Source: Gammaproteobacteria bacterium
GTDB lineage: Bacteria > Pseudomonadota > Gammaproteobacteria > Steroidobacterales > Rariloculaceae
Reading direction: 5' to 3'
DNA length: 46,259 bases
Assembly: GCA_003155415.1 (NCBI GenBank)
Contig: PMCP01000201.1
Location: 3,871-50,129 of the forward strand
The position numbers and the translations under genes were made by a program. A model generated the notes under the pieces. The model made no database searches. It was not told the DNA's origin and saw nothing but the letters and a program-made list of their open reading frames with translations. Every line of letters starts with the position of its first letter. Positions within the stretch are counted from its first letter, which is position 1. Positions 1-46,259 of the stretch are shown here, one piece after another.

Positions 1-420
1 CATCACCACATGCTGCACACCGTGAAGACGGTGTCCGGCGGCGTGCTATGGGCGAATCTGCATCTCTTGTTCTGGCTGTCGCTGTTCCCGTTTGCCACGG
101 GATTCATGGGCGAGAACCACTTCGCGGCGACGCCGTCCGCGCTCTATGGCTGTGTGCTTCTCGGTGCCGGGGCGGCATATACGATCTTGCAGAACGCGAT
201 CATCCGCGCGCAGGGCAAGGAGTCGCTGCTGCAGGCCGCCATTGGCGGCGACTGGAAGGGTAAGGCGTCGCTGGTCGGCTACGTCGCCGGCATCGCGTCG
301 ACGTTCATCGTGCCGTGGGTCGCTGAAGCCTTCTATATCGCCGTCGCCGCCATCTGGTTCGTGCCGGACAAGCGCATCGAGGAAACGCTCGAGCACACGC
401 CCGAGCATGAGAAGCCATGA
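1..420 (+). CDS. TMEM175 / DUF1211 family membrane protein, 3' part
   Basis: Partial gene. The frame is open from the first base (His-His-His before the first Met at position 10) and ends in TGA at 418-420. The visible 139 residues carry a run I recognise from the bacterial TMEM175 (DUF1211) family, including HHHMLHTVK, GGVLWANLHLLFWLSL and GENHFA, followed by three further hydrophobic stretches. Family members are about 200 residues long with six membrane segments and form potassium-selective channels in the characterised cases. The start and roughly the first 60-70 residues therefore lie upstream of the window. The Met at position 10 is inside the domain and is not the start. The gene converges on the M16 peptidase operon, 28 bases away, with no clear terminator between them. 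Confidence 0.85.
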   Translation, partial: HHHMLHTVKTVSGGVLWANLHLLFWLSLFPFATGFMGENHFAATPSALYGCVLLGAGAAYTILQNAIIRAQGKESLLQAAIGGDWKGKASLVGYVAGIASTFIVPWVAEAFYIAVAAIWFVPDKRIEETLEHTPEHEKP

Positions 421-448
421 AACGGCTCGTGGTCGCGCAGTCGCGCCG

Positions 449-1972
449 CTAACGCTCGAACGCTTCAGTCACCGGCACCGAGCCGATGCGCTCGGCGGAG
501 ATCGCGAACGGCACGGCGGCAATCTCGCGGTCTTCCTTCATTACCTCGTCGCTTTTCGGTGTCGTGTAGGTAACCGGAGTTGGCGCGTCACTCGTGAGCG
601 CGGCGCGTATGTTCGCGGCGTCGCCGGTCACGATCGCGATCTTCAAGTCCTTGTACTGCAGGTGTTTCTTGATGGCCGCGTTGACGTCCTCGAGCGTGAG
701 CTCGTCCATCATGCGGCGGAAGCGCGCCAGGTGGCCCTCGCCGTCGATGCCATAGAACTTGTCGTCCATGGCGTAGCCCAGGCGTGCGGACGTGGTCTCG
801 GCGAAGTGCAGCGAGTACTTCTTCAGGAACGTGCGCGTGAGCTCGAAGTCCTCGGCCGTCATGCCGTCGTCGACCAGTTTCTTCAGCTCGCGCAGCGCTG
901 CACGCAGCGCGAACGGCGCGTTCGCGTTCGGCAACGTGCGGACCCAGATCTCGAACAACTGCGCGCGGCGCGGCACGTTCACGGGTGGCATCGAGCGCTC
1001 GCCGCCCTCGGGGAACGCCTCGATGTACGAGTAGTCGCCGTAATTCAAGCCGCGAATCTCGCGGATCACGTGGAATAGGTGGCTCGACTGGTTGCGATGC
1101 TCGCCGAGCCAGGAGTTCGCGACCCACAGCGCGTAGAAGTCCTTGTCTCCGCGATGCACGTCGATGGGGAATCCGAAGCTGATCGAAGCGTCGGCGCCGG
1201 GCTTGTCGATCAGCACCGCGGAACGATCAGCCGTCGTGGTGGGCGAGATCGAAGGTGCCGCCGTGGTCGCGCCGGCCGGCAGGCGCTTCACTGCCGCCTT
1301 CATGCGCGCGACGACCGCATCGTCGAAGCCGCCGCCGATGCCGAGCAGCACGTTGCCCGCCGTGTAGTGCTGGCGATAGAACGCCCGCACGTCGTCGAGC
1401 GTAGCGGCTTTGAGCCCCGCGACCGTGCCTTCAGTGGGGTGCGCGTACGGCGTGCCGCGGAACGCGAGCCCGTTCAGCGCGGCTTTGCCGAGCTCCTCGT
1501 CGGAGGAGTAGCGCAACGTGTTCTCGAGCTCGTTCACCGCGTCGCTGCGCACGCGCTCGAAATCGGCGGCTGCGAACTTCGGGTGCAGGAACGCATCCGT
1601 GTAGAGCTCGAGATACGCGTCGAGATTGTCGCGATGCACGCGGCCCGTGAGCGTGCTGCGCTCGCGGTCGACGCGCATCGAGTAGCTCGCGGCGAGCGGA
1701 TACAGCGCCGCGAAGATCTGATCGAGCGAGCGCGCTTCGGTCGCGGCGTCCGTCAACATCGCGCCTGTGAGAAACGCGAGCCCCTCCTTGCCGGGCGGGT
1801 CGTTCTGCGAGCCGACGGCGAATTGCACGGAAAACGAAATCGTCGGGTCGGCGGGAACGGGCATCAGCACCACGGGCGAATCCTCAGTTGAAGCGGGGGC
1901 GGTGGGCGGCTGCGCGCGGCTGCAAGCGGCGAGCGCCAACGCTGCGCACGCGATAAGAGCCGCGCGCGTCAC
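449..1972 (-). CDS. M16 family peptidase-like lipoprotein, non-catalytic subunit
   Basis: A 507-residue M16 (pitrilysin/processing-peptidase fold) protein. The N-terminus is a lipoprotein signal peptide ending in the lipobox LAAC with Cys17, so it is probably anchored to the outer membrane on the periplasmic side. Where active M16 enzymes carry the zinc motif HxxEH, this protein reads GLAFLTG (about residues 64-70), so it cannot bind zinc. That is typical of the inactive partner in two-gene M16 operons, where active and inactive subunits together form the closed chamber. Translation starts at GTG 1972. The GTGA overlaps the stop of the upstream catalytic subunit by four bases, which implies translational coupling and equal amounts. 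The substrate is unknown; periplasmic peptides are likely. Confidence 0.88.
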   Translation of the reverse strand: MTRAALIACAALALAACSRAQPPTAPASTEDSPVVLMPVPADPTISFSVQFAVGSQNDPPGKEGLAFLTGAMLTDAATEARSLDQIFAALYPLAASYSMRVDRERSTLTGRVHRDNLDAYLELYTDAFLHPKFAAADFERVRSDAVNELENTLRYSSDEELGKAALNGLAFRGTPYAHPTEGTVAGLKAATLDDVRAFYRQHYTAGNVLLGIGGGFDDAVVARMKAAVKRLPAGATTAAPSISPTTTADRSAVLIDKPGADASISFGFPIDVHRGDKDFYALWVANSWLGEHRNQSSHLFHVIREIRGLNYGDYSYIEAFPEGGERSMPPVNVPRRAQLFEIWVRTLPNANAPFALRAALRELKKLVDDGMTAEDFELTRTFLKKYSLHFAETTSARLGYAMDDKFYGIDGEGHLARFRRMMDELTLEDVNAAIKKHLQYKDLKIAIVTGDAANIRAALTSDAPTPVTYTTPKSDEVMKEDREIAAVPFAISAERIGSVPVTEAFER

Positions 1973-3336
1973 TTGCGCGGCCGCAGCACGCCTACCGTGC
2001 GTCGCGCTGGCTCGAGAAAGCGCTGCGCGGCGGCCTGCACGTCGGCGGGCGTGATCGTGGCGTAAGTGGCGTAGAGCTTGTCGATGCCGGAGAGATCGCC
2101 GTTCAGCGCGAGGAACTGCGCGACGCGCGCCGCCACGGACTCCGGCGTTTGCAGGCTCATCAGGAAACCGTATTTCAGGCGCTGCTGCAGCGCCGCAAGG
2201 CGCGCGGCATCCGGCGGCGCGGCGCGGTACTCGGCCACCGTAGCGTCGATCACGCCGAGCACATAGTCGATCTTGGCCGGGTCTTTGACGCGCGTCTGAA
2301 TGTCGAGCAAGTACGGGTCGCGGTGAAACGAACTGTAGGCGTCGAGGTGGTCCACGACTTGCTCGTCGAGCACGAGTTTGCGATACGTCGCGCTGGTTTC
2401 ACCGAACGCGAGATCGGCGAGAAGACCGATCGCCACGACCGACTTGTCGGCCGGGTCGTAGGCCGGCAGCTTGTACGCCACACGCAGCTCCGGAAGCGTC
2501 TGGCCGTCGTACTGCACGTCGACGCGTCGCTCGGCTTTCTGCTCGGGCTCCACAGGAATCTGCGGTGGCACGTAGCCGCGCTGCCATTGGCCGTAGTATT
2601 TCTCGACTAGCGGGAACACTTTCTCGGGTGTGACGGAGCCCGCGATGAACAGCACCGCGTTGTCCGGCCGGTAGTAGCGCGCGAAGAACGTGCGCGAGTA
2701 GTCGTACATCTTCGGCATCGCGGCGATGTCGCGCTCGTAGCCCATCGTCGTGTGGCCGTACGGGTGCTTCTCGAACGCGGTGGCCACGAGTTGCTCGTCG
2801 AGCGCGAAGTCGGGACTCGTGCGGTCCTTGCGGTACTCGCCGTACACGGCGCCGGCTTCCGTTTGGAACGCGCTCTCGGCGTACTTCAGGTTCTGGAACC
2901 GATCGCTCTCGAGCTCCATGACGCGCTCGAGATCTTCGGCGGCCATCGTGAAGTGATACGCCGTGTGGTCGTCTGTCGTGTACGCGTTCGTGTCGGCGCC
3001 GATCGTAGTGACGATGCGGTTGTATACCTCCGACGGGTAGCGATCCGTGCCGCGGAACATCATGTGCTCGAAGAAATGCGCGAAACCGGTGCGGCCGGCC
3101 TCGACTTCGTCGCGCGAGCCTGTGCGGACCACGGTCCAGTACGCGACGAGGCCGTCGCTCGGCATCGGCATGACGATGACCTTGAGGCCATTCGCCAGCG
3201 TGCGCGTCTCGGCGGGGAACGGAATGATCGGTTTCACGGCGTTGATCTCTTGGCTGACGCTCGGCGCGCCTGTGAGCAGGCCGCACGCGAGTAACGCGGC
3301 AGCTGGGCGGCCGAGGAGCGGAAGACGGAGTCGCAT
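1969..3336 (-). CDS. M16 family zinc metallopeptidase, catalytic subunit
   Basis: A 455-residue M16B peptidase. The inverse zinc motif HFFEH is at residues 87-91, and a downstream acidic stretch (EAGAVYGEYRKD) supplies the usual third ligand glutamate. An N-terminal hydrophobic segment marks export. It contains LLAC (Cys18), so the protein may be a lipoprotein, although cleavage near SVSQE by signal peptidase I is also possible. It is the first gene of the operon with the zinc-less M16 lipoprotein, and the two frames overlap by four bases. The pair probably degrades or processes oligopeptides in the periplasm. The family assignment is firm and the substrate cannot be read from the sequence. 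Confidence 0.92.
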   Translation of the reverse strand: MRLRLPLLGRPAAALLACGLLTGAPSVSQEINAVKPIIPFPAETRTLANGLKVIVMPMPSDGLVAYWTVVRTGSRDEVEAGRTGFAHFFEHMMFRGTDRYPSEVYNRIVTTIGADTNAYTTDDHTAYHFTMAAEDLERVMELESDRFQNLKYAESAFQTEAGAVYGEYRKDRTSPDFALDEQLVATAFEKHPYGHTTMGYERDIAAMPKMYDYSRTFFARYYRPDNAVLFIAGSVTPEKVFPLVEKYYGQWQRGYVPPQIPVEPEQKAERRVDVQYDGQTLPELRVAYKLPAYDPADKSVVAIGLLADLAFGETSATYRKLVLDEQVVDHLDAYSSFHRDPYLLDIQTRVKDPAKIDYVLGVIDATVAEYRAAPPDAARLAALQQRLKYGFLMSLQTPESVAARVAQFLALNGDLSGIDKLYATYATITPADVQAAAQRFLEPARRTVGVLRPRK

Positions 3337-3590
3337 GACTTGGATTAGACCACAGCGTGGTGGGCGCGAGCCACGGACTGGCGCAGGGCGCGAGTGATGT
3401 CGATGCCCTTCGTCTTTTCCTGCGGGCGGGAATATTGGACACTCGACCTAACAGCAATGGGTGTCCCAGATCCTTCTTCTCTTCGATAAATCATAGTTAG
3501 GCCCGCCGTGATGCGTTTCGCTCGACTGAACACATCTGTATGCCCCGGGGAGTGCGGGCGAGCGTTTTCGCCCTATTCGTTGGCTTGGGC
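3337..3590. other. Intergenic stretch, GC-poor, with inverted repeats
   Basis: Divergent gap between the M16 operon and the MOSC gene. It should hold promoters for both, but I could not pick a convincing pair of hexamers. It contains a 6-bp inverted repeat, GGACAC (3437-3442) and GTGTCC (3461-3466). It also contains ACCTAAC (3446-3452) facing GTTAGGC (3496-3502), which together span 57 bases and resemble the outer boxes of an integron attC site. A 62-codon minus-strand reading frame (3345-3533) runs through the gap, but its codon pattern and the repeats argue that it is not a gene. Confidence 0.5.
3446..3502 (+). repeat. Possible degenerate attC-like site
   Basis: ACCTAAC at one end fits RYYYAAC and GTTAGGC at the other fits GTTRRRY. 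They are complementary at six of seven positions and 57 bp apart, which is inside the known attC size range. The inner L boxes expected in a real attC do not pair here, so this may be chance. It sits just upstream of a run of short, GC-poorer, same-strand genes. Confidence 0.22.
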
Positions 3591-4307
3591 GTGGACACCA
3601 CTATAGGCCTCGTCTCAAAGCTCTGGCGTTATCCCGTCAAATCCATGCTGGGCGAGGAATGCCACAGCATCAACGTGGCTGCTCGCGGCGTTGAGGGGGA
3701 TCGCTTGTTCGCCGTTAGAGATGTGGACGGCAAGCTTGGCAGCGGCAAGAACACTCGACGTTTTCGTCAGATCGATGGTCTATTCGGCTTTCGCGCGAGT
3801 TGCGCCTCGGAATGGCCAGACATCCAGTTCCCTGACGGTCGTCGCATGCGTGGCGATGATCCGCAAATCCATGTGGCTCTGTCCGACGAGTTAGGTGTTG
3901 CTGTCACGCTCGTTCGGGAAGATCAAATCTCGCATTTCGATAGCGGCTCCGTGCATCTCTTGAGTACCAGTGCGCTGGCGTGGCTTAGCTCGCGGTTACC
4001 GGAGAGCCTGGTCGACGAGCGTCGGTTTAGGCCAAACATCGTGATCGCCACTGCCGGCAATGAGCCTCTCGAGCATCTGTGGGTGAACAGAGTCATTCGT
4101 ATTGGCAGCGACGTCATGCTGAAGATCACCAAGAGTACAGAACGCTGCCGCATGACGACCGTCGCGCAATCTGAATTGCCGGACGATCCGAAAGTGTTGA
4201 GATGCATCGCTCAGGACGCAGGTCTTCAGTTTGGTGTGTATACGGAAGTACTGGCTTCGGGCCGTGTCTCCGCAGGAGATGCGGTTACCATTGAACGAGG
4301 AGAATGA
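3591..4307 (+). CDS. MOSC domain protein (YcbX-like)
   Basis: The protein begins with the MOSC N-terminal beta-barrel module (LVSKLWRYPVKSMLGEE), followed by a MOSC domain with the conserved cysteine in TERCRMTTV. MOSC proteins are related to the C-terminal domain of the molybdenum cofactor sulfurase. Bacterial examples such as YcbX and YiiM act in Moco-dependent reduction of N-hydroxylated compounds. The frame is open from ATG 3540, which would give 255 residues. The first 17 residues fall outside the domain, so I prefer GTG 3591 (238 residues, beginning VDTTIGLVSKLW), with no strong ribosome site for either. Base composition is clearly lower in GC than the flanking genes, and rarer codons are used. 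That suits a transferred gene. It is the first of four such genes in a row. Confidence 0.83.
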   Translation: MDTTIGLVSKLWRYPVKSMLGEECHSINVAARGVEGDRLFAVRDVDGKLGSGKNTRRFRQIDGLFGFRASCASEWPDIQFPDGRRMRGDDPQIHVALSDELGVAVTLVREDQISHFDSGSVHLLSTSALAWLSSRLPESLVDERRFRPNIVIATAGNEPLEHLWVNRVIRIGSDVMLKITKSTERCRMTTVAQSELPDDPKVLRCIAQDAGLQFGVYTEVLASGRVSAGDAVTIERGE

Positions 4308-4364
4308 AGCCAACGACGTCGTCGGCGGTGGTGGTGGTGGTGACTGAAGACATCGGGGGAGAGC

Positions 4365-4682
4365 ATGACTTCTAACGAGCGCATGCAGCGAGCAAAAAAA
4401 TCATCCGACGACACCTCGTTCGTCATCAGCGTGCGAGCGAAACCTCGTTCCTCGGTTAGCTCGCTCGAGGTTGAGGTCTCGGGCTCCTGGATCGCTCGAC
4501 TCCGGTCCTCTCCAGTCGACGGTAAAGCTAATGCTGAGCTTGTTGGCCTCGTAGCGAAGCACTTTGGCTGCTCCAAATCCTCGGTGTCCATTATCTCTGG
4601 CGCCTCTGCTCGCCAGAAACTTGTCAAAGTCTCAGGCGCTACCGCGGCCCAACGCCGGGGTCCTGCCGAACTGCGGCGTTAG
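4365..4682 (+). CDS. DUF167 / UPF0235 (YggU) family protein
   Basis: A 105-residue protein containing the DUF167 signature, notably VRAKPRSSV, PVDGKANAELV and SGASARQKLVKV. The family is small, cytosolic and widespread, and its biochemical role is not settled. A good ribosome site (GGGGGAGAG) lies 6-7 bases before ATG 4365. About 20 extra residues precede the domain (MTSNERMQRAKKSSDD), and this stretch is A-rich compared with the neighbours. The stop codon lies inside a short inverted repeat (4647-4684). The gap before the gene (4308-4364) contains five consecutive GGT units at about 4324-4341 and nothing else. Confidence 0.83.
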   Translation: MTSNERMQRAKKSSDDTSFVISVRAKPRSSVSSLEVEVSGSWIARLRSSPVDGKANAELVGLVAKHFGCSKSSVSIISGASARQKLVKVSGATAAQRRGPAELRR

Positions 4683-4684
4683 CC
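4647..4684 (+). repeat. Inverted repeat overlapping the DUF167 stop codon
   Basis: GCCCAACGCCG at 4647-4657 faces CGGCGTTAGCC at 4674-4684, with 9 of 11 positions paired and a 16-base loop. The TAG stop of the DUF167 gene is at 4680-4682, within the right arm. The layout resembles a shortened integron attC (RYYYAAC ... GTTRRRY with one mismatch), but 38 bp is too short for a canonical site. A simple mRNA hairpin is the plainer reading. Confidence 0.35.
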
Positions 4685-4703
4685 GCCGACTTATTGGAAT
4701 TGC

Positions 4704-5063
4704 ATGTTTTATCGCGTCGGCGCGGATCTTGTGTTGGTGGCTCACTCGTTGTTCGTAGCGTTTGCGGTGGTTGGGGGTGCGCTCGCTCATTACAACCGCG
4801 CGTGGATATGGCTACACCTTCCCGTTGTTCTGTGGTCCGCCGTGGTCAACTTCGCGAGTTGGACCTGTCCGCTAACGCCCATCGAAAAGGCTCTGCGCAC
4901 TCGCGCCGGGCTATCGGGATACGCAGGGGGCTTTATAGAGCACTATGTCGGGCATTTCGTTTACCCGCGGGGCATGCCACGTCAACTTGAGCTTGTGGCT
5001 GGCGTGTCGATCGTCACTTGGAATATCTTGGTGTACGCAGTCGTTTTCGCGGTTTCTCGGTAA
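4704..5063 (+). CDS. DUF2784 family membrane protein
   Basis: A 119-residue integral membrane protein that I recognise as DUF2784, from LVAHSLFVAFAVVGG, FASWTCPLTPIEK, GGFIEHYVGHFVYPRG and the final hydrophobic segment. Three to four membrane spans are visible. The Glu-His pair and the Cys-Pro are conserved in the family. The function is unknown. The gene starts 21 bases after the DUF167 stop with only a weak ribosome site. It belongs to the same GC-poor gene run and is on the same strand as its neighbours. Confidence 0.85.
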   Translation: MFYRVGADLVLVAHSLFVAFAVVGGALAHYNRAWIWLHLPVVLWSAVVNFASWTCPLTPIEKALRTRAGLSGYAGGFIEHYVGHFVYPRGMPRQLELVAGVSIVTWNILVYAVVFAVSR

Positions 5064-5081
5064 CCGCGGGTCCTCCAAAGG

Positions 5082-5543
5082 TTGTGCAAAATCGCAAGCG
5101 TGCCCAAGACCATTCGCCCCGCTCTCGTGTATTTCGCAATCGTGATCGGCGCTGGATTCATACTCGGTGTGGTGCGCGTTCCGATACTCGTTCCACGCAT
5201 CGGCGAGCGTTGGGCCGAGCTTGCAGAGATGCCCGTGATGGCGGCAGTGATCTTCTTCGCTGCAGGGTATCTACTGCGACACTTCCCTGAAATCTGTTCG
5301 CCACGTCGGTCGCTGGTCACGGGCTTTCTAGCCCTCGCCTTTTCGGTCGCTGCCGAGTTGGGGCTAGCCGTCGTTCTTCAAGACCAGACATTGGTCGAGT
5401 TCATTGGAAGTAGAGACAAAATATCGGGCTCGGTATATGTCGGGCTGCTACTCGTATTCGCGGTGATGCCACGGCTCCGCCTGAGAGCCATGCTCCTCTC
5501 AAACGTTGCCAATCCGAACCGCGGCGAAAGTCGTCTTCCATGA
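5082..5543 (+). CDS. Unknown four-span membrane protein
   Basis: A protein of 153 residues if it starts at TTG 5082; GTG 5100 is an alternative. Four hydrophobic segments are visible (about residues 14-34, 48-66, 78-100 and 115-130), with GAGFILGVVRVPILVPRIGE and LAEMPVMAAVIFFAAG between and within them. I recall similar proteins of unknown function in other proteobacteria, but no named domain. Its TGA stop overlaps the ATG of the next gene (ATGA at 5540-5543), so the methyltransferase is translationally coupled to it. GC content is still low here and rises inside the methyltransferase gene. Confidence 0.7.
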   Translation: MCKIASVPKTIRPALVYFAIVIGAGFILGVVRVPILVPRIGERWAELAEMPVMAAVIFFAAGYLLRHFPEICSPRRSLVTGFLALAFSVAAELGLAVVLQDQTLVEFIGSRDKISGSVYVGLLLVFAVMPRLRLRAMLLSNVANPNRGESRLP

Positions 5544-6199
5544 GCGATTCGCGCCCGCTACCGGAAGATCTGACTCTCGTTTCCGCGAAGACGCTCGCGC
5601 ACTACAGCGAGCGTGCAGAGAAGTTCTGGACCGACACGCGCGACCACGACGTGAAGCAGAACATCGATGCGCTGTTGCGACATATACCTAGCGCGCCGCC
5701 GCTGCGCATACTCGATTTCGGCTGCGGCCCCGGGCGCGATCTGGCGGCGTTTCGTGCGCTCGGCCACGAGCCGATCGGCCTCGAGGGTTCGGCGCCGTTC
5801 GCCGCGATGGCGCGCGCGCATAGTGGTTGTGAGGTCTTGGAGCAGGATTTTCTAGCGTTGGATCTACCGCTCGGCCGTTTCGACGGCATCTTCGCGAACG
5901 CGTCGCTGTTCCATGTGCCGAGCCGGGAGTTGCCGCGCGTATTGAACGAGCTGCACGCCGCGCTCAAGCCCAACGGTGTTTTATTCGCTTCGAACCCGCG
6001 AGGCAACAACGAAGAGGGGTGGAATCGCGGCCGATATGCGGCGTATCACGATCTCCCATCTTGGCGCGCTTTCCTGAACGCCGCGTCGTTCATGGAGCTC
6101 GAGCACTACTACCGGCCGCCGGGCTTACCTATCGAGCAGCAGCCATGGCTTGCGAGCGTGTGGCGGAAGTGCGATTCCCCCGCCGCGACCGGCGCATAG
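5540..6199 (+). CDS. Class I SAM-dependent methyltransferase
   Basis: A 219-residue methyltransferase of the class I Rossmann fold. Motif I, LDFGCGPGRD, is at residues 58-67. The acidic end of strand 2 lies in PIGLEGSA, and the motif IV region is DGIFANASLFHV. A post-motif stretch, LKPNGVLFASNPRG, completes the fold. These features match the small-molecule Methyltransf_11/25 group. The substrate cannot be deduced. The start overlaps the stop of the preceding membrane protein by four bases. Convergent to it, the phoD stop codon lies only five bases downstream, with no room for a separate terminator. Confidence 0.88.
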   Translation: MSDSRPLPEDLTLVSAKTLAHYSERAEKFWTDTRDHDVKQNIDALLRHIPSAPPLRILDFGCGPGRDLAAFRALGHEPIGLEGSAPFAAMARAHSGCEVLEQDFLALDLPLGRFDGIFANASLFHVPSRELPRVLNELHAALKPNGVLFASNPRGNNEEGWNRGRYAAYHDLPSWRAFLNAASFMELEHYYRPPGLPIEQQPWLASVWRKCDSPAATGA

Positions 6200-6203
6200 A
6201 CCC

Positions 6204-7730
6204 CTAGCGCACGATGCCCGGCTTGCCGTCCTCCACGTCGTACGCCGCCAGCACATGCGTCGGCGAGTCGTCGCGCTTGATGTCGTCCACGGCCACGAGA
6301 TCCGCATGCAGCCGTTCAGGTTTCACGGACAGGCGTAGATACCCGCGCGTATCGCTGCGCGCGATGTGCACGTTCGCGTTCTTCGGTTTCCATACGTCGT
6401 AGTCTTTTTGCGGCCGCCCGTTCGAGCTGATCGACGACGTGACGAGCTCGGTGGCGACGATGCCGGAGTCGGGCTCGCCCGCGCGCGTGTTCACGTCGTT
6501 CACGAGGAACGCATGGATGTCGCCGCTCAAGATCACGGGATTGCGGATCTTGCGCTCGGCGAGAAAGTCGACGAGCCGCGCGCGAGCTGCGGGATAGCCA
6601 TTCCAGTTATCCGCCCAGTACCGCACTTCCTTGTCGACGCTCTCGTCGACGTGCGCGAACAGCGTCTGCTGGCCGAGCAACGTCCAACGCGCGCGACTGC
6701 CCGTGAGGGCACCCTTCAGCCACTCTTCCTGCGTGGCGCCAAGCATCGTTCTCTCGCCGGCTACGAGCTCCGCACACGGCAACACCAGCGGGCCGCCGTC
6801 GCACGCCTGCGGGGAACGGTACTGGCGCCCGTCGAGCATGATCAGGTTCACGAGCGTGCCGAACGCGCGCGTCGTGTAGTGGCGCTGGCGGCCGTCGAGC
6901 GGGATGAAGCGGTGGGGCAGCGGCAGGTGCTCGTAGTGCGCCTGGTACGCGGCCGTTCGGCGCGAGTGGAACAACGCAGGCTCGAAGTCGAGGAAGTGAT
7001 CGCCGGCGTAGTCGTTCGCCACCTCGTGATCGTCGCCGACCAGCATCCACGGGCTCGCCGCGTGCGCGGCTTTGAGATTCGCGTCGGATTTGTAGATCGC
7101 GTAACGCAGCCGATAGTCCTCGAGCGTGATGGCCTCGGACGCATCGTGCGAGCGCACGGCGCGCTGGCCGCGGCCTTCGTAGATGTAGTCGCCCACGTGC
7201 ACGATGAGATCTGGGTGATCGGCCGCCATCGAGCGGTATGCCGCGTACGTGCCTTGCTCGTAGTGCTGGCAACTCGCGACCGCAATTTTCAGCTCTGCCG
7301 GCGTCGCGTCGCGCGCGGGCGCCGTGCGCGTTCGGCCCACCGGGCTGCGTACGCCGCCGCTCGTGAATCGATACCAGTAGTCGCGGCCGGGGGAGAGGCC
7401 CGTGGCTTCGACGTGCACCGAGTGCGCCCATTCGGGCGTCGCGTAAGCAGTGCCATTGCGCTCGATCTGCTTGAAGCCCTCGTCGCCCGCGATTTCCCAG
7501 CGAACTTCGACCGGCGCGCTCGGCATGCCGCCGCCCGGCGCGAACGGCTCGGGCGCTAGCCGTGTCCACAGCACCACGGCATTCGGCTCCGGAAAGCCGG
7601 ACGCGACGCCCAGCGTGAACGGATCCGTCGCGAAGCGAGGCTCCGCCGCGCGGCTCGCGAACGGCTTCAACCACCCGGCGGCGGCGAGACCGACACCGGC
7701 GCCGACGAGTGAACGACGGGATAGCGGCAT
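6204..7730 (-). CDS. phoD: PhoD-like alkaline phosphatase, Tat-exported
   Basis: A 508-residue phosphodiesterase/alkaline phosphatase of the PhoD family. The N-terminus (MPLSRRSLVGAGVGLAAAG) is a twin-arginine signal, so the enzyme is folded with its metals in the cytoplasm and acts in the periplasm. The PhoD N-terminal domain begins with TLGVASGFPEPNAVVLWTRL. The metallophosphatase motifs are VASCQHYEQG, HVGDYIYEG, GDDHEVANDY and LSGDIHAFLVND. The family uses iron and calcium to release phosphate from mono- and diesters. The frame is open upstream to 7865, but that would run into the divergent gene and would bury the Tat signal, so I take ATG 7730. A Pho-box regulator site was not visible in the 88-base divergent gap. 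Confidence 0.92.
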   Translation of the reverse strand: MPLSRRSLVGAGVGLAAAGWLKPFASRAAEPRFATDPFTLGVASGFPEPNAVVLWTRLAPEPFAPGGGMPSAPVEVRWEIAGDEGFKQIERNGTAYATPEWAHSVHVEATGLSPGRDYWYRFTSGGVRSPVGRTRTAPARDATPAELKIAVASCQHYEQGTYAAYRSMAADHPDLIVHVGDYIYEGRGQRAVRSHDASEAITLEDYRLRYAIYKSDANLKAAHAASPWMLVGDDHEVANDYAGDHFLDFEPALFHSRRTAAYQAHYEHLPLPHRFIPLDGRQRHYTTRAFGTLVNLIMLDGRQYRSPQACDGGPLVLPCAELVAGERTMLGATQEEWLKGALTGSRARWTLLGQQTLFAHVDESVDKEVRYWADNWNGYPAARARLVDFLAERKIRNPVILSGDIHAFLVNDVNTRAGEPDSGIVATELVTSSISSNGRPQKDYDVWKPKNANVHIARSDTRGYLRLSVKPERLHADLVAVDDIKRDDSPTHVLAAYDVEDGKPGIVR

Positions 7731-7818
7731 GCGATGCTCCGAAACAGAGGTCGCAGCCCCGGCGGCGGCGACTATGATGATCGGAATTCTACGCCCGTCC
7801 TTTGCAGGAGAGTGATGG

Positions 7819-8721
7819 ATGAGTAACGCAGGCATGACGATCGCCGTCGTCGGTACCGGCGACATGGGCAGCGCCGTCGGCGCCGCGCTCGTGCGCGCGG
7901 GTTACCGCGTGGTCACCGCCGGGCAGGGGCGCAGCGCGGCGTCGCGCGGCCTCGCCGAGAACGCCGGCATCGAGGATCTGGGCTCGCTCGCGGCCGTTGT
8001 TCGTGCGGCCGCGGTCGTGCTCTCGATCGTGCCGCCGTCGGCGGCGCGCGCGTTCGCGACCCAGATCGCGCGCGTGATCAATGAGACCGGCGCGCGGCCC
8101 ACGTTCGCCGACTGCAACGCCGTGGCACCCGCCACGGTGCGCGAAGTGGCGGCGATCATCGCGCCGACGGGCGCGCCGTTCGTGGACGTCGGCATCGTCG
8201 GCCGTGGCCCCGGCGTCGGCGGCGAGCGCACGCGGTTCTACGTGAGTGGCACCGAGCGCCGCGCCGTGCTCGAATTGAAGGTGCCCGAGATCGAGCTCAT
8301 CGATCTCGGCCCGGAAGTTGGCACGGCTTCCGCGCTGAAGATGGCGTACTCGTCGTTGAACAAAGGCACGGACGCGCTGTTGACCGCCATGCTGCTCGCA
8401 GCCGAGCGCTTGGGCGTACGCGCGCCATTGATGCGTGAGCTCGCAGGCAGCCAGGCCGAAGCGCTCGCACGCATGCGCGTTCGCGTGCCATTCCTCGGCG
8501 CTACCGCCGCGCGCTATGCGCCCGAGATGGCGGAGATCGCCGCCACCTACGAGAGTGTGGGGGTAACCCCGGCGTTCCACCGCGGCGCGGAGTGGCTCTA
8601 CCAGCTCGTCGCGACCACGCCGTTCGCCGCCGAGACGCGCGCGACGCAGCCGCGCGAGCGTTCGCTCGACGCGGCAGTCGCGGTATATGTCAACGCGCTC
8701 GATCGCGCGGCGCAGGGGTAA
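7819..8721 (+). CDS. 6PGDH-like NAD(P)-dependent dehydrogenase with DUF1932 domain
   Basis: A 300-residue beta-hydroxyacid-dehydrogenase-like protein. The Rossmann nucleotide-binding motif VVGTGDMG is at residues 10-17. LSIVPPSAA follows at the usual place, and the C-terminal half is the all-helical DUF1932 domain (GTASALKMAYSSLNKGTDAL). The family resembles 6-phosphogluconate dehydrogenase, but its real substrates are poorly known. The start ATG 7819 follows AGGAGAG by eight bases. The next gene begins about five bases after its stop and is followed by gnd and zwf, so this is probably the first gene of a sugar-acid operon. Its exact reaction remains open. Confidence 0.85.
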   Translation: MSNAGMTIAVVGTGDMGSAVGAALVRAGYRVVTAGQGRSAASRGLAENAGIEDLGSLAAVVRAAAVVLSIVPPSAARAFATQIARVINETGARPTFADCNAVAPATVREVAAIIAPTGAPFVDVGIVGRGPGVGGERTRFYVSGTERRAVLELKVPEIELIDLGPEVGTASALKMAYSSLNKGTDALLTAMLLAAERLGVRAPLMRELAGSQAEALARMRVRVPFLGATAARYAPEMAEIAATYESVGVTPAFHRGAEWLYQLVATTPFAAETRATQPRERSLDAAVAVYVNALDRAAQG

Positions 8722-8725
8722 CCAC

Positions 8726-9394
8726 ATGCGCAACCGCCGTTCCTCGCCAAGAGTGCTCGTCGTCGACGTCGGCGGAAGCCACGTGAAGATGCTCGCGACC
8801 GGCGAGCAGGAACCGAGGAGATTTCCCTCCGGCCCGAAACTCACCCCCGCGAAGTTGGTGGCGAAAGTAAAGCGCGCCACGGCCGATTGGAAGTACGACG
8901 TGGTCGCCCTCGGCTATCCGGGTTCGGTGCTGCACGGGCGCATCGCCGCCGAGCCGTTCAATCTTGGCAAAAGTTGGGTGGGGTTCGACTTCGAAGCGCG
9001 GTTCGATTGCCCCGTGAAGCTGATCAACGACGCTGCGATGCAGGCGCTCGGTGGTTATCGCAACGGCCGCATGCTGTTCCTGGGGCTAGGCACGGGCTTG
9101 GGAACCGCGTTCATCGTTGCCGGCAACGTCGAGCCGATGGAGCTCGGGCACCTGCCGTATCGGAAGGCTACCTTCGAAGACTATGTCGGCGCGCGCGGGT
9201 TTGAGCGGCTCGGCAAGAAGAAATGGACGCGCCACGTGCTTGCGGTGATCGATAGCCTGCGCGCCGCGCTCGAGCCCGACGAGATCTTGATTGGCGGCGG
9301 TAATGCGCCGAAGCTCGAAGAGCTGCCGCCGGACTGTCGGCGCGGCGGCAACGCGGATGCGTTCGCCGGTGGCTTTCGCCTATGGAAGGGGTAA
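8726..9394 (+). CDS. ppgK: ROK-family sugar kinase, polyphosphate-glucokinase-like
   Basis: A 222-residue ROK kinase. The phosphate-1 motif VVDVGGSHVK is near the N-terminus, INDAAMQALGG follows, and then GLGTGLGTAF. The sugar-binding stretch MELGHLPYRKATFEDYVG lacks the CxCGxxGC zinc site of classical ROK glucokinases. That combination matches polyphosphate glucokinases (PpgK), which use polyphosphate, and sometimes ATP, to make glucose-6-phosphate. The family is usually 240-260 residues, so this copy is slightly short. I chose ATG 8726 over 8687 because it follows CAGGGG, leaves no overlap with the preceding gene and begins close to the domain. Its position before gnd, zwf and a glucoamylase supports a glucose substrate. 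The phosphate donor is inference. Confidence 0.78.
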   Translation: MRNRRSSPRVLVVDVGGSHVKMLATGEQEPRRFPSGPKLTPAKLVAKVKRATADWKYDVVALGYPGSVLHGRIAAEPFNLGKSWVGFDFEARFDCPVKLINDAAMQALGGYRNGRMLFLGLGTGLGTAFIVAGNVEPMELGHLPYRKATFEDYVGARGFERLGKKKWTRHVLAVIDSLRAALEPDEILIGGGNAPKLEELPPDCRRGGNADAFAGGFRLWKG

Positions 9395-9396
9395 CG

Positions 9397-10410
9397 ATGC
9401 AACTCGGAATGATCGGGCTCGGGCGCATGGGCGCCAACATGGTGCGGCGGCTCCTCAAAGCAGGCCATGACTGCGTGGTGTTCGATCGGGCCAAGGAAGC
9501 GGTGGCCACGCTCGCTGCGGAACGCGCGACGGGCGCGACTTCACTCGCCGACTTCGTCGGCAAGCTCAAGGCACCGCGCGCGATCTGGCTCATGGTGCCG
9601 GCGGCCGTCGTCGATTCGGCCATCGCCGATCTGTTGCCGCTGCTGCAACCCGGCGACATGCTGATCGACGGCGGCAACTCGTACTACATCGACGACGTGC
9701 GTCGCGCCGCGGAGCTCGCCGCGAAGCGCATTCACTACATCGACGTCGGCACGAGCGGCGGCGTGTGGGGCCTCGAGCGCGGCTACTGCATGATGATCGG
9801 CGGCGAGGCCGGCGCCGTAGAGCGTCTCGACCCCATCTTCGCCACGCTCGCACCGGGCAACGGCGATCTGCCGCCGACTCCGGGCCGGGAGCAGTCGCGA
9901 GGTACCGCGCAGCGCGGCTACCTGCACTGCGGTCCCAACGGCGCCGGGCATTTCGTGAAGATGGTGCACAACGGTATCGAGTACGGGCTGATGGCCGCGT
10001 ATGCGGAGGGATTCGCCATTTTGCGAGGCGCCAACATCGGCAACGCGAAGCACGAGGTCGATGCGGAAACGACCCCGTTGCGCGACCCTACGCTCTACCG
10101 CTACGACTTCGATCTCGACGAAGTGGCAGAAGTCTGGCGGCGCGGCAGCGTCATCACATCGTGGCTGCTCGACTTGACCGCCGCAGCGCTGGCGAAAGAC
10201 CCGGAGCTCGCAACGTTCGCCGGCCGCGTCGCGGATTCGGGTGAAGGCCGCTGGACCGTGAAGGCTGCCATCGACGAAGCCGTGCCAGCGCCCGTGATCA
10301 CGGCGGCGCTGTACGAGCGTTTCAGCTCGCGCGGCGGCGCGGATTTTCAGGACAAGCTGCTGTCGGCCATGCGCTATGGATTCGGCGGCCATGTGGAGAA
10401 GTCACGATGA
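9397..10410 (+). CDS. gnd: 6-phosphogluconate dehydrogenase, decarboxylating
   Basis: A 337-residue short-form Gnd. It oxidises and decarboxylates 6-phosphogluconate to ribulose-5-phosphate in the cytoplasm. The nucleotide-binding motif GLGRMGANM is at the N-terminus. The signature DGGNSYY begins at residue 91, and the substrate/catalytic stretch [20 protein letters not shown] includes the catalytic lysine at residue 188. The chain is shorter than the E. coli enzyme (468) and matches the YqeC/short-form group common in other bacteria. ATG 9397 lies two bases after the kinase stop and just after GGGGTAAC. The 3' end overlaps zwf by four bases (ATGA), indicating coupled translation with the enzyme that makes its substrate, via the lactone. 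Confidence 0.93.
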
Positions 10411-11789
10411 GCGCAGTCCAGCACGCAGATGCACTCGTCTTGTTCGGCGCCACGGGCGACCTTGCGCACCGCAAGATCTTCCCCGCCGTTCAAGCGCTGA
10501 TGAAACGCGGCCTCGACCTGCCGATCATCGCGATTGCCCGGGGTGGCATGAGCAGCGAGTCGTTTAGCAAGCGCGTGGCCGATGGGCTCACACGTTTCGG
10601 CGATGCCAAGGATTCCGAGGGCAGGCGCAGGCTGTTCGCGAATCTTCACTATGTCGATGGCGACTACCGCGACCCCGCCACCTTCGATCGCCTGAAACAG
10701 GAGCTCGGCACGAGCCAACGTCCGCTCTACTACCTGGCGATTCCGCCGAGCCTGTTCGAAACAGTCACCCTGTCGCTGAACACCGCTGGCATTGCGCAAG
10801 GTGCGCGCGTGGTAGTGGAGAAGCCGTTCGGCCGCGATCTGGAATCGGCCACGCACTTGAACCGCGTGCTGCACAGCGTGTTCGCCGAGTCGTCCGTGTT
10901 TCGCATCGATCACTATCTCGGCAAGGAGTCGGTGCAGAATCTCTTGTACTTTCGTTTCGCGAACGCGTTCCTCGAACCGGTCTGGAACCGCGACCACATC
11001 CACAGCGTGACCATCACGATGGCCGAAACGCTCGGCATGGAAGGGCGCGGCAAATTCTACGAAGAAGTGGGCGCAATTCGCGACGTAGTGCAGAACCATC
11101 TGTTGCAGGTGGTTGCGCACCTCGCCATGGAGGCGCCCGTCGGCCGCGGCGTCGACGGATTGCGCGACGAGAAGAATCGCGTGCTCGAGTCCGTTCGCAC
11201 CATGGCGGGCAGAAGCCTCGTCCGTGGCCAGTACGCCGGCTACCGCGAGGAGGCCGGTGTCGCTGCGGACTCCGATGTCGAGACCTACGCCGCGATGCGC
11301 CTGCACCTGGATTCGTGGCGCTGGGCGGATGTGCCGTTCTACCTCCGAGCCGGCAAACGGTTGGCGGCCACGGCCACTGAAGCGGTCGTCGAGTTCAAGA
11401 ATCCGCCGAAGCAGGTGTTTGCCGAGAAGCTTGCCGAGGGCAGCAACTATCTGCGCTTCAGGCTCGGTCCCGATCGCGTTTCGATCGCCATTGGCGCGCG
11501 CGCCAAGAAGCCCGGGGTCGAGCTCGTGGGCCGCGACGTGGAGCTCTATGTCAGCAACAGCGGCGACGACGAGATGAGCGCGTACGAACGGTTGATCGGT
11601 GACGCAATCGCCGGCGACACCACGCTGTTCACTCGCGAAGACGCCGTCATCGAAAGCTGGCGCATCATCGATCCGCTGACGCGCATGAATACGCCGCTGC
11701 ATTCTTACGCGCAGGGTAGCTGGGGGCCGGAAGAGGCCAACCACCTTGGGGAGCCCGCGCCGCGCTGGCGCGCACCGGCCACCGCTTGA
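10407..11789 (+). CDS. zwf: Glucose-6-phosphate 1-dehydrogenase
   Basis: A 460-residue Zwf. It converts glucose-6-phosphate to 6-phosphoglucono-lactone, the entry to the oxidative pentose phosphate and Entner-Doudoroff routes. The N-terminal dinucleotide motif is [12 protein letters not shown]. The active-site signature [10 protein letters not shown] is complete, with RIDHYLGKE at about residues 166-174 (substrate lysine and catalytic histidine). [10 protein letters not shown] is also conserved. Length is close to the usual 480-500. It overlaps gnd by four bases and is followed 14 bases later by the glucoamylase gene. No 6-phosphogluconolactonase is encoded in this operon, so the lactone must open spontaneously or be handled elsewhere. 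Confidence 0.95.
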
Positions 11790-11803
11790 AAGGCGCGTGA
11801 CGC

Positions 11804-14167
11804 ATGCGAGACGTGCACGAAGCCGGGCCGGTCGACGACGCGCCGGGCGCACCGGGAATTCCGCCGACGTGGACGTCGAGCAACAAGGATCTCGTCGGCG
11901 CGAGCCTCGGCACCAGCCGCGTGTGGTTCACCGTGGGCTTTGGGATCGTCAACGAGGTCTACCATCCGCGCGTCGATATTCCGCAGATCCGCGATCTCGG
12001 TTTCATCGTCGCCGATGGCAAAGGGTTCTGGTGCGAGGTCAAGCGCCTGGAGGCCTATGAGCTCGAGCTGCCGAAGCCCGGCATCCCGGCGCCCACGATC
12101 GTGCATCGGCACGCGCGGTTCGAGCTGACGCTGCGAATCACGCCTGATCCACGGCGCGACGTGCTGCTCATCGAGGTAGTACTTCGCGGTGACGCCGACC
12201 TCAAACCTTACGTGCTGCTCGCGCCGCACCTCGGCGGCACGGGCGTGAACAATGTCGCTGCCGTCGGCAAGCACTACGGCAGGAACGTGCTGTGGGCCGA
12301 ACAGGGGCCTTTCGCATTGGCCCTCGCAGCGGCGGATCAAGCCCAGGGTGACGCGCTGGGTCGGCAAAGTGCCGGTTACGTCGGGTTCAGTGACGGCTGG
12401 CAGGATTTCAACGCGAACGGCGCAATGACCTGGGCGTACGCGCAGGCAGGTCCCGGCAACGTCGCACTCTTGGGGGAGCTTGCCCCCGAATGCGTCGTGG
12501 CGCTCGCGTTCGGGCCGTCGCGCGGCGCAGCCGCGACGCTCGCCGCTGCCGCGCTCGCACAACCGTTCGAGAACGTTTGGCGCGAGCATGTGGCCGCGTG
12601 GGCGGACTGGCACACGAGCTGCCACGACAACCTGGGAACGGGCGAGCCCGCGCTCGATGCACAGTTCGAGATCTCGCGCATGGTGCTGCGCTGCCACATG
12701 GACAAGACCTACCCCGGCGCCATGGTCGCGAGCTTGAGCATTCCCTGGGGCAACAGCAAAGACGATCGCGGTGGTTATCACCTGATTTGGCCTCGCGATC
12801 TCGTCGAGTGTGCGTCGGCGTTGCTGTGCGTGGGCAGCGAAACGGAAGCGAGAGACGTGCTGCGGTGTTTGATCGCCACGCAGCACGAGGACGGCCATTG
12901 GAATCAAAACCAATGGCTCGCCGGAGAGCCGTTCTGGCAGGGCGTGCAGCTCGATGAGACGGCGCTGCCGGTGATTCTCGCCGCGCTGCTGCACGAACGC
13001 GACGCGCTCGACGGCATCGCTGCCACGCAGATGGTGCGGGCAGCGTTGGGTTTCATCACGCGCATGGGGCCCGTGACTGACCAGGATCGCTGGGAGGAAA
13101 ATCGCGGCATCAATGCGTTCACGGTTGCCATGACCATTGCGGCGCTCGTGGCGGGCACGGCGTTCCTCACGGGTGATGAAAAGGAAGCCGCTTTCGAGCT
13201 GGCCGATTTCTGGAATTCCCGCATCGAGCAGTGGCTATACGCGCAGGGCACGTCGCTGGCCAAACAGGTGGGTGTCGACGGCCACTACATGCGCACGGCG
13301 CCGCCGGAAGCCCTCTTTGATCCGGAGGCGAGGCACCACTTGCTGCCGCTGAAGAATCGCGGCGACGAGCCGGCGCCGAGTGCGGACGCGCAAATTTCCA
13401 CCGATTTCCTGCAGCTCGTGCGGTGGGGTCTTCGGCCGGCGGACCACGCGTGCGTGCAAAGCTCCATCGCGGTCGTCGACGCGTTGCTGCGTGTCGATAC
13501 ACCGAGCGGCGCCGTCTGGCGTCGCTACAACGGCGACGGCTACGGCGAGCACGCAGACGGACGAGAGTTCGATGGCACCGGCACGGGCCGCGCGTGGCCG
13601 TTGCTGACCGGCGAGCGCGGTCACTACGAGCTCCTGGCCGGAAATGATCCGCTGCCGTTTCTGCGCGCCATGAGCGCAATGACGGGGCCGAACGGCATGC
13701 TGCCGGAGCAGGTGTGGGACGCCGAGCCGATTCCGTCGCGTCGGCTGTATCCCGGCAAACCGACGGGCTCGGCGATGCCGCTCGCGTGGACTCACGCCGA
13801 GTTCATCAAGCTCGCGCTATCGCGTGAGCGTGGGATCAGCGTCGATTGCCCGCGCGCTGTCTTCGAGCGTTACCGCGGTGGAATCTCGCTGCCGCGCACG
13901 ACTGTCTGGAGTGAGCGGGCGCCGGTCGTCGGCTTCGCTACGGGCAGCGACCTGCGCGTGAACTTGCAGGCGGAAGCCGTAGTGCATTGGCGTGCAGAGC
14001 GGGGCGAATGGCGAGACATCGCGACGCGGCCTGGCCTTCCAGGCGTTCATTGCGTCGTGCTCCCGACTCGCAGCTTAGCGAACGCGAGTCGCGTCGAGTT
14101 CACGTGGCAGCAGGGCGCCGCCGATGTGCCTGGCACCACCTACGAGGTGTACGCGCGAAATGACTAA
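11804..14167 (+). CDS. GH15 glucan 1,4-alpha-glucosidase (glucoamylase) with glucodextranase-type N-domain
   Basis: A 787-residue enzyme. Residues about 15-270 form the beta-sandwich N-domain of bacterial glucoamylases and glucodextranases (NEVYHPRVDIPQIRDLGF, APHLGGTGVNN). The GH15 (alpha/alpha)6 barrel follows. Recognisable pieces are GGYHLIWPRDLVE around residue 325, RWEENRGINAFT around 428-439 with the candidate catalytic acid, and LTGERGHYELLAG around residue 600 with the candidate base. No signal peptide is visible, so it probably acts in the cytoplasm on stored glycogen or imported oligosaccharides, releasing beta-glucose. It is the last gene of the kinase-gnd-zwf operon, which would consume that glucose. 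The weak point is the exact linkage specificity (alpha-1,4 versus alpha-1,6). Confidence 0.9.
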   Translation: MRDVHEAGPVDDAPGAPGIPPTWTSSNKDLVGASLGTSRVWFTVGFGIVNEVYHPRVDIPQIRDLGFIVADGKGFWCEVKRLEAYELELPKPGIPAPTIVHRHARFELTLRITPDPRRDVLLIEVVLRGDADLKPYVLLAPHLGGTGVNNVAAVGKHYGRNVLWAEQGPFALALAAADQAQGDALGRQSAGYVGFSDGWQDFNANGAMTWAYAQAGPGNVALLGELAPECVVALAFGPSRGAAATLAAAALAQPFENVWREHVAAWADWHTSCHDNLGTGEPALDAQFEISRMVLRCHMDKTYPGAMVASLSIPWGNSKDDRGGYHLIWPRDLVECASALLCVGSETEARDVLRCLIATQHEDGHWNQNQWLAGEPFWQGVQLDETALPVILAALLHERDALDGIAATQMVRAALGFITRMGPVTDQDRWEENRGINAFTVAMTIAALVAGTAFLTGDEKEAAFELADFWNSRIEQWLYAQGTSLAKQVGVDGHYMRTAPPEALFDPEARHHLLPLKNRGDEPAPSADAQISTDFLQLVRWGLRPADHACVQSSIAVVDALLRVDTPSGAVWRRYNGDGYGEHADGREFDGTGTGRAWPLLTGERGHYELLAGNDPLPFLRAMSAMTGPNGMLPEQVWDAEPIPSRRLYPGKPTGSAMPLAWTHAEFIKLALSRERGISVDCPRAVFERYRGGISLPRTTVWSERAPVVGFATGSDLRVNLQAEAVVHWRAERGEWRDIATRPGLPGVHCVVLPTRSLANASRVEFTWQQGAADVPGTTYEVYARND

Positions 14168-14177
14168 CGAGCGCGGG

Positions 14178-14381
14178 CTATCCCTTGATGATCGCCTGCA
14201 GGCGCGCGACTTCGCATACCGCCATTGAGTGCGCCACGTGCAACGCGGAGCGTTCCGAATCGCGGTGCTCGAACTCTTTGCCGAAGCCGCCGGCGCCGGC
14301 GCGCATTTCGAGCTTGCCTCGACACCACTCCACTGCGTGTTGTGCATTGGCTAGCAGAGACTCTGCTTCATCTCGCCTCAT
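14178..14381 (-). CDS. Small unknown protein
   Basis: A 67-residue reading frame with an AGGGAA ribosome site 8 bases before ATG 14381 and a TAG stop. The sequence is helical and charged (MRRDEAESLLANAQHAVEW, then EFEHRDSERSALHVAHSMAV) and has no signal peptide or membrane segment. It fills the gap between the convergent glucoamylase gene and the NmrA-type gene and lies upstream of nothing else on its strand. I do not recognise a family. Its ordinary codon use and ribosome site make it more likely real than not. Confidence 0.5.
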   Translation of the reverse strand: MRRDEAESLLANAQHAVEWCRGKLEMRAGAGGFGKEFEHRDSERSALHVAHSMAVCEVARLQAIIKG

Positions 14382-14447
14382 GATGTGTTCCCTGTGGGTG
14401 TTGATTGGTTGGGGCGCAATCGAAATCGTTGCGGCGGGCGTGTGCGC

Positions 14448-15314
14448 TCAGCTGAACAGGCTCGCGTACGTTTCGACGAACTGCTTCGTCGTCAACGGCG
14501 CGCGGCCGACGATGTCGCGGATGGGCTGCGTGGCTTCCGTCGAGAACGCGCCTTGCTCGGCGGCGCGTGACACGCTGACGAGGTGCGTCACGAGCCAGTC
14601 GGGCAGGTTGCGCGCACGCATTCCTTTCTCGGCCTGCTCGATGCTGGCCGCGACAAACGTCACCGGCTTGCCGAGCACCTGCGAGAAAACCTTCGCGAAC
14701 TCTTCGAGATTCGTCAGCACGCCCGTGAACTCGTACACCTTGCCCGCGTGTTTGCCCGGGTCGAGCAGCACGCGCGCGCCGAGGGCGCCGGTGTCGCGCA
14801 CGTCGATGAACGCCAGCGGCATCGTGCCGGGAAACGGCATGATCATCTTGCCGTCGTTCTTGATCGACACCGCCTGCCCAAACGTGTTCTGCATGAACAA
14901 GCCGGGGCGCAGGATCGTCCAGCGCAAGCCGCTGCCTTTCAGGGCTTCCTCCACGGCGTAGTGGCCGCGGCCGACGACGGACTCCGCGTTCGGCCCGACG
15001 ATCGCCTTGCCGCCGGACACCTTGACGAAGTAGTTCGCGCCCGCCGCTTTGGCGGCTTCAATGATGTTGATCTGTTGTTTGTCCGCGTCCGGGTTGTGCC
15101 CGGTCACCACGAACACGCTCTTGACGCCCTTCAGCGCCTTTTCCATCGCCGAGCGATCGGTGATATCGGCCAGGGCGGTTCGGACGTCTTCGCCCAGCAC
15201 TTCGCGGGCTTTATCCGAGTTGCGCACGATGCAAAGCGGCTGCTCGCCGAGCGTCTGCAGCTCCTTGACCGTCGCTCGCCCCGTGTTACCCGTCGCGCCG
15301 AATACCGCAATCAT
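14448..15314 (-). CDS. NmrA-like NAD(P)H-binding SDR protein (QOR2-like)
   Basis: A 288-residue atypical short-chain dehydrogenase. The nucleotide-binding motif VFGATGNTGRA is at residues 4-14. The typical NmrA/YtfG-like features follow: VFVVTGHNPD, VKVSGGKAIVG, GLRWTILRPGLFMQN and FIDVRDTGALGARVL. Such proteins act either as quinone/NADPH oxidoreductases or as redox sensors. The classical YxxxK pair is not obvious, which is normal for NmrA-type members. A perfect 8+8 palindrome sits 18-35 bases upstream of the start, suggesting control by a dimeric repressor. Family genes of this kind are often regulated by HxlR-type sensors, but no regulator gene is nearby. Confidence 0.86.
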   Translation of the reverse strand: MIAVFGATGNTGRATVKELQTLGEQPLCIVRNSDKAREVLGEDVRTALADITDRSAMEKALKGVKSVFVVTGHNPDADKQQINIIEAAKAAGANYFVKVSGGKAIVGPNAESVVGRGHYAVEEALKGSGLRWTILRPGLFMQNTFGQAVSIKNDGKMIMPFPGTMPLAFIDVRDTGALGARVLLDPGKHAGKVYEFTGVLTNLEEFAKVFSQVLGKPVTFVAASIEQAEKGMRARNLPDWLVTHLVSVSRAAEQGAFSTEATQPIRDIVGRAPLTTKQFVETYASLFS

Positions 15315-15331
15315 GACTCGCTCCTTGGATC

Positions 15332-15349
15332 GATCCGCAGGTGCGGATC
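15332..15349. promoter_or_regulatory. Palindromic operator candidate upstream of the NmrA-type gene
   Basis: GATCCGCA at 15332-15339 and TGCGGATC at 15342-15349 form a perfect 8-bp inverted repeat with a two-base centre. It lies 18-35 bases before the start at 15314, where a repressor would block transcription or initiation. A second, shorter repeat, CATAG-CAA-CTATG (15381-15393), lies between this site and the divergent srkA gene. Confidence 0.45.
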
Positions 15350-15451
15350 ATACCGGTATCTCAGCTGCGGCCGGGGTATTCATAGCAACTATGCCCAAGA
15401 CGGGTTGTTATGATTCAGCCGTGGGGCTTGCTCGCTGTTGGAAGGAAAGGG

Positions 15452-16477
15452 ATGGCTCGCGCACGCAAAGGGGGTAGTCGACAGAAGGCCGCGAAGGAAA
15501 ACGCGGTGCCATACGACGGCCTGACGCCCGACGTCATCATCGGCGCGGCGGAGAGCTTCGGCTACGAGTGCACGGGCAGCATCTTAGGGCTCGCGAGCTA
15601 CGAGAACCGGGTTTACCAGATCGGGGTGGAGCAGGGCTTCGTCGTCGCGAAGTTCTATCGGCCCGGCCGATGGACGGATGCCGCGATCATCGAGGAGCAC
15701 GAGTTCGCGCTCGAGCTCGCAGCGCAGGAAATTCCCGTCGTGCCGCCGATCATTCATGCGGGCAAGACTCTCCACGAGCACGAGGGCTATCGGTTCGCGA
15801 TTTCCGAGCGGCGCGGCGGGCGCTGGCCGGAGCTTGGCACGAGTGAAGACCGCGAGTGGCTCGGCCGTTTCTTGGGAAGGCTGCACGCGGTGGGCGGCGC
15901 GAAGCCGTTCCGATCGCGGCAAACGCTCGACCGCGTCGAGATGGGCGAGCGTTCCGTCGAGCAAGTGCTCGCGGGCGACTGGCTGCCGCCGCACCTCGTT
16001 GCGAGCTACGAGAGCGTGACCAACGAGCTGATGGATGCGATCGACGTGTGCTTCGAGGACGTCGGGCGCTACCGTGCGATACGCATTCACGGCGATTGCC
16101 ACCGCAACAACGTGCTTTGGACCGACGCCGGCCCGCACTTCGTGGACCTGGACGACTGCGTGAACGGCCCCGCCGTGCAGGATCTGTGGCTCTTCCTCGC
16201 CGGCTCGCGTGACGAGATGGCCGCGCAGCTCGGCGACCTGCTCGAAGGCTACGGCCAGTTTTGCCAATTCGACTACCGCGAGCTCCAGCTGATCGAGGCG
16301 CTGCGCGCGCTGCGCTTGATGCACTACACCGCGTGGATCACGCGCCGCTGGCACGACCCGGCGTTTCCGCGCGCGTTCCCGTGGCTCGGCGAACCGCGCT
16401 ACTGGGAAGAGCACGTACAGGCGCTGCTCGAGCAGCGTGCGGTGCTCGACGAGCCGCCGCTTTCCGTGCTCGTGTGA
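15452..16477 (+). CDS. srkA: Serine/threonine protein kinase SrkA (RdoA/YihE)
   Basis: A 341-residue kinase of the SrkA/choline-kinase-like group. The ATP-binding lysine is in GFVVAKFYRPGRW. IIEEHEFALEL follows. The catalytic loop RIHGDCHRNNVLW holds the Brenner motif (His213-Gly-Asp to Asn), and VDLDDCVNGPAVQDLW is the metal-binding Asp stretch. In E. coli SrkA protects from stress-induced death and counters the MazE/MazF and Cpx pathways. The frame is open from ATG 15410, but I prefer ATG 15452 because it follows the purine run GGAAGGAAAGGG. The remaining N-terminal tail (ARARKGGSRQKAAKEN) is basic and precedes the usual family start. Confidence 0.9.
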   Translation: MARARKGGSRQKAAKENAVPYDGLTPDVIIGAAESFGYECTGSILGLASYENRVYQIGVEQGFVVAKFYRPGRWTDAAIIEEHEFALELAAQEIPVVPPIIHAGKTLHEHEGYRFAISERRGGRWPELGTSEDREWLGRFLGRLHAVGGAKPFRSRQTLDRVEMGERSVEQVLAGDWLPPHLVASYESVTNELMDAIDVCFEDVGRYRAIRIHGDCHRNNVLWTDAGPHFVDLDDCVNGPAVQDLWLFLAGSRDEMAAQLGDLLEGYGQFCQFDYRELQLIEALRALRLMHYTAWITRRWHDPAFPRAFPWLGEPRYWEEHVQALLEQRAVLDEPPLSVLV

Positions 16478-16561
16478 GCGGTACGTCACGGCATACGATT
16501 GTTGCCGTCAAGAACTGAAGAAACCGGCCGATAACCGGACTCGATGAGCTGAGTCCCGGTC

Positions 16562-16789
16562 ATGCCGAAGTATCCACAATCCGGCGACGTCTACGAGTCG
16601 GTGCTCTACGCGGGGCAGACTTGCAGGGTCGTGACGGTGCAACACGCGCAGGTCACGTTCCAGTGGCTCGGCGAATACCAGCGCATCGAGCCGCAAGTCG
16701 TGCCGGTAAACCGTTTCATTGCCGACTTCACTCAACGCAAACCTACGACTGATCGCGCGTCCTCAAGTCCGTCGTTCGACAGCCGATAA
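16562..16789 (+). CDS. Small unknown protein
   Basis: A 75-residue frame beginning at ATG 16562. The first 55 residues look like a compact beta-rich domain (DVYESVLYAGQTCRVV, VTFQWLGEYQRIEPQVVPV), followed by a polar tail. There is no signal peptide or membrane segment, and the ribosome site is not obvious. It lies between srkA and a lipoprotein gene on the same strand. I do not recognise the family. The upstream gap holds a 6-bp inverted repeat, ACGGCA (16488-16493) and TGCCGT (16503-16508), without a T tract, so it is not a clear terminator. Confidence 0.5.
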   Translation: MPKYPQSGDVYESVLYAGQTCRVVTVQHAQVTFQWLGEYQRIEPQVVPVNRFIADFTQRKPTTDRASSSPSFDSR

Positions 16790-16827
16790 CTCGGTTGCGG
16801 CACGCGGGTGCCGGGACGAGGGTTTGC

Positions 16828-17616
16828 ATGTTCAGAAGGCAGTGCGGCTGGCTCGCGGTTGCGGCGGCGACGCTCGTAACCGCTGCGTGCACCGTGCCGC
16901 CGGGCGGTGAGAGCGCGGTTCCTGCCGTGTCGACCGACGACGCTACGCTTGCGGCGCAACTCTATGCGGGCACGTCGCGCACGCCGGCCGGATTTCTGGC
17001 GGATCCCGCGCCGCAGTCGTTCTCGCAAGTCGTTACGTATCATCTGAAGGCTCGCCAGCTCGATGCGAACGCCCCCACGCAGCACGAGCTATGCACCGAC
17101 GACTGGAACGAAGCGCTCGCGTGGTCCGAGACAGTGGCTCAGCAGGCGCCGACGTATCTCGATCTCGTCGGCAACACCTCGACCGAGCGCTTCTATGAGT
17201 TCGATCGCGAGCCACGCGGCGACCCGCAGCGTTACGAGCGCATGCGTGTGTTCCGGTGCGTGTACCTCGACCGCAGCGGCGTCGATCTCGATACGACCCA
17301 CACTTTCGCGGGCACGCTGAACGCGCAGCCGATCGACGCCGCCGCACTCGGCGGGTTGGCCGAATATCTGTGGGAGTTCAGCGAGTACGACAACGTGAAT
17401 CACGCAGTGGTCTCGAGCGCCGCGCGGGCCGCGACGACGGGCCTCGCGCACACGTTGACTCTCGCGAGCCTCGAGCGCGGCGCCACCTGCGACCGAGTGG
17501 TGCTGCGAGAGTGGACTCACAACGTAGATCCCACGACCGGTGAGCTCGGCTCGAACGTTGCCATGCTGCGGGAATTTTCCGTGCACCGCGTCGGCGACAC
17601 GATCGTCGGCTGTTAG
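16828..17616 (+). CDS. Putative lipoprotein of unknown function
   Basis: A 262-residue protein with a lipoprotein signal peptide (MFRRQCGWLAVAAATLVTAAC), so the mature protein is probably membrane anchored. The rest is soluble, with no domain I can name. It has three further cysteines (in HELCTDDW, VFRCVYLD and GATCDRVV) plus one at the C-terminus, possibly forming disulfides in the periplasm. I chose ATG 16828 because it directly precedes the signal peptide; the frame is open from 16795. The last four bases overlap the end of the convergent giant outer-membrane gene (TTAG at 17613-17616). Confidence 0.72.
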   Translation: MFRRQCGWLAVAAATLVTAACTVPPGGESAVPAVSTDDATLAAQLYAGTSRTPAGFLADPAPQSFSQVVTYHLKARQLDANAPTQHELCTDDWNEALAWSETVAQQAPTYLDLVGNTSTERFYEFDREPRGDPQRYERMRVFRCVYLDRSGVDLDTTHTFAGTLNAQPIDAAALGGLAEYLWEFSEYDNVNHAVVSSAARAATTGLAHTLTLASLERGATCDRVVLREWTHNVDPTTGELGSNVAMLREFSVHRVGDTIVGC

Positions 17617-20600
17617 CGGCTGCCTGGTCTCAGTCGCGACAGATCGAGGTCGCGCAGCGAATCCTGATCCGTCTTGAAGCGGAAGCGGATATACGGCCCG
17701 GCCGCCGTGTAACGGCTCGCGTCGAACTCCTCGTCGCGGAAGCCCTGGAAGTTGTAGCCGACCGATAACCACAGATTCTTCGCGGCATTGATGCCGACGT
17801 CGACGCCGATCGACTGCTCGCGCGTGCCGGCCGCAAACGAGTGCAGCTCCGTCGCGTGCAAACCGATGTCGAGCATCTTGGTCAGGTCGCGGCGCAGATC
17901 GATGCCGAGCAGCGATGTCCAGCCCGCGTAGCGCTCACCGTCGATCGTGCTGCGCGTGAACCGCGCGCCCACCTGCGTGCCGATCTCGAGTTTCTGGCCG
18001 ACTTGCCAGTGCAGATTCAGGTTGTTCACGAGGCGTGCAGACGCGATCGTCGAGAGCGAGCTCATGCTGTCGTTGCTTTCGAGGTCGAGGCGATCGAGCA
18101 TCACGAGCCGGCTGTCGATGGGGCGGTACGCGTACGAGAACCGCGTGTCGGCGGTGCGGCTCGCGCCTGCCGTTGCGTCGTTGTCGAGCCAGTGCGCGGT
18201 GAGCGAAAGCGCGCGGCCCGCCACCGGCTCGCGGAAGAAGCCGGCCAGGAACGCCCAGCGATCCGCGCTCTGCGCGTCGCGGCGCTCGAGCCGCGAGGTG
18301 AACGTCCAGAGGTCCGCTCGATACTGCCCGCCGACGAAGGTCGCCGTGTAGTCCTCGGTGATGTTGCCCGTGACGAGCGGCACGGTGGGGTTCGGTCGCG
18401 TCGCGATGGTGTTCGTGCCCGTCAGCGTCTGGCTCTGGTCGAGCCCCGCATCCATGGCCCAGTTCGAGCCGATGCGCCACGACTGCGTGAGGCCCATATT
18501 TGCGAACACGCGCGGACCGTTCTCGCTGAATTCGTGGCTCACACTCGACGCGAGCTGCGTGCCGGACCACGGGGCGCTGCGCACGCCAATGCGCGTCATA
18601 CGTGCGTCGATGTTTGCGCCGTTCGCGTCCTCGACTTCGCCGAACAACGTGGTCGCGGCGTTGAAGTGGTAATCGACGCCGAGCGTCGTTCGTTCCGGGA
18701 AGTCCAGGCTCTCGTCGCGGTGATTGACCGCCTGCTCCGTCAGCGCGCGCAGCGTGATGCGGTCGTTTGCGAGGTCGCGGCTGCCGCCGACCGACACGAG
18801 CTCGCTCAGCTTCTCGCCGCTCTGCGGACCCGCCGTCGCAGTTAAGTCGTCGACGACGCGGCGCACGCCGAAGCTTTCGGTGGCATCGTCGCTCTCGTGG
18901 CGCGCTTCTGCGCTCACGAGCTCGCGATCGGCGCCGGTCGTGAGGTTCTCCTGGCGGAACGCCTCGCCGCGCGCGGTCCAACGGCCCGCGAGCTTCGCGT
19001 GCGCATCCATGCCCACCTTGTGCGTTCCTGTTTCGGTCAGGAGCTGCTGGCCCACGCCGAAGCCCGGCTGCTGTTCGCGCGCATAGGCTTGAAGATCGAG
19101 ACGCTCCGTTACGCGCTTGATCTCGGCGACGTAGGCGCCGGCTTCGCCGCGCAAGGGGTTCGCCGAATCCGTTTGCGCCACCTCGGCGCGTACTTCGAGC
19201 GCGCCGGTCGGCCGGTAGCGCAGATCGGTGCCCGCGAGTCGCGTATCGCCGGTGGCAGAGCCCTCCTCGACGAGCGTGGCTCCGAGCTCGAGCTTGTCGC
19301 CGGCGAGTCGCGTCGTCGCGCGCGCACCGGCCGTCGTGCCACCGTCGTTGCGCGTCAGCGTCTCGTACTCGGCGACGATGTACACGGGATTGAACGCGGG
19401 GTCGCGCCCGGCGATGGGCTGTTTGAACGTGACGACGCCAGTCAGATAATCGATGCTGTAGTCGACGAAGCGCGCGAGCTGCTGCGTTTCGACGATGACC
19501 TCGCTGCGGATGCGGTCGCGCACTTCGATGCGTAGCTTGTCGCTGTTCGCGACGAGATCCGTGCGTGAGAGTTTGTACGGGCCCGACGTGCCGTCGCCCA
19601 GGAATTCGTCGCGGCCGTACGTTTCGCGGTTGTCCGCCGCGAATGCGCTGACTTGCACGTGCTTGCCAGCGAAATCGGCTTTGAGGCCCGTGAGGCTGCG
19701 GCTGTAGCGGCCGAGCTCCGTGAGCGTGAAGCCTGTTTGGAAGTCGCCAAACATCGCGGTCAGCGCGCGGCGTTCGATCTTCAAGTACAGCTTGCGCGTG
19801 GATGCCGCCTCGAAGCGCTGCTCGACGGCGTCGCCGTACAAGCTGTAGTAACGGTCCGGCTCGATCGTGCCGAAGAGCCGTGTCTCGGCTTCGGCTCGGT
19901 CGCGCGCGGAGTCGTACGCGATGGTCAGCAACGTGGAGCCTTTGACGCGGCCCTTCGCGAAGAATGCGATGCGGCCATCGCTCGAGTAACCATCGTCCAC
20001 ATCCGGCGGCTCGAGTGCTGCGTTCAGCTTCGTGTACGCGGCCGTGCCTTCCGCGATGCCGACGAGAATCCAATCTCGCTGCTCCGGCGTGAGCCACGCA
20101 CGGATTTCCTGTTCCTGACGCTCGTTGAAGCGCAGCCTCAAGACGACGGCGCCCGTCTGCACAGTGGGCTCTAGCGCGATGCGCACGAGGCCGTCATCGC
20201 CGACGGCGAACGTTGGCTCGCGATTCGCGGACAGGAGCGGATTATCGCGCAACGTAGCGACCTCGAAGGCGGTGCGGTAGGGCGGGTCGACTTTGTACGC
20301 GCCGAGCGTGCCGGGTCGCGCGGCCTGGCCGGACGCGTCGAACACGCGTAGCGCGAGCACGGGCTCGGTGCGGCCGTCGGCCGTTAGCAGCGATTGTTCC
20401 GCGACGAGCTCCGCCCGCACGCCGCCGCTGCCGTAGCGCATGACGCGCTCGAACTGCTGCATGACGCTGCCATCCGCCGCGTGCACGACGGCGACGAGCT
20501 TGTTGTCGCCGTCGACGAGGTCGACGCCGCGCCAGCGGCTCAACGCGACCGTCTTCGCCGCGTTCGTCTCCACGCCGTCGAAGTTCAGCGCGCTGATGGG

Positions 20601-23570
20601 ACGGCCGTTCACGGTGAGCGTCACGCGCTGCTCGGGCAAGTGCTCGATCGCGACGCGGATGCTCGGCACCGCCGGCGCGAAACCTTCCGCGGGCTGCAGC
20701 CATGCGACTTTCGGCTCCAGCGTCGAGAGATCGATCGGCGCCGGCGGCCCGTCGTCGCGCACGGTCGAGTCGCGTGCTGGCGGCGGGATGCCTTTGCGAG
20801 AGCCCTTGTCGAGCGAGCCAGCGGTCGCAACAGGCGGCGCTTCCGCCGTGCCGGCGGCCACGGCGAACGACTCTGCGGCGACGGTCTTCAGTCCGGTGAT
20901 TTCTATCTCCACGCGCCGGTTGCGCGCGAGGCTTGCAGCGTCCGTGCCGGAGTCGATCGGCTCTTCGGCGCCCCGGCCGTCGACGATGAACGTCGCATTC
21001 GGCAACGCCTTTCGCAGATCGTCGGCCACGACCTGCGCGCGGGCACGCGAGAGCGCGTAGTTGTCCGTGAACCGAGCGCGGTTTTTCGCCGCGATGGGCG
21101 TCTGATCCGAATGGCCGACGACCTGAATCGACACGTCCGCTACATCGCGCCAATTTGCCGCGATGCGCTCGAGCTCGTCGCGGTCGGCCGCGTCGATCTC
21201 GGTGGCGAGCGCGTTGAAGCGCGGCGAGAACGTGTAGCGTTCGTTTTCGCGCTGCGCGGCATCGCGGTGCACGACGTTGACGACGGGCGCCGTCTGCTGC
21301 GACGCCTCCGTCGGTGTCGAGAACCGCAGCAGCACGCGTACGGGCAAATCGGAAATGCCGGACGGAGCGCCCGTTTGGCGAGTGCTGAACGACAGCGTCG
21401 TGGCGGTGTCGGCCGCGAGCGCACCGAGCGTGAAGCGCAAGGCGCCGGCCACGACCTCGGGATCAGTGCTGCGCGCGTCGCCTACGCGTGCGTTGCCGTT
21501 CACGTACTCGAGCCCCACGGGCAGCAGCACCAGCAGCTCGGCGGAGGAGAGCGGCACGCCCTTCGCGGTGACGGTGGCCGCGTGGGTGAAACCTTCGGGC
21601 GCGGCAGTCGTAGTGAGGCCAAGTCGTGCGTCGCCCGTGGGAGCGGCGCGCCGGGCGAGCACGAAGTCGGCCGTCACGAGTCCGCCGCCGCGCGCGTCGA
21701 CGAACTGCGAGATCGCGTTGCCCGCGCGGCGCACCGGTGCGCCGCAGCGCAGCGGCTCGAGATCCACCGGCAACGTGATCGTGTCGAGCTGCGCCACGTG
21801 CGAACCGGGCGCGAGCCCCTCGAAATGGTACTTGCCTTCGTTGTCCGTGACGGCGTAGCGGCCGTCCTCGAGGTACACGCGCACGCCCGGCACGCCGGCG
21901 GCGCCTTCGAGAGGCGCGTCGCACGCGCCTTCGACCACGCGGCCGAGCAACACGGCTTTGCTCTGGAACAGCTCTTCGCGCAGCTGCACGGTGGCCGTCG
22001 CTTCGTTCGATTGAACGCCGTTGCCGGCCGCGGCTGTCGCGCGGTTCACGACTTTCTGATTGGCGCCGCCCGTGGCGACCACGGCCACGTAGTGCACGGC
22101 CACCCTCGAGCCGGCGGCCAATGTTCCGAAGCGGAATGTCAGCGTGCGGCCGTCGGCAGAAATTTCGGGCGCCAGCGGCGCGCCGGATTCGAGGCGCGCC
22201 GAACTTTTCTGGTAACGCATGTTCGGCGGCAGCACGTCCGTCACGACGACATCGCGCAGCGGCGCATCGCTGGCGTTGCGCGCGGCGACGACGTACGGCA
22301 CGAAGTCGCCGACGGTGGCGTACTTCGCCTGCGTCGTCTTGTCTAGCTGCAGCACGCTGCCCACGGGATCGAGCGGAATGTCTATCGCGGTTGCCGCCGT
22401 CGCGCTCACCGGTAGCGTGCCGCCGAACGAAGCCGGTGCGAGACGATAAGGTGCGCTCGGCAAGGTCTGCAGGTCGGCTTCTGCCACTTGCGACGGATAG
22501 CCGTAGCGTTGCGGCGGTTCGATCTCGAGGCGGTAGTCGCCAGGTGCCACGAGCGGAAAACGGAACACGCCGGCGGGGAACGAGTAGACGGTGCCGCCGG
22601 AGTCCGTCACGGGTTGGCCGGTGATGATCTCGGCGGGGAAGCGGCTCGCGCCGTCGTCGCCGAGCACGCTAGCGGTTGTACCGGTTGCGGCATTGACGAG
22701 GCGCACGTGCGCACCGTCCACGGACGCGCCCGTGCGCGAGTCGAACACGCGGCTGAATGGATCGACGAGTGCCGTCGCTGTGGCCATGTCGGCCGCGTTC
22801 GCTGGATCGGCGTACGTGGCGGCGAGCTGGCTGTCGCGTTGCACCTGCAGCACGCAGTCGCCGGGCGTTGCGGCATTCGCGCGCGTCTGCACGTAGCCGA
22901 CGAAGCGGCCGGAGTCGACCGCGGTTTCCTCGAGGACCACGGTCTCGGTATCGCCGCCCGCCGCAGTCAGTGTGAGGTCGATGTGATCGATCTTCGTCGA
23001 GTCGCGGTTGCGGTCGAGGTCGAGCACATCCAGGAACAGGGCTTCGCCGCCGTGCACGGTGTTCGTGATGCTGAGCGGCAGCGCCTGGCCGAGTGGCAAG
23101 ACGGTGCCGTTGCTCGCGAGCGGTGGTGGCAGCGGTGTTTGGCCCGCGGTGTTGCGGCACTCCGTGGTCGACGCGACCAGGTCGCTGCCGCGGCCGGGGT
23201 CTGTGCGCAGCAACGACAGCGCGGCGCGCGTGGGGGTCGGCGCCGCGAGCAGAGAGACTTCGTTGCTTTGCACCGTCGTCGCGCCGGCCGGGCCGACGAA
23301 GTCGATCAGCGCGCGATTGGTGATCACAGTGCCAGGTGCAGTGGCGCCGAGCGCGGTGGTCGCGATCAGGAAGGCAAAGAGGAATGCAAGAGTTCTCTCG
23401 CCAAGAACGCCAAGAAGGCGAAGAAACGGAATGAAAGAACTCGGGCGTGAGGAAACGGTGAGGGCGGAGCAGCTGTGTGCTGCTCCGCCCTGCCGGGAAG
23501 AGATTCTGACTGTCGGGCGCGGCGCGGTGCCGCGGGTTTCGCGGGGCCGCGCCGCTGCGGCCGCACCCAT
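17613..23570 (-). CDS. Giant outer-membrane protein: DUF11, prealbumin-like, OmpA-like and C-terminal beta-barrel domains
   Basis: A 1985-codon frame. A signal-like segment (RTLAFLFAFLIATTALGA) is at residues 58-75. It is followed by APGTVITNRALIDF, which matches the N-terminal motif of two neighbouring proteins, then beta-rich domains. A DUF11 repeat lies at about 405-527 and a prealbumin/SdrD_B-like domain at 537-600. An OmpA-type peptidoglycan-binding domain is at 775-890 (VVGHSDQTPIAAKNRARF, NRRVEIEI). From about 1165 the rest looks like a large outer-membrane barrel (YSLYGDAVEQRFEA, FGDFQTGFTLTELGRYSRSL, SFGVRRVVDD). It probably spans the outer membrane, binds peptidoglycan and displays or exports the DUF11 partners. 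The start is unresolved: ATG 23570 has no ribosome site and leaves 57 residues before the signal. Those codons run through a hairpin and a 9-bp repeat, with no ATG, GTG or TTG codon closer to the signal. Confidence 0.82.
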   Translation of the reverse strand: MGAAAAARPRETRGTAPRPTVRISSRQGGAAHSCSALTVSSRPSSFIPFLRLLGVLGERTLAFLFAFLIATTALGATAPGTVITNRALIDFVGPAGATTVQSNEVSLLAAPTPTRAALSLLRTDPGRGSDLVASTTECRNTAGQTPLPPPLASNGTVLPLGQALPLSITNTVHGGEALFLDVLDLDRNRDSTKIDHIDLTLTAAGGDTETVVLEETAVDSGRFVGYVQTRANAATPGDCVLQVQRDSQLAATYADPANAADMATATALVDPFSRVFDSRTGASVDGAHVRLVNAATGTTASVLGDDGASRFPAEIITGQPVTDSGGTVYSFPAGVFRFPLVAPGDYRLEIEPPQRYGYPSQVAEADLQTLPSAPYRLAPASFGGTLPVSATAATAIDIPLDPVGSVLQLDKTTQAKYATVGDFVPYVVAARNASDAPLRDVVVTDVLPPNMRYQKSSARLESGAPLAPEISADGRTLTFRFGTLAAGSRVAVHYVAVVATGGANQKVVNRATAAAGNGVQSNEATATVQLREELFQSKAVLLGRVVEGACDAPLEGAAGVPGVRVYLEDGRYAVTDNEGKYHFEGLAPGSHVAQLDTITLPVDLEPLRCGAPVRRAGNAISQFVDARGGGLVTADFVLARRAAPTGDARLGLTTTAAPEGFTHAATVTAKGVPLSSAELLVLLPVGLEYVNGNARVGDARSTDPEVVAGALRFTLGALAADTATTLSFSTRQTGAPSGISDLPVRVLLRFSTPTEASQQTAPVVNVVHRDAAQRENERYTFSPRFNALATEIDAADRDELERIAANWRDVADVSIQVVGHSDQTPIAAKNRARFTDNYALSRARAQVVADDLRKALPNATFIVDGRGAEEPIDSGTDAASLARNRRVEIEITGLKTVAAESFAVAAGTAEAPPVATAGSLDKGSRKGIPPPARDSTVRDDGPPAPIDLSTLEPKVAWLQPAEGFAPAVPSIRVAIEHLPEQRVTLTVNGRPISALNFDGVETNAAKTVALSRWRGVDLVDGDNKLVAVVHAADGSVMQQFERVMRYGSGGVRAELVAEQSLLTADGRTEPVLALRVFDASGQAARPGTLGAYKVDPPYRTAFEVATLRDNPLLSANREPTFAVGDDGLVRIALEPTVQTGAVVLRLRFNERQEQEIRAWLTPEQRDWILVGIAEGTAAYTKLNAALEPPDVDDGYSSDGRIAFFAKGRVKGSTLLTIAYDSARDRAEAETRLFGTIEPDRYYSLYGDAVEQRFEAASTRKLYLKIERRALTAMFGDFQTGFTLTELGRYSRSLTGLKADFAGKHVQVSAFAADNRETYGRDEFLGDGTSGPYKLSRTDLVANSDKLRIEVRDRIRSEVIVETQQLARFVDYSIDYLTGVVTFKQPIAGRDPAFNPVYIVAEYETLTRNDGGTTAGARATTRLAGDKLELGATLVEEGSATGDTRLAGTDLRYRPTGALEVRAEVAQTDSANPLRGEAGAYVAEIKRVTERLDLQAYAREQQPGFGVGQQLLTETGTHKVGMDAHAKLAGRWTARGEAFRQENLTTGADRELVSAEARHESDDATESFGVRRVVDDLTATAGPQSGEKLSELVSVGGSRDLANDRITLRALTEQAVNHRDESLDFPERTTLGVDYHFNAATTLFGEVEDANGANIDARMTRIGVRSAPWSGTQLASSVSHEFSENGPRVFANMGLTQSWRIGSNWAMDAGLDQSQTLTGTNTIATRPNPTVPLVTGNITEDYTATFVGGQYRADLWTFTSRLERRDAQSADRWAFLAGFFREPVAGRALSLTAHWLDNDATAGASRTADTRFSYAYRPIDSRLVMLDRLDLESNDSMSSLSTIASARLVNNLNLHWQVGQKLEIGTQVGARFTRSTIDGERYAGWTSLLGIDLRRDLTKMLDIGLHATELHSFAAGTREQSIGVDVGINAAKNLWLSVGYNFQGFRDEEFDASRYTAAGPYIRFRFKTDQDSLRDLDLSRLRPGSR
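23399..23425. repeat. Three 9-bp tandem units within the 5' end of the giant gene
   Basis: CGCCAAGAA, CGCCAAGAA and GGCGAAGAA follow one another. On the minus strand this reads as repeated CTTGGCG-type units. Similar runs are, from memory, common in intergenic DNA of unrelated bacteria. That would suggest the annotated 5' end of the giant gene is really intergenic. Confidence 0.5.
23461..23491 (-). terminator. Perfect 13-bp hairpin between DUF11 protein and giant gene body
   Basis: AGGGCGGAGCAGC, a five-base loop, then its exact complement. The minus-strand continuation (CACCGTTTCCTCACG) is pyrimidine-rich but has no clean T tract. It is therefore a partial terminator, attenuator or mRNA-stability element about 100 bases after the stop of the preceding gene. 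Confidence 0.55.
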
Positions 23571-23588
23571 CGTGGTCAGGGTAGTGCG

Positions 23589-24725
23589 TTAGTTGATCCG
23601 CACCCGGAACCGCACGATCGTGTTGCCGCCGGCCGCAATGTTGCCGAGCGCGGTGGCGTTCACGATCAACGAAGTTCCGTTGTTGAAGCAGCCGTCGCCG
23701 TTTGTGTCGGTGGGTGTTTCCACCACGCACGCCGCCGCGGCGCCGCCCACGATCTGCACGCTGTTCGAGCCGCCGTAGGCGCCCGTGACGAACGTGGTGT
23801 TGGCGGGCAGCGGGTCGCTCACGGCCACGCCGGTCGCAGCGGTCAGGCCGCTGTTTGCGACGGTGATCGCGTACTCGACCACGGCGCCCGGCACGGCGCG
23901 CGGGCTCGCGCTGCCGAACGGATCGCTGATGACGGTCGCCGCCTTCGTCACGGTCAGTGCAGCGGAGCGAACCGCGTATTGATCCGCGGCGCTTTCGGTC
24001 GCGTCGTTGCCGGCATCGCCGAACACGATTTCGACGGTGGCCGGATTGTTGGCGCCGGTGGATTGCACTTCGAGCGTGGCGCCATTCGACCCGGCCGTCG
24101 CGGCGCGGGCTTGCAGGCGCACGTTCGCGAACGCGTTGTTCGCTGTGCCGAGCGGAATGTTGCCGAGGATGAACACCGTGATCGACGCGCCAGGCACGAG
24201 ACGGTTGATCGCGGTCGCCGTCTCGGTGCCGTCGTAGGTGCGGTTACCGGTGGCGTTGCCGCCGCTGGCGTCCTCGTCTACCCGGATCTGCAGGTTCGGC
24301 AGTCCGACGTTGAAGTTGTCGGTGTTGCCGAACAGCACCGTGCTGACTTCTTCCGTGAGGGACAGCTGGTAGCCTTCCGCCGCGTTGCCAGTGTTCGTCA
24401 CCGTGTACGCGAGCACCGCGTTCGTCGCGCCGGGCGACGTGATCGTGGCGTTGCCAGACGACTCTGCAACCGTGAGGTTGATGATGTTGTCGACGACGAA
24501 GGTCGTACTCGTGCCCGCGTTCACGCCGGGAGTGGTGTTGCCGGTGGGCGAGCTCTCGATCACCGTTTGTGCAACACCGCCGACCGAGTAGTTCACCGAG
24601 GCGCGGTTCGCGATCGAGGAACCGGCGGGCGTCAACTGCGCGTACGCGGCGCTCCAGAGCGAGCCACATAGGGCCAGCGCGCTCGCGAGCGTAACCCGCA
24701 TACTGAGGCGGGCGAGGGTCGTCAT
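23589..24725 (-). CDS. Exported DUF11-domain surface protein (378 residues)
   Basis: A signal peptide (to AAYAQ, about residue 30) precedes the motif AGSSIANRASVNYSVGG, which is shared with two other proteins of the cluster. The first half is a beta-sandwich of the kind YTVTNTGNAAEGY. The second half, from ALTVTKAATVISD, is a DUF11 repeat ending in the strand TIVRFRVRIN at the very C-terminus. An aspartate/glycine-rich turn (PTDTNGDGCFNN) could bind calcium. There is no LPxTG, PEP-CTERM or barrel, so it is secreted or held by a partner. The 354-residue protein two genes upstream is a clear paralogue. A strong ribosome site (AAGGAG) precedes ATG 24725. It is the third gene of the operon, before the giant barrel protein. 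Confidence 0.82.
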   Translation of the reverse strand: MTTLARLSMRVTLASALALCGSLWSAAYAQLTPAGSSIANRASVNYSVGGVAQTVIESSPTGNTTPGVNAGTSTTFVVDNIINLTVAESSGNATITSPGATNAVLAYTVTNTGNAAEGYQLSLTEEVSTVLFGNTDNFNVGLPNLQIRVDEDASGGNATGNRTYDGTETATAINRLVPGASITVFILGNIPLGTANNAFANVRLQARAATAGSNGATLEVQSTGANNPATVEIVFGDAGNDATESAADQYAVRSAALTVTKAATVISDPFGSASPRAVPGAVVEYAITVANSGLTAATGVAVSDPLPANTTFVTGAYGGSNSVQIVGGAAAACVVETPTDTNGDGCFNNGTSLIVNATALGNIAAGGNTIVRFRVRIN

Positions 24726-24753
24726 TTCACTTCTCCTTGCTACTGACTAACCG

Positions 24754-24776
24754 ACGGCCGCGTCCGATGCGGCCGT
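24754..24776 (-). repeat. GC-rich 8-bp hairpin in the DUF11 operon
   Basis: ACGGCCGC (24754-24761) and GCGGCCGT (24769-24776) pair perfectly around a seven-base loop, in the 66-base gap between the 24792-25295 and 23589-24725 genes. No T tract follows on the minus strand. An RNA processing or stabilising element, or a partial terminator, is likely. Confidence 0.5.
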
Positions 24777-24791
24777 GCATGCGAAAACGGG

Positions 24792-25295
24792 TTACAGAAC
24801 GACGGCTCGGTAACGCACCATCAGCGTCTCGCTCGGGCCCATGGCTCGACCGAGCACGAAGCGGATGTACGAGTACTCGTCGGCGCGCGCCGTGCGCGTG
24901 CCGCCGTCGGCGGCGGAAACGGTCAGCGCTTGCGGCGCGGCGAACGATTTTCCGTCGAGCGAGAACTCGATTGCGGCGCCGGGGCCAAAGGCCGTGTCGC
25001 CGATGTAGTGCATGTGCTCAGGCACGGCGTTCGTGATCGCGACGTCGGCCGCGGGTTTCGCGCAGACGTTGCTCGCGACGATTGTCCACACCACCTGGTC
25101 GCCCGGCAGGACTTTGTTGATCGGCACGAGCCGCGTCGCGGATTTGCCGGCGTCGTCCACATACGACTGCGTGAGCTCGGCCGTGGTCTTGAGCTCGATG
25201 CAGCCGCGTTCTGCCGACTGGGCCGCGGCGGTTCCCGCCAGGATCGCGCTCGCGCCGACGGCGGCGGCCAATTGCCAAACGATTCGATTGCGCAT
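24792..25295 (-). CDS. Small exported DUF11-like protein (167 residues)
   Basis: A signal peptide (MRNRIVWQLAAAVGASAILAGTAAAQ) precedes a single DUF11-like beta domain. PINKVLPGDQVVWTIVASN matches the start of such repeats, ITNAVPEHMHYIGDTAFGPG matches the typical 'provisional failure of symmetry' middle strand, and the chain ends in ETLMVRYRAVVL. Two cysteines (GCIELK and NVCAKPA) may pair in the periplasm. The frame opens at GTG 25304, but ATG 25295 has AGAGGTG at the right distance, so I use it. It is the second gene of the DUF11 operon, lying 17 bases after the first. The function is unknown. A structural subunit or plug for the large barrel protein are both possible. Confidence 0.78.
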   Translation of the reverse strand: MRNRIVWQLAAAVGASAILAGTAAAQSAERGCIELKTTAELTQSYVDDAGKSATRLVPINKVLPGDQVVWTIVASNVCAKPAADVAITNAVPEHMHYIGDTAFGPGAAIEFSLDGKSFAAPQALTVSAADGGTRTARADEYSYIRFVLGRAMGPSETLMVRYRAVVL

Positions 25296-25312
25296 GGGGA
25301 ACACCTCTGTAC

Positions 25313-26377
25313 CTAGTTGATCGTCACTGCGAATTCGATGGTCTGTGCGCCGACTGCGAGCGTGAGGTCGCCGAGCGCGACCGTCACTGCGGGCGAGGGC
25401 GTCACCACGTACGCGCCGGTGTCGGCATCCGCCGCGTCCGTCAGCGCCGCGCCATTGCGCTTCAAGCTGCCGGCCACGTAAGTCGTGTTCGCGGGAATGG
25501 CATCGCGGAACGCGGCGCCCACGGCGGTGCCGCTGCCGGTGGCCGTCACGACGACGCGGTACGCGACCGTCGCGCCCGGCACCGGCTCGGCGCTGCCGAA
25601 CGTGTTCGTCACGGTCTGCGACTTCACGGCGGAAACGTTCACCGCGCCGACGAGATACTCGCCGTAGATCTGCGCCTGGCCGCCGCTGGTGCCGGCGATC
25701 GCGTCGACACCGCCGGTGCCTTGCCCCGCGAACACCGTGCCCGGCGCGCCCGTGCCGGTGCGCGCGGCGGCGTGCAGCTGGCTGCGGCCGCGAGTGCCGT
25801 CGGCCAATGCAGCGGGAATGTTGTTCAAGACGATCACGCCTACGTTCGCATCCGCTGCGAGCGTGGGGTCGTTGGTGCCGGCGACGTACGCCGTGTCTGC
25901 CGCGGACAAGTCGCCGCTGTTATCCGTGTCTATGTAGATGAACGGTGTGGCCGGCACCGGATCGAAGTCGTCGCCCACGAGCGCGCTCAAGCCGGCGAGC
26001 GCAAACGTCTCATTGCTGTTGCCGGTGTTCGTCACGCGAAACACGAGCGCCTTGTTCGTGGCCCCCGCGACCGTCGTGACGGTGGGACTCTGTAGCGTGA
26101 CGGTCACGTTCAGGATTTCGGCCACGGTGACGGACGTCGCGTTCGAGTTCGTGGACGTTGGCGTGCCCGCGACCGAGAAGCTGACGGTGGCGGTGTTTTG
26201 AATCGTCGTGCCGGCAGCCGTGCCAGCCGCATGCGCGCCGAACGGCAGTGCAGCCGTGAGCGTGATGACGATGATTTGCCATAACCGGTGGCTCGCATCT
26301 TGCGGCCAACCGATCGGCGCAGGCGTTGATCTCATCCGTGCGATCGATACCAGCGGTAAGTCGGGCGCATTCTGCAA
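25313..26377 (-). CDS. Exported DUF11-domain surface protein (354 residues)
   Basis: First gene of the minus-strand DUF11 operon. The signal peptide ends near GAHAAG and is followed by AGTTIQNTATVSFSVAG, the shared N-terminal motif. The layout copies the 378-residue neighbour: VTNTGNSNETFALAG, then an EF-hand-like loop DTDNSGDLSAAD, VIVLNNIPAA, a DUF11 repeat starting TFGSAEPVPGATVAYRV, and a C-terminal strand TIEFAVTIN. The calcium loop has Asp at positions 1, 3 and 12. The start is uncertain: TTG 26377 gives a long n-region, while ATG 26335 (MRSTPAPIG) still precedes the hydrophobic core and may be the true one. Neither has a clear ribosome site. Confidence 0.78.
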   Translation of the reverse strand: MQNAPDLPLVSIARMRSTPAPIGWPQDASHRLWQIIVITLTAALPFGAHAAGTAAGTTIQNTATVSFSVAGTPTSTNSNATSVTVAEILNVTVTLQSPTVTTVAGATNKALVFRVTNTGNSNETFALAGLSALVGDDFDPVPATPFIYIDTDNSGDLSAADTAYVAGTNDPTLAADANVGVIVLNNIPAALADGTRGRSQLHAAARTGTGAPGTVFAGQGTGGVDAIAGTSGGQAQIYGEYLVGAVNVSAVKSQTVTNTFGSAEPVPGATVAYRVVVTATGSGTAVGAAFRDAIPANTTYVAGSLKRNGAALTDAADADTGAYVVTPSPAVTVALGDLTLAVGAQTIEFAVTIN

Positions 26378-26524
26378 ACTCGCGCGCTGGTTGCTTGTGA
26401 TGCTCGTCTAGCTTTAGTGACTGGCGACTCAAGTTTCGAAAGAAACTGTCGAGTAGATCGCGAATTGTTATGTCCGATGCCAGACACTGCGCTCCGTTCT
26501 ACGCCCAAGCGACAGTAAGACGAA
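26378..26524. promoter_or_regulatory. Divergent control region of the DUF11 surface cluster
   Basis: This 147-base gap must hold the promoters of both the minus operon and the divergent 1001-residue gene. It is AT-richer than its surroundings. It contains the inverted repeat AGTTTC (26432-26437) and GAAACT (26442-26447), which is extended by CGAC and GTCG outside after a small bulge (26425-26451). The repeat could be an operator shared by both directions or a 5' mRNA hairpin. I could not assign -35 and -10 hexamers with confidence. Confidence 0.45.
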
Positions 26525-29500
26525 ATGAATCGCCTTCTCCTAGCGTGGGGTCTCCTGGCTCTGCTGCTCGCGCCCGCGTTTGCCGTGGCGCAACCCATCA
26601 CGCGTTTCGCCCGGTTCACGGGCAATATCAATTTCGTTGCGACCGGAGGTTCGTTGCGCACGCAATCGAACACCGGCGATCCGTGCGCGGTCGGAACGAC
26701 GAGCTCGCAGGCGCTCTCCGGAATTCCCGTCGGCTCCTCGATCGTTGCCGCGTATTTGTATTGGGGCGGATCGGGAGCGACCGCGGACACGAGCGTCACG
26801 CTGAACGGCTCGACGGTCACGGCCGCGCGCACGTTCTCGTCCACGTTCCTCGACACCACTACCGGCAACAGTTTCCCGTTCTTTGGCGGCTTCGCCGACG
26901 TGACGTCGCGCGTCACGGGCAACGGCACGCTCACGTTCGGCGGTCTCACCGTGAACACCGGCGCGCCGTTCTGTGCGAGCAGTGCCGTGGCGGCCGGCTG
27001 GGCCGTGATCGCGATCTACGGCTCCGCGAGTGAGCGGCTGCGTGCCGTGAACGTGTTCGACGGCTTGCAGTACTTTCGCGGCAGCGCCGTGACGTTGAAT
27101 CCGGACGGCTTCAGGATCCCGAGCTCGAACATCGATGGCCGCATGGCGATCGTCGCGTGGGAAGGCGACCCCGGCAATTCGACGGCACTGAACGGCTTCA
27201 GCGAAGCGTTGAGCTTCAACGGCAGCACTGTTGATGACGGCATCGTGGTGGCGGGCAGCGACCCCGCAGTGCAACCGTACGACGGCACAGTGAACTCGCT
27301 CGGCGTGGCGAACACTTATGGCGTGGACGTGGATACATTCGACGTGTCTACGCTGCTGTCTCCGGGCCAGACTTCGGCCACGACGCAGTTTTCTTCCGGC
27401 GGTGACCTCGTGCTGTTGACGGCGCAGGTCGTGAGCGCCACGAGCGAGCCCGTCGTCGACTTGTCGTTGACGAAGACGCACACCGGCAACTTCACCGTCG
27501 GCGCGAGCAACACCTATCGGCTCAACGTAACGAACGCGGCCGGCGTGCAGCGCGAGGACAACACGGTCACGGTGACCGACGTGCTGCCCGCGGGTCTCGG
27601 GTTCGTCTCCGGCGCGGGCACGGGCTGGACCTGCGCGGCCACAGGGCAGAACGTGACGTGCACGCATCCGCCGCCGCTCGATCCCGGCGCGTCGCTGCCT
27701 CAGTTGACGATGACGGTCACGGCGGCGGGCGCCGCCGCGCCGAACGTCACGAACACCGCGACGGTTTCGAGCGCGAGCTACGACGTCAACGCGGCGAACA
27801 ATGCTGCTAGCGACGCAACCGTCGTCGTGGGGCCGAATCTGTCGACGTCGACGAAGACCGTCGTCGATTCGAACGGCGGCGACGCGGATCCCGGCGACAC
27901 GCTGCGATACACGATCACTCTGCGAGAGACGAACGGTGTCGCGGCGAGCGGCGTGTCCGTCGTGGACGACCTCGCTTCCGAGTTCACGTCGCTCAGTGTC
28001 GTGAGTGTGCCGGCCGGCGCGACGAATTTCTCGACGAGCACCGGTGGTGCGAACGGCACCGGTCGCGTCGACGTTCGCGGCATCGGCATTCCGGCCAACG
28101 GCAGCGCGACGATCGTGTTCGACGTGCGAATCACTTCCGGCACTGCGCCCGGCACGCCGCTCAACAATTCGGCCACGATCACGAACCCGGGCGGCCCGGG
28201 CGCGACGCCGGATGCGCCGCAGTTGATCGTGTCGCCCTCTGCAATTCCGTCGTCGGGCACGAAACCCCTATATCTGCGTGGCTCGCCGTCGGCGGTGCTG
28301 TCGCGTACGCCGCCCGGCGCCGACGCAGCCGTGACGGTTGCGTTCGGCGCGCCGGTAACATGGACGTTGAGCCCGGCGCTCGCGCTGCCGTTGACCCTGC
28401 CGGCCGGCAACATCGCCGTGCCGCTGTGGCTGCGGCGCACGGGCACCGACAACACGCGCACGATTGTCGTGACGCTTGCGAACAGCGCGACGGGTGCGAT
28501 CGGCGCCGCGACGCAAACGGTCACGGTGCCGAACAGCGGTTCGCCGGTGCTGTCGACGTTCGTGATTGCGAACGCCGTGGCGCGAATATTTCCGGTGGGC
28601 TCGACGTTCAGCGTGACGCTGACCCAGACGGCGCCGACGGTGGTCGCGCGCTCGACGCTGTTGTACCCCGTAGGTGCGACGGCCGGCGACTACAGTCGCG
28701 TATCGCTGCCGAGCGCGACCGTGATCAACGTCGACAGCGTGCAGACCTTCAGCGCGGCCTACAACGGCGGCGCGGCGCTCGCGAGCTTCTATCCAGGCGA
28801 CACTGTGTACGTGCGCGCCACCGTGAGCGATCCGTTCGGCAACTTCGACATCGCGTCCGCAAACGTGTCGATCGTCGACACTGCGGGCACGGTGCGACTC
28901 AGCAACGCGGCGATGACCGTCGTCGCGAACCCGACCACGGCAACACGGATCTACGAGCTCGCGTACACGGTGCCGGCGGCCGGGCCGCTCGGCGGCTGGT
29001 CGGCCCGCGTAACCGGTGTCGAAGGCACGGAAGGCATCGTCACGCACACGCGCACGGCGGGGTTCACGGTCGTGCAGCGGCTGCCGGCGTTGCGCGTGCA
29101 GAAGACCGTGGCAGTGCTGACCGACCCGGTGCGCGGTTCCACGAATCCGCACCAGATTCCGGGCAGTGTGCAGCGCTACCAGGTCGCGGTCACGAACACG
29201 GGGACCGGTACCGTGGACGCGAGCACGCTCGTCATCGTCGATCCGATTCCTTCGGGCGCGGCGATGTATGTGTCGACAGCTGCGGGCACTCCGGTGGTGT
29301 TCGTCGATGGCAGCGTGGCGAGCAACCTTTCGTTCAACTACGCGGCGAACGTCTCCTACTCGAACCAGCCGGGCGGAGTCGCGCCCTTCACGTACGTGCC
29401 AGTGCCGGACGCGAACGGCTTCGACGCGAACGTCACTGCCGTCCGAATCGGCCCGACGGGTACGTTGGCCGGCGCATCGGGCGCCTCCCAGCCCAGCTTC

Positions 29501-29530
29501 ACGGTCGAGTTCCGCGTTCGCGTTCCCTGA
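26525..29530 (+). CDS. Large exported DUF11-repeat surface protein (1001 residues)
   Basis: A signal peptide (MNRLLLAWGLLALLLAPAFAVAQ) is followed by a beta-rich N-terminal module of about 300 residues (AAYLYWGGSGATADTSVTLNG, GWAVIAIYG, NVFDGLQYFRG). From memory this resembles the DUF3344-like sleeve found in front of DUF11 repeats, and I hold that loosely. DUF11 repeats begin at about residues 310, 437 and 853, separated by beta-rich Ig-like linkers (560-850). The last repeat (DPVRGSTNPHQIPG to the end in FTVEFRVRVP) matches the final modules of the two mid-size proteins on the other strand. There is no sorting signal or membrane anchor, so export beyond the inner membrane would need the barrel partner or another system. 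It is transcribed divergently from the operon, across a shared control region. Confidence 0.83.
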   Translation: MNRLLLAWGLLALLLAPAFAVAQPITRFARFTGNINFVATGGSLRTQSNTGDPCAVGTTSSQALSGIPVGSSIVAAYLYWGGSGATADTSVTLNGSTVTAARTFSSTFLDTTTGNSFPFFGGFADVTSRVTGNGTLTFGGLTVNTGAPFCASSAVAAGWAVIAIYGSASERLRAVNVFDGLQYFRGSAVTLNPDGFRIPSSNIDGRMAIVAWEGDPGNSTALNGFSEALSFNGSTVDDGIVVAGSDPAVQPYDGTVNSLGVANTYGVDVDTFDVSTLLSPGQTSATTQFSSGGDLVLLTAQVVSATSEPVVDLSLTKTHTGNFTVGASNTYRLNVTNAAGVQREDNTVTVTDVLPAGLGFVSGAGTGWTCAATGQNVTCTHPPPLDPGASLPQLTMTVTAAGAAAPNVTNTATVSSASYDVNAANNAASDATVVVGPNLSTSTKTVVDSNGGDADPGDTLRYTITLRETNGVAASGVSVVDDLASEFTSLSVVSVPAGATNFSTSTGGANGTGRVDVRGIGIPANGSATIVFDVRITSGTAPGTPLNNSATITNPGGPGATPDAPQLIVSPSAIPSSGTKPLYLRGSPSAVLSRTPPGADAAVTVAFGAPVTWTLSPALALPLTLPAGNIAVPLWLRRTGTDNTRTIVVTLANSATGAIGAATQTVTVPNSGSPVLSTFVIANAVARIFPVGSTFSVTLTQTAPTVVARSTLLYPVGATAGDYSRVSLPSATVINVDSVQTFSAAYNGGAALASFYPGDTVYVRATVSDPFGNFDIASANVSIVDTAGTVRLSNAAMTVVANPTTATRIYELAYTVPAAGPLGGWSARVTGVEGTEGIVTHTRTAGFTVVQRLPALRVQKTVAVLTDPVRGSTNPHQIPGSVQRYQVAVTNTGTGTVDASTLVIVDPIPSGAAMYVSTAAGTPVVFVDGSVASNLSFNYAANVSYSNQPGGVAPFTYVPVPDANGFDANVTAVRIGPTGTLAGASGASQPSFTVEFRVRVP

Positions 29531-29553
29531 CTGCAGGCGACGAAGATGGAGCG

Positions 29554-29589
29554 TGCGCGACAGCTGCCGTATGCTCTGTGCGTCGCGCA
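29554..29589 (+). repeat. Stem-loop between the DUF11 gene and the next secreted protein
   Basis: TGCGCGAC (29554-29561) and GTCGCGCA (29582-29589) pair perfectly around a 20-base loop, 23 bases after the DUF11 stop. No T tract follows, so a Rho-independent terminator is doubtful. Confidence 0.35.
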
Positions 29590-29607
29590 ACGATGGTGGG
29601 GGGAGCT

Positions 29608-30522
29608 ATGCGTCTGCGGCCACTTCAACGGCGAGTGACGAGCATCAAACGAGCTGTTCTGCTGTACGGAGTGCTGACGCTCGCGGGCGCTGCCGCGCAG
29701 CAGCCGGGGGCGGAGAAAGCGTGGACGCCGACGCGAACACCCGACGGCCAGCCGGACCTGCAGGGCATCTGGGTCAACTTCGACAGCACGCCGTTCGAGG
29801 CCGATACGTCGCTTGCGCAGTCGGACCTGAATCCGCCTTCGCACTGGACCGACCACGATAGCCCCACGAGCCCGAAGCGCAGATCGATGGTCGTCGAGCC
29901 GCCGGAGGGACGAGTGCCGGTTCTCAAGTGGGCCGAGGACAAGCGCGACTACGATCTCGCGCATCTTCAAGATGCGCCATGGCACGAGACGCCGTGGGTC
30001 CGGTGCATCACACGCGGTGTGCCAGCCGGCATGTTCCCGGCCGGCTACAACAATGCGTACGAGATCATGCAGATTCCGGGCTACGTGGTGATCGCGTTCG
30101 AAATGATTCACGACACACGCATCATTCCGCTCGACGGCCGGCCGCATGTGGGGCACGGCATTCGACTATGGAACGGTGACCCGCGTGGCCACTTCGAGGG
30201 CAACACGCTCATCGTCGAGACCACGAACTTCAACGACAAGGGCTCGATCGCGACGAGCGCGGCGACCGGCCGCATGCGCGGCATCCCGCAGAGCGATGAG
30301 CTTTCCATCGTCGAGCGCTTCACGCGCATCGACGCGAACACGATCAACTACTCCGTCACGGTCACCGATCCCAAAGTGTATGCGCAGCCGTGGACGGTGG
30401 CGTTACCGCTGAATCGCGACGAGCACTATCAGATGTTCGAGTACGCGTGCCAGGAAGGGAATCTGGCGCTACCGGGCGAGCTGCGTGCCGGTCGCACGCG
30501 GGAGAAAGCCGCGCACCACTGA
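29608..30522 (+). CDS. Secreted protein of unknown function ('DGQPDLQGIW' family)
   Basis: A 304-residue protein with an N-terminal hydrophobic signal (VLLYGVLTLAGAAAQ). The mature part opens with TRTPDGQPDLQGIWVNFDSTPFE. I recognise that opening from a large family of uncharacterised secreted proteins in Acidobacteria and Proteobacteria. Further conserved pieces are WVRCITRGVPAGMFPAGYNNAYEI, VIAFEMIHDTRIIPLDGRPH, HFEGNTLIVETTNFNDKG and ERFTRIDANTI. No catalytic motif is obvious. ATG 29608 is preceded by GGGGGGAG; ATG 29593 is in frame as an alternative. The frame is open far upstream inside the DUF11 gene, but that part is an out-of-frame shadow. The stop lies six bases before the convergent neighbour's stop. 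Confidence 0.8.
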   Translation: MRLRPLQRRVTSIKRAVLLYGVLTLAGAAAQQPGAEKAWTPTRTPDGQPDLQGIWVNFDSTPFEADTSLAQSDLNPPSHWTDHDSPTSPKRRSMVVEPPEGRVPVLKWAEDKRDYDLAHLQDAPWHETPWVRCITRGVPAGMFPAGYNNAYEIMQIPGYVVIAFEMIHDTRIIPLDGRPHVGHGIRLWNGDPRGHFEGNTLIVETTNFNDKGSIATSAATGRMRGIPQSDELSIVERFTRIDANTINYSVTVTDPKVYAQPWTVALPLNRDEHYQMFEYACQEGNLALPGELRAGRTREKAAHH

Positions 30523-30528
30523 AGCAAT

Positions 30529-30999
30529 TTAGCGCGCGCTCGCGGCCGCAAGTGTGCGCAGATAGCTCACGAACTCGGGGTCTTCACCGTCGAGCAGCTC
30601 GGGCAGGAGCGCGCGAAAATCTGCGCGGCGGCACCACTCGCGCATGTAGTCTTCCCACGATAGCCAACGGCGACGCTGCTGCGCCGACATCTTCGGCTCG
30701 TACATGAGCAGGTATGCGCGCTCGAACAGCGACATCAGCATGTTGAAGATGATCAGCATGCGCTCGCGCTGTTCCGCCGTGAGTTCGGGTGTCCGTTCGA
30801 AGGAGAACAGGCTCAAATCCGAGTGATCGAGCGCGATTTTCAGAAAGTCCTGGTAGTTGTCGGAGAGGAGCTGGTAGACCTCTTCTTCCTCGTTGTCGCG
30901 CTCCTTCTTTTGTTCGTACAGGAACACGACGATCGCCGCGGGCAAGCCGATCGTGGTGACGACGTAGCTCAGCAGTTCCCAGGTTTGAATGTCCATCAT
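30529..30999 (-). CDS. Small single-span membrane protein, function unknown
   Basis: A protein of 156 residues if it starts at the first of two adjacent ATGs (30999 and 30996). The N-terminus is a membrane anchor (LLSYVVTTIGLPAAIVVFLY), directly followed by a charged stretch (EQKKERDNEEEEV). The rest is helical and aromatic, with motifs such as YQDFLKIALDHSDL, IFNMLMSLFERAYLLMYE, WLSWEDYMREWCRRADF and DPEFVSYLRTL. I have seen similar proteins described only as unknown. The topology is probably N-out/C-in with a cytoplasmic helical domain. The frame stays open to 31215, but the extra N-terminus is low-complexity and would place the anchor in the middle. Confidence 0.7.
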   Translation of the reverse strand: MMDIQTWELLSYVVTTIGLPAAIVVFLYEQKKERDNEEEEVYQLLSDNYQDFLKIALDHSDLSLFSFERTPELTAEQRERMLIIFNMLMSLFERAYLLMYEPKMSAQQRRRWLSWEDYMREWCRRADFRALLPELLDGEDPEFVSYLRTLAAASAR

Positions 31000-31193
31000 G
31001 GTGTCTCGCGCATGATGGCACGGGCGGGCGCGGTGCGCGGGTGCGCCAATCATGGCTCGGCGTGCGCTGGACGGCGCAGCTCCGGCGGGCGGTTCCGCCG
31101 CTCCGAATGGGCCCGCAGCTCCGCCGTGGCGGGGGCAAGGCAGCTTCACGCGCGGCGGCCGGACCGTCGGACCGCTATAGCCAGCGATATATA

Positions 31194-31222
31194 TTGAGCG
31201 CTCGCGGCTTTTCACCTAGCAT
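31194..31222 (+). promoter_or_regulatory. Candidate sigma-70 promoter for the iron-sulfur/FAD subunit genes
   Basis: TTGAGC at 31194-31199 and TAGCAT at 31217-31222 are separated by 17 bases. Each matches its consensus at four of six positions. It lies 36 bases before the start of the 2Fe-2S subunit, within an otherwise gene-free stretch of 258 bases (31000-31257). Confidence 0.4.
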
Positions 31223-31257
31223 CCATGCGATTTCCTACGTTTTCGGGGGGAGGCCTC

Positions 31258-31923
31258 ATGGCTGACAACACCAACGGTCGCGATTTGCCCGAGCCGCAAT
31301 TCGACCAGTTCGTTTCCAAGGCCACGTCGAGGCGCCAGTTCATTAAAGGTGTCATCGCGTCGGGAGCCGCCGTATCGGCGTCGGGCTACCTGTTCACGCT
31401 GGCCGGTTGTTCCCCCAATCCGAAGTCCGCAGGCGGCATCGAGCGCCTGCTCACTCTGAACGTCAACGGCCAAATGCGCCCGGTCGACGTTTTGCCGAAC
31501 GAGACGCTCGCGATGACGCTGCGCTACAAGCTCGGTCTCACCGGAACGAAGCTCGGCTGCGATCGCGGCGAGTGCGGTGCATGCACCGTCACGATCGACG
31601 GCGTGGCTTCCTATTCCTGCTCGACGCTCACGCACAGCGTTCGCGGCCGCAAAATCACCACGATTGAAGGCCTCGAAGGCGCCAACGGCGAGTTGCACAA
31701 AGTGCAGCAGGCCATGATCGATGAGCTCGGGCCGCAGTGCGGGTTCTGCACGCCGGGCCAGATCATGTCGGCGGTCGCGCTGCTTGATGCCAATCCGCAT
31801 CCCACTCGCGACGAGGTTCGTCACGCGCTCTCGGGCAACCTGTGTCGCTGCGGCGCTTACGACCACTACCTGAACGCAGTCATGCGGGCCGCCGGCAACG
31901 GCGAACGCGTGAGCCAAGCCTAA
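31258..31923 (+). CDS. Tat-exported 2Fe-2S subunit, xanthine dehydrogenase/PaoA-like
   Basis: A 221-residue two-cluster ferredoxin subunit. The N-terminus has the twin-arginine motif SRRQFIK (about residues 24-30) and then a hydrophobic stretch ending LFTLAGC, so it is exported folded and may be lipid-attached. The plant-type 2Fe-2S domain shows GCDRGECGACTV and a later cysteine in YSCST. The second domain has CGFCTPGQIMSAVALL and GNLCRCGAYDHYL. E. coli PaoA (YagT), the small subunit of the periplasmic aldehyde oxidoreductase, has the same build. ATG 31258 follows GGGGGGAGG. The FAD subunit starts 28 bases later, but no molybdopterin subunit follows. Electrons would flow from a molybdenum centre through this subunit to FAD. 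Confidence 0.9.
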   Translation: MADNTNGRDLPEPQFDQFVSKATSRRQFIKGVIASGAAVSASGYLFTLAGCSPNPKSAGGIERLLTLNVNGQMRPVDVLPNETLAMTLRYKLGLTGTKLGCDRGECGACTVTIDGVASYSCSTLTHSVRGRKITTIEGLEGANGELHKVQQAMIDELGPQCGFCTPGQIMSAVALLDANPHPTRDEVRHALSGNLCRCGAYDHYLNAVMRAAGNGERVSQA

Positions 31924-31951
31924 CGGCACCCATATTTAAGGAGCGCCGCTT

Positions 31952-32956
31952 ATGTCCAGAGATATGATGAGTGCCTTCGAGCTGTATCAGCCGGATAGCG
32001 TGCAAGGGGCCGTGGACCTGCTTGCGAAATTCGGCAAGGACGGCTGGGCGCTGGCCGGCGGCAACGACAGCTTCGACTGGTTCAAGGACCGCATCAAACG
32101 GCCGAAATACGTCGTCGACCTGGGCGGTATCGCGTCGCTCAAAGGCGTCCGCGAAATGCCGGACGGCGGTGTCGAGATTGGCGCGCTGACGACGCTGACC
32201 GACATCGAGCGCAACTCCGTTATCCAGGGCAAGTACAAGTTGCTCGCCGATGCAGCACGCCGAGTGGCGAGCCCGCAAATCCGCAACTCCGGCACCATCG
32301 GCGGCAACGTGTCGCAGGACGCTCGCTGCTGGTACTACCGGTACGGCGTGAACTGCTATCGCGCCGGCGGCAACACGTGTTTCGCAGACACTCCGCAAGG
32401 GCAGAATCGCGAGCATTGTCTGTTCGGAGCTTCCCGCTGTGTCGCCGTGAGCCCCTCAGATACGGCTCCGGCGCTCGTGGCGCTCGATGCCACGATGGTG
32501 GTGTTGGGGCCGAAGGGTCAGAAAGAGGTCAAGGCCGACGACTTCTTCATCGGTCCGAACATCGACATCCAGCGCATGACGGTGCTCGAGAAGGGCGAGG
32601 TCCTCACCGCCATTCGGCTGCCGGCTGAATGGGCCGGGGCACGGTTCTATTTCGAGAAAGTCGCCGACCGCAACACGTGGGATTTCCCGCTGGTGAACAT
32701 CGCTGCCGCAATCAAAGTCAGCGGGGCGGCCGGTTCCGAAAAGATCGACGCCATCCGCATCGCGGCGGGTGCTGTGCAATGTGTCCCGCGGCGGCTCACG
32801 GTCGTGGAAGGCGTCGTGACGGGCCAGCCGAAGACGGAAGACACGGCGAAGTTGGCAGGGCAGAGCGCGGTTCGCGGCGCGACCCCGCTGAACTTCAACC
32901 ACTTCAAGATTCCGCTGCTGCAGAATCTGGTGACGCGCGCGATCCGGGACGCGTGA
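31952..32956 (+). CDS. FAD subunit of xanthine dehydrogenase family, PaoB-like with extra cysteine cluster
   Basis: A 334-residue FAD-binding subunit (CO dehydrogenase medium-chain type). SPQIRNSGTIGGNVSQDARC is the FAD-contacting region, and a C-terminal CO_deh_flav_C domain follows. A cysteine-rich insertion (about residues 125-170: RCWYYRYGVNCYRAGG, NTCFAD, REHCLFGASRC) matches, from memory, the 4Fe-4S insert of E. coli PaoB/YagS. This subunit therefore probably carries FAD plus a 4Fe-4S cluster. AAGGAG lies eight bases before ATG 31952. The usual third subunit with the molybdenum cofactor is absent here. A b-type cytochrome downstream could receive the electrons. Confidence 0.88.
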   Translation: MSRDMMSAFELYQPDSVQGAVDLLAKFGKDGWALAGGNDSFDWFKDRIKRPKYVVDLGGIASLKGVREMPDGGVEIGALTTLTDIERNSVIQGKYKLLADAARRVASPQIRNSGTIGGNVSQDARCWYYRYGVNCYRAGGNTCFADTPQGQNREHCLFGASRCVAVSPSDTAPALVALDATMVVLGPKGQKEVKADDFFIGPNIDIQRMTVLEKGEVLTAIRLPAEWAGARFYFEKVADRNTWDFPLVNIAAAIKVSGAAGSEKIDAIRIAAGAVQCVPRRLTVVEGVVTGQPKTEDTAKLAGQSAVRGATPLNFNHFKIPLLQNLVTRAIRDA

Positions 32957-32991
32957 TCACGTCTGTGCGCCTTCTGCGCTAAGCTAGCCGC

Positions 32992-33147
32992 GTGGAAATA
33001 TTCCGAATCAGCCGCGACGTGTACGGCCGCGAAGTGCTGCAAGGCATGTCGTGGGATCTGATTTGGGTGTTCTTCGCCCTGGGTTGCGCGTTCATCGTAA
33101 TTCACGCTTTGTATCGTTTGTTCCTGGCACCCAAGCGCAGCAGATAG
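32992..33147 (+). CDS. 51-residue single-span membrane protein
   Basis: A short gene starting at GTG 32992 (alternative starts are inside the span). The sequence has a charged N-terminus (MEIFRISRDVYGREVLQ), one membrane helix (LIWVFFALGCAFIVIHALY) and a basic end (APKRSR). It fits exactly between the FAD subunit and the cytochrome b gene, lying 35 bases after one and eight before the other, on the same strand. It is a plausible small accessory subunit of the cytochrome, but I know no family for it. Confidence 0.55.
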   Translation: MEIFRISRDVYGREVLQGMSWDLIWVFFALGCAFIVIHALYRLFLAPKRSR

Positions 33148-33154
33148 CACCGTC

Positions 33155-33823
33155 GTGACCGACTCGAGAGCCCCGATCGCCGGCACACCCTCGACCGCCG
33201 AGAAAGTCGTTCGGCACGCGGCCGTCGACCGACTCTTTCATTGGATCAGCGCCGTGTGCGTGTTGATTCTCCTCGCTACGGCCTTTCTGCCGATTCTCGG
33301 GCTTGAATTCTCCTGGGTCGGTATCCACTGGGTCACTGGCCTCGTGCTGATTGCCGTTGTGTTGTTCCACATCGTTCGCTCCCTCGCGCCGCGGCGATTC
33401 ATGGCGATGTGGATCGGCGCGGCGGATTTCCGCGATGCGGCAGCCGTCGTGCGTGCCACACTGCGGCGAGACGGCAGCGTCGAGCCTAAGGCCGGCAAGT
33501 ACTCTGTCGCGCAGAAGCTCATGCATCACGCGTTCGCGCTAGTGGTACTCACGGCGCTTGCCACCGGCGGCGCGATGTTGGCGCGAATCGACACGCCGTG
33601 GTGGAAGCGCAATCCCTACCTACTCGGCGACAGCACGTGGGGAATCATCTACGTACTGCACGGATTGGCTGCTCTGTCCTTGATCACGATGATCATGCTG
33701 CACGTCTACTTCGCACTGCGCCCGGAGAAATGGTTGTTTCTTCGTGCGATGCTGCGCGGCTGGATCACTCGACGGGAGTTCGTCGAGCATCACGACCCGC
33801 AACGATGGCAGGTAGACCGATGA
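33155..33823 (+). CDS. Cytochrome b (formate dehydrogenase gamma / b561-like)
   Basis: A 222-residue four-helix membrane cytochrome. Histidines that would hold two hemes are visible in each helix: RHAAVDRLFHWISAV, GIHWVTGLVLIAVVLFHIVRS, QKLMHHAFALVVL and YVLHGLAALSLITMIMLHVYF. This is the pattern of FdnI/HyaC-type cytochromes, which pass electrons between a periplasmic redox enzyme and the quinone pool. It starts at GTG 33155. The stop overlaps the ATG of the next gene (33820-33823). Placed after PaoA/PaoB-like subunits, it may connect that enzyme to the respiratory chain; that link is inference. Confidence 0.85.
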   Translation: MTDSRAPIAGTPSTAEKVVRHAAVDRLFHWISAVCVLILLATAFLPILGLEFSWVGIHWVTGLVLIAVVLFHIVRSLAPRRFMAMWIGAADFRDAAAVVRATLRRDGSVEPKAGKYSVAQKLMHHAFALVVLTALATGGAMLARIDTPWWKRNPYLLGDSTWGIIYVLHGLAALSLITMIMLHVYFALRPEKWLFLRAMLRGWITRREFVEHHDPQRWQVDR

Positions 33824-34227
33824 GCAGCGACGATCTCAAACAACGCATCGAAGCGATCGAAACCGGGTACGAGTTCATGTTGGCCTACGCCGCTCAGGGA
33901 CGGCAGACCGACAAGGGCGGCGGCTCGGGTAGCAAGGTGCGCGAGCACCTGAACGGAATGGTCACGGCTCTCAACGGGCTGGGTGCTGCGGCGACGACTG
34001 CCGCGGCGGTTGTCGATCGCGACTTGCCCAAAGTCGGGGAGGCATTCTTCGCCGCCGTGGATACCGACGCACGCATCGCGTTGGCGGCCTTACGCCTCGT
34101 GCTCGCTCGCGCCGACATCAGCTCCCAGCTGATCGATAACCTGAACGCGTCGATCCATCTGCGCGCGCTGCTTACGGATCTGTTCGTCGTCGACGAGGCG
34201 TTGCGACCGCCACAGATCAACGCCTGA
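33820..34227 (+). CDS. Unknown 135-residue helical protein coupled to cytochrome b
   Basis: The gene overlaps the cytochrome b stop by four bases (ATGA), so the two are co-translated. The protein is soluble and helical (MSSDDLKQRIEAIETGYEFM, then AALRLVLARADISSQLIDNL) with one flexible stretch (QTDKGGGSGSK). There is no signal peptide, cysteine pair or heme motif. I do not recognise the family. Coupling suggests an assembly or regulatory role for the redox module, but this is inference. The next gene starts 16 bases later and may be in the same transcript. Confidence 0.72.
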   Translation: MSSDDLKQRIEAIETGYEFMLAYAAQGRQTDKGGGSGSKVREHLNGMVTALNGLGAAATTAAAVVDRDLPKVGEAFFAAVDTDARIALAALRLVLARADISSQLIDNLNASIHLRALLTDLFVVDEALRPPQINA

Positions 34228-34243
34228 TCGCGGCTCGAGGGCC

Positions 34244-35302
34244 ATGGATCCGGTCACTCATCTTCTGGTCGGCGCGGTAGTCGGCCAGGCGGTGGCGGGT
34301 CGCAAGCTCGGCTTCGCGCAGGCGGCCTGCTGGGGCGCGATCGCCGCGGAGCTGCCCGACATCGACGTGCTGGTATCTGCGGTGGCGGCCGACGATTCCC
34401 TCGACATGCTCGTGCGTCATCGTGGCACGACTCACTCACTATGGTTTCCGCCCGTGGTGGGTCTGCTTTCGGGCTTTCTGGTGTCGCGGTTCTCCCTGCA
34501 TTCCCGCGCAAGCCCGTGGACGTGGGTGCTGCTGTTCACAGCGGCACTGCTGTCGCATCCTCTGCTCGACGTCTGCACGCACTACGGCACGCAGCTGCTC
34601 GCGCCGTTCTCCGATCGACGGTTCTCGCTGCCGGCATTGCCGATCGTCGAGCCGACGTACACGGCTATCTTCATCGTGGGGCTTGCGATCGCGACGTGGC
34701 TCGTGCGTCGCGACCGAGCGCAGCGTGCCGTGTGGGCATGTGTGCTCACATTGATCGTCTCGACCAGCTACCTCCTGTACGGCCTCAAGCTGAACGCGGA
34801 CGCAGTCGCATGGGCGCGTAAAGATCTCGCCGGCCACAGCTCAGACCTGGCCGTCGTTTACGCGTTCCCAACACTGCTGCAGCTGCCGTACCGGCGCGTC
34901 GTTGCGCGCACGGCGGGCGAGGACTGGGTGGGTTTTGTTTCGATGGCGCACCCGTGTCCCATCGCGTGGAGCCATCGCCCGCATGACGACAGCGCAATGG
35001 TCGGGGAGCTTCGGGCGAGCTACGGCGGCCGCATCTTCGAGTGGTTCGCTGAAGGGCTCACGGCTGCATACGCCGACGACCGCCACGTGTTTCTCGCGGA
35101 CTTGCGCTACGGATTCGTGCCGGACGTATTGAGCAGCGCGTGGCGGCTCGAAGCCGACGTCGGCGGCCAACCGTACCCACTCGGGCTAGCGCGGTTCGTG
35201 CAAACTCCGCAGCCCGCGCCCTCTGCCGCGAATGTCATTCAGCTGCTGCATGCCGCGTTTCCAAAGAGTTGCGACGAGGCGGCGGGTGTGCTGACTTATT
35301 GA
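34244..35302 (+). CDS. DUF457 / YdjM-like membrane-bound metal-dependent hydrolase
   Basis: A 352-residue membrane protein. The family motifs are MDPVTHLLVGA, a DID following GAIAAELPD, HRGTTHSLWF and LLSHPLLDVCTHYGTQLLAPFSDRR, between about four hydrophobic segments in the first 190 residues. This is the YdjM/DUF457 family, which resembles phospholipase C-type metal sites. The native substrates are uncertain. The C-terminal 150 residues form a soluble domain (WVGFVSMAHPCPIAWSHRP, FLADLRYGFVPD) that is longer than in short YdjM proteins. It follows the cytochrome-associated gene closely on the same strand. Confidence 0.86.
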   Translation: MDPVTHLLVGAVVGQAVAGRKLGFAQAACWGAIAAELPDIDVLVSAVAADDSLDMLVRHRGTTHSLWFPPVVGLLSGFLVSRFSLHSRASPWTWVLLFTAALLSHPLLDVCTHYGTQLLAPFSDRRFSLPALPIVEPTYTAIFIVGLAIATWLVRRDRAQRAVWACVLTLIVSTSYLLYGLKLNADAVAWARKDLAGHSSDLAVVYAFPTLLQLPYRRVVARTAGEDWVGFVSMAHPCPIAWSHRPHDDSAMVGELRASYGGRIFEWFAEGLTAAYADDRHVFLADLRYGFVPDVLSSAWRLEADVGGQPYPLGLARFVQTPQPAPSAANVIQLLHAAFPKSCDEAAGVLTY

Positions 35303-35329
35303 TCCCCCTGGCGGGCGAGGGATCTGCCC

Positions 35330-35359
35330 TTGCGAGCGCGGGAGCGGATTGGCTATGCT
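35330..35359 (+). promoter_or_regulatory. Candidate promoter of the cytochrome c' gene
   Basis: TTGCGA (35330-35335) and TATGCT (35354-35359) are 18 bases apart, ending 41 bases before the ATG of the cytochrome c' gene. The -10 matches the sigma-70 consensus at four of six positions. Confidence 0.4.
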
Positions 35360-35399
35360 GGCTTGCGGTTTCCGCGCCCGTCACACAAAGGTTTGAGTC

Positions 35400-35894
35400 A
35401 TGAAGAAGCTTGCCGTCACCTTGTTTTCCGCCGTGCTCGTTCCACTGCTCGTCGTTTCGTGCGGGGGTCAGAAAGCCCCGGCCGCCGCCGCCGCGGCACA
35501 AGCGGACACACCGGAAACTGCAGCGTTCAACTACCGCGATGGCCTCATGAAGGCGGTCGCGTGGAAGGTCGGCAAGCTGCGCGGCATGGCGCAAGGCGAA
35601 GTGCCCGTCGACGAGGCGTTCGCCAAGAAGGCGGCGCATGACGTCGCAACGCTGGCCGGCATGATCACGGAAGGCTTCATCCCGAACAGCATCGTGCAGG
35701 GCAGTGCGGCGACGCCGGACATCTGGAAGAACTTCCCGGATTTCACACAGAAGGCGGCCGATCTGCAGACGGCTGCGCAAGCACTGGCCGATGCTGCGGA
35801 CGCGAACGGCTTCGAAGCATCGAAGGGTCTGGTGGATGCCGTTGGCAAGTCCTGCGGTGGTTGCCACCGTCCGTATCGCAAGCGCCAGGAATAG
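35400..35894 (+). CDS. Cytochrome c' / c556-type lipoprotein
   Basis: A 164-residue class II cytochrome c. The heme-binding CxxCH sits at the very C-terminus (SCGGCHRPYR, Cys152 and Cys155, His156), as in cytochromes c' and c556. The rest forms the expected four helices (FNYRDGLMKAVAWKVGKLRG near the start of the first helix). The signal peptide ends in VVSCGG, a lipobox, so this cytochrome is anchored to a membrane face in the periplasm instead of being free. An alanine-rich linker follows. It has its own candidate promoter and a strong terminator, so it is a single-gene unit. Such cytochromes bind NO or shuttle electrons, possibly for the redox module upstream. Confidence 0.88.
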   Translation: MKKLAVTLFSAVLVPLLVVSCGGQKAPAAAAAAQADTPETAAFNYRDGLMKAVAWKVGKLRGMAQGEVPVDEAFAKKAAHDVATLAGMITEGFIPNSIVQGSAATPDIWKNFPDFTQKAADLQTAAQALADAADANGFEASKGLVDAVGKSCGGCHRPYRKRQE

Positions 35895-35916
35895 TTCGGC
35901 AGCTTTCGGTGAAAGC

Positions 35917-35944
35917 AAAACGGCGGCCTTAGTGCCGCCGTTTT
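35917..35944. terminator. Bidirectional Rho-independent terminator
   Basis: AAAACGGCGGC (35917-35927), a six-base loop, then GCCGCCGTTTT (35934-35944), giving an 11-bp perfect stem with A and T tracts on both sides. It lies between the convergent cytochrome c' gene and the pseudo-protease gene and would stop transcription from both. Confidence 0.92.
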
Positions 35945-35969
35945 CGTTTCTACACGATTGCGCGGAGAG

Positions 35970-36896
35970 TCACTGCAACGTCCCTTTGCGCTGAAAGCCC
36001 GCGCGATCGCCCGAGCGCACATTGAGCTGCATGCGTTCGGTATTGCGCAGCACATTTAACGGTACGTCGACTCCCGCGCTCCCGAGGCTCCACATCAGCC
36101 GAAACATGTTCGCGAGGCCGTTCACTGGCTCGTCGTCGATGCCGACGATCACGTCGCCAGGGCGCAGTCCCGCCTTGTCGGCCGGGCAATTACGATAAAC
36201 ACCGACCACGGTCAGGTCCTGCTGGTCGTCGTGAACGAGCATGCCGAGCCACGGCCGCGGCGGTGATAGTCGGCGCCCGTGCTCGACGATTTCGTCGACG
36301 ATTGGCGCCAAGAGCTCGATGGGGACGAACATGTTGACCGTCGTGGTCGCGCCGCGGACTTCGAACCCCTGAATCACGAGCGAACCCAAGCCGCAGAGCC
36401 GGCCGTGGCTATCGACCAGTGCCGCACCGGACCAGCTCTCATGCGGCGGTGATGTGAACACCGCTTGATCCAGCACGTACTCCCAGCGGCCCGCGAATTC
36501 CTGCTTCGCCACTACCCGCGCTTCGATGACCTGCGCCCGGCTACTGCTGCTCACGACCGAGACGTTGTCCCCGACATTCAGAGACTCGGCGCGGCCGAGC
36601 GGCATGAGCGGCCCGTGCAATGGCAGCGACGGCTTCACGAGTGCCAGTCCGCTGTCGAAGTCGTAACCGACGACGAAGCCCGGCACCACCGTCTTGCCCG
36701 TGCCGATCCAGAGACTTTCGGCCTCGTGCACCACGTAGCCGACCGTAACGATCAGGCCGTCCTCGCGAATCCGCACTCCGTGCCCCGAACGCTCGGTGCC
36801 GAGCAGGCCGGCGCTCATGGCATCGTCCGGGACGTGGGCGGTGATCGACACCATCGCGTCGATGCCGACGTTGGTGGAGAGGACTGAGGTACTCAT
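35970..36896 (-). CDS. Trypsin-fold/PDZ protein lacking catalytic His and Asp (pseudo-DegP)
   Basis: A 308-residue protein of S1C (DegP/DegQ) build: a trypsin-like domain to about residue 205, then a PDZ domain (WLGMLVHDDQQ, CPADKAGLRPGDVIVGIDDEPV). The catalytic histidine region TNNHVV is replaced by TVGYVV (residues 51-56, Tyr at the His position). The aspartate region SDIAL reads SGLAL (Gly83). The serine region GNSGGAL reads SWSGAAL, with Ser156 retained. It therefore very likely has no protease activity. There is no signal peptide, so it stays in the cytoplasm, unlike DegP. It may be a binding or scaffold protein. It shares a terminator with the cytochrome c' gene and is divergent from the RND fusion gene. 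Confidence 0.82.
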   Translation of the reverse strand: MSTSVLSTNVGIDAMVSITAHVPDDAMSAGLLGTERSGHGVRIREDGLIVTVGYVVHEAESLWIGTGKTVVPGFVVGYDFDSGLALVKPSLPLHGPLMPLGRAESLNVGDNVSVVSSSSRAQVIEARVVAKQEFAGRWEYVLDQAVFTSPPHESWSGAALVDSHGRLCGLGSLVIQGFEVRGATTTVNMFVPIELLAPIVDEIVEHGRRLSPPRPWLGMLVHDDQQDLTVVGVYRNCPADKAGLRPGDVIVGIDDEPVNGLANMFRLMWSLGSAGVDVPLNVLRNTERMQLNVRSGDRAGFQRKGTLQ

Positions 36897-37031
36897 GGGC
36901 TTATGTTAGCGTCGGCGGAGCGCCTTCGCGAGTGGCTCGGAACTGGACCGGGACGCGCGTAACCCCGCGGACCTTGAGAAAAAATGAGACGTTACGGAAA
37001 TCCGCAGTTCGGGCCTACCCGGACCGCGTGG

Positions 37032-37037
37032 CATAAT
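37032..37037 (+). promoter_or_regulatory. Candidate -10 element for the RND efflux operon
   Basis: CATAAT at 37032-37037, preceded at 18 bases by a poor -35 (TTCGGG, 37008-37013). It lies 89 bases before the fusion protein start in the 230-base divergent gap (36897-37126), in which I see no gene. Confidence 0.33.
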
Positions 37038-37126
37038 TTCCGCGCTATTTATCGAGCCGCGCCCGCTCGACGCCCCGCACGGAAGTGGGGCTCAACCTCA
37101 GCAGACGGACCAAGGATCGAACGCCG

Positions 37127-38302
37127 ATGAAAAACGCGTTGCTCGTTGCGGTGGCCTTCGCCCTCGGCGCTTCCGCCGTGTGGTACTTCAACGGCAATCG
37201 CAACGATGGTGGCGCGGCTTCCCGCGGCGGTCCTGCCGCCGCCGGCGGGCAGCGTCCCGCGGGTGGTGCGCCCGGTGGGTTCGCGGGCCGTCCCGCGCAG
37301 CAGGCTCCCCTCGTCACGGCAGCTCCGGTGAGCCGCAGTCAGGCGTACGACGTGATCGAAGCGCTCGGCACTGCTCAAGCGAACGAATCAGTGACCTTGA
37401 CGGCCAAGGTCAGCGATACGGTGCGGCGCGTGAACTTCGAGGATGGCGACTACGTCGAGAAGGGCGGCGTCCTGATCGAGCTCACGAACCAGGAAGAGGA
37501 GGCCGCGCTCGCCGAAGCGCGCGCCAATCTCGACGATGCGCAGAACCAGCTGGGCCGCCTGCAGGATCTGAGCAAGCGCGGCCTGTCCGCCGTGCAGCAG
37601 CTCGATATCGCGAAGTCGCGCGCAGATGCCATGCAGGCGCAGATGAACCGCGTGGTGGCGCGCTTGAAGGACCGCATCGTGCTGGCGCCGTTCAGCGGCT
37701 TGCTCGGCTTCCGTAGCGTGAGCCCCGGTACGCTCGTGACGCCCAGCACGACGATTACCTCCATCGACGATATCTCCACCATCAAGCTCGACTTCACGGT
37801 GCCCGAGACTGTGCTGGGGTCGATGACGCCCGGCGCGAAGGTCGTCGCGAAGAGCGTGAGCTTCCCGGGCCGTGACTTCGAAGGCGTCGTGCGCACGGTA
37901 GGCTCGCGCGTCGATCCCGTCACTCGCGCTGTCATGATTCGAGCGCACGTCCCGAACAAGGACCGCGCGTTACGTCCCGGCATGCTGCTCACCGTCGACG
38001 TTGTGACTGCAGAGCACGAAGCGCTCGTGATCCCGGAAGGCGCAGTCTTCCAGGTGCAAAATCGCGCATATGTTTACAAGCTCGATGGTTTGACGGCTCG
38101 CCAGCAGCAGATCGAGATCGGCGGCCGCCGGTTCGGCACGGTCGAGGTCAAAAGCGGCCTCGAAGAGGGCGATACGATCGTCATCGAGGGCATCGTGAAA
38201 CTGCGCGACGGCATTCAGGTGCGGTTGAACGATGCCGCAGGCGCGGTCAGCGAACGATCGAAAGAGCTACAGGGCCCGCCGCGCTCTGACGTGCGCGGTT
38301 AA
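37127..38302 (+). CDS. RND efflux periplasmic adaptor (membrane fusion protein)
   Basis: A 391-residue HlyD/AcrA-type fusion protein. An N-terminal anchor (MKNALLVAVAFALGASAVWYF) precedes a Gly/Ala/Pro-rich linker. The lipoyl/hairpin region follows (VNFEDGDYVEKGGVLIELTN, EAALAEARANLDDAQNQL, LSKRGLSAVQQLDIAKSRAD, RIVLAPFSGLLGFRSVSPG), then the beta-barrel and membrane-proximal domains (FTVPETVLGSMTPGAKV, GMLLTVDVV). It would link the inner-membrane pump to an outer-membrane channel. No lipobox is present, so the anchor is a helix. ATG 37127 follows AAGGA at a slightly long spacing. The pump gene starts 17 bases after the stop. No outer-membrane factor gene is in the operon. Confidence 0.92.
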   Translation: MKNALLVAVAFALGASAVWYFNGNRNDGGAASRGGPAAAGGQRPAGGAPGGFAGRPAQQAPLVTAAPVSRSQAYDVIEALGTAQANESVTLTAKVSDTVRRVNFEDGDYVEKGGVLIELTNQEEEAALAEARANLDDAQNQLGRLQDLSKRGLSAVQQLDIAKSRADAMQAQMNRVVARLKDRIVLAPFSGLLGFRSVSPGTLVTPSTTITSIDDISTIKLDFTVPETVLGSMTPGAKVVAKSVSFPGRDFEGVVRTVGSRVDPVTRAVMIRAHVPNKDRALRPGMLLTVDVVTAEHEALVIPEGAVFQVQNRAYVYKLDGLTARQQQIEIGGRRFGTVEVKSGLEEGDTIVIEGIVKLRDGIQVRLNDAAGAVSERSKELQGPPRSDVRG

Positions 38303-38319
38303 CCGGTAAGGTCCGCGCC

Positions 38320-41300
38320 ATGTGGCTCTCCGATACCTCCGTCAAACGGCCGGTCTTCGCGACCGTGCTGAGCCTCATGCTCATCGCGCTCGGCGCGTTG
38401 GCGTTTCGCGATCTCACGGTGCGCGAGTATCCCGACACCGTGGCGCCGACTGTGCAGGTGCAAGTCAACTATCCAGGCGCGTCGTCGGAGATCGTCGAGA
38501 CTCGCGTGACGCAGGTGCTCGAAGGTGAGCTCTCCGGTATCGAAGGCGTCAAAACCATTCGCTCGTCTTCGCGCGACGGCCAATCGTCGATCACCGTCGA
38601 ATTCAATCTGAACCGCCGGCTCGACGAGGCTGCGAACGACGTGCGTGACCGCGTGTCCCGTGTGACACGGCGGCTGCCGGACGACATCGACAACATCAGC
38701 GTGCAGAAGGCCGACGCGGATCAGCAGCCTGTCATGTGGCTCACGCTCGCCGGCGACAGCATGAGCATGATGGAGCTCACGGACTACATGAAGCGGTATC
38801 TGCTTGACCGCTTCGCGACGATTCCCGGCGTTTCGCAGATCAACATCTTCGGCTCCGGCGGTCCGTCGATGCGCGTGTGGATCGATCGCGTGGCGCTTGC
38901 CGCGCGCGATTTGACGGTCACCGATATCGAGGGTGCGCTAAACCGCGAGAACCTCGAGCTGCCGGCCGGCAAGATCCAGTCGAAGGACCGCGACTTCCAG
39001 GTGCGAATCGGCCGCAACTACCAGACAGCCGAGGAGTTCCGCGATCTCGTACTCGCGCAAGGCAAGGACGGCCATCTGATCCGCCTCGGCGAAGTTGCGC
39101 GCGTGCAGGTCGGGCCGCGCGAGAACCAACGTTGGTTCCGCACGAACGGCAAGACCACGACAGGCTTCGGCATCATCAAGCAGTCGACCGCGAACGTCGT
39201 CGAGGTGCTCGACCGCGTGAAAGCCGAGGTCGAGCGCGTCAATCACGATCTGCCGAAGGGCATGAATCTGATCACGAGCGGTGACGACTCGCTGTACATC
39301 AGAGCCGCAATTCGCGAGATCTACTACACGATCGCGATCACGACCGCGCTCGTGGGCTTTGTGATCTTCGTGTTCCTGGGCTCCATCCGCGCCACATTGA
39401 TACCACTCGTCACGATTCCCGTGTGCTTGATGGCCACGTTCTCCGTACTGTCGCTGTTCGGCTATTCGATCAACCTCATCACGCTGCTCGCGCTCGCGCT
39501 GTCGATCGGCCTCGTCGTCGATGACGCGATCGTCGTGCTCGAGAACACGCATAGACGCATCGAGACGGGGGAGGCCCCGCTGCTCGCCGCATACAACGGT
39601 ACGCGGCAGGTGGCGTTCGCTGTGATCGCGACGACCGTCGTGCTCGTGTCGGTCTTTGCGCCTGTCGCGTTCTTGAAGGACAGCATCGGGCGCGTGTTTG
39701 CGGAGCTCGCCGTTACGATTGCGGCCGCGGTCACGTTCTCGGCAGTACTGGCCTTGTCGCTGTCGCCGATGATGTGCTCGAAGCTGTTGCGACGCCATAC
39801 GACCGAAAGCCGGCTCACGCATACGCTGGACAAGGGCTTCGATTGGCTGTCGAACCGTTACCAGTCGCTGTTGCGAAAGAGCTTGCTGGCGCCATGGGCG
39901 GCCGTAGTCGTATGCGTCGCGGTCGGTGTCGGCGCCTACTTCCTGCTGCAGACAATTCCGCGGGAGTACGCGCCGTCGGAAGATCGCGGCCAGTTCAATG
40001 CTTCGCTACAGGCGCCTGAAGGCACGAGCTACGAGCGCCTTCAGCAGTCTGCGCAGAAGGTCGAGTCCTACCTGCAGCCGTATTACGACGATGGCACGAT
40101 TCAGCGCGGCGTCGTGAGCGTGCCGGGCTTCCAGCCGGGCCAGTCCGGCAACGTCAACGTTACGCTGAAGCCGTGGGGCGAGCGCAAGATCGCGACCACC
40201 GACCTGCTCGCTACTTTAAACAAGGGCTGGGAAGACATCCCGGACATGCGGATCACGGCCTTCATCAACAACGGCAATCGCGGCGGCGGTGGCGGCGGTG
40301 GTCAGCCCGTGCAGATCGTGCTCGGCGGCTCGAACTACGAAGAACTCGCGCGCTGGCGCGACATCGTGATCGCGGGCGCCGCAGCGAATCCCGGCCTTTC
40401 GCGCCTGGATTCGGATTTGCGCGAGACGCAGCCACAGGTGCTGGTGCGTGTAGATACCGATCGTGCGGCGAGTCTCGGCGTAAGCGCGCGCAGCATCGGC
40501 TCCACACTTCAGTCACTGATGAGCGAGCGTCAGGTCACGACTTACGTCGTCGACGGCGAAGAATACGACGTCGTGCTCATGGCCGAGCCGAAGCAGCGCG
40601 CGACATACGCGGATCTCTCGAACATCTTCGTGCGTTCGGAGCGCGGCCAGGACCTGATCCCGCTGTCGAATCTGACGAAGCTCGAAGATATGGCGGGCCC
40701 GAGCCAGCTGAATCGCCACAACCGCATGCGCGCCGTCACGATCTCGGCGAACCTCGTCAACGGCTACACGCTCGGCGAAGCTCTAACCTGGCTCGAGGAT
40801 CTTATCCACAAAGACCTGCCAGCCACGGCGCAGATCAGTTACCGCGGCGAGTCACTCGATTTCAAAGAGGCGTCCGGCGCGCTGTATTTCACGTTCGGCG
40901 TTGCGCTGTTCGTGGTGTTCCTCGTGCTTGCGGCGCAGTTCGAGAGCTTCATCCATCCGCTCGTGATTATGGTCACGGTGCCGCTTGCTGTTGCCGGAGG
41001 GCTGCTCGGGCTCTGGATTTCGGGCATGACGCTGAACATCTACAGCCAGATCGGCATCATCATGCTCGTGGGCATCGCGGCTAAGAACGGTGTGCTGATC
41101 GTCGAGTTCATCAACCAGATGCGCGATCGGGGGATGGAGTTCAAGGAAGCGATCGTCGAAGCGTCGCGCGTTCGGTTGCGGCCGGTGATCATGACGGCTT
41201 TTGCGGCGGTCATGGGGTCGGTGCCGCTGATTCTCGCGCATGGGCCGGGGTCGGCGAGCCGGCAGGCGCTCGGCGTCGTGATCTTCTCCGGCGTGAGCCT

Positions 41301-41424
41301 GGCAACGCTCTTCACGCTGTTCATCGTGCCTTCGGTCTACAACCTCCTCGCACGACATACAGGCTCGCCGAACGCGATCGCTCAGCGGCTCGCGACGATG
41401 CGCACGGAAGTTTCGCCCGGTTGA
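38320..41424 (+). CDS. RND efflux pump, HAE1-type inner-membrane permease
   Basis: A 1034-residue RND permease with the usual twelve membrane segments and two large periplasmic loops. It starts with MWLSDTSVKRPVFATVLSLM. The proton-relay aspartate pair is in GLVVDDAIVVLENTHRR (around residue 400), and LGIAAKNG-type helix ten features appear as MLVGIAAKNGVLIVEFINQM. The length matches HAE1 drug/solvent exporters. Heavy-metal (CusA) signatures are not obvious. It forms trimers that take substrates from the periplasm or membrane and needs an outer-membrane channel encoded elsewhere. Which compounds it exports cannot be read. A Gly-rich run (GNRGGGGGGGQ, around residue 652) is an unusual loop. 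Confidence 0.95.
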   Translation: MWLSDTSVKRPVFATVLSLMLIALGALAFRDLTVREYPDTVAPTVQVQVNYPGASSEIVETRVTQVLEGELSGIEGVKTIRSSSRDGQSSITVEFNLNRRLDEAANDVRDRVSRVTRRLPDDIDNISVQKADADQQPVMWLTLAGDSMSMMELTDYMKRYLLDRFATIPGVSQINIFGSGGPSMRVWIDRVALAARDLTVTDIEGALNRENLELPAGKIQSKDRDFQVRIGRNYQTAEEFRDLVLAQGKDGHLIRLGEVARVQVGPRENQRWFRTNGKTTTGFGIIKQSTANVVEVLDRVKAEVERVNHDLPKGMNLITSGDDSLYIRAAIREIYYTIAITTALVGFVIFVFLGSIRATLIPLVTIPVCLMATFSVLSLFGYSINLITLLALALSIGLVVDDAIVVLENTHRRIETGEAPLLAAYNGTRQVAFAVIATTVVLVSVFAPVAFLKDSIGRVFAELAVTIAAAVTFSAVLALSLSPMMCSKLLRRHTTESRLTHTLDKGFDWLSNRYQSLLRKSLLAPWAAVVVCVAVGVGAYFLLQTIPREYAPSEDRGQFNASLQAPEGTSYERLQQSAQKVESYLQPYYDDGTIQRGVVSVPGFQPGQSGNVNVTLKPWGERKIATTDLLATLNKGWEDIPDMRITAFINNGNRGGGGGGGQPVQIVLGGSNYEELARWRDIVIAGAAANPGLSRLDSDLRETQPQVLVRVDTDRAASLGVSARSIGSTLQSLMSERQVTTYVVDGEEYDVVLMAEPKQRATYADLSNIFVRSERGQDLIPLSNLTKLEDMAGPSQLNRHNRMRAVTISANLVNGYTLGEALTWLEDLIHKDLPATAQISYRGESLDFKEASGALYFTFGVALFVVFLVLAAQFESFIHPLVIMVTVPLAVAGGLLGLWISGMTLNIYSQIGIIMLVGIAAKNGVLIVEFINQMRDRGMEFKEAIVEASRVRLRPVIMTAFAAVMGSVPLILAHGPGSASRQALGVVIFSGVSLATLFTLFIVPSVYNLLARHTGSPNAIAQRLATMRTEVSPG

Positions 41425-41463
41425 CGCTTGGCGCTTGAGTGACCGGTGCCGCGGGTCGAGCGA

Positions 41464-42327
41464 TCAGCGCGGCTCGTCGATGATGGGGTTACGAAGAGTG
41501 CCGAGCTCCGGCACGTGAACTTCGACGACGTCGCCGTTGCGGAGGTACTTGGGAGGGTCGAAGCGTGCGCCGGCGCCGGTCGGCGTGCCCGTTGCGATGA
41601 GGTCGCCGGGCATGAGGCGCATGAAAGAGGAGAGGTAGGCGATCAGGCGTGCGAACGGGAAGATCAGGTTGGCCGTCGTGTCGTCCTGGCGCAGCTCGCC
41701 GTTCACGCGTGTCGTGACCCGTAGCTCCGCGTTCGCAGCGATCTCGTCCGTCGTTACGAGCCACGGCCCGACGCTGCCGGAGCGTTCGAAGTTCTTGCCT
41801 GGCGTCACGTTGAATTTCGAGTGCCGAAGCCAGTCGCGCACCGAGCCTTCGTTCATAAGTGTCAGCCCGGCCACGTGCTGCCACGCGTCTTTCTCGGCAA
41901 TGCGCCGGCCGGCGCGGCCGATCACGAGCACGATCTCGCCTTCGTAGTCGAGCTGCTCGGACTCAGGTGGATTCCAGATCGGTTCGAGATGGCCAACGAG
42001 ACTGCCCGGTGTGCGCATGAACACGCTGGGATACTTCGGCGCCTCGGCGCCGTCTTTGTATTCTTCGTTGCGGTTGCCGTAGTTGATGCCGATGCAGATG
42101 ATCTTCTCGGGATCAGGTACGGGCGGCAGATAGCGGATCGTGTCGAGCGCGACGCTCGGCTCGCGTTGGGTGGCGAGCTCGATGGCGCGCGGCAGCTCGC
42201 CGGCACGCAACAGCGCTCCGAACGTGGGGCAAACCCTGCCGAGCGAGGAGCCGAGGTCGACAACCCCGTCGCCTTTCACGACGCCGAAGCTCGTATAACC
42301 GCCGACTGCGAAGCTGACGAAGCGCAT
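41464..42327 (-). CDS. Fumarylacetoacetate hydrolase family protein (HpaG-like)
   Basis: A 287-residue FAH-fold enzyme. The typical motifs are IICIGINYGNRNEEY, the metal-binding LDYEGEIVLVIG, VAGLTLMNEGSVRDW, and GDLIATGTPTGAG near the C-terminus. The N-terminal domain (MRFVSFAVGGYTSFGVV) is also as expected. The family includes hydrolases, decarboxylases and isomerases of 2-oxo acids. In the homoprotocatechuate pathway HpaG of this fold decarboxylates OPET and isomerises the product. Its position beside CHM isomerase, an HpaE-like dehydrogenase and a LigB-type dioxygenase makes that role likely. It lies seven bases after the DapA-like gene on the same strand. Confidence 0.88.
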   Translation of the reverse strand: MRFVSFAVGGYTSFGVVKGDGVVDLGSSLGRVCPTFGALLRAGELPRAIELATQREPSVALDTIRYLPPVPDPEKIICIGINYGNRNEEYKDGAEAPKYPSVFMRTPGSLVGHLEPIWNPPESEQLDYEGEIVLVIGRAGRRIAEKDAWQHVAGLTLMNEGSVRDWLRHSKFNVTPGKNFERSGSVGPWLVTTDEIAANAELRVTTRVNGELRQDDTTANLIFPFARLIAYLSSFMRLMPGDLIATGTPTGAGARFDPPKYLRNGDVVEVHVPELGTLRNPIIDEPR

Positions 42328-42334
42328 GTGCCCT

Positions 42335-43237
42335 CTACAGGCCCGCGCGAGCGAGCACGCCGTCGAGCTTTGCCGCGAGCTCGGCTGTAGCCGGCACCAT
42401 CGGCAGCCGATGCTCGTTCTCCGTAAGGAGCCCGAGCTTCTTCATCATGTACTTCATCGGGATCGGGTTCGTGTCGAAGAACACGGCCTTGTTGATCTCG
42501 AGCAGCTGATCGTGCAGCCGGCGTGCGGTGGCCATATCGCCGGCGAACATCGCCTCGCACATCTGCGCGAGCACTCCGGGTCGCAGGTTGCCGACGGCGT
42601 TCATGAGACCGCACGCGCCGACCGCCATCATCGGGAAGCTGAGCTCCTCGAGGCCGACGAAGACTTTGAAGTCGTTGCCAAACTCGTGCAGACACTCGGA
42701 CACGAAGCCGAGATCGTTCACGGCTTGCTTGATGCCGACGAAGTGCGGCGACTTGTCCTTCAGCGTTTTCAGCGTGTCGAGCGTGACACTGACCGCCGTG
42801 CGGCCGGGGATGTGGTACACCATCCACGGCACGTCGTGCCCGGCCGCGAGCTCGAGATAAAAAGCGATCAACCCGCGCTGCGGCGGCCGGATGTAATACG
42901 GCGTCACGATCAACAGAGAGTCGGCGCCTTCCGCCAACGCGTGGTCCGTCAGGGCCCGGCTCTCCGCGAACGACTGTGACCCCGTAGCGGCGACGACGGG
43001 CACGCGGCCCGCGGTGGTCTTGATCGCCAGCGTTACGAGACGGTTCCGCTCGGCGGTGGTCAACGTCGAGGGCTCGGACGTAGTGCCGTTGACGAGGATG
43101 CCGTGCGAGCCCTGCTCGATCTGGAAGGTCACGAGCTCAGCGTACTTGTCGTAATCCACTTCGCCGCGTTTGAACGGCGTGATGATCGGCGGAATCGAGC
43201 CGCGCAGCGCGGCCAAATCGTGAGTTCGGTGCGGCAT
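42335..43237 (-). CDS. Dihydrodipicolinate synthase/N-acetylneuraminate lyase family aldolase
   Basis: A 300-residue class I aldolase of the DapA family. The pyruvate-binding stretch GTTSEPS (residues 51-57), the catalytic tyrosine stretch TPYYIRPPQ (Tyr115), IPGRTAV and the Schiff-base lysine in HFVGIKQAV (Lys170) are all present. True DHDPS has GTTGE and YYNKP, so substrate contacts differ. Its place in an aromatic meta-cleavage cluster suggests it cleaves or condenses a pyruvate-containing intermediate, where other bacteria use HpaI. The frame is open far upstream, but ATG 43237 is the first codon that fits the fold. It is divergent from the CHM isomerase gene. Confidence 0.85.
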   Translation of the reverse strand: MPHRTHDLAALRGSIPPIITPFKRGEVDYDKYAELVTFQIEQGSHGILVNGTTSEPSTLTTAERNRLVTLAIKTTAGRVPVVAATGSQSFAESRALTDHALAEGADSLLIVTPYYIRPPQRGLIAFYLELAAGHDVPWMVYHIPGRTAVSVTLDTLKTLKDKSPHFVGIKQAVNDLGFVSECLHEFGNDFKVFVGLEELSFPMMAVGACGLMNAVGNLRPGVLAQMCEAMFAGDMATARRLHDQLLEINKAVFFDTNPIPMKYMMKKLGLLTENEHRLPMVPATAELAAKLDGVLARAGL

Positions 43238-43348
43238 GATGATCTTCGCGGAGTGTGCTTGACGGTAAGGAAATTGACAGCCGTCGCGGCGGTCATTTAC
43301 GGTGGTCGAGAATTTTCGAGTGTACGTCAAGCTGCGACGGGATTCACC
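43238..43348. promoter_or_regulatory. Divergent control region of the aromatic-degradation cluster
   Basis: This 111-base gap separates two genes of one pathway. It has a perfect -35 TTGACA at 43274-43279 facing the isomerase gene, but no good -10 at 16-18 bases. The near-palindrome TCGAGAATTTTCGA (43306-43319, 12 of 14 positions symmetric) is a candidate operator. No regulator gene is present in the window. Confidence 0.42.
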
Positions 43349-43765
43349 TTGCCTCACCTGGTCATCGAGTACTCCGCCAACGTCGAAGATCGGATCGCGC
43401 TCGGTGAGCTTCTCGACAAGCTGCATGCCTGCGCGCTCACGACGGGCGTGTTCCCGCTCGGTGGGTTGCGCGTCCGCGCGTATCGCACCGACGCGTATCG
43501 CATTGCAGACAAGGCGCCGGACAACGGCTTCGTGCACGTGACGGCAATGATCGGCCACGGCCGGCCTCTCGACGTGCAACAGCAGGCCGGCGAGCAGCTG
43601 TTCGCGGTGCTATCGGTACACCTCGCGTCGCTGTATGAAAAGAGTCCGCTCGCAATCTCGCTGAACATCCAGGAATTTCACCCGGTGCTGAACTTCAAGC
43701 AGAACAACTTGCACGAGTACGTAAAAAAGCGCGCCGCGAAAGCGCCGGCCGGCGGAGCGAAGTAA
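43349..43765 (+). CDS. hpaF: 5-carboxymethyl-2-hydroxymuconate delta-isomerase
   Basis: A 138-residue tautomerase-superfamily enzyme (CHMI). It isomerises 5-carboxymethyl-2-hydroxymuconate to the 2-oxo form (COHED) in homoprotocatechuate degradation. The start is the unusual TTG 43349. It is chosen because it gives Met-Pro-His-Leu-Val-Ile-Glu-Tyr, and the proline just after Met, exposed after Met removal, is the catalytic base of the family. Later motifs are FPLGGLRVRAYRTDAYRIAD, FVHVTAMIGHGRP and SLNIQEFHPVLNFKQNN, which match the family. ORF calls that start further upstream would bury this proline. The stop overlaps the next start by one base (TAATG). Confidence 0.9.
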   Translation: MPHLVIEYSANVEDRIALGELLDKLHACALTTGVFPLGGLRVRAYRTDAYRIADKAPDNGFVHVTAMIGHGRPLDVQQQAGEQLFAVLSVHLASLYEKSPLAISLNIQEFHPVLNFKQNNLHEYVKKRAAKAPAGGAK

Positions 43766-45291
43766 TGGCAGCCCCCACAGGTGCCACGCTCGACGGCAAC
43801 GTCGCGAAAGCCGAGCAATTCCTTGCGCGCTTCGCGCGCAACGGCGTCCAGCATTTCATCGACGGCGCATCGTGCGCGTCCGTCTCGGGCAAGACGTTCG
43901 AGACCAGCACGCCGATCGACGGGCGCGTGCTCGCGAATGTGGCGTCGGGCGACGCGCAGGACATCGCCGCTGCGGCCGCGGCTGCTCAGCGGGTATTTCC
44001 CGCATGGCGCGACATGCCCGGCGATCAGCGCCGCGCGCTGCTGCACAAGATCGCGGACGCGATCGAGGCGCGTGCGGAGGAGATCGCGCTGCTCGAGTCG
44101 CTCGACACGGGGCAAGCGATCCGATTCATGTCGGTGGCCGCGAAACGCGGCGCCGAGAACTTCCGATTCTTCGCCGACAAGGCGCCGGAGGCCGATCGCG
44201 GTCTTTCGCTGCCCGCCCGCGAGCACGTGAACTACACGCTGCGTCAACCGATCGGTCCGGTCGCTGCGATCACGCCGTGGAACACGCCGTTCATGCTGTC
44301 GACGTGGAAGATCGCGCCGGCCCTTGCGGCGGGTTGCACCGTGGTGCACAAGCCGGCGGAGTGGAGCCCGATCACCGCGACGCTGCTCGCAGAAATCTGC
44401 CATGCCGCCGGTCTGCCGTCCGGTGTGCTCAATTGCGTGCATGGCTACGGCGAGACCGCTGGCAAGTCCGTCACCGAGCATCCCGCCGTTCGCGCGGTAG
44501 CATTCGTCGGCGAGTCGTCCACGGGTTCCGCGATCATGAGGCAGGCTGCGCCTACGCTGAAGCGCCTGCACTTCGAGCTCGGCGGCAAGAATCCGGTGGT
44601 GGTGTTCGACGACGCCGATCTCGACCGCGCGCTCGACGCCGTCGTCTTCATGATCTACAGCTTGAACGGCGAGCGTTGCACCTCGTCGAGCCGGCTGCTC
44701 GTGCAAGCGTCGATCCAAGAGGAATTCACCGCGCGGCTCGTCGAACGCGTGAAGAAGCTCAAAGTGGGGCATCCCCTCGATCCCGCAACCGAGATCGGTC
44801 CTCTGATTCATCCGAAACACGTGGAGAAAGTGCTGAGCTACTTCGCGATCGCGAAGCAGGAGAACGTCGCAATCCCGGTCGGGGGCGCGCCCGCCGCGGC
44901 CGGCGGCAACTACGTACAGCCCACCGTGTTCGCGAACGCGCAAAATTCCATGCGTGTCGCGCAGGAAGAAATTTTCGGGCCGGTGCTTACCGTGATTCCA
45001 TTCAAAGACGAGGCCGAGGCCCTGAAGCTCGCGAACGACGTGCAATACGGGCTTGCGGGGTACCTCTGGACCAACGATGTGGGCCGCGCACACCGGTTCG
45101 CTCGCTCGCTCGAGGCTGGCATGGTGTGGGTCAATTCCGAGAACAATCGTCACTTGCCGTCGCCGTTCGGTGGCATGAAAGCCAGCGGCATTGGCCGCGA
45201 TGGCGGCGACTACAGCTTCGACTTCTACATGGAGACGAAGAACATCTGCGTCGCCCACGGCACGCATCGCGTGCCTTCGCTCGGCCGCTAG
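43765..45291 (+). CDS. hpaE: Aldehyde dehydrogenase, HpaE-like (CHMS dehydrogenase)
   Basis: A 508-residue NAD(P)-dependent aldehyde dehydrogenase. The N-terminal ALDH fold ends at the active site: Glu271 in FELGGKNP and the catalytic Cys305 in GERCTSSSR. ITPWNTPF is also present. Length and context match 5-carboxymethyl-2-hydroxymuconate semialdehyde dehydrogenase (HpaE), which follows ring cleavage. Substrate choice rests on the neighbours. The start overlaps the isomerase stop by one base. The LigA-like gene follows after four bases, so all plus-strand genes of this cluster are tightly packed. Confidence 0.88.
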   Translation: MAAPTGATLDGNVAKAEQFLARFARNGVQHFIDGASCASVSGKTFETSTPIDGRVLANVASGDAQDIAAAAAAAQRVFPAWRDMPGDQRRALLHKIADAIEARAEEIALLESLDTGQAIRFMSVAAKRGAENFRFFADKAPEADRGLSLPAREHVNYTLRQPIGPVAAITPWNTPFMLSTWKIAPALAAGCTVVHKPAEWSPITATLLAEICHAAGLPSGVLNCVHGYGETAGKSVTEHPAVRAVAFVGESSTGSAIMRQAAPTLKRLHFELGGKNPVVVFDDADLDRALDAVVFMIYSLNGERCTSSSRLLVQASIQEEFTARLVERVKKLKVGHPLDPATEIGPLIHPKHVEKVLSYFAIAKQENVAIPVGGAPAAAGGNYVQPTVFANAQNSMRVAQEEIFGPVLTVIPFKDEAEALKLANDVQYGLAGYLWTNDVGRAHRFARSLEAGMVWVNSENNRHLPSPFGGMKASGIGRDGGDYSFDFYMETKNICVAHGTHRVPSLGR

Positions 45292-45295
45292 CCGC

Positions 45296-45634
45296 ATGAG
45301 CCTCTACTACGTGCAGAAGCTGATGTACCAGCTGAACCGAGACCCTTCCGTGCGCAAGCGTTTCGAAGCCGAGCGCGCGGCGCTACTAGCTGACTACGAG
45401 CTTACGGCTGAGGAGCACACGGCGGTTCTCGAGGGCGACGTGGGCCTGCTGTATGTCATGGGTGTCAACGGCCAGATCCTGATGCACTACGCCGCGCTGC
45501 TCGGGCAACCCTGGGACGTCTACATCAATGCAATGCGTGAGGGCGTGCGCAAGCACGGACCGGTCCGCGCCGGGCTGTACAGCATGCTGAAGGATCGGCA
45601 TCCCCCGTCGGGGACTACCAAGGGGCGACGATGA
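45296..45634 (+). CDS. LigA-like alpha subunit of extradiol dioxygenase
   Basis: A 112-residue helical protein like the small (alpha) subunit of protocatechuate 4,5-dioxygenase. SLYYVQKLMYQLNRDPSVR, ADYELTAEEHTAVLEGDVGLLYVMGVNGQILMHYAALLG and the following WDVYINAM match LigA. In LigAB the alpha chain caps the beta-chain active site and contacts the substrate. It overlaps the beta gene by four bases (ATGA at 45631-45634), typical of a two-subunit enzyme. This kind of split enzyme is unusual next to CHM isomerase and HpaE, where E. coli-type clusters use a single-chain HpaD. Confidence 0.85.
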   Translation: MSLYYVQKLMYQLNRDPSVRKRFEAERAALLADYELTAEEHTAVLEGDVGLLYVMGVNGQILMHYAALLGQPWDVYINAMREGVRKHGPVRAGLYSMLKDRHPPSGTTKGRR

Positions 45635-46259
45635 GCCTCGTGTTCGCAGGCGTTTGCAGTCACGCGCCCGGCATCACGGGGCGGGCGGCGCGCGCCGACG
45701 CGCGCGTCCGCGACGCGTTTTACGCGAAGCTCGACGAGATGCGCTTGCGGCTCGAGGCCGCGAAGCCGGACGCGGTCATCATCGTCGCGGCCGAGCACTT
45801 CGCAAACTTCTTCATGAACAACATGCCTGCGTACTGCATCGGCATGGGCGATCACTACGAGGGCCCGATCGAGGACGAGCAGTGGCTCGGGATCAGGCAC
45901 CATCGTGTGCCGGGCAACGCGGCTCTGTCGCGCCGCATTATCGAAGGCGTGCTGCCGAATATCGACGTGGCGTACGCCGAGGAGTGGAAGTTCGATCACG
46001 GCATTGCGGTGCCGCTGCACTTCCTCACGCCGCGCTACGACTTGCCCGTGATCCCGGTCAACGTGAATTGCCAGGGGCCGCCGCTGACGCCGCTCACGCG
46101 CGCGTACGAGTTCGGCCGCGCACTGCGTCGCGCGTGCGACGCGCAGCCCGAGCGCATCGCGCTCGTGGGCACGGGCGGCATCTCGCATTGGCCAGCGACG
46201 CCGGACTCCGGCACGATCAACGAAGCGTGGGACCGGCAGTTTCTCGAGCGCTTCCTCGC
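45631..46259 (+). CDS. LigB-like catalytic subunit of class III extradiol dioxygenase, truncated by window end
   Basis: The first 209 residues are visible and the gene continues beyond the window. CSHAPGITG (His11), AEHFANFF (His59) and GGISHWPATPDSG (His182) match the metal-binding and catalytic histidines of the LigB family, which uses Fe(II) to open a catechol ring. The first residues MSLVFAGVCSHAPG fit a start at ATG 45631, coupled to the LigA-like gene. With HpaE and HpaF just upstream, homoprotocatechuate (3,4-dihydroxyphenylacetate) is the expected substrate; protocatechuate or gallate cannot be excluded. The family is usually 270-300 residues, so about 70-90 residues are missing. Confidence 0.86.
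   Translation, partial: MSLVFAGVCSHAPGITGRAARADARVRDAFYAKLDEMRLRLEAAKPDAVIIVAAEHFANFFMNNMPAYCIGMGDHYEGPIEDEQWLGIRHHRVPGNAALSRRIIEGVLPNIDVAYAEEWKFDHGIAVPLHFLTPRYDLPVIPVNVNCQGPPLTPLTRAYEFGRALRRACDAQPERIALVGTGGISHWPATPDSGTINEAWDRQFLERFL

Follow-up and report, generated by a model that had tools for sequence, protein, structure and literature searches.

Gene organisation of the locus

The window, i.e. the entire analysed stretch of 46,259 nucleotides, harbours four adjacent genes on the minus strand and a divergently oriented fifth gene on the plus strand (Table 1). Coordinates and strands of all five open reading frames match those of a preliminary description of this DNA, which had also named the three smaller minus-strand products and the plus-strand product as DUF11-type proteins. 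A Pfam scan detected DUF11 (PF01345) in all five proteins; the 1985-, 378- and 1001-residue proteins exceeded the cut-off, and the 170- and 354-residue proteins reached it or fell just short. The three smaller minus-strand products are referred to here as D354, D170 and D378, the 1985-residue product as the barrel protein.

Table 1. Genes and features of the DUF11 locus (positions within the window; residues in the numbering of the respective protein).
Feature	Position	Strand	Remarks
Barrel (base) protein gene, 1985 aa	17613..23570	-	
Predicted outer-membrane beta-barrel, about residues 1195-1968	17667..19988	-	AlphaFold2
OmpA-type peptidoglycan-binding domain (PF00691), residues 785-885	20916..21218	-	Pfam, E 1.2e-8
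Complete internal DUF11, residues 405-540	21951..22358	-	Pfam 407-526
Barrel protein donor segment, residues 76-118	23217..23345	-	N85
D378 gene, 378 aa	23589..24725	-	
D378 acceptor, DUF11 minus final strands	23592..23957	-	K261, D304
D378 donor segment	24468..24632	-	N40
D170 gene, 170 aa	24792..25304	-	GTG start
D354 gene, 354 aa	25313..26377	-	TTG start; downstream start likely
D354 acceptor, residues 249-354, DUF11 minus final strands	25316..25633	-	K252, D292
D354 donor segment, residues 52-94	26096..26224	-	GT.AGT.I.N.A.V...SN...V; N61
1001-aa protein gene	26525..29530	+	divergent
1001-aa protein C-terminal acceptor module, residues 854-1001	29084..29527	+	K860, D906

A search for related loci with an alignment as query yielded 110 loci; a single-protein query yielded none. 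Among 57 distant loci whose upstream DNA was long enough to be testable, 51 kept the order D354-D170-D378-barrel along with the orientation of the genes; D170 was present in 57 and D378 in 56 of them. Because of this conservation the clustering cannot be attributed to chance, and the four minus-strand genes represent an operon and a conserved unit. The 1001-residue gene, by contrast, is a variable partner of the operon: in related loci it is frequently missing, of differing length or located elsewhere in the neighbourhood. The conserved gene order expected in the preliminary description thus holds for the four minus-strand genes and not for the fifth, and a conserved unit of five genes is ruled out.

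DUF11 domains are complementarily truncated

On the evidence of their sequences, DUF11 (CLIPPER) domains are split between the proteins of the operon. In D354 and D378, a segment right behind the signal peptide (the donor) matches the strands that are missing from the C-terminal DUF11 domain (the acceptor). The N-terminus of the barrel protein also carries a donor-type segment, and D170 and the 1001-residue protein have a truncated DUF11 only, without a donor. In full open reading frames from 80 loci, an N-terminal donor and a C-terminal acceptor were found in 47/47 and 47/47 cases for D354, 57/57 and 53/57 for D378, 0/47 and 44/47 for D170, and 60/65 and 0/65 for the barrel protein. Relatives of the 1001-residue protein (termed tip type below; n = 23, 230-1671 residues) all finish in an acceptor, and an N-terminal donor is present in none of them.

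Virtual fusions of acceptors with donors extended the Pfam match to HMM position 111 of 114 in two pairs and to 98 in one, and the match of D378 fused to the donor of the barrel protein covered merely positions 12-65; scores shifted by -2.5 to +2.7 bits, with shuffled donors below real ones. Since this Pfam evidence is weak by itself, we used a tail profile that was trained solely on the sequence following acceptors within giant DUF11 proteins of other loci. Among its 73 matches in 1266 open reading frames (E<=1), 64 were N-termini of D354, D378 or the barrel protein, and at this threshold neither D170 nor the reversed decoys gave a match. The acceptor profile matched the complete internal DUF11 of the barrel protein (E 2e-14) and ended about 40 columns short of its end. 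An hhalign comparison of the donor with this single internal domain placed it where it belongs (columns 105-131), at an E value of 0.25 that was no better than that of background tiles. Sequence-profile searches of the PDB with fusion and acceptor revealed no convincing relative.

The isopeptide triad is distributed over both halves

The truncated domains of D354, D378 and the tip-type proteins carry the Lys and Asp residues of the DUF11 isopeptide triad, and the Asn resides on the N-terminal segment of the donor-bearing proteins. With gaps excluded, K252, D292 and N61 of D354 are conserved in 56/57, 57/58 and 51/54 sequences, K261, D304 and N40 of D378 in 79/79, 78/78 and 74/75, and the donor residue N85 of the barrel protein in 72/75; K860 and D906 of the tip-type acceptors are conserved in 23/24. 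Every triad position of the split domains is conserved to at least 94%. The complete internal DUF11 of the barrel protein has the triad K411/D445/N509; the crystallised CLIPPER domain 9IFR features a Lys715-Asn806 bond with Asp748 (PMC12617251). As the acceptors keep Lys and Asp and the donors keep Asn, covalent joints are to be expected: a spontaneous intermolecular Lys-Asn bond may lock each joint formed by an acceptor of D354, D378 or the tip type.

The acceptor of D170 lacks the isopeptide Lys and Asp, although D170 is the most constant partner, and the bond is missing from some DUF11 domains (PMC12617251). Both points would suit a donor-strand fibre without covalent locking, in which Lys-Asn bonds are absent or stabilise internal domains only. 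We consider such a fibre unlikely in view of the Lys, Asp and Asn residues of the shaft-type subunits D354 and D378, which rank among their most conserved positions and are split between C- and N-terminus. The preliminary description had proposed either a surface layer, an adhesin or an export system and specified none of them further. The way in which the DUF11 domains are complementarily truncated, together with the conservation of Lys, Asp and Asn, points instead to one particular mechanism, a donor-strand fibre with probable isopeptide locking.

Model of D378 completed by the barrel protein

A read-through of D378 and the N-terminus of the barrel protein was folded as a single chain, with the donor placed after the acceptor as in an ordinary DUF11 domain, an order that favours completion. 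The resulting AF2 model (pLDDT 82.6) aligned with 121 of the 123 residues of 9ifr. BcpA aligned with residues 225-469 of the model (Z 13.7, rmsd 2.5), and this alignment needs residues 434-469, which belong to the donor of the barrel protein. The model fits CLIPPER and pilin folds only with the N-terminus of the barrel protein completing the D378 domain. A triple read-through alignment, in which the rows of D170 fell on D378, was set aside in favour of another alignment.

Both halves are present in D354 and D378, and a D354 self-fusion stretches the DUF11 match to positions 4-111 of 114. The N-terminal segment might accordingly fold into the C-terminal DUF11 of the same chain in the manner of a circular permutation, and the proteins would then be monomeric and located at the surface or in the periplasm. 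This appears quite improbable, because the barrel protein has a donor only, D170 and the tip type have an acceptor only, and these leftovers balance only between chains; moreover, it is the donor of the barrel protein and not that of D378 itself that completes the domain in the model.

D354, D378 and D170 lack a C-terminal LPXTG-type sorting signal, and their chains stop directly after a beta strand. Attachment to the N-terminus of the barrel protein would explain why the DUF11 proteins carry neither sorting signal nor anchor.

The barrel protein

The OmpA-type domain that the preliminary description had placed in the middle of the 1985-residue protein was confirmed by Pfam; CarboxypepD_reg (about residues 558-592) and Ig-like domains are also present. 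No Pfam family matched residues from about 900 to 1985. AlphaFold2, run on an alignment of 24 sequences (mean pLDDT 80.9), predicted a succession of more than 30 long beta strands that sets in near residue 1195, in line with the barrel anticipated after residue 1165, and this model supports the presence of a giant outer-membrane barrel. An insert at about residues 1345-1382 is a possible plug.

Structural matches of the barrel model were the FimD usher (Z 17.1), SprA (15.8), SlpA (15.6) and ordinary porins (10-12), but the rmsd to FimD is 9 Å, FimD leads SprA by just 1.3 Z, and barrel folds match one another freely. Foldseek returned Deinococcus SlpA as the best match and also found SprA. SprA of the T9SS and SlpA each form a barrel of very large size from a single chain that carries additional domains, as predicted for the barrel protein; they differ in gene context, and there is no match to their sequence families. 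For SprA, Pfam and NCBIfam scans gave no sequence match, and the likeness is one of fold only.

The similarity to SprA in both structural searches and the giant barrel with its insert would fit an export pore for the DUF11 proteins (SprA/T9SS-like or two-partner-like) that does not involve a fibre. We regard this as very unlikely, as it leaves the complementary truncations and the N-terminal position of the donor unexplained. A role as an SlpA-like envelope scaffold that links the outer membrane to peptidoglycan, with the DUF11 proteins as a surface coat, would agree with the top rank of SlpA in Foldseek, its Z score and the OmpA domain. It likewise leaves the splitting of the partner domains unaccounted for, and the variability of the tip type rather suggests adhesion; we assign this function a minimal probability.

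Proposed assembly and comparison with known systems

We assume that the operon probably encodes a donor-strand-complemented surface fibre together with its base in the outer membrane. D354 and D378 would polymerise into the shaft, the mature N-terminus of each subunit providing two strands that complete the DUF11 domain of its neighbour, and Lys-Asn bonds would lock the joints. A distal position is proposed for the 1001-type protein since, behind a variable N-terminal part, it offers an incomplete domain and no donor. At the opposite end, the N-terminal donor of the barrel protein would receive the fibre, its OmpA domain would grip peptidoglycan and its usher-like barrel would span the outer membrane, making it the base and probably also the exit pore, possibly in a plugged form. 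D170 may act as an initiator, cap or donor-strand chaperone and, lacking Lys and Asp in its acceptor, would do so non-covalently. Neither the existence of two shaft-type subunits nor the role of D170 is accounted for by the fibre proposal, and no dedicated chaperone for fibre assembly was seen. The proposal retains the earlier outline, in which DUF11 proteins and an OmpA/barrel protein at their centre make up one coherent and conserved system of the cell surface; the unit of five genes is abandoned, and a specific mechanism is now proposed.

The proposed fibre would share with chaperone-usher pili (FimA/FimD, CupE) incomplete Ig-like subunits that are completed by the N-terminal strand of the next subunit, an acceptor-only tip and, at the base, an outer-membrane barrel; FimD is the best structural match of the barrel model. 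However, one strand is donated there and two would be donated here, the fold is that of DUF11/CLIPPER with a triad across the joint, the base protein itself bears the donor and an OmpA anchor, and the predicted strands outnumber those of FimD. Neither the barrel protein nor the genome (82% complete) matched the usher family PF00577, and a PapD/FimC-type chaperone (PF00345) was found neither in the operon nor in the genome; the likeness to ushers is confined to the fold, and on these family criteria we reject membership of the chaperone-usher pathway.

In archaeal threads (Saci_0406, PMC9715654) and TasA, the mature N-terminus serves as donor strand, as proposed here, and no chaperone-usher pathway is involved. 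The threads have a donor-only cap protein (Saci_0405), and inter-subunit isopeptide bonds have been proposed for them (PMC9715654), but these bonds connect the amine of an N-terminal Asp to an Asn of another subunit, in contrast to Lys-Asn in a split CLIPPER domain. An outer-membrane base is lacking in threads and TasA, and a sequence relation was neither found nor expected. CLIPPER fibrillar adhesins (PMC12617251, 9IFR) and DUF11 grappling hooks (PMC13319060) share the domain, the triad and tandem DUF11 stalks, the CLIPPER adhesin also the OmpA-type anchor (PMC12617251); their domains are complete and the bond forms within one chain, whereas here the domain is divided between proteins and the bond would link chains. 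Splitting of an isopeptide domain into peptide and catcher for covalent joining is known from SpyTag/SpyCatcher-type pairs (PMC5487036), which were engineered from CnaB, while the present pairs would be natural, CnaA-like (CLIPPER) and used for assembly. A literature search whose coverage excluded most subscription papers and preprints found neither a split DUF11/CLIPPER domain nor the four-gene operon.

For an undescribed class of Gram-negative pili, assembled without a PapD-type chaperone, covalently self-locking by natural split CLIPPER tag/catcher pairs and joined to a usher-like pore, base and peptidoglycan anchor in one, we see the chances as evenly balanced. The known donor-strand pili of Gram-negative bacteria depend on a chaperone-usher pair or, in Bacteroidales, on protease-triggered exchange. 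If our proposal is true, a further widespread donor-strand route would use neither and would lock each joint covalently. It would also provide a function for DUF11 proteins now annotated as unknown, a source of natural tag/catcher pairs, and an additional class of surface appendage in common environmental bacteria. The operon is carried by Gammaproteobacteria, sphingomonads and Nitrospirota MAGs, and its environmental hosts include Steroidobacter, Woeseiaceae, Sphingopyxis, Novosphingobium and Erythrobacter.

Gene cluster and its conservation

All five open reading frames that the preliminary description had read as a surface-assembly cluster are present where it placed them (see table). Pfam and NCBIfam matched DUF11 in all five proteins and, in the base protein, DUF11, CarboxypepD_reg/SdrD_B-like and OmpA domains; neither collection gave a family match for its last 1100 residues. 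The source genome (3.9 Mb, 208 contigs) is 82% complete.

Features of the window
Feature	Position	Strand	Remark
D354	26377-25313	minus	
Calcium-loop-like motif of D354	25910-25930		DTDNSGD, residues 150-156
D170	25304-24792	minus	
D378	24725-23589	minus	
Base protein	23570-17613	minus	1985 aa
1001-aa protein	26525-29530	plus	
273-aa protein	16795-17616		lipobox-like signal peptide; convergent with base gene
AcrB-type RND transporter	38320-41424		ordinary
Glucodextranase-type GH15 enzyme	11804-14167		ordinary; adjoins glucose-6-phosphate dehydrogenase

Several families of the same order have full-length relatives of the base protein that are 40-45% identical to it, with the D354-D170-D378-base set beside them, and the four-gene set is also present in further orders of that class. 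When 84,980 species genomes were scanned with two peptide patterns, 110 relatives came up, among them Steroidobacter, Povalibacter uvarum, Woeseiaceae, Sphingopyxis, Sphingomonas, Novosphingobium, Erythrobacter, Qipengyuania and Nitrospirota MAGs. Upstream DNA reached 3.8 kb or more at 57 loci, and in 51 of these the genes lay on one strand in the exact order D354-D170-D378-base; D170 was present in all 57 and D378 in 56, and two of the exceptions differ just by a D378-like label on the first gene. Conservation of the cluster holds for the four minus-strand genes but not for the 1001-aa protein, which has full-length relatives in a few near genomes (loci L108, L151, L178 and L186). Near many operons, proteins of 230-1671 aa share its last 150 residues.

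In Steroidobacter-type and nearby genomes (loci L039, L109, L110, L113, L147, L151, L178 and L186), relatives of the 273-aa protein adjoin the base gene. In addition to the full operon in the window, a solitary D170 paralogue exists at G000:C164 (locus L208:12370-12999), with no D354, D378 or base gene there. It lies between a 615-aa gene and helicase-like and TsaB-like genes, homologues of the operon-flanking genes of loci L040, L042 and L044, which suggests that the set was lost or relocated and D170 remained.

A split DUF11 domain, probably completed between chains

The C-termini of D354 and D378 stop directly after a beta strand (F.V.I-N/D/Q) in the same alignment column, and their Pfam DUF11 match ends at position 54-63 of 114. 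Aligned with the complete internal DUF11 of the base protein, the C-terminal domain covers only the first 96 of 137 columns (E 2e-14). The N-termini of both proteins carry a donor pattern, GT.aGT.I.N.A.V.Y...G....SN...V.V, that starts within a few residues of the cleavage site estimated by eye for the signal peptide, and the same segment is found at the N-terminus of the base protein. In multi-DUF11 proteins of related loci a donor-type segment follows each acceptor-like stretch. Trained on internal tails of this kind from other loci and on nothing else, a profile run on 1266 ORFs (E<=1) gave 73 matches, of which 64 lay at the N-terminus of a D354, D378 or base protein, five followed internal acceptors, two were N-termini of unclassified ORFs and two lay elsewhere; D170 and reversed decoys gave none. 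Comparison of the donor with one internal DUF11 by hhalign gave no significant match, and Pfam scores of artificial fusions shifted little.

Across 80 loci, counted with profiles built partly from these same sequences, donor and C-terminal acceptor were found in 47/47 and 47/47 of D354, 57/57 and 53/57 of D378, 0/47 and 44/47 of D170, and 60/65 and 0/65 of base proteins. The base is therefore donor-only, D170 and the tip type (the 1001-aa protein and its relatives) are acceptor-only, and D354 and D378 are both. Were the latter two to complete themselves with their own donors, neither the base donor nor the D170 and tip-type acceptors would have a partner, which argues against self-complementation and for pairing between chains.

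DUF11 was renamed CLIPPER in 2025; in the crystallised CLIPPER 9IFR an intramolecular bond joins Lys715 to Asn806, with Asp748, and a split form is absent from the discussion there (PMC12617251). Here the acceptors carry the equivalent Lys and Asp and the donors the Asn. Omitting gaps, conservation was K252 56/57, D292 57/58 and N61 51/54 in D354; K261 79/79, D304 78/78 and N40 74/75 in D378; N85 72/75 in the base donor; and K411 81/88, D445 85/88 and N509 80/87 in the complete internal DUF11 of the base. The tip type has K860 and D906 in 23/24. In D170 the Lys is not conserved and Asn-Pro occupies the expected Asp position. Sequence pattern and structural alignment point to these residues as equivalents of the 9IFR triad; if the domain forms between chains, an inter-chain Lys-Asn bond is expected. 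The middle domain of D354 has a conserved D.D.SGD motif, at which calcium may stiffen the subunit.

Predicted structures

The D378 and base genes share a reading frame and are separated by 18 nt, so the chain D378(28-378)-linker-base(1-300) was modelled with the stop read as Ser (AlphaFold2, 26 rows; pLDDT 82.6, pTM 0.66). Poor confidence is limited to positions 354-431, the linker and signal peptide. Pilin-type domains rank first in VIA-align: BcpA 3kpt (Z 13.7, rmsd 2.5, 127 residues, model 229-469), with CLIPPER 9ifr at Z 11.6 (121/123 residues, model 225-468). Because the acceptor ends at model position 352 and the linker reaches to ~433, both matches require model residues 434-469, the base donor, as the missing strands, whose place is not filled by D378's own donor. 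As the chain order favours this outcome, the model is compatible with completion by the base donor and not proof of intermolecular exchange.

For base residues 945-1985 (24 rows; pLDDT 80.9, pTM 0.68), AlphaFold2 predicted more than 30 long strands (DSSP) from ~residue 1195 and, some six strands in, an insert of short strands. VIA-align matched it to the FimD usher (Z 17.1, 16.5, 16.3), SprA (15.8), SlpA (15.6), PapC (13.5) and porins (10-12), and Foldseek placed the SlpA complex and SprA on top. The model thus supports the barrel proposed for the end of the giant protein and suggests a very large one of the usher/SprA/SlpA sort, possibly with a plug.

Proposed assembly and relation to known systems

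We propose that the subunits are exported by Sec and that D354 and D378 polymerise as the N-terminal strands of one subunit enter the acceptor of the next, each joint being locked by a Lys-Asn bond. A tip-type protein with its variable domain would cap the distal end, and the N-terminal donor of the base protein would fill the last free acceptor. Both assignments follow from a count of donors and acceptors, on the model of chaperone-usher pili and of threads (PMC9715654). The base protein would grip peptidoglycan with its OmpA domain, its barrel probably serving as the exit. D170 could accept a donor without locking and may therefore initiate or cap the chain, or shield donors before assembly.

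By analogy, the system would work like a donor-strand pilus. Neither usher (PF00577) nor chaperone (PF00345) was found in the 82% complete genome, and the tests run rejected membership in the chaperone-usher, sortase and type IX families. GhlA and GhpA are DUF11 filaments of single giant chains (PMC13319060); the domain is the same but unsplit there, whereas here it is split. Neither the four-gene operon nor a naturally split CLIPPER was described in the literature searched. We rate the system as of the donor-strand fibre kind in a new form, with an even chance that it merits the name of a new class. At loci L049, L050, L051, L055 and L057 a giant multi-DUF11 protein (at least 1900-2240 aa) adjoins an OmpA/barrel protein of ~1700-1840 aa without an N-terminal donor; these two-gene relatives look like an unsplit form of the same idea.
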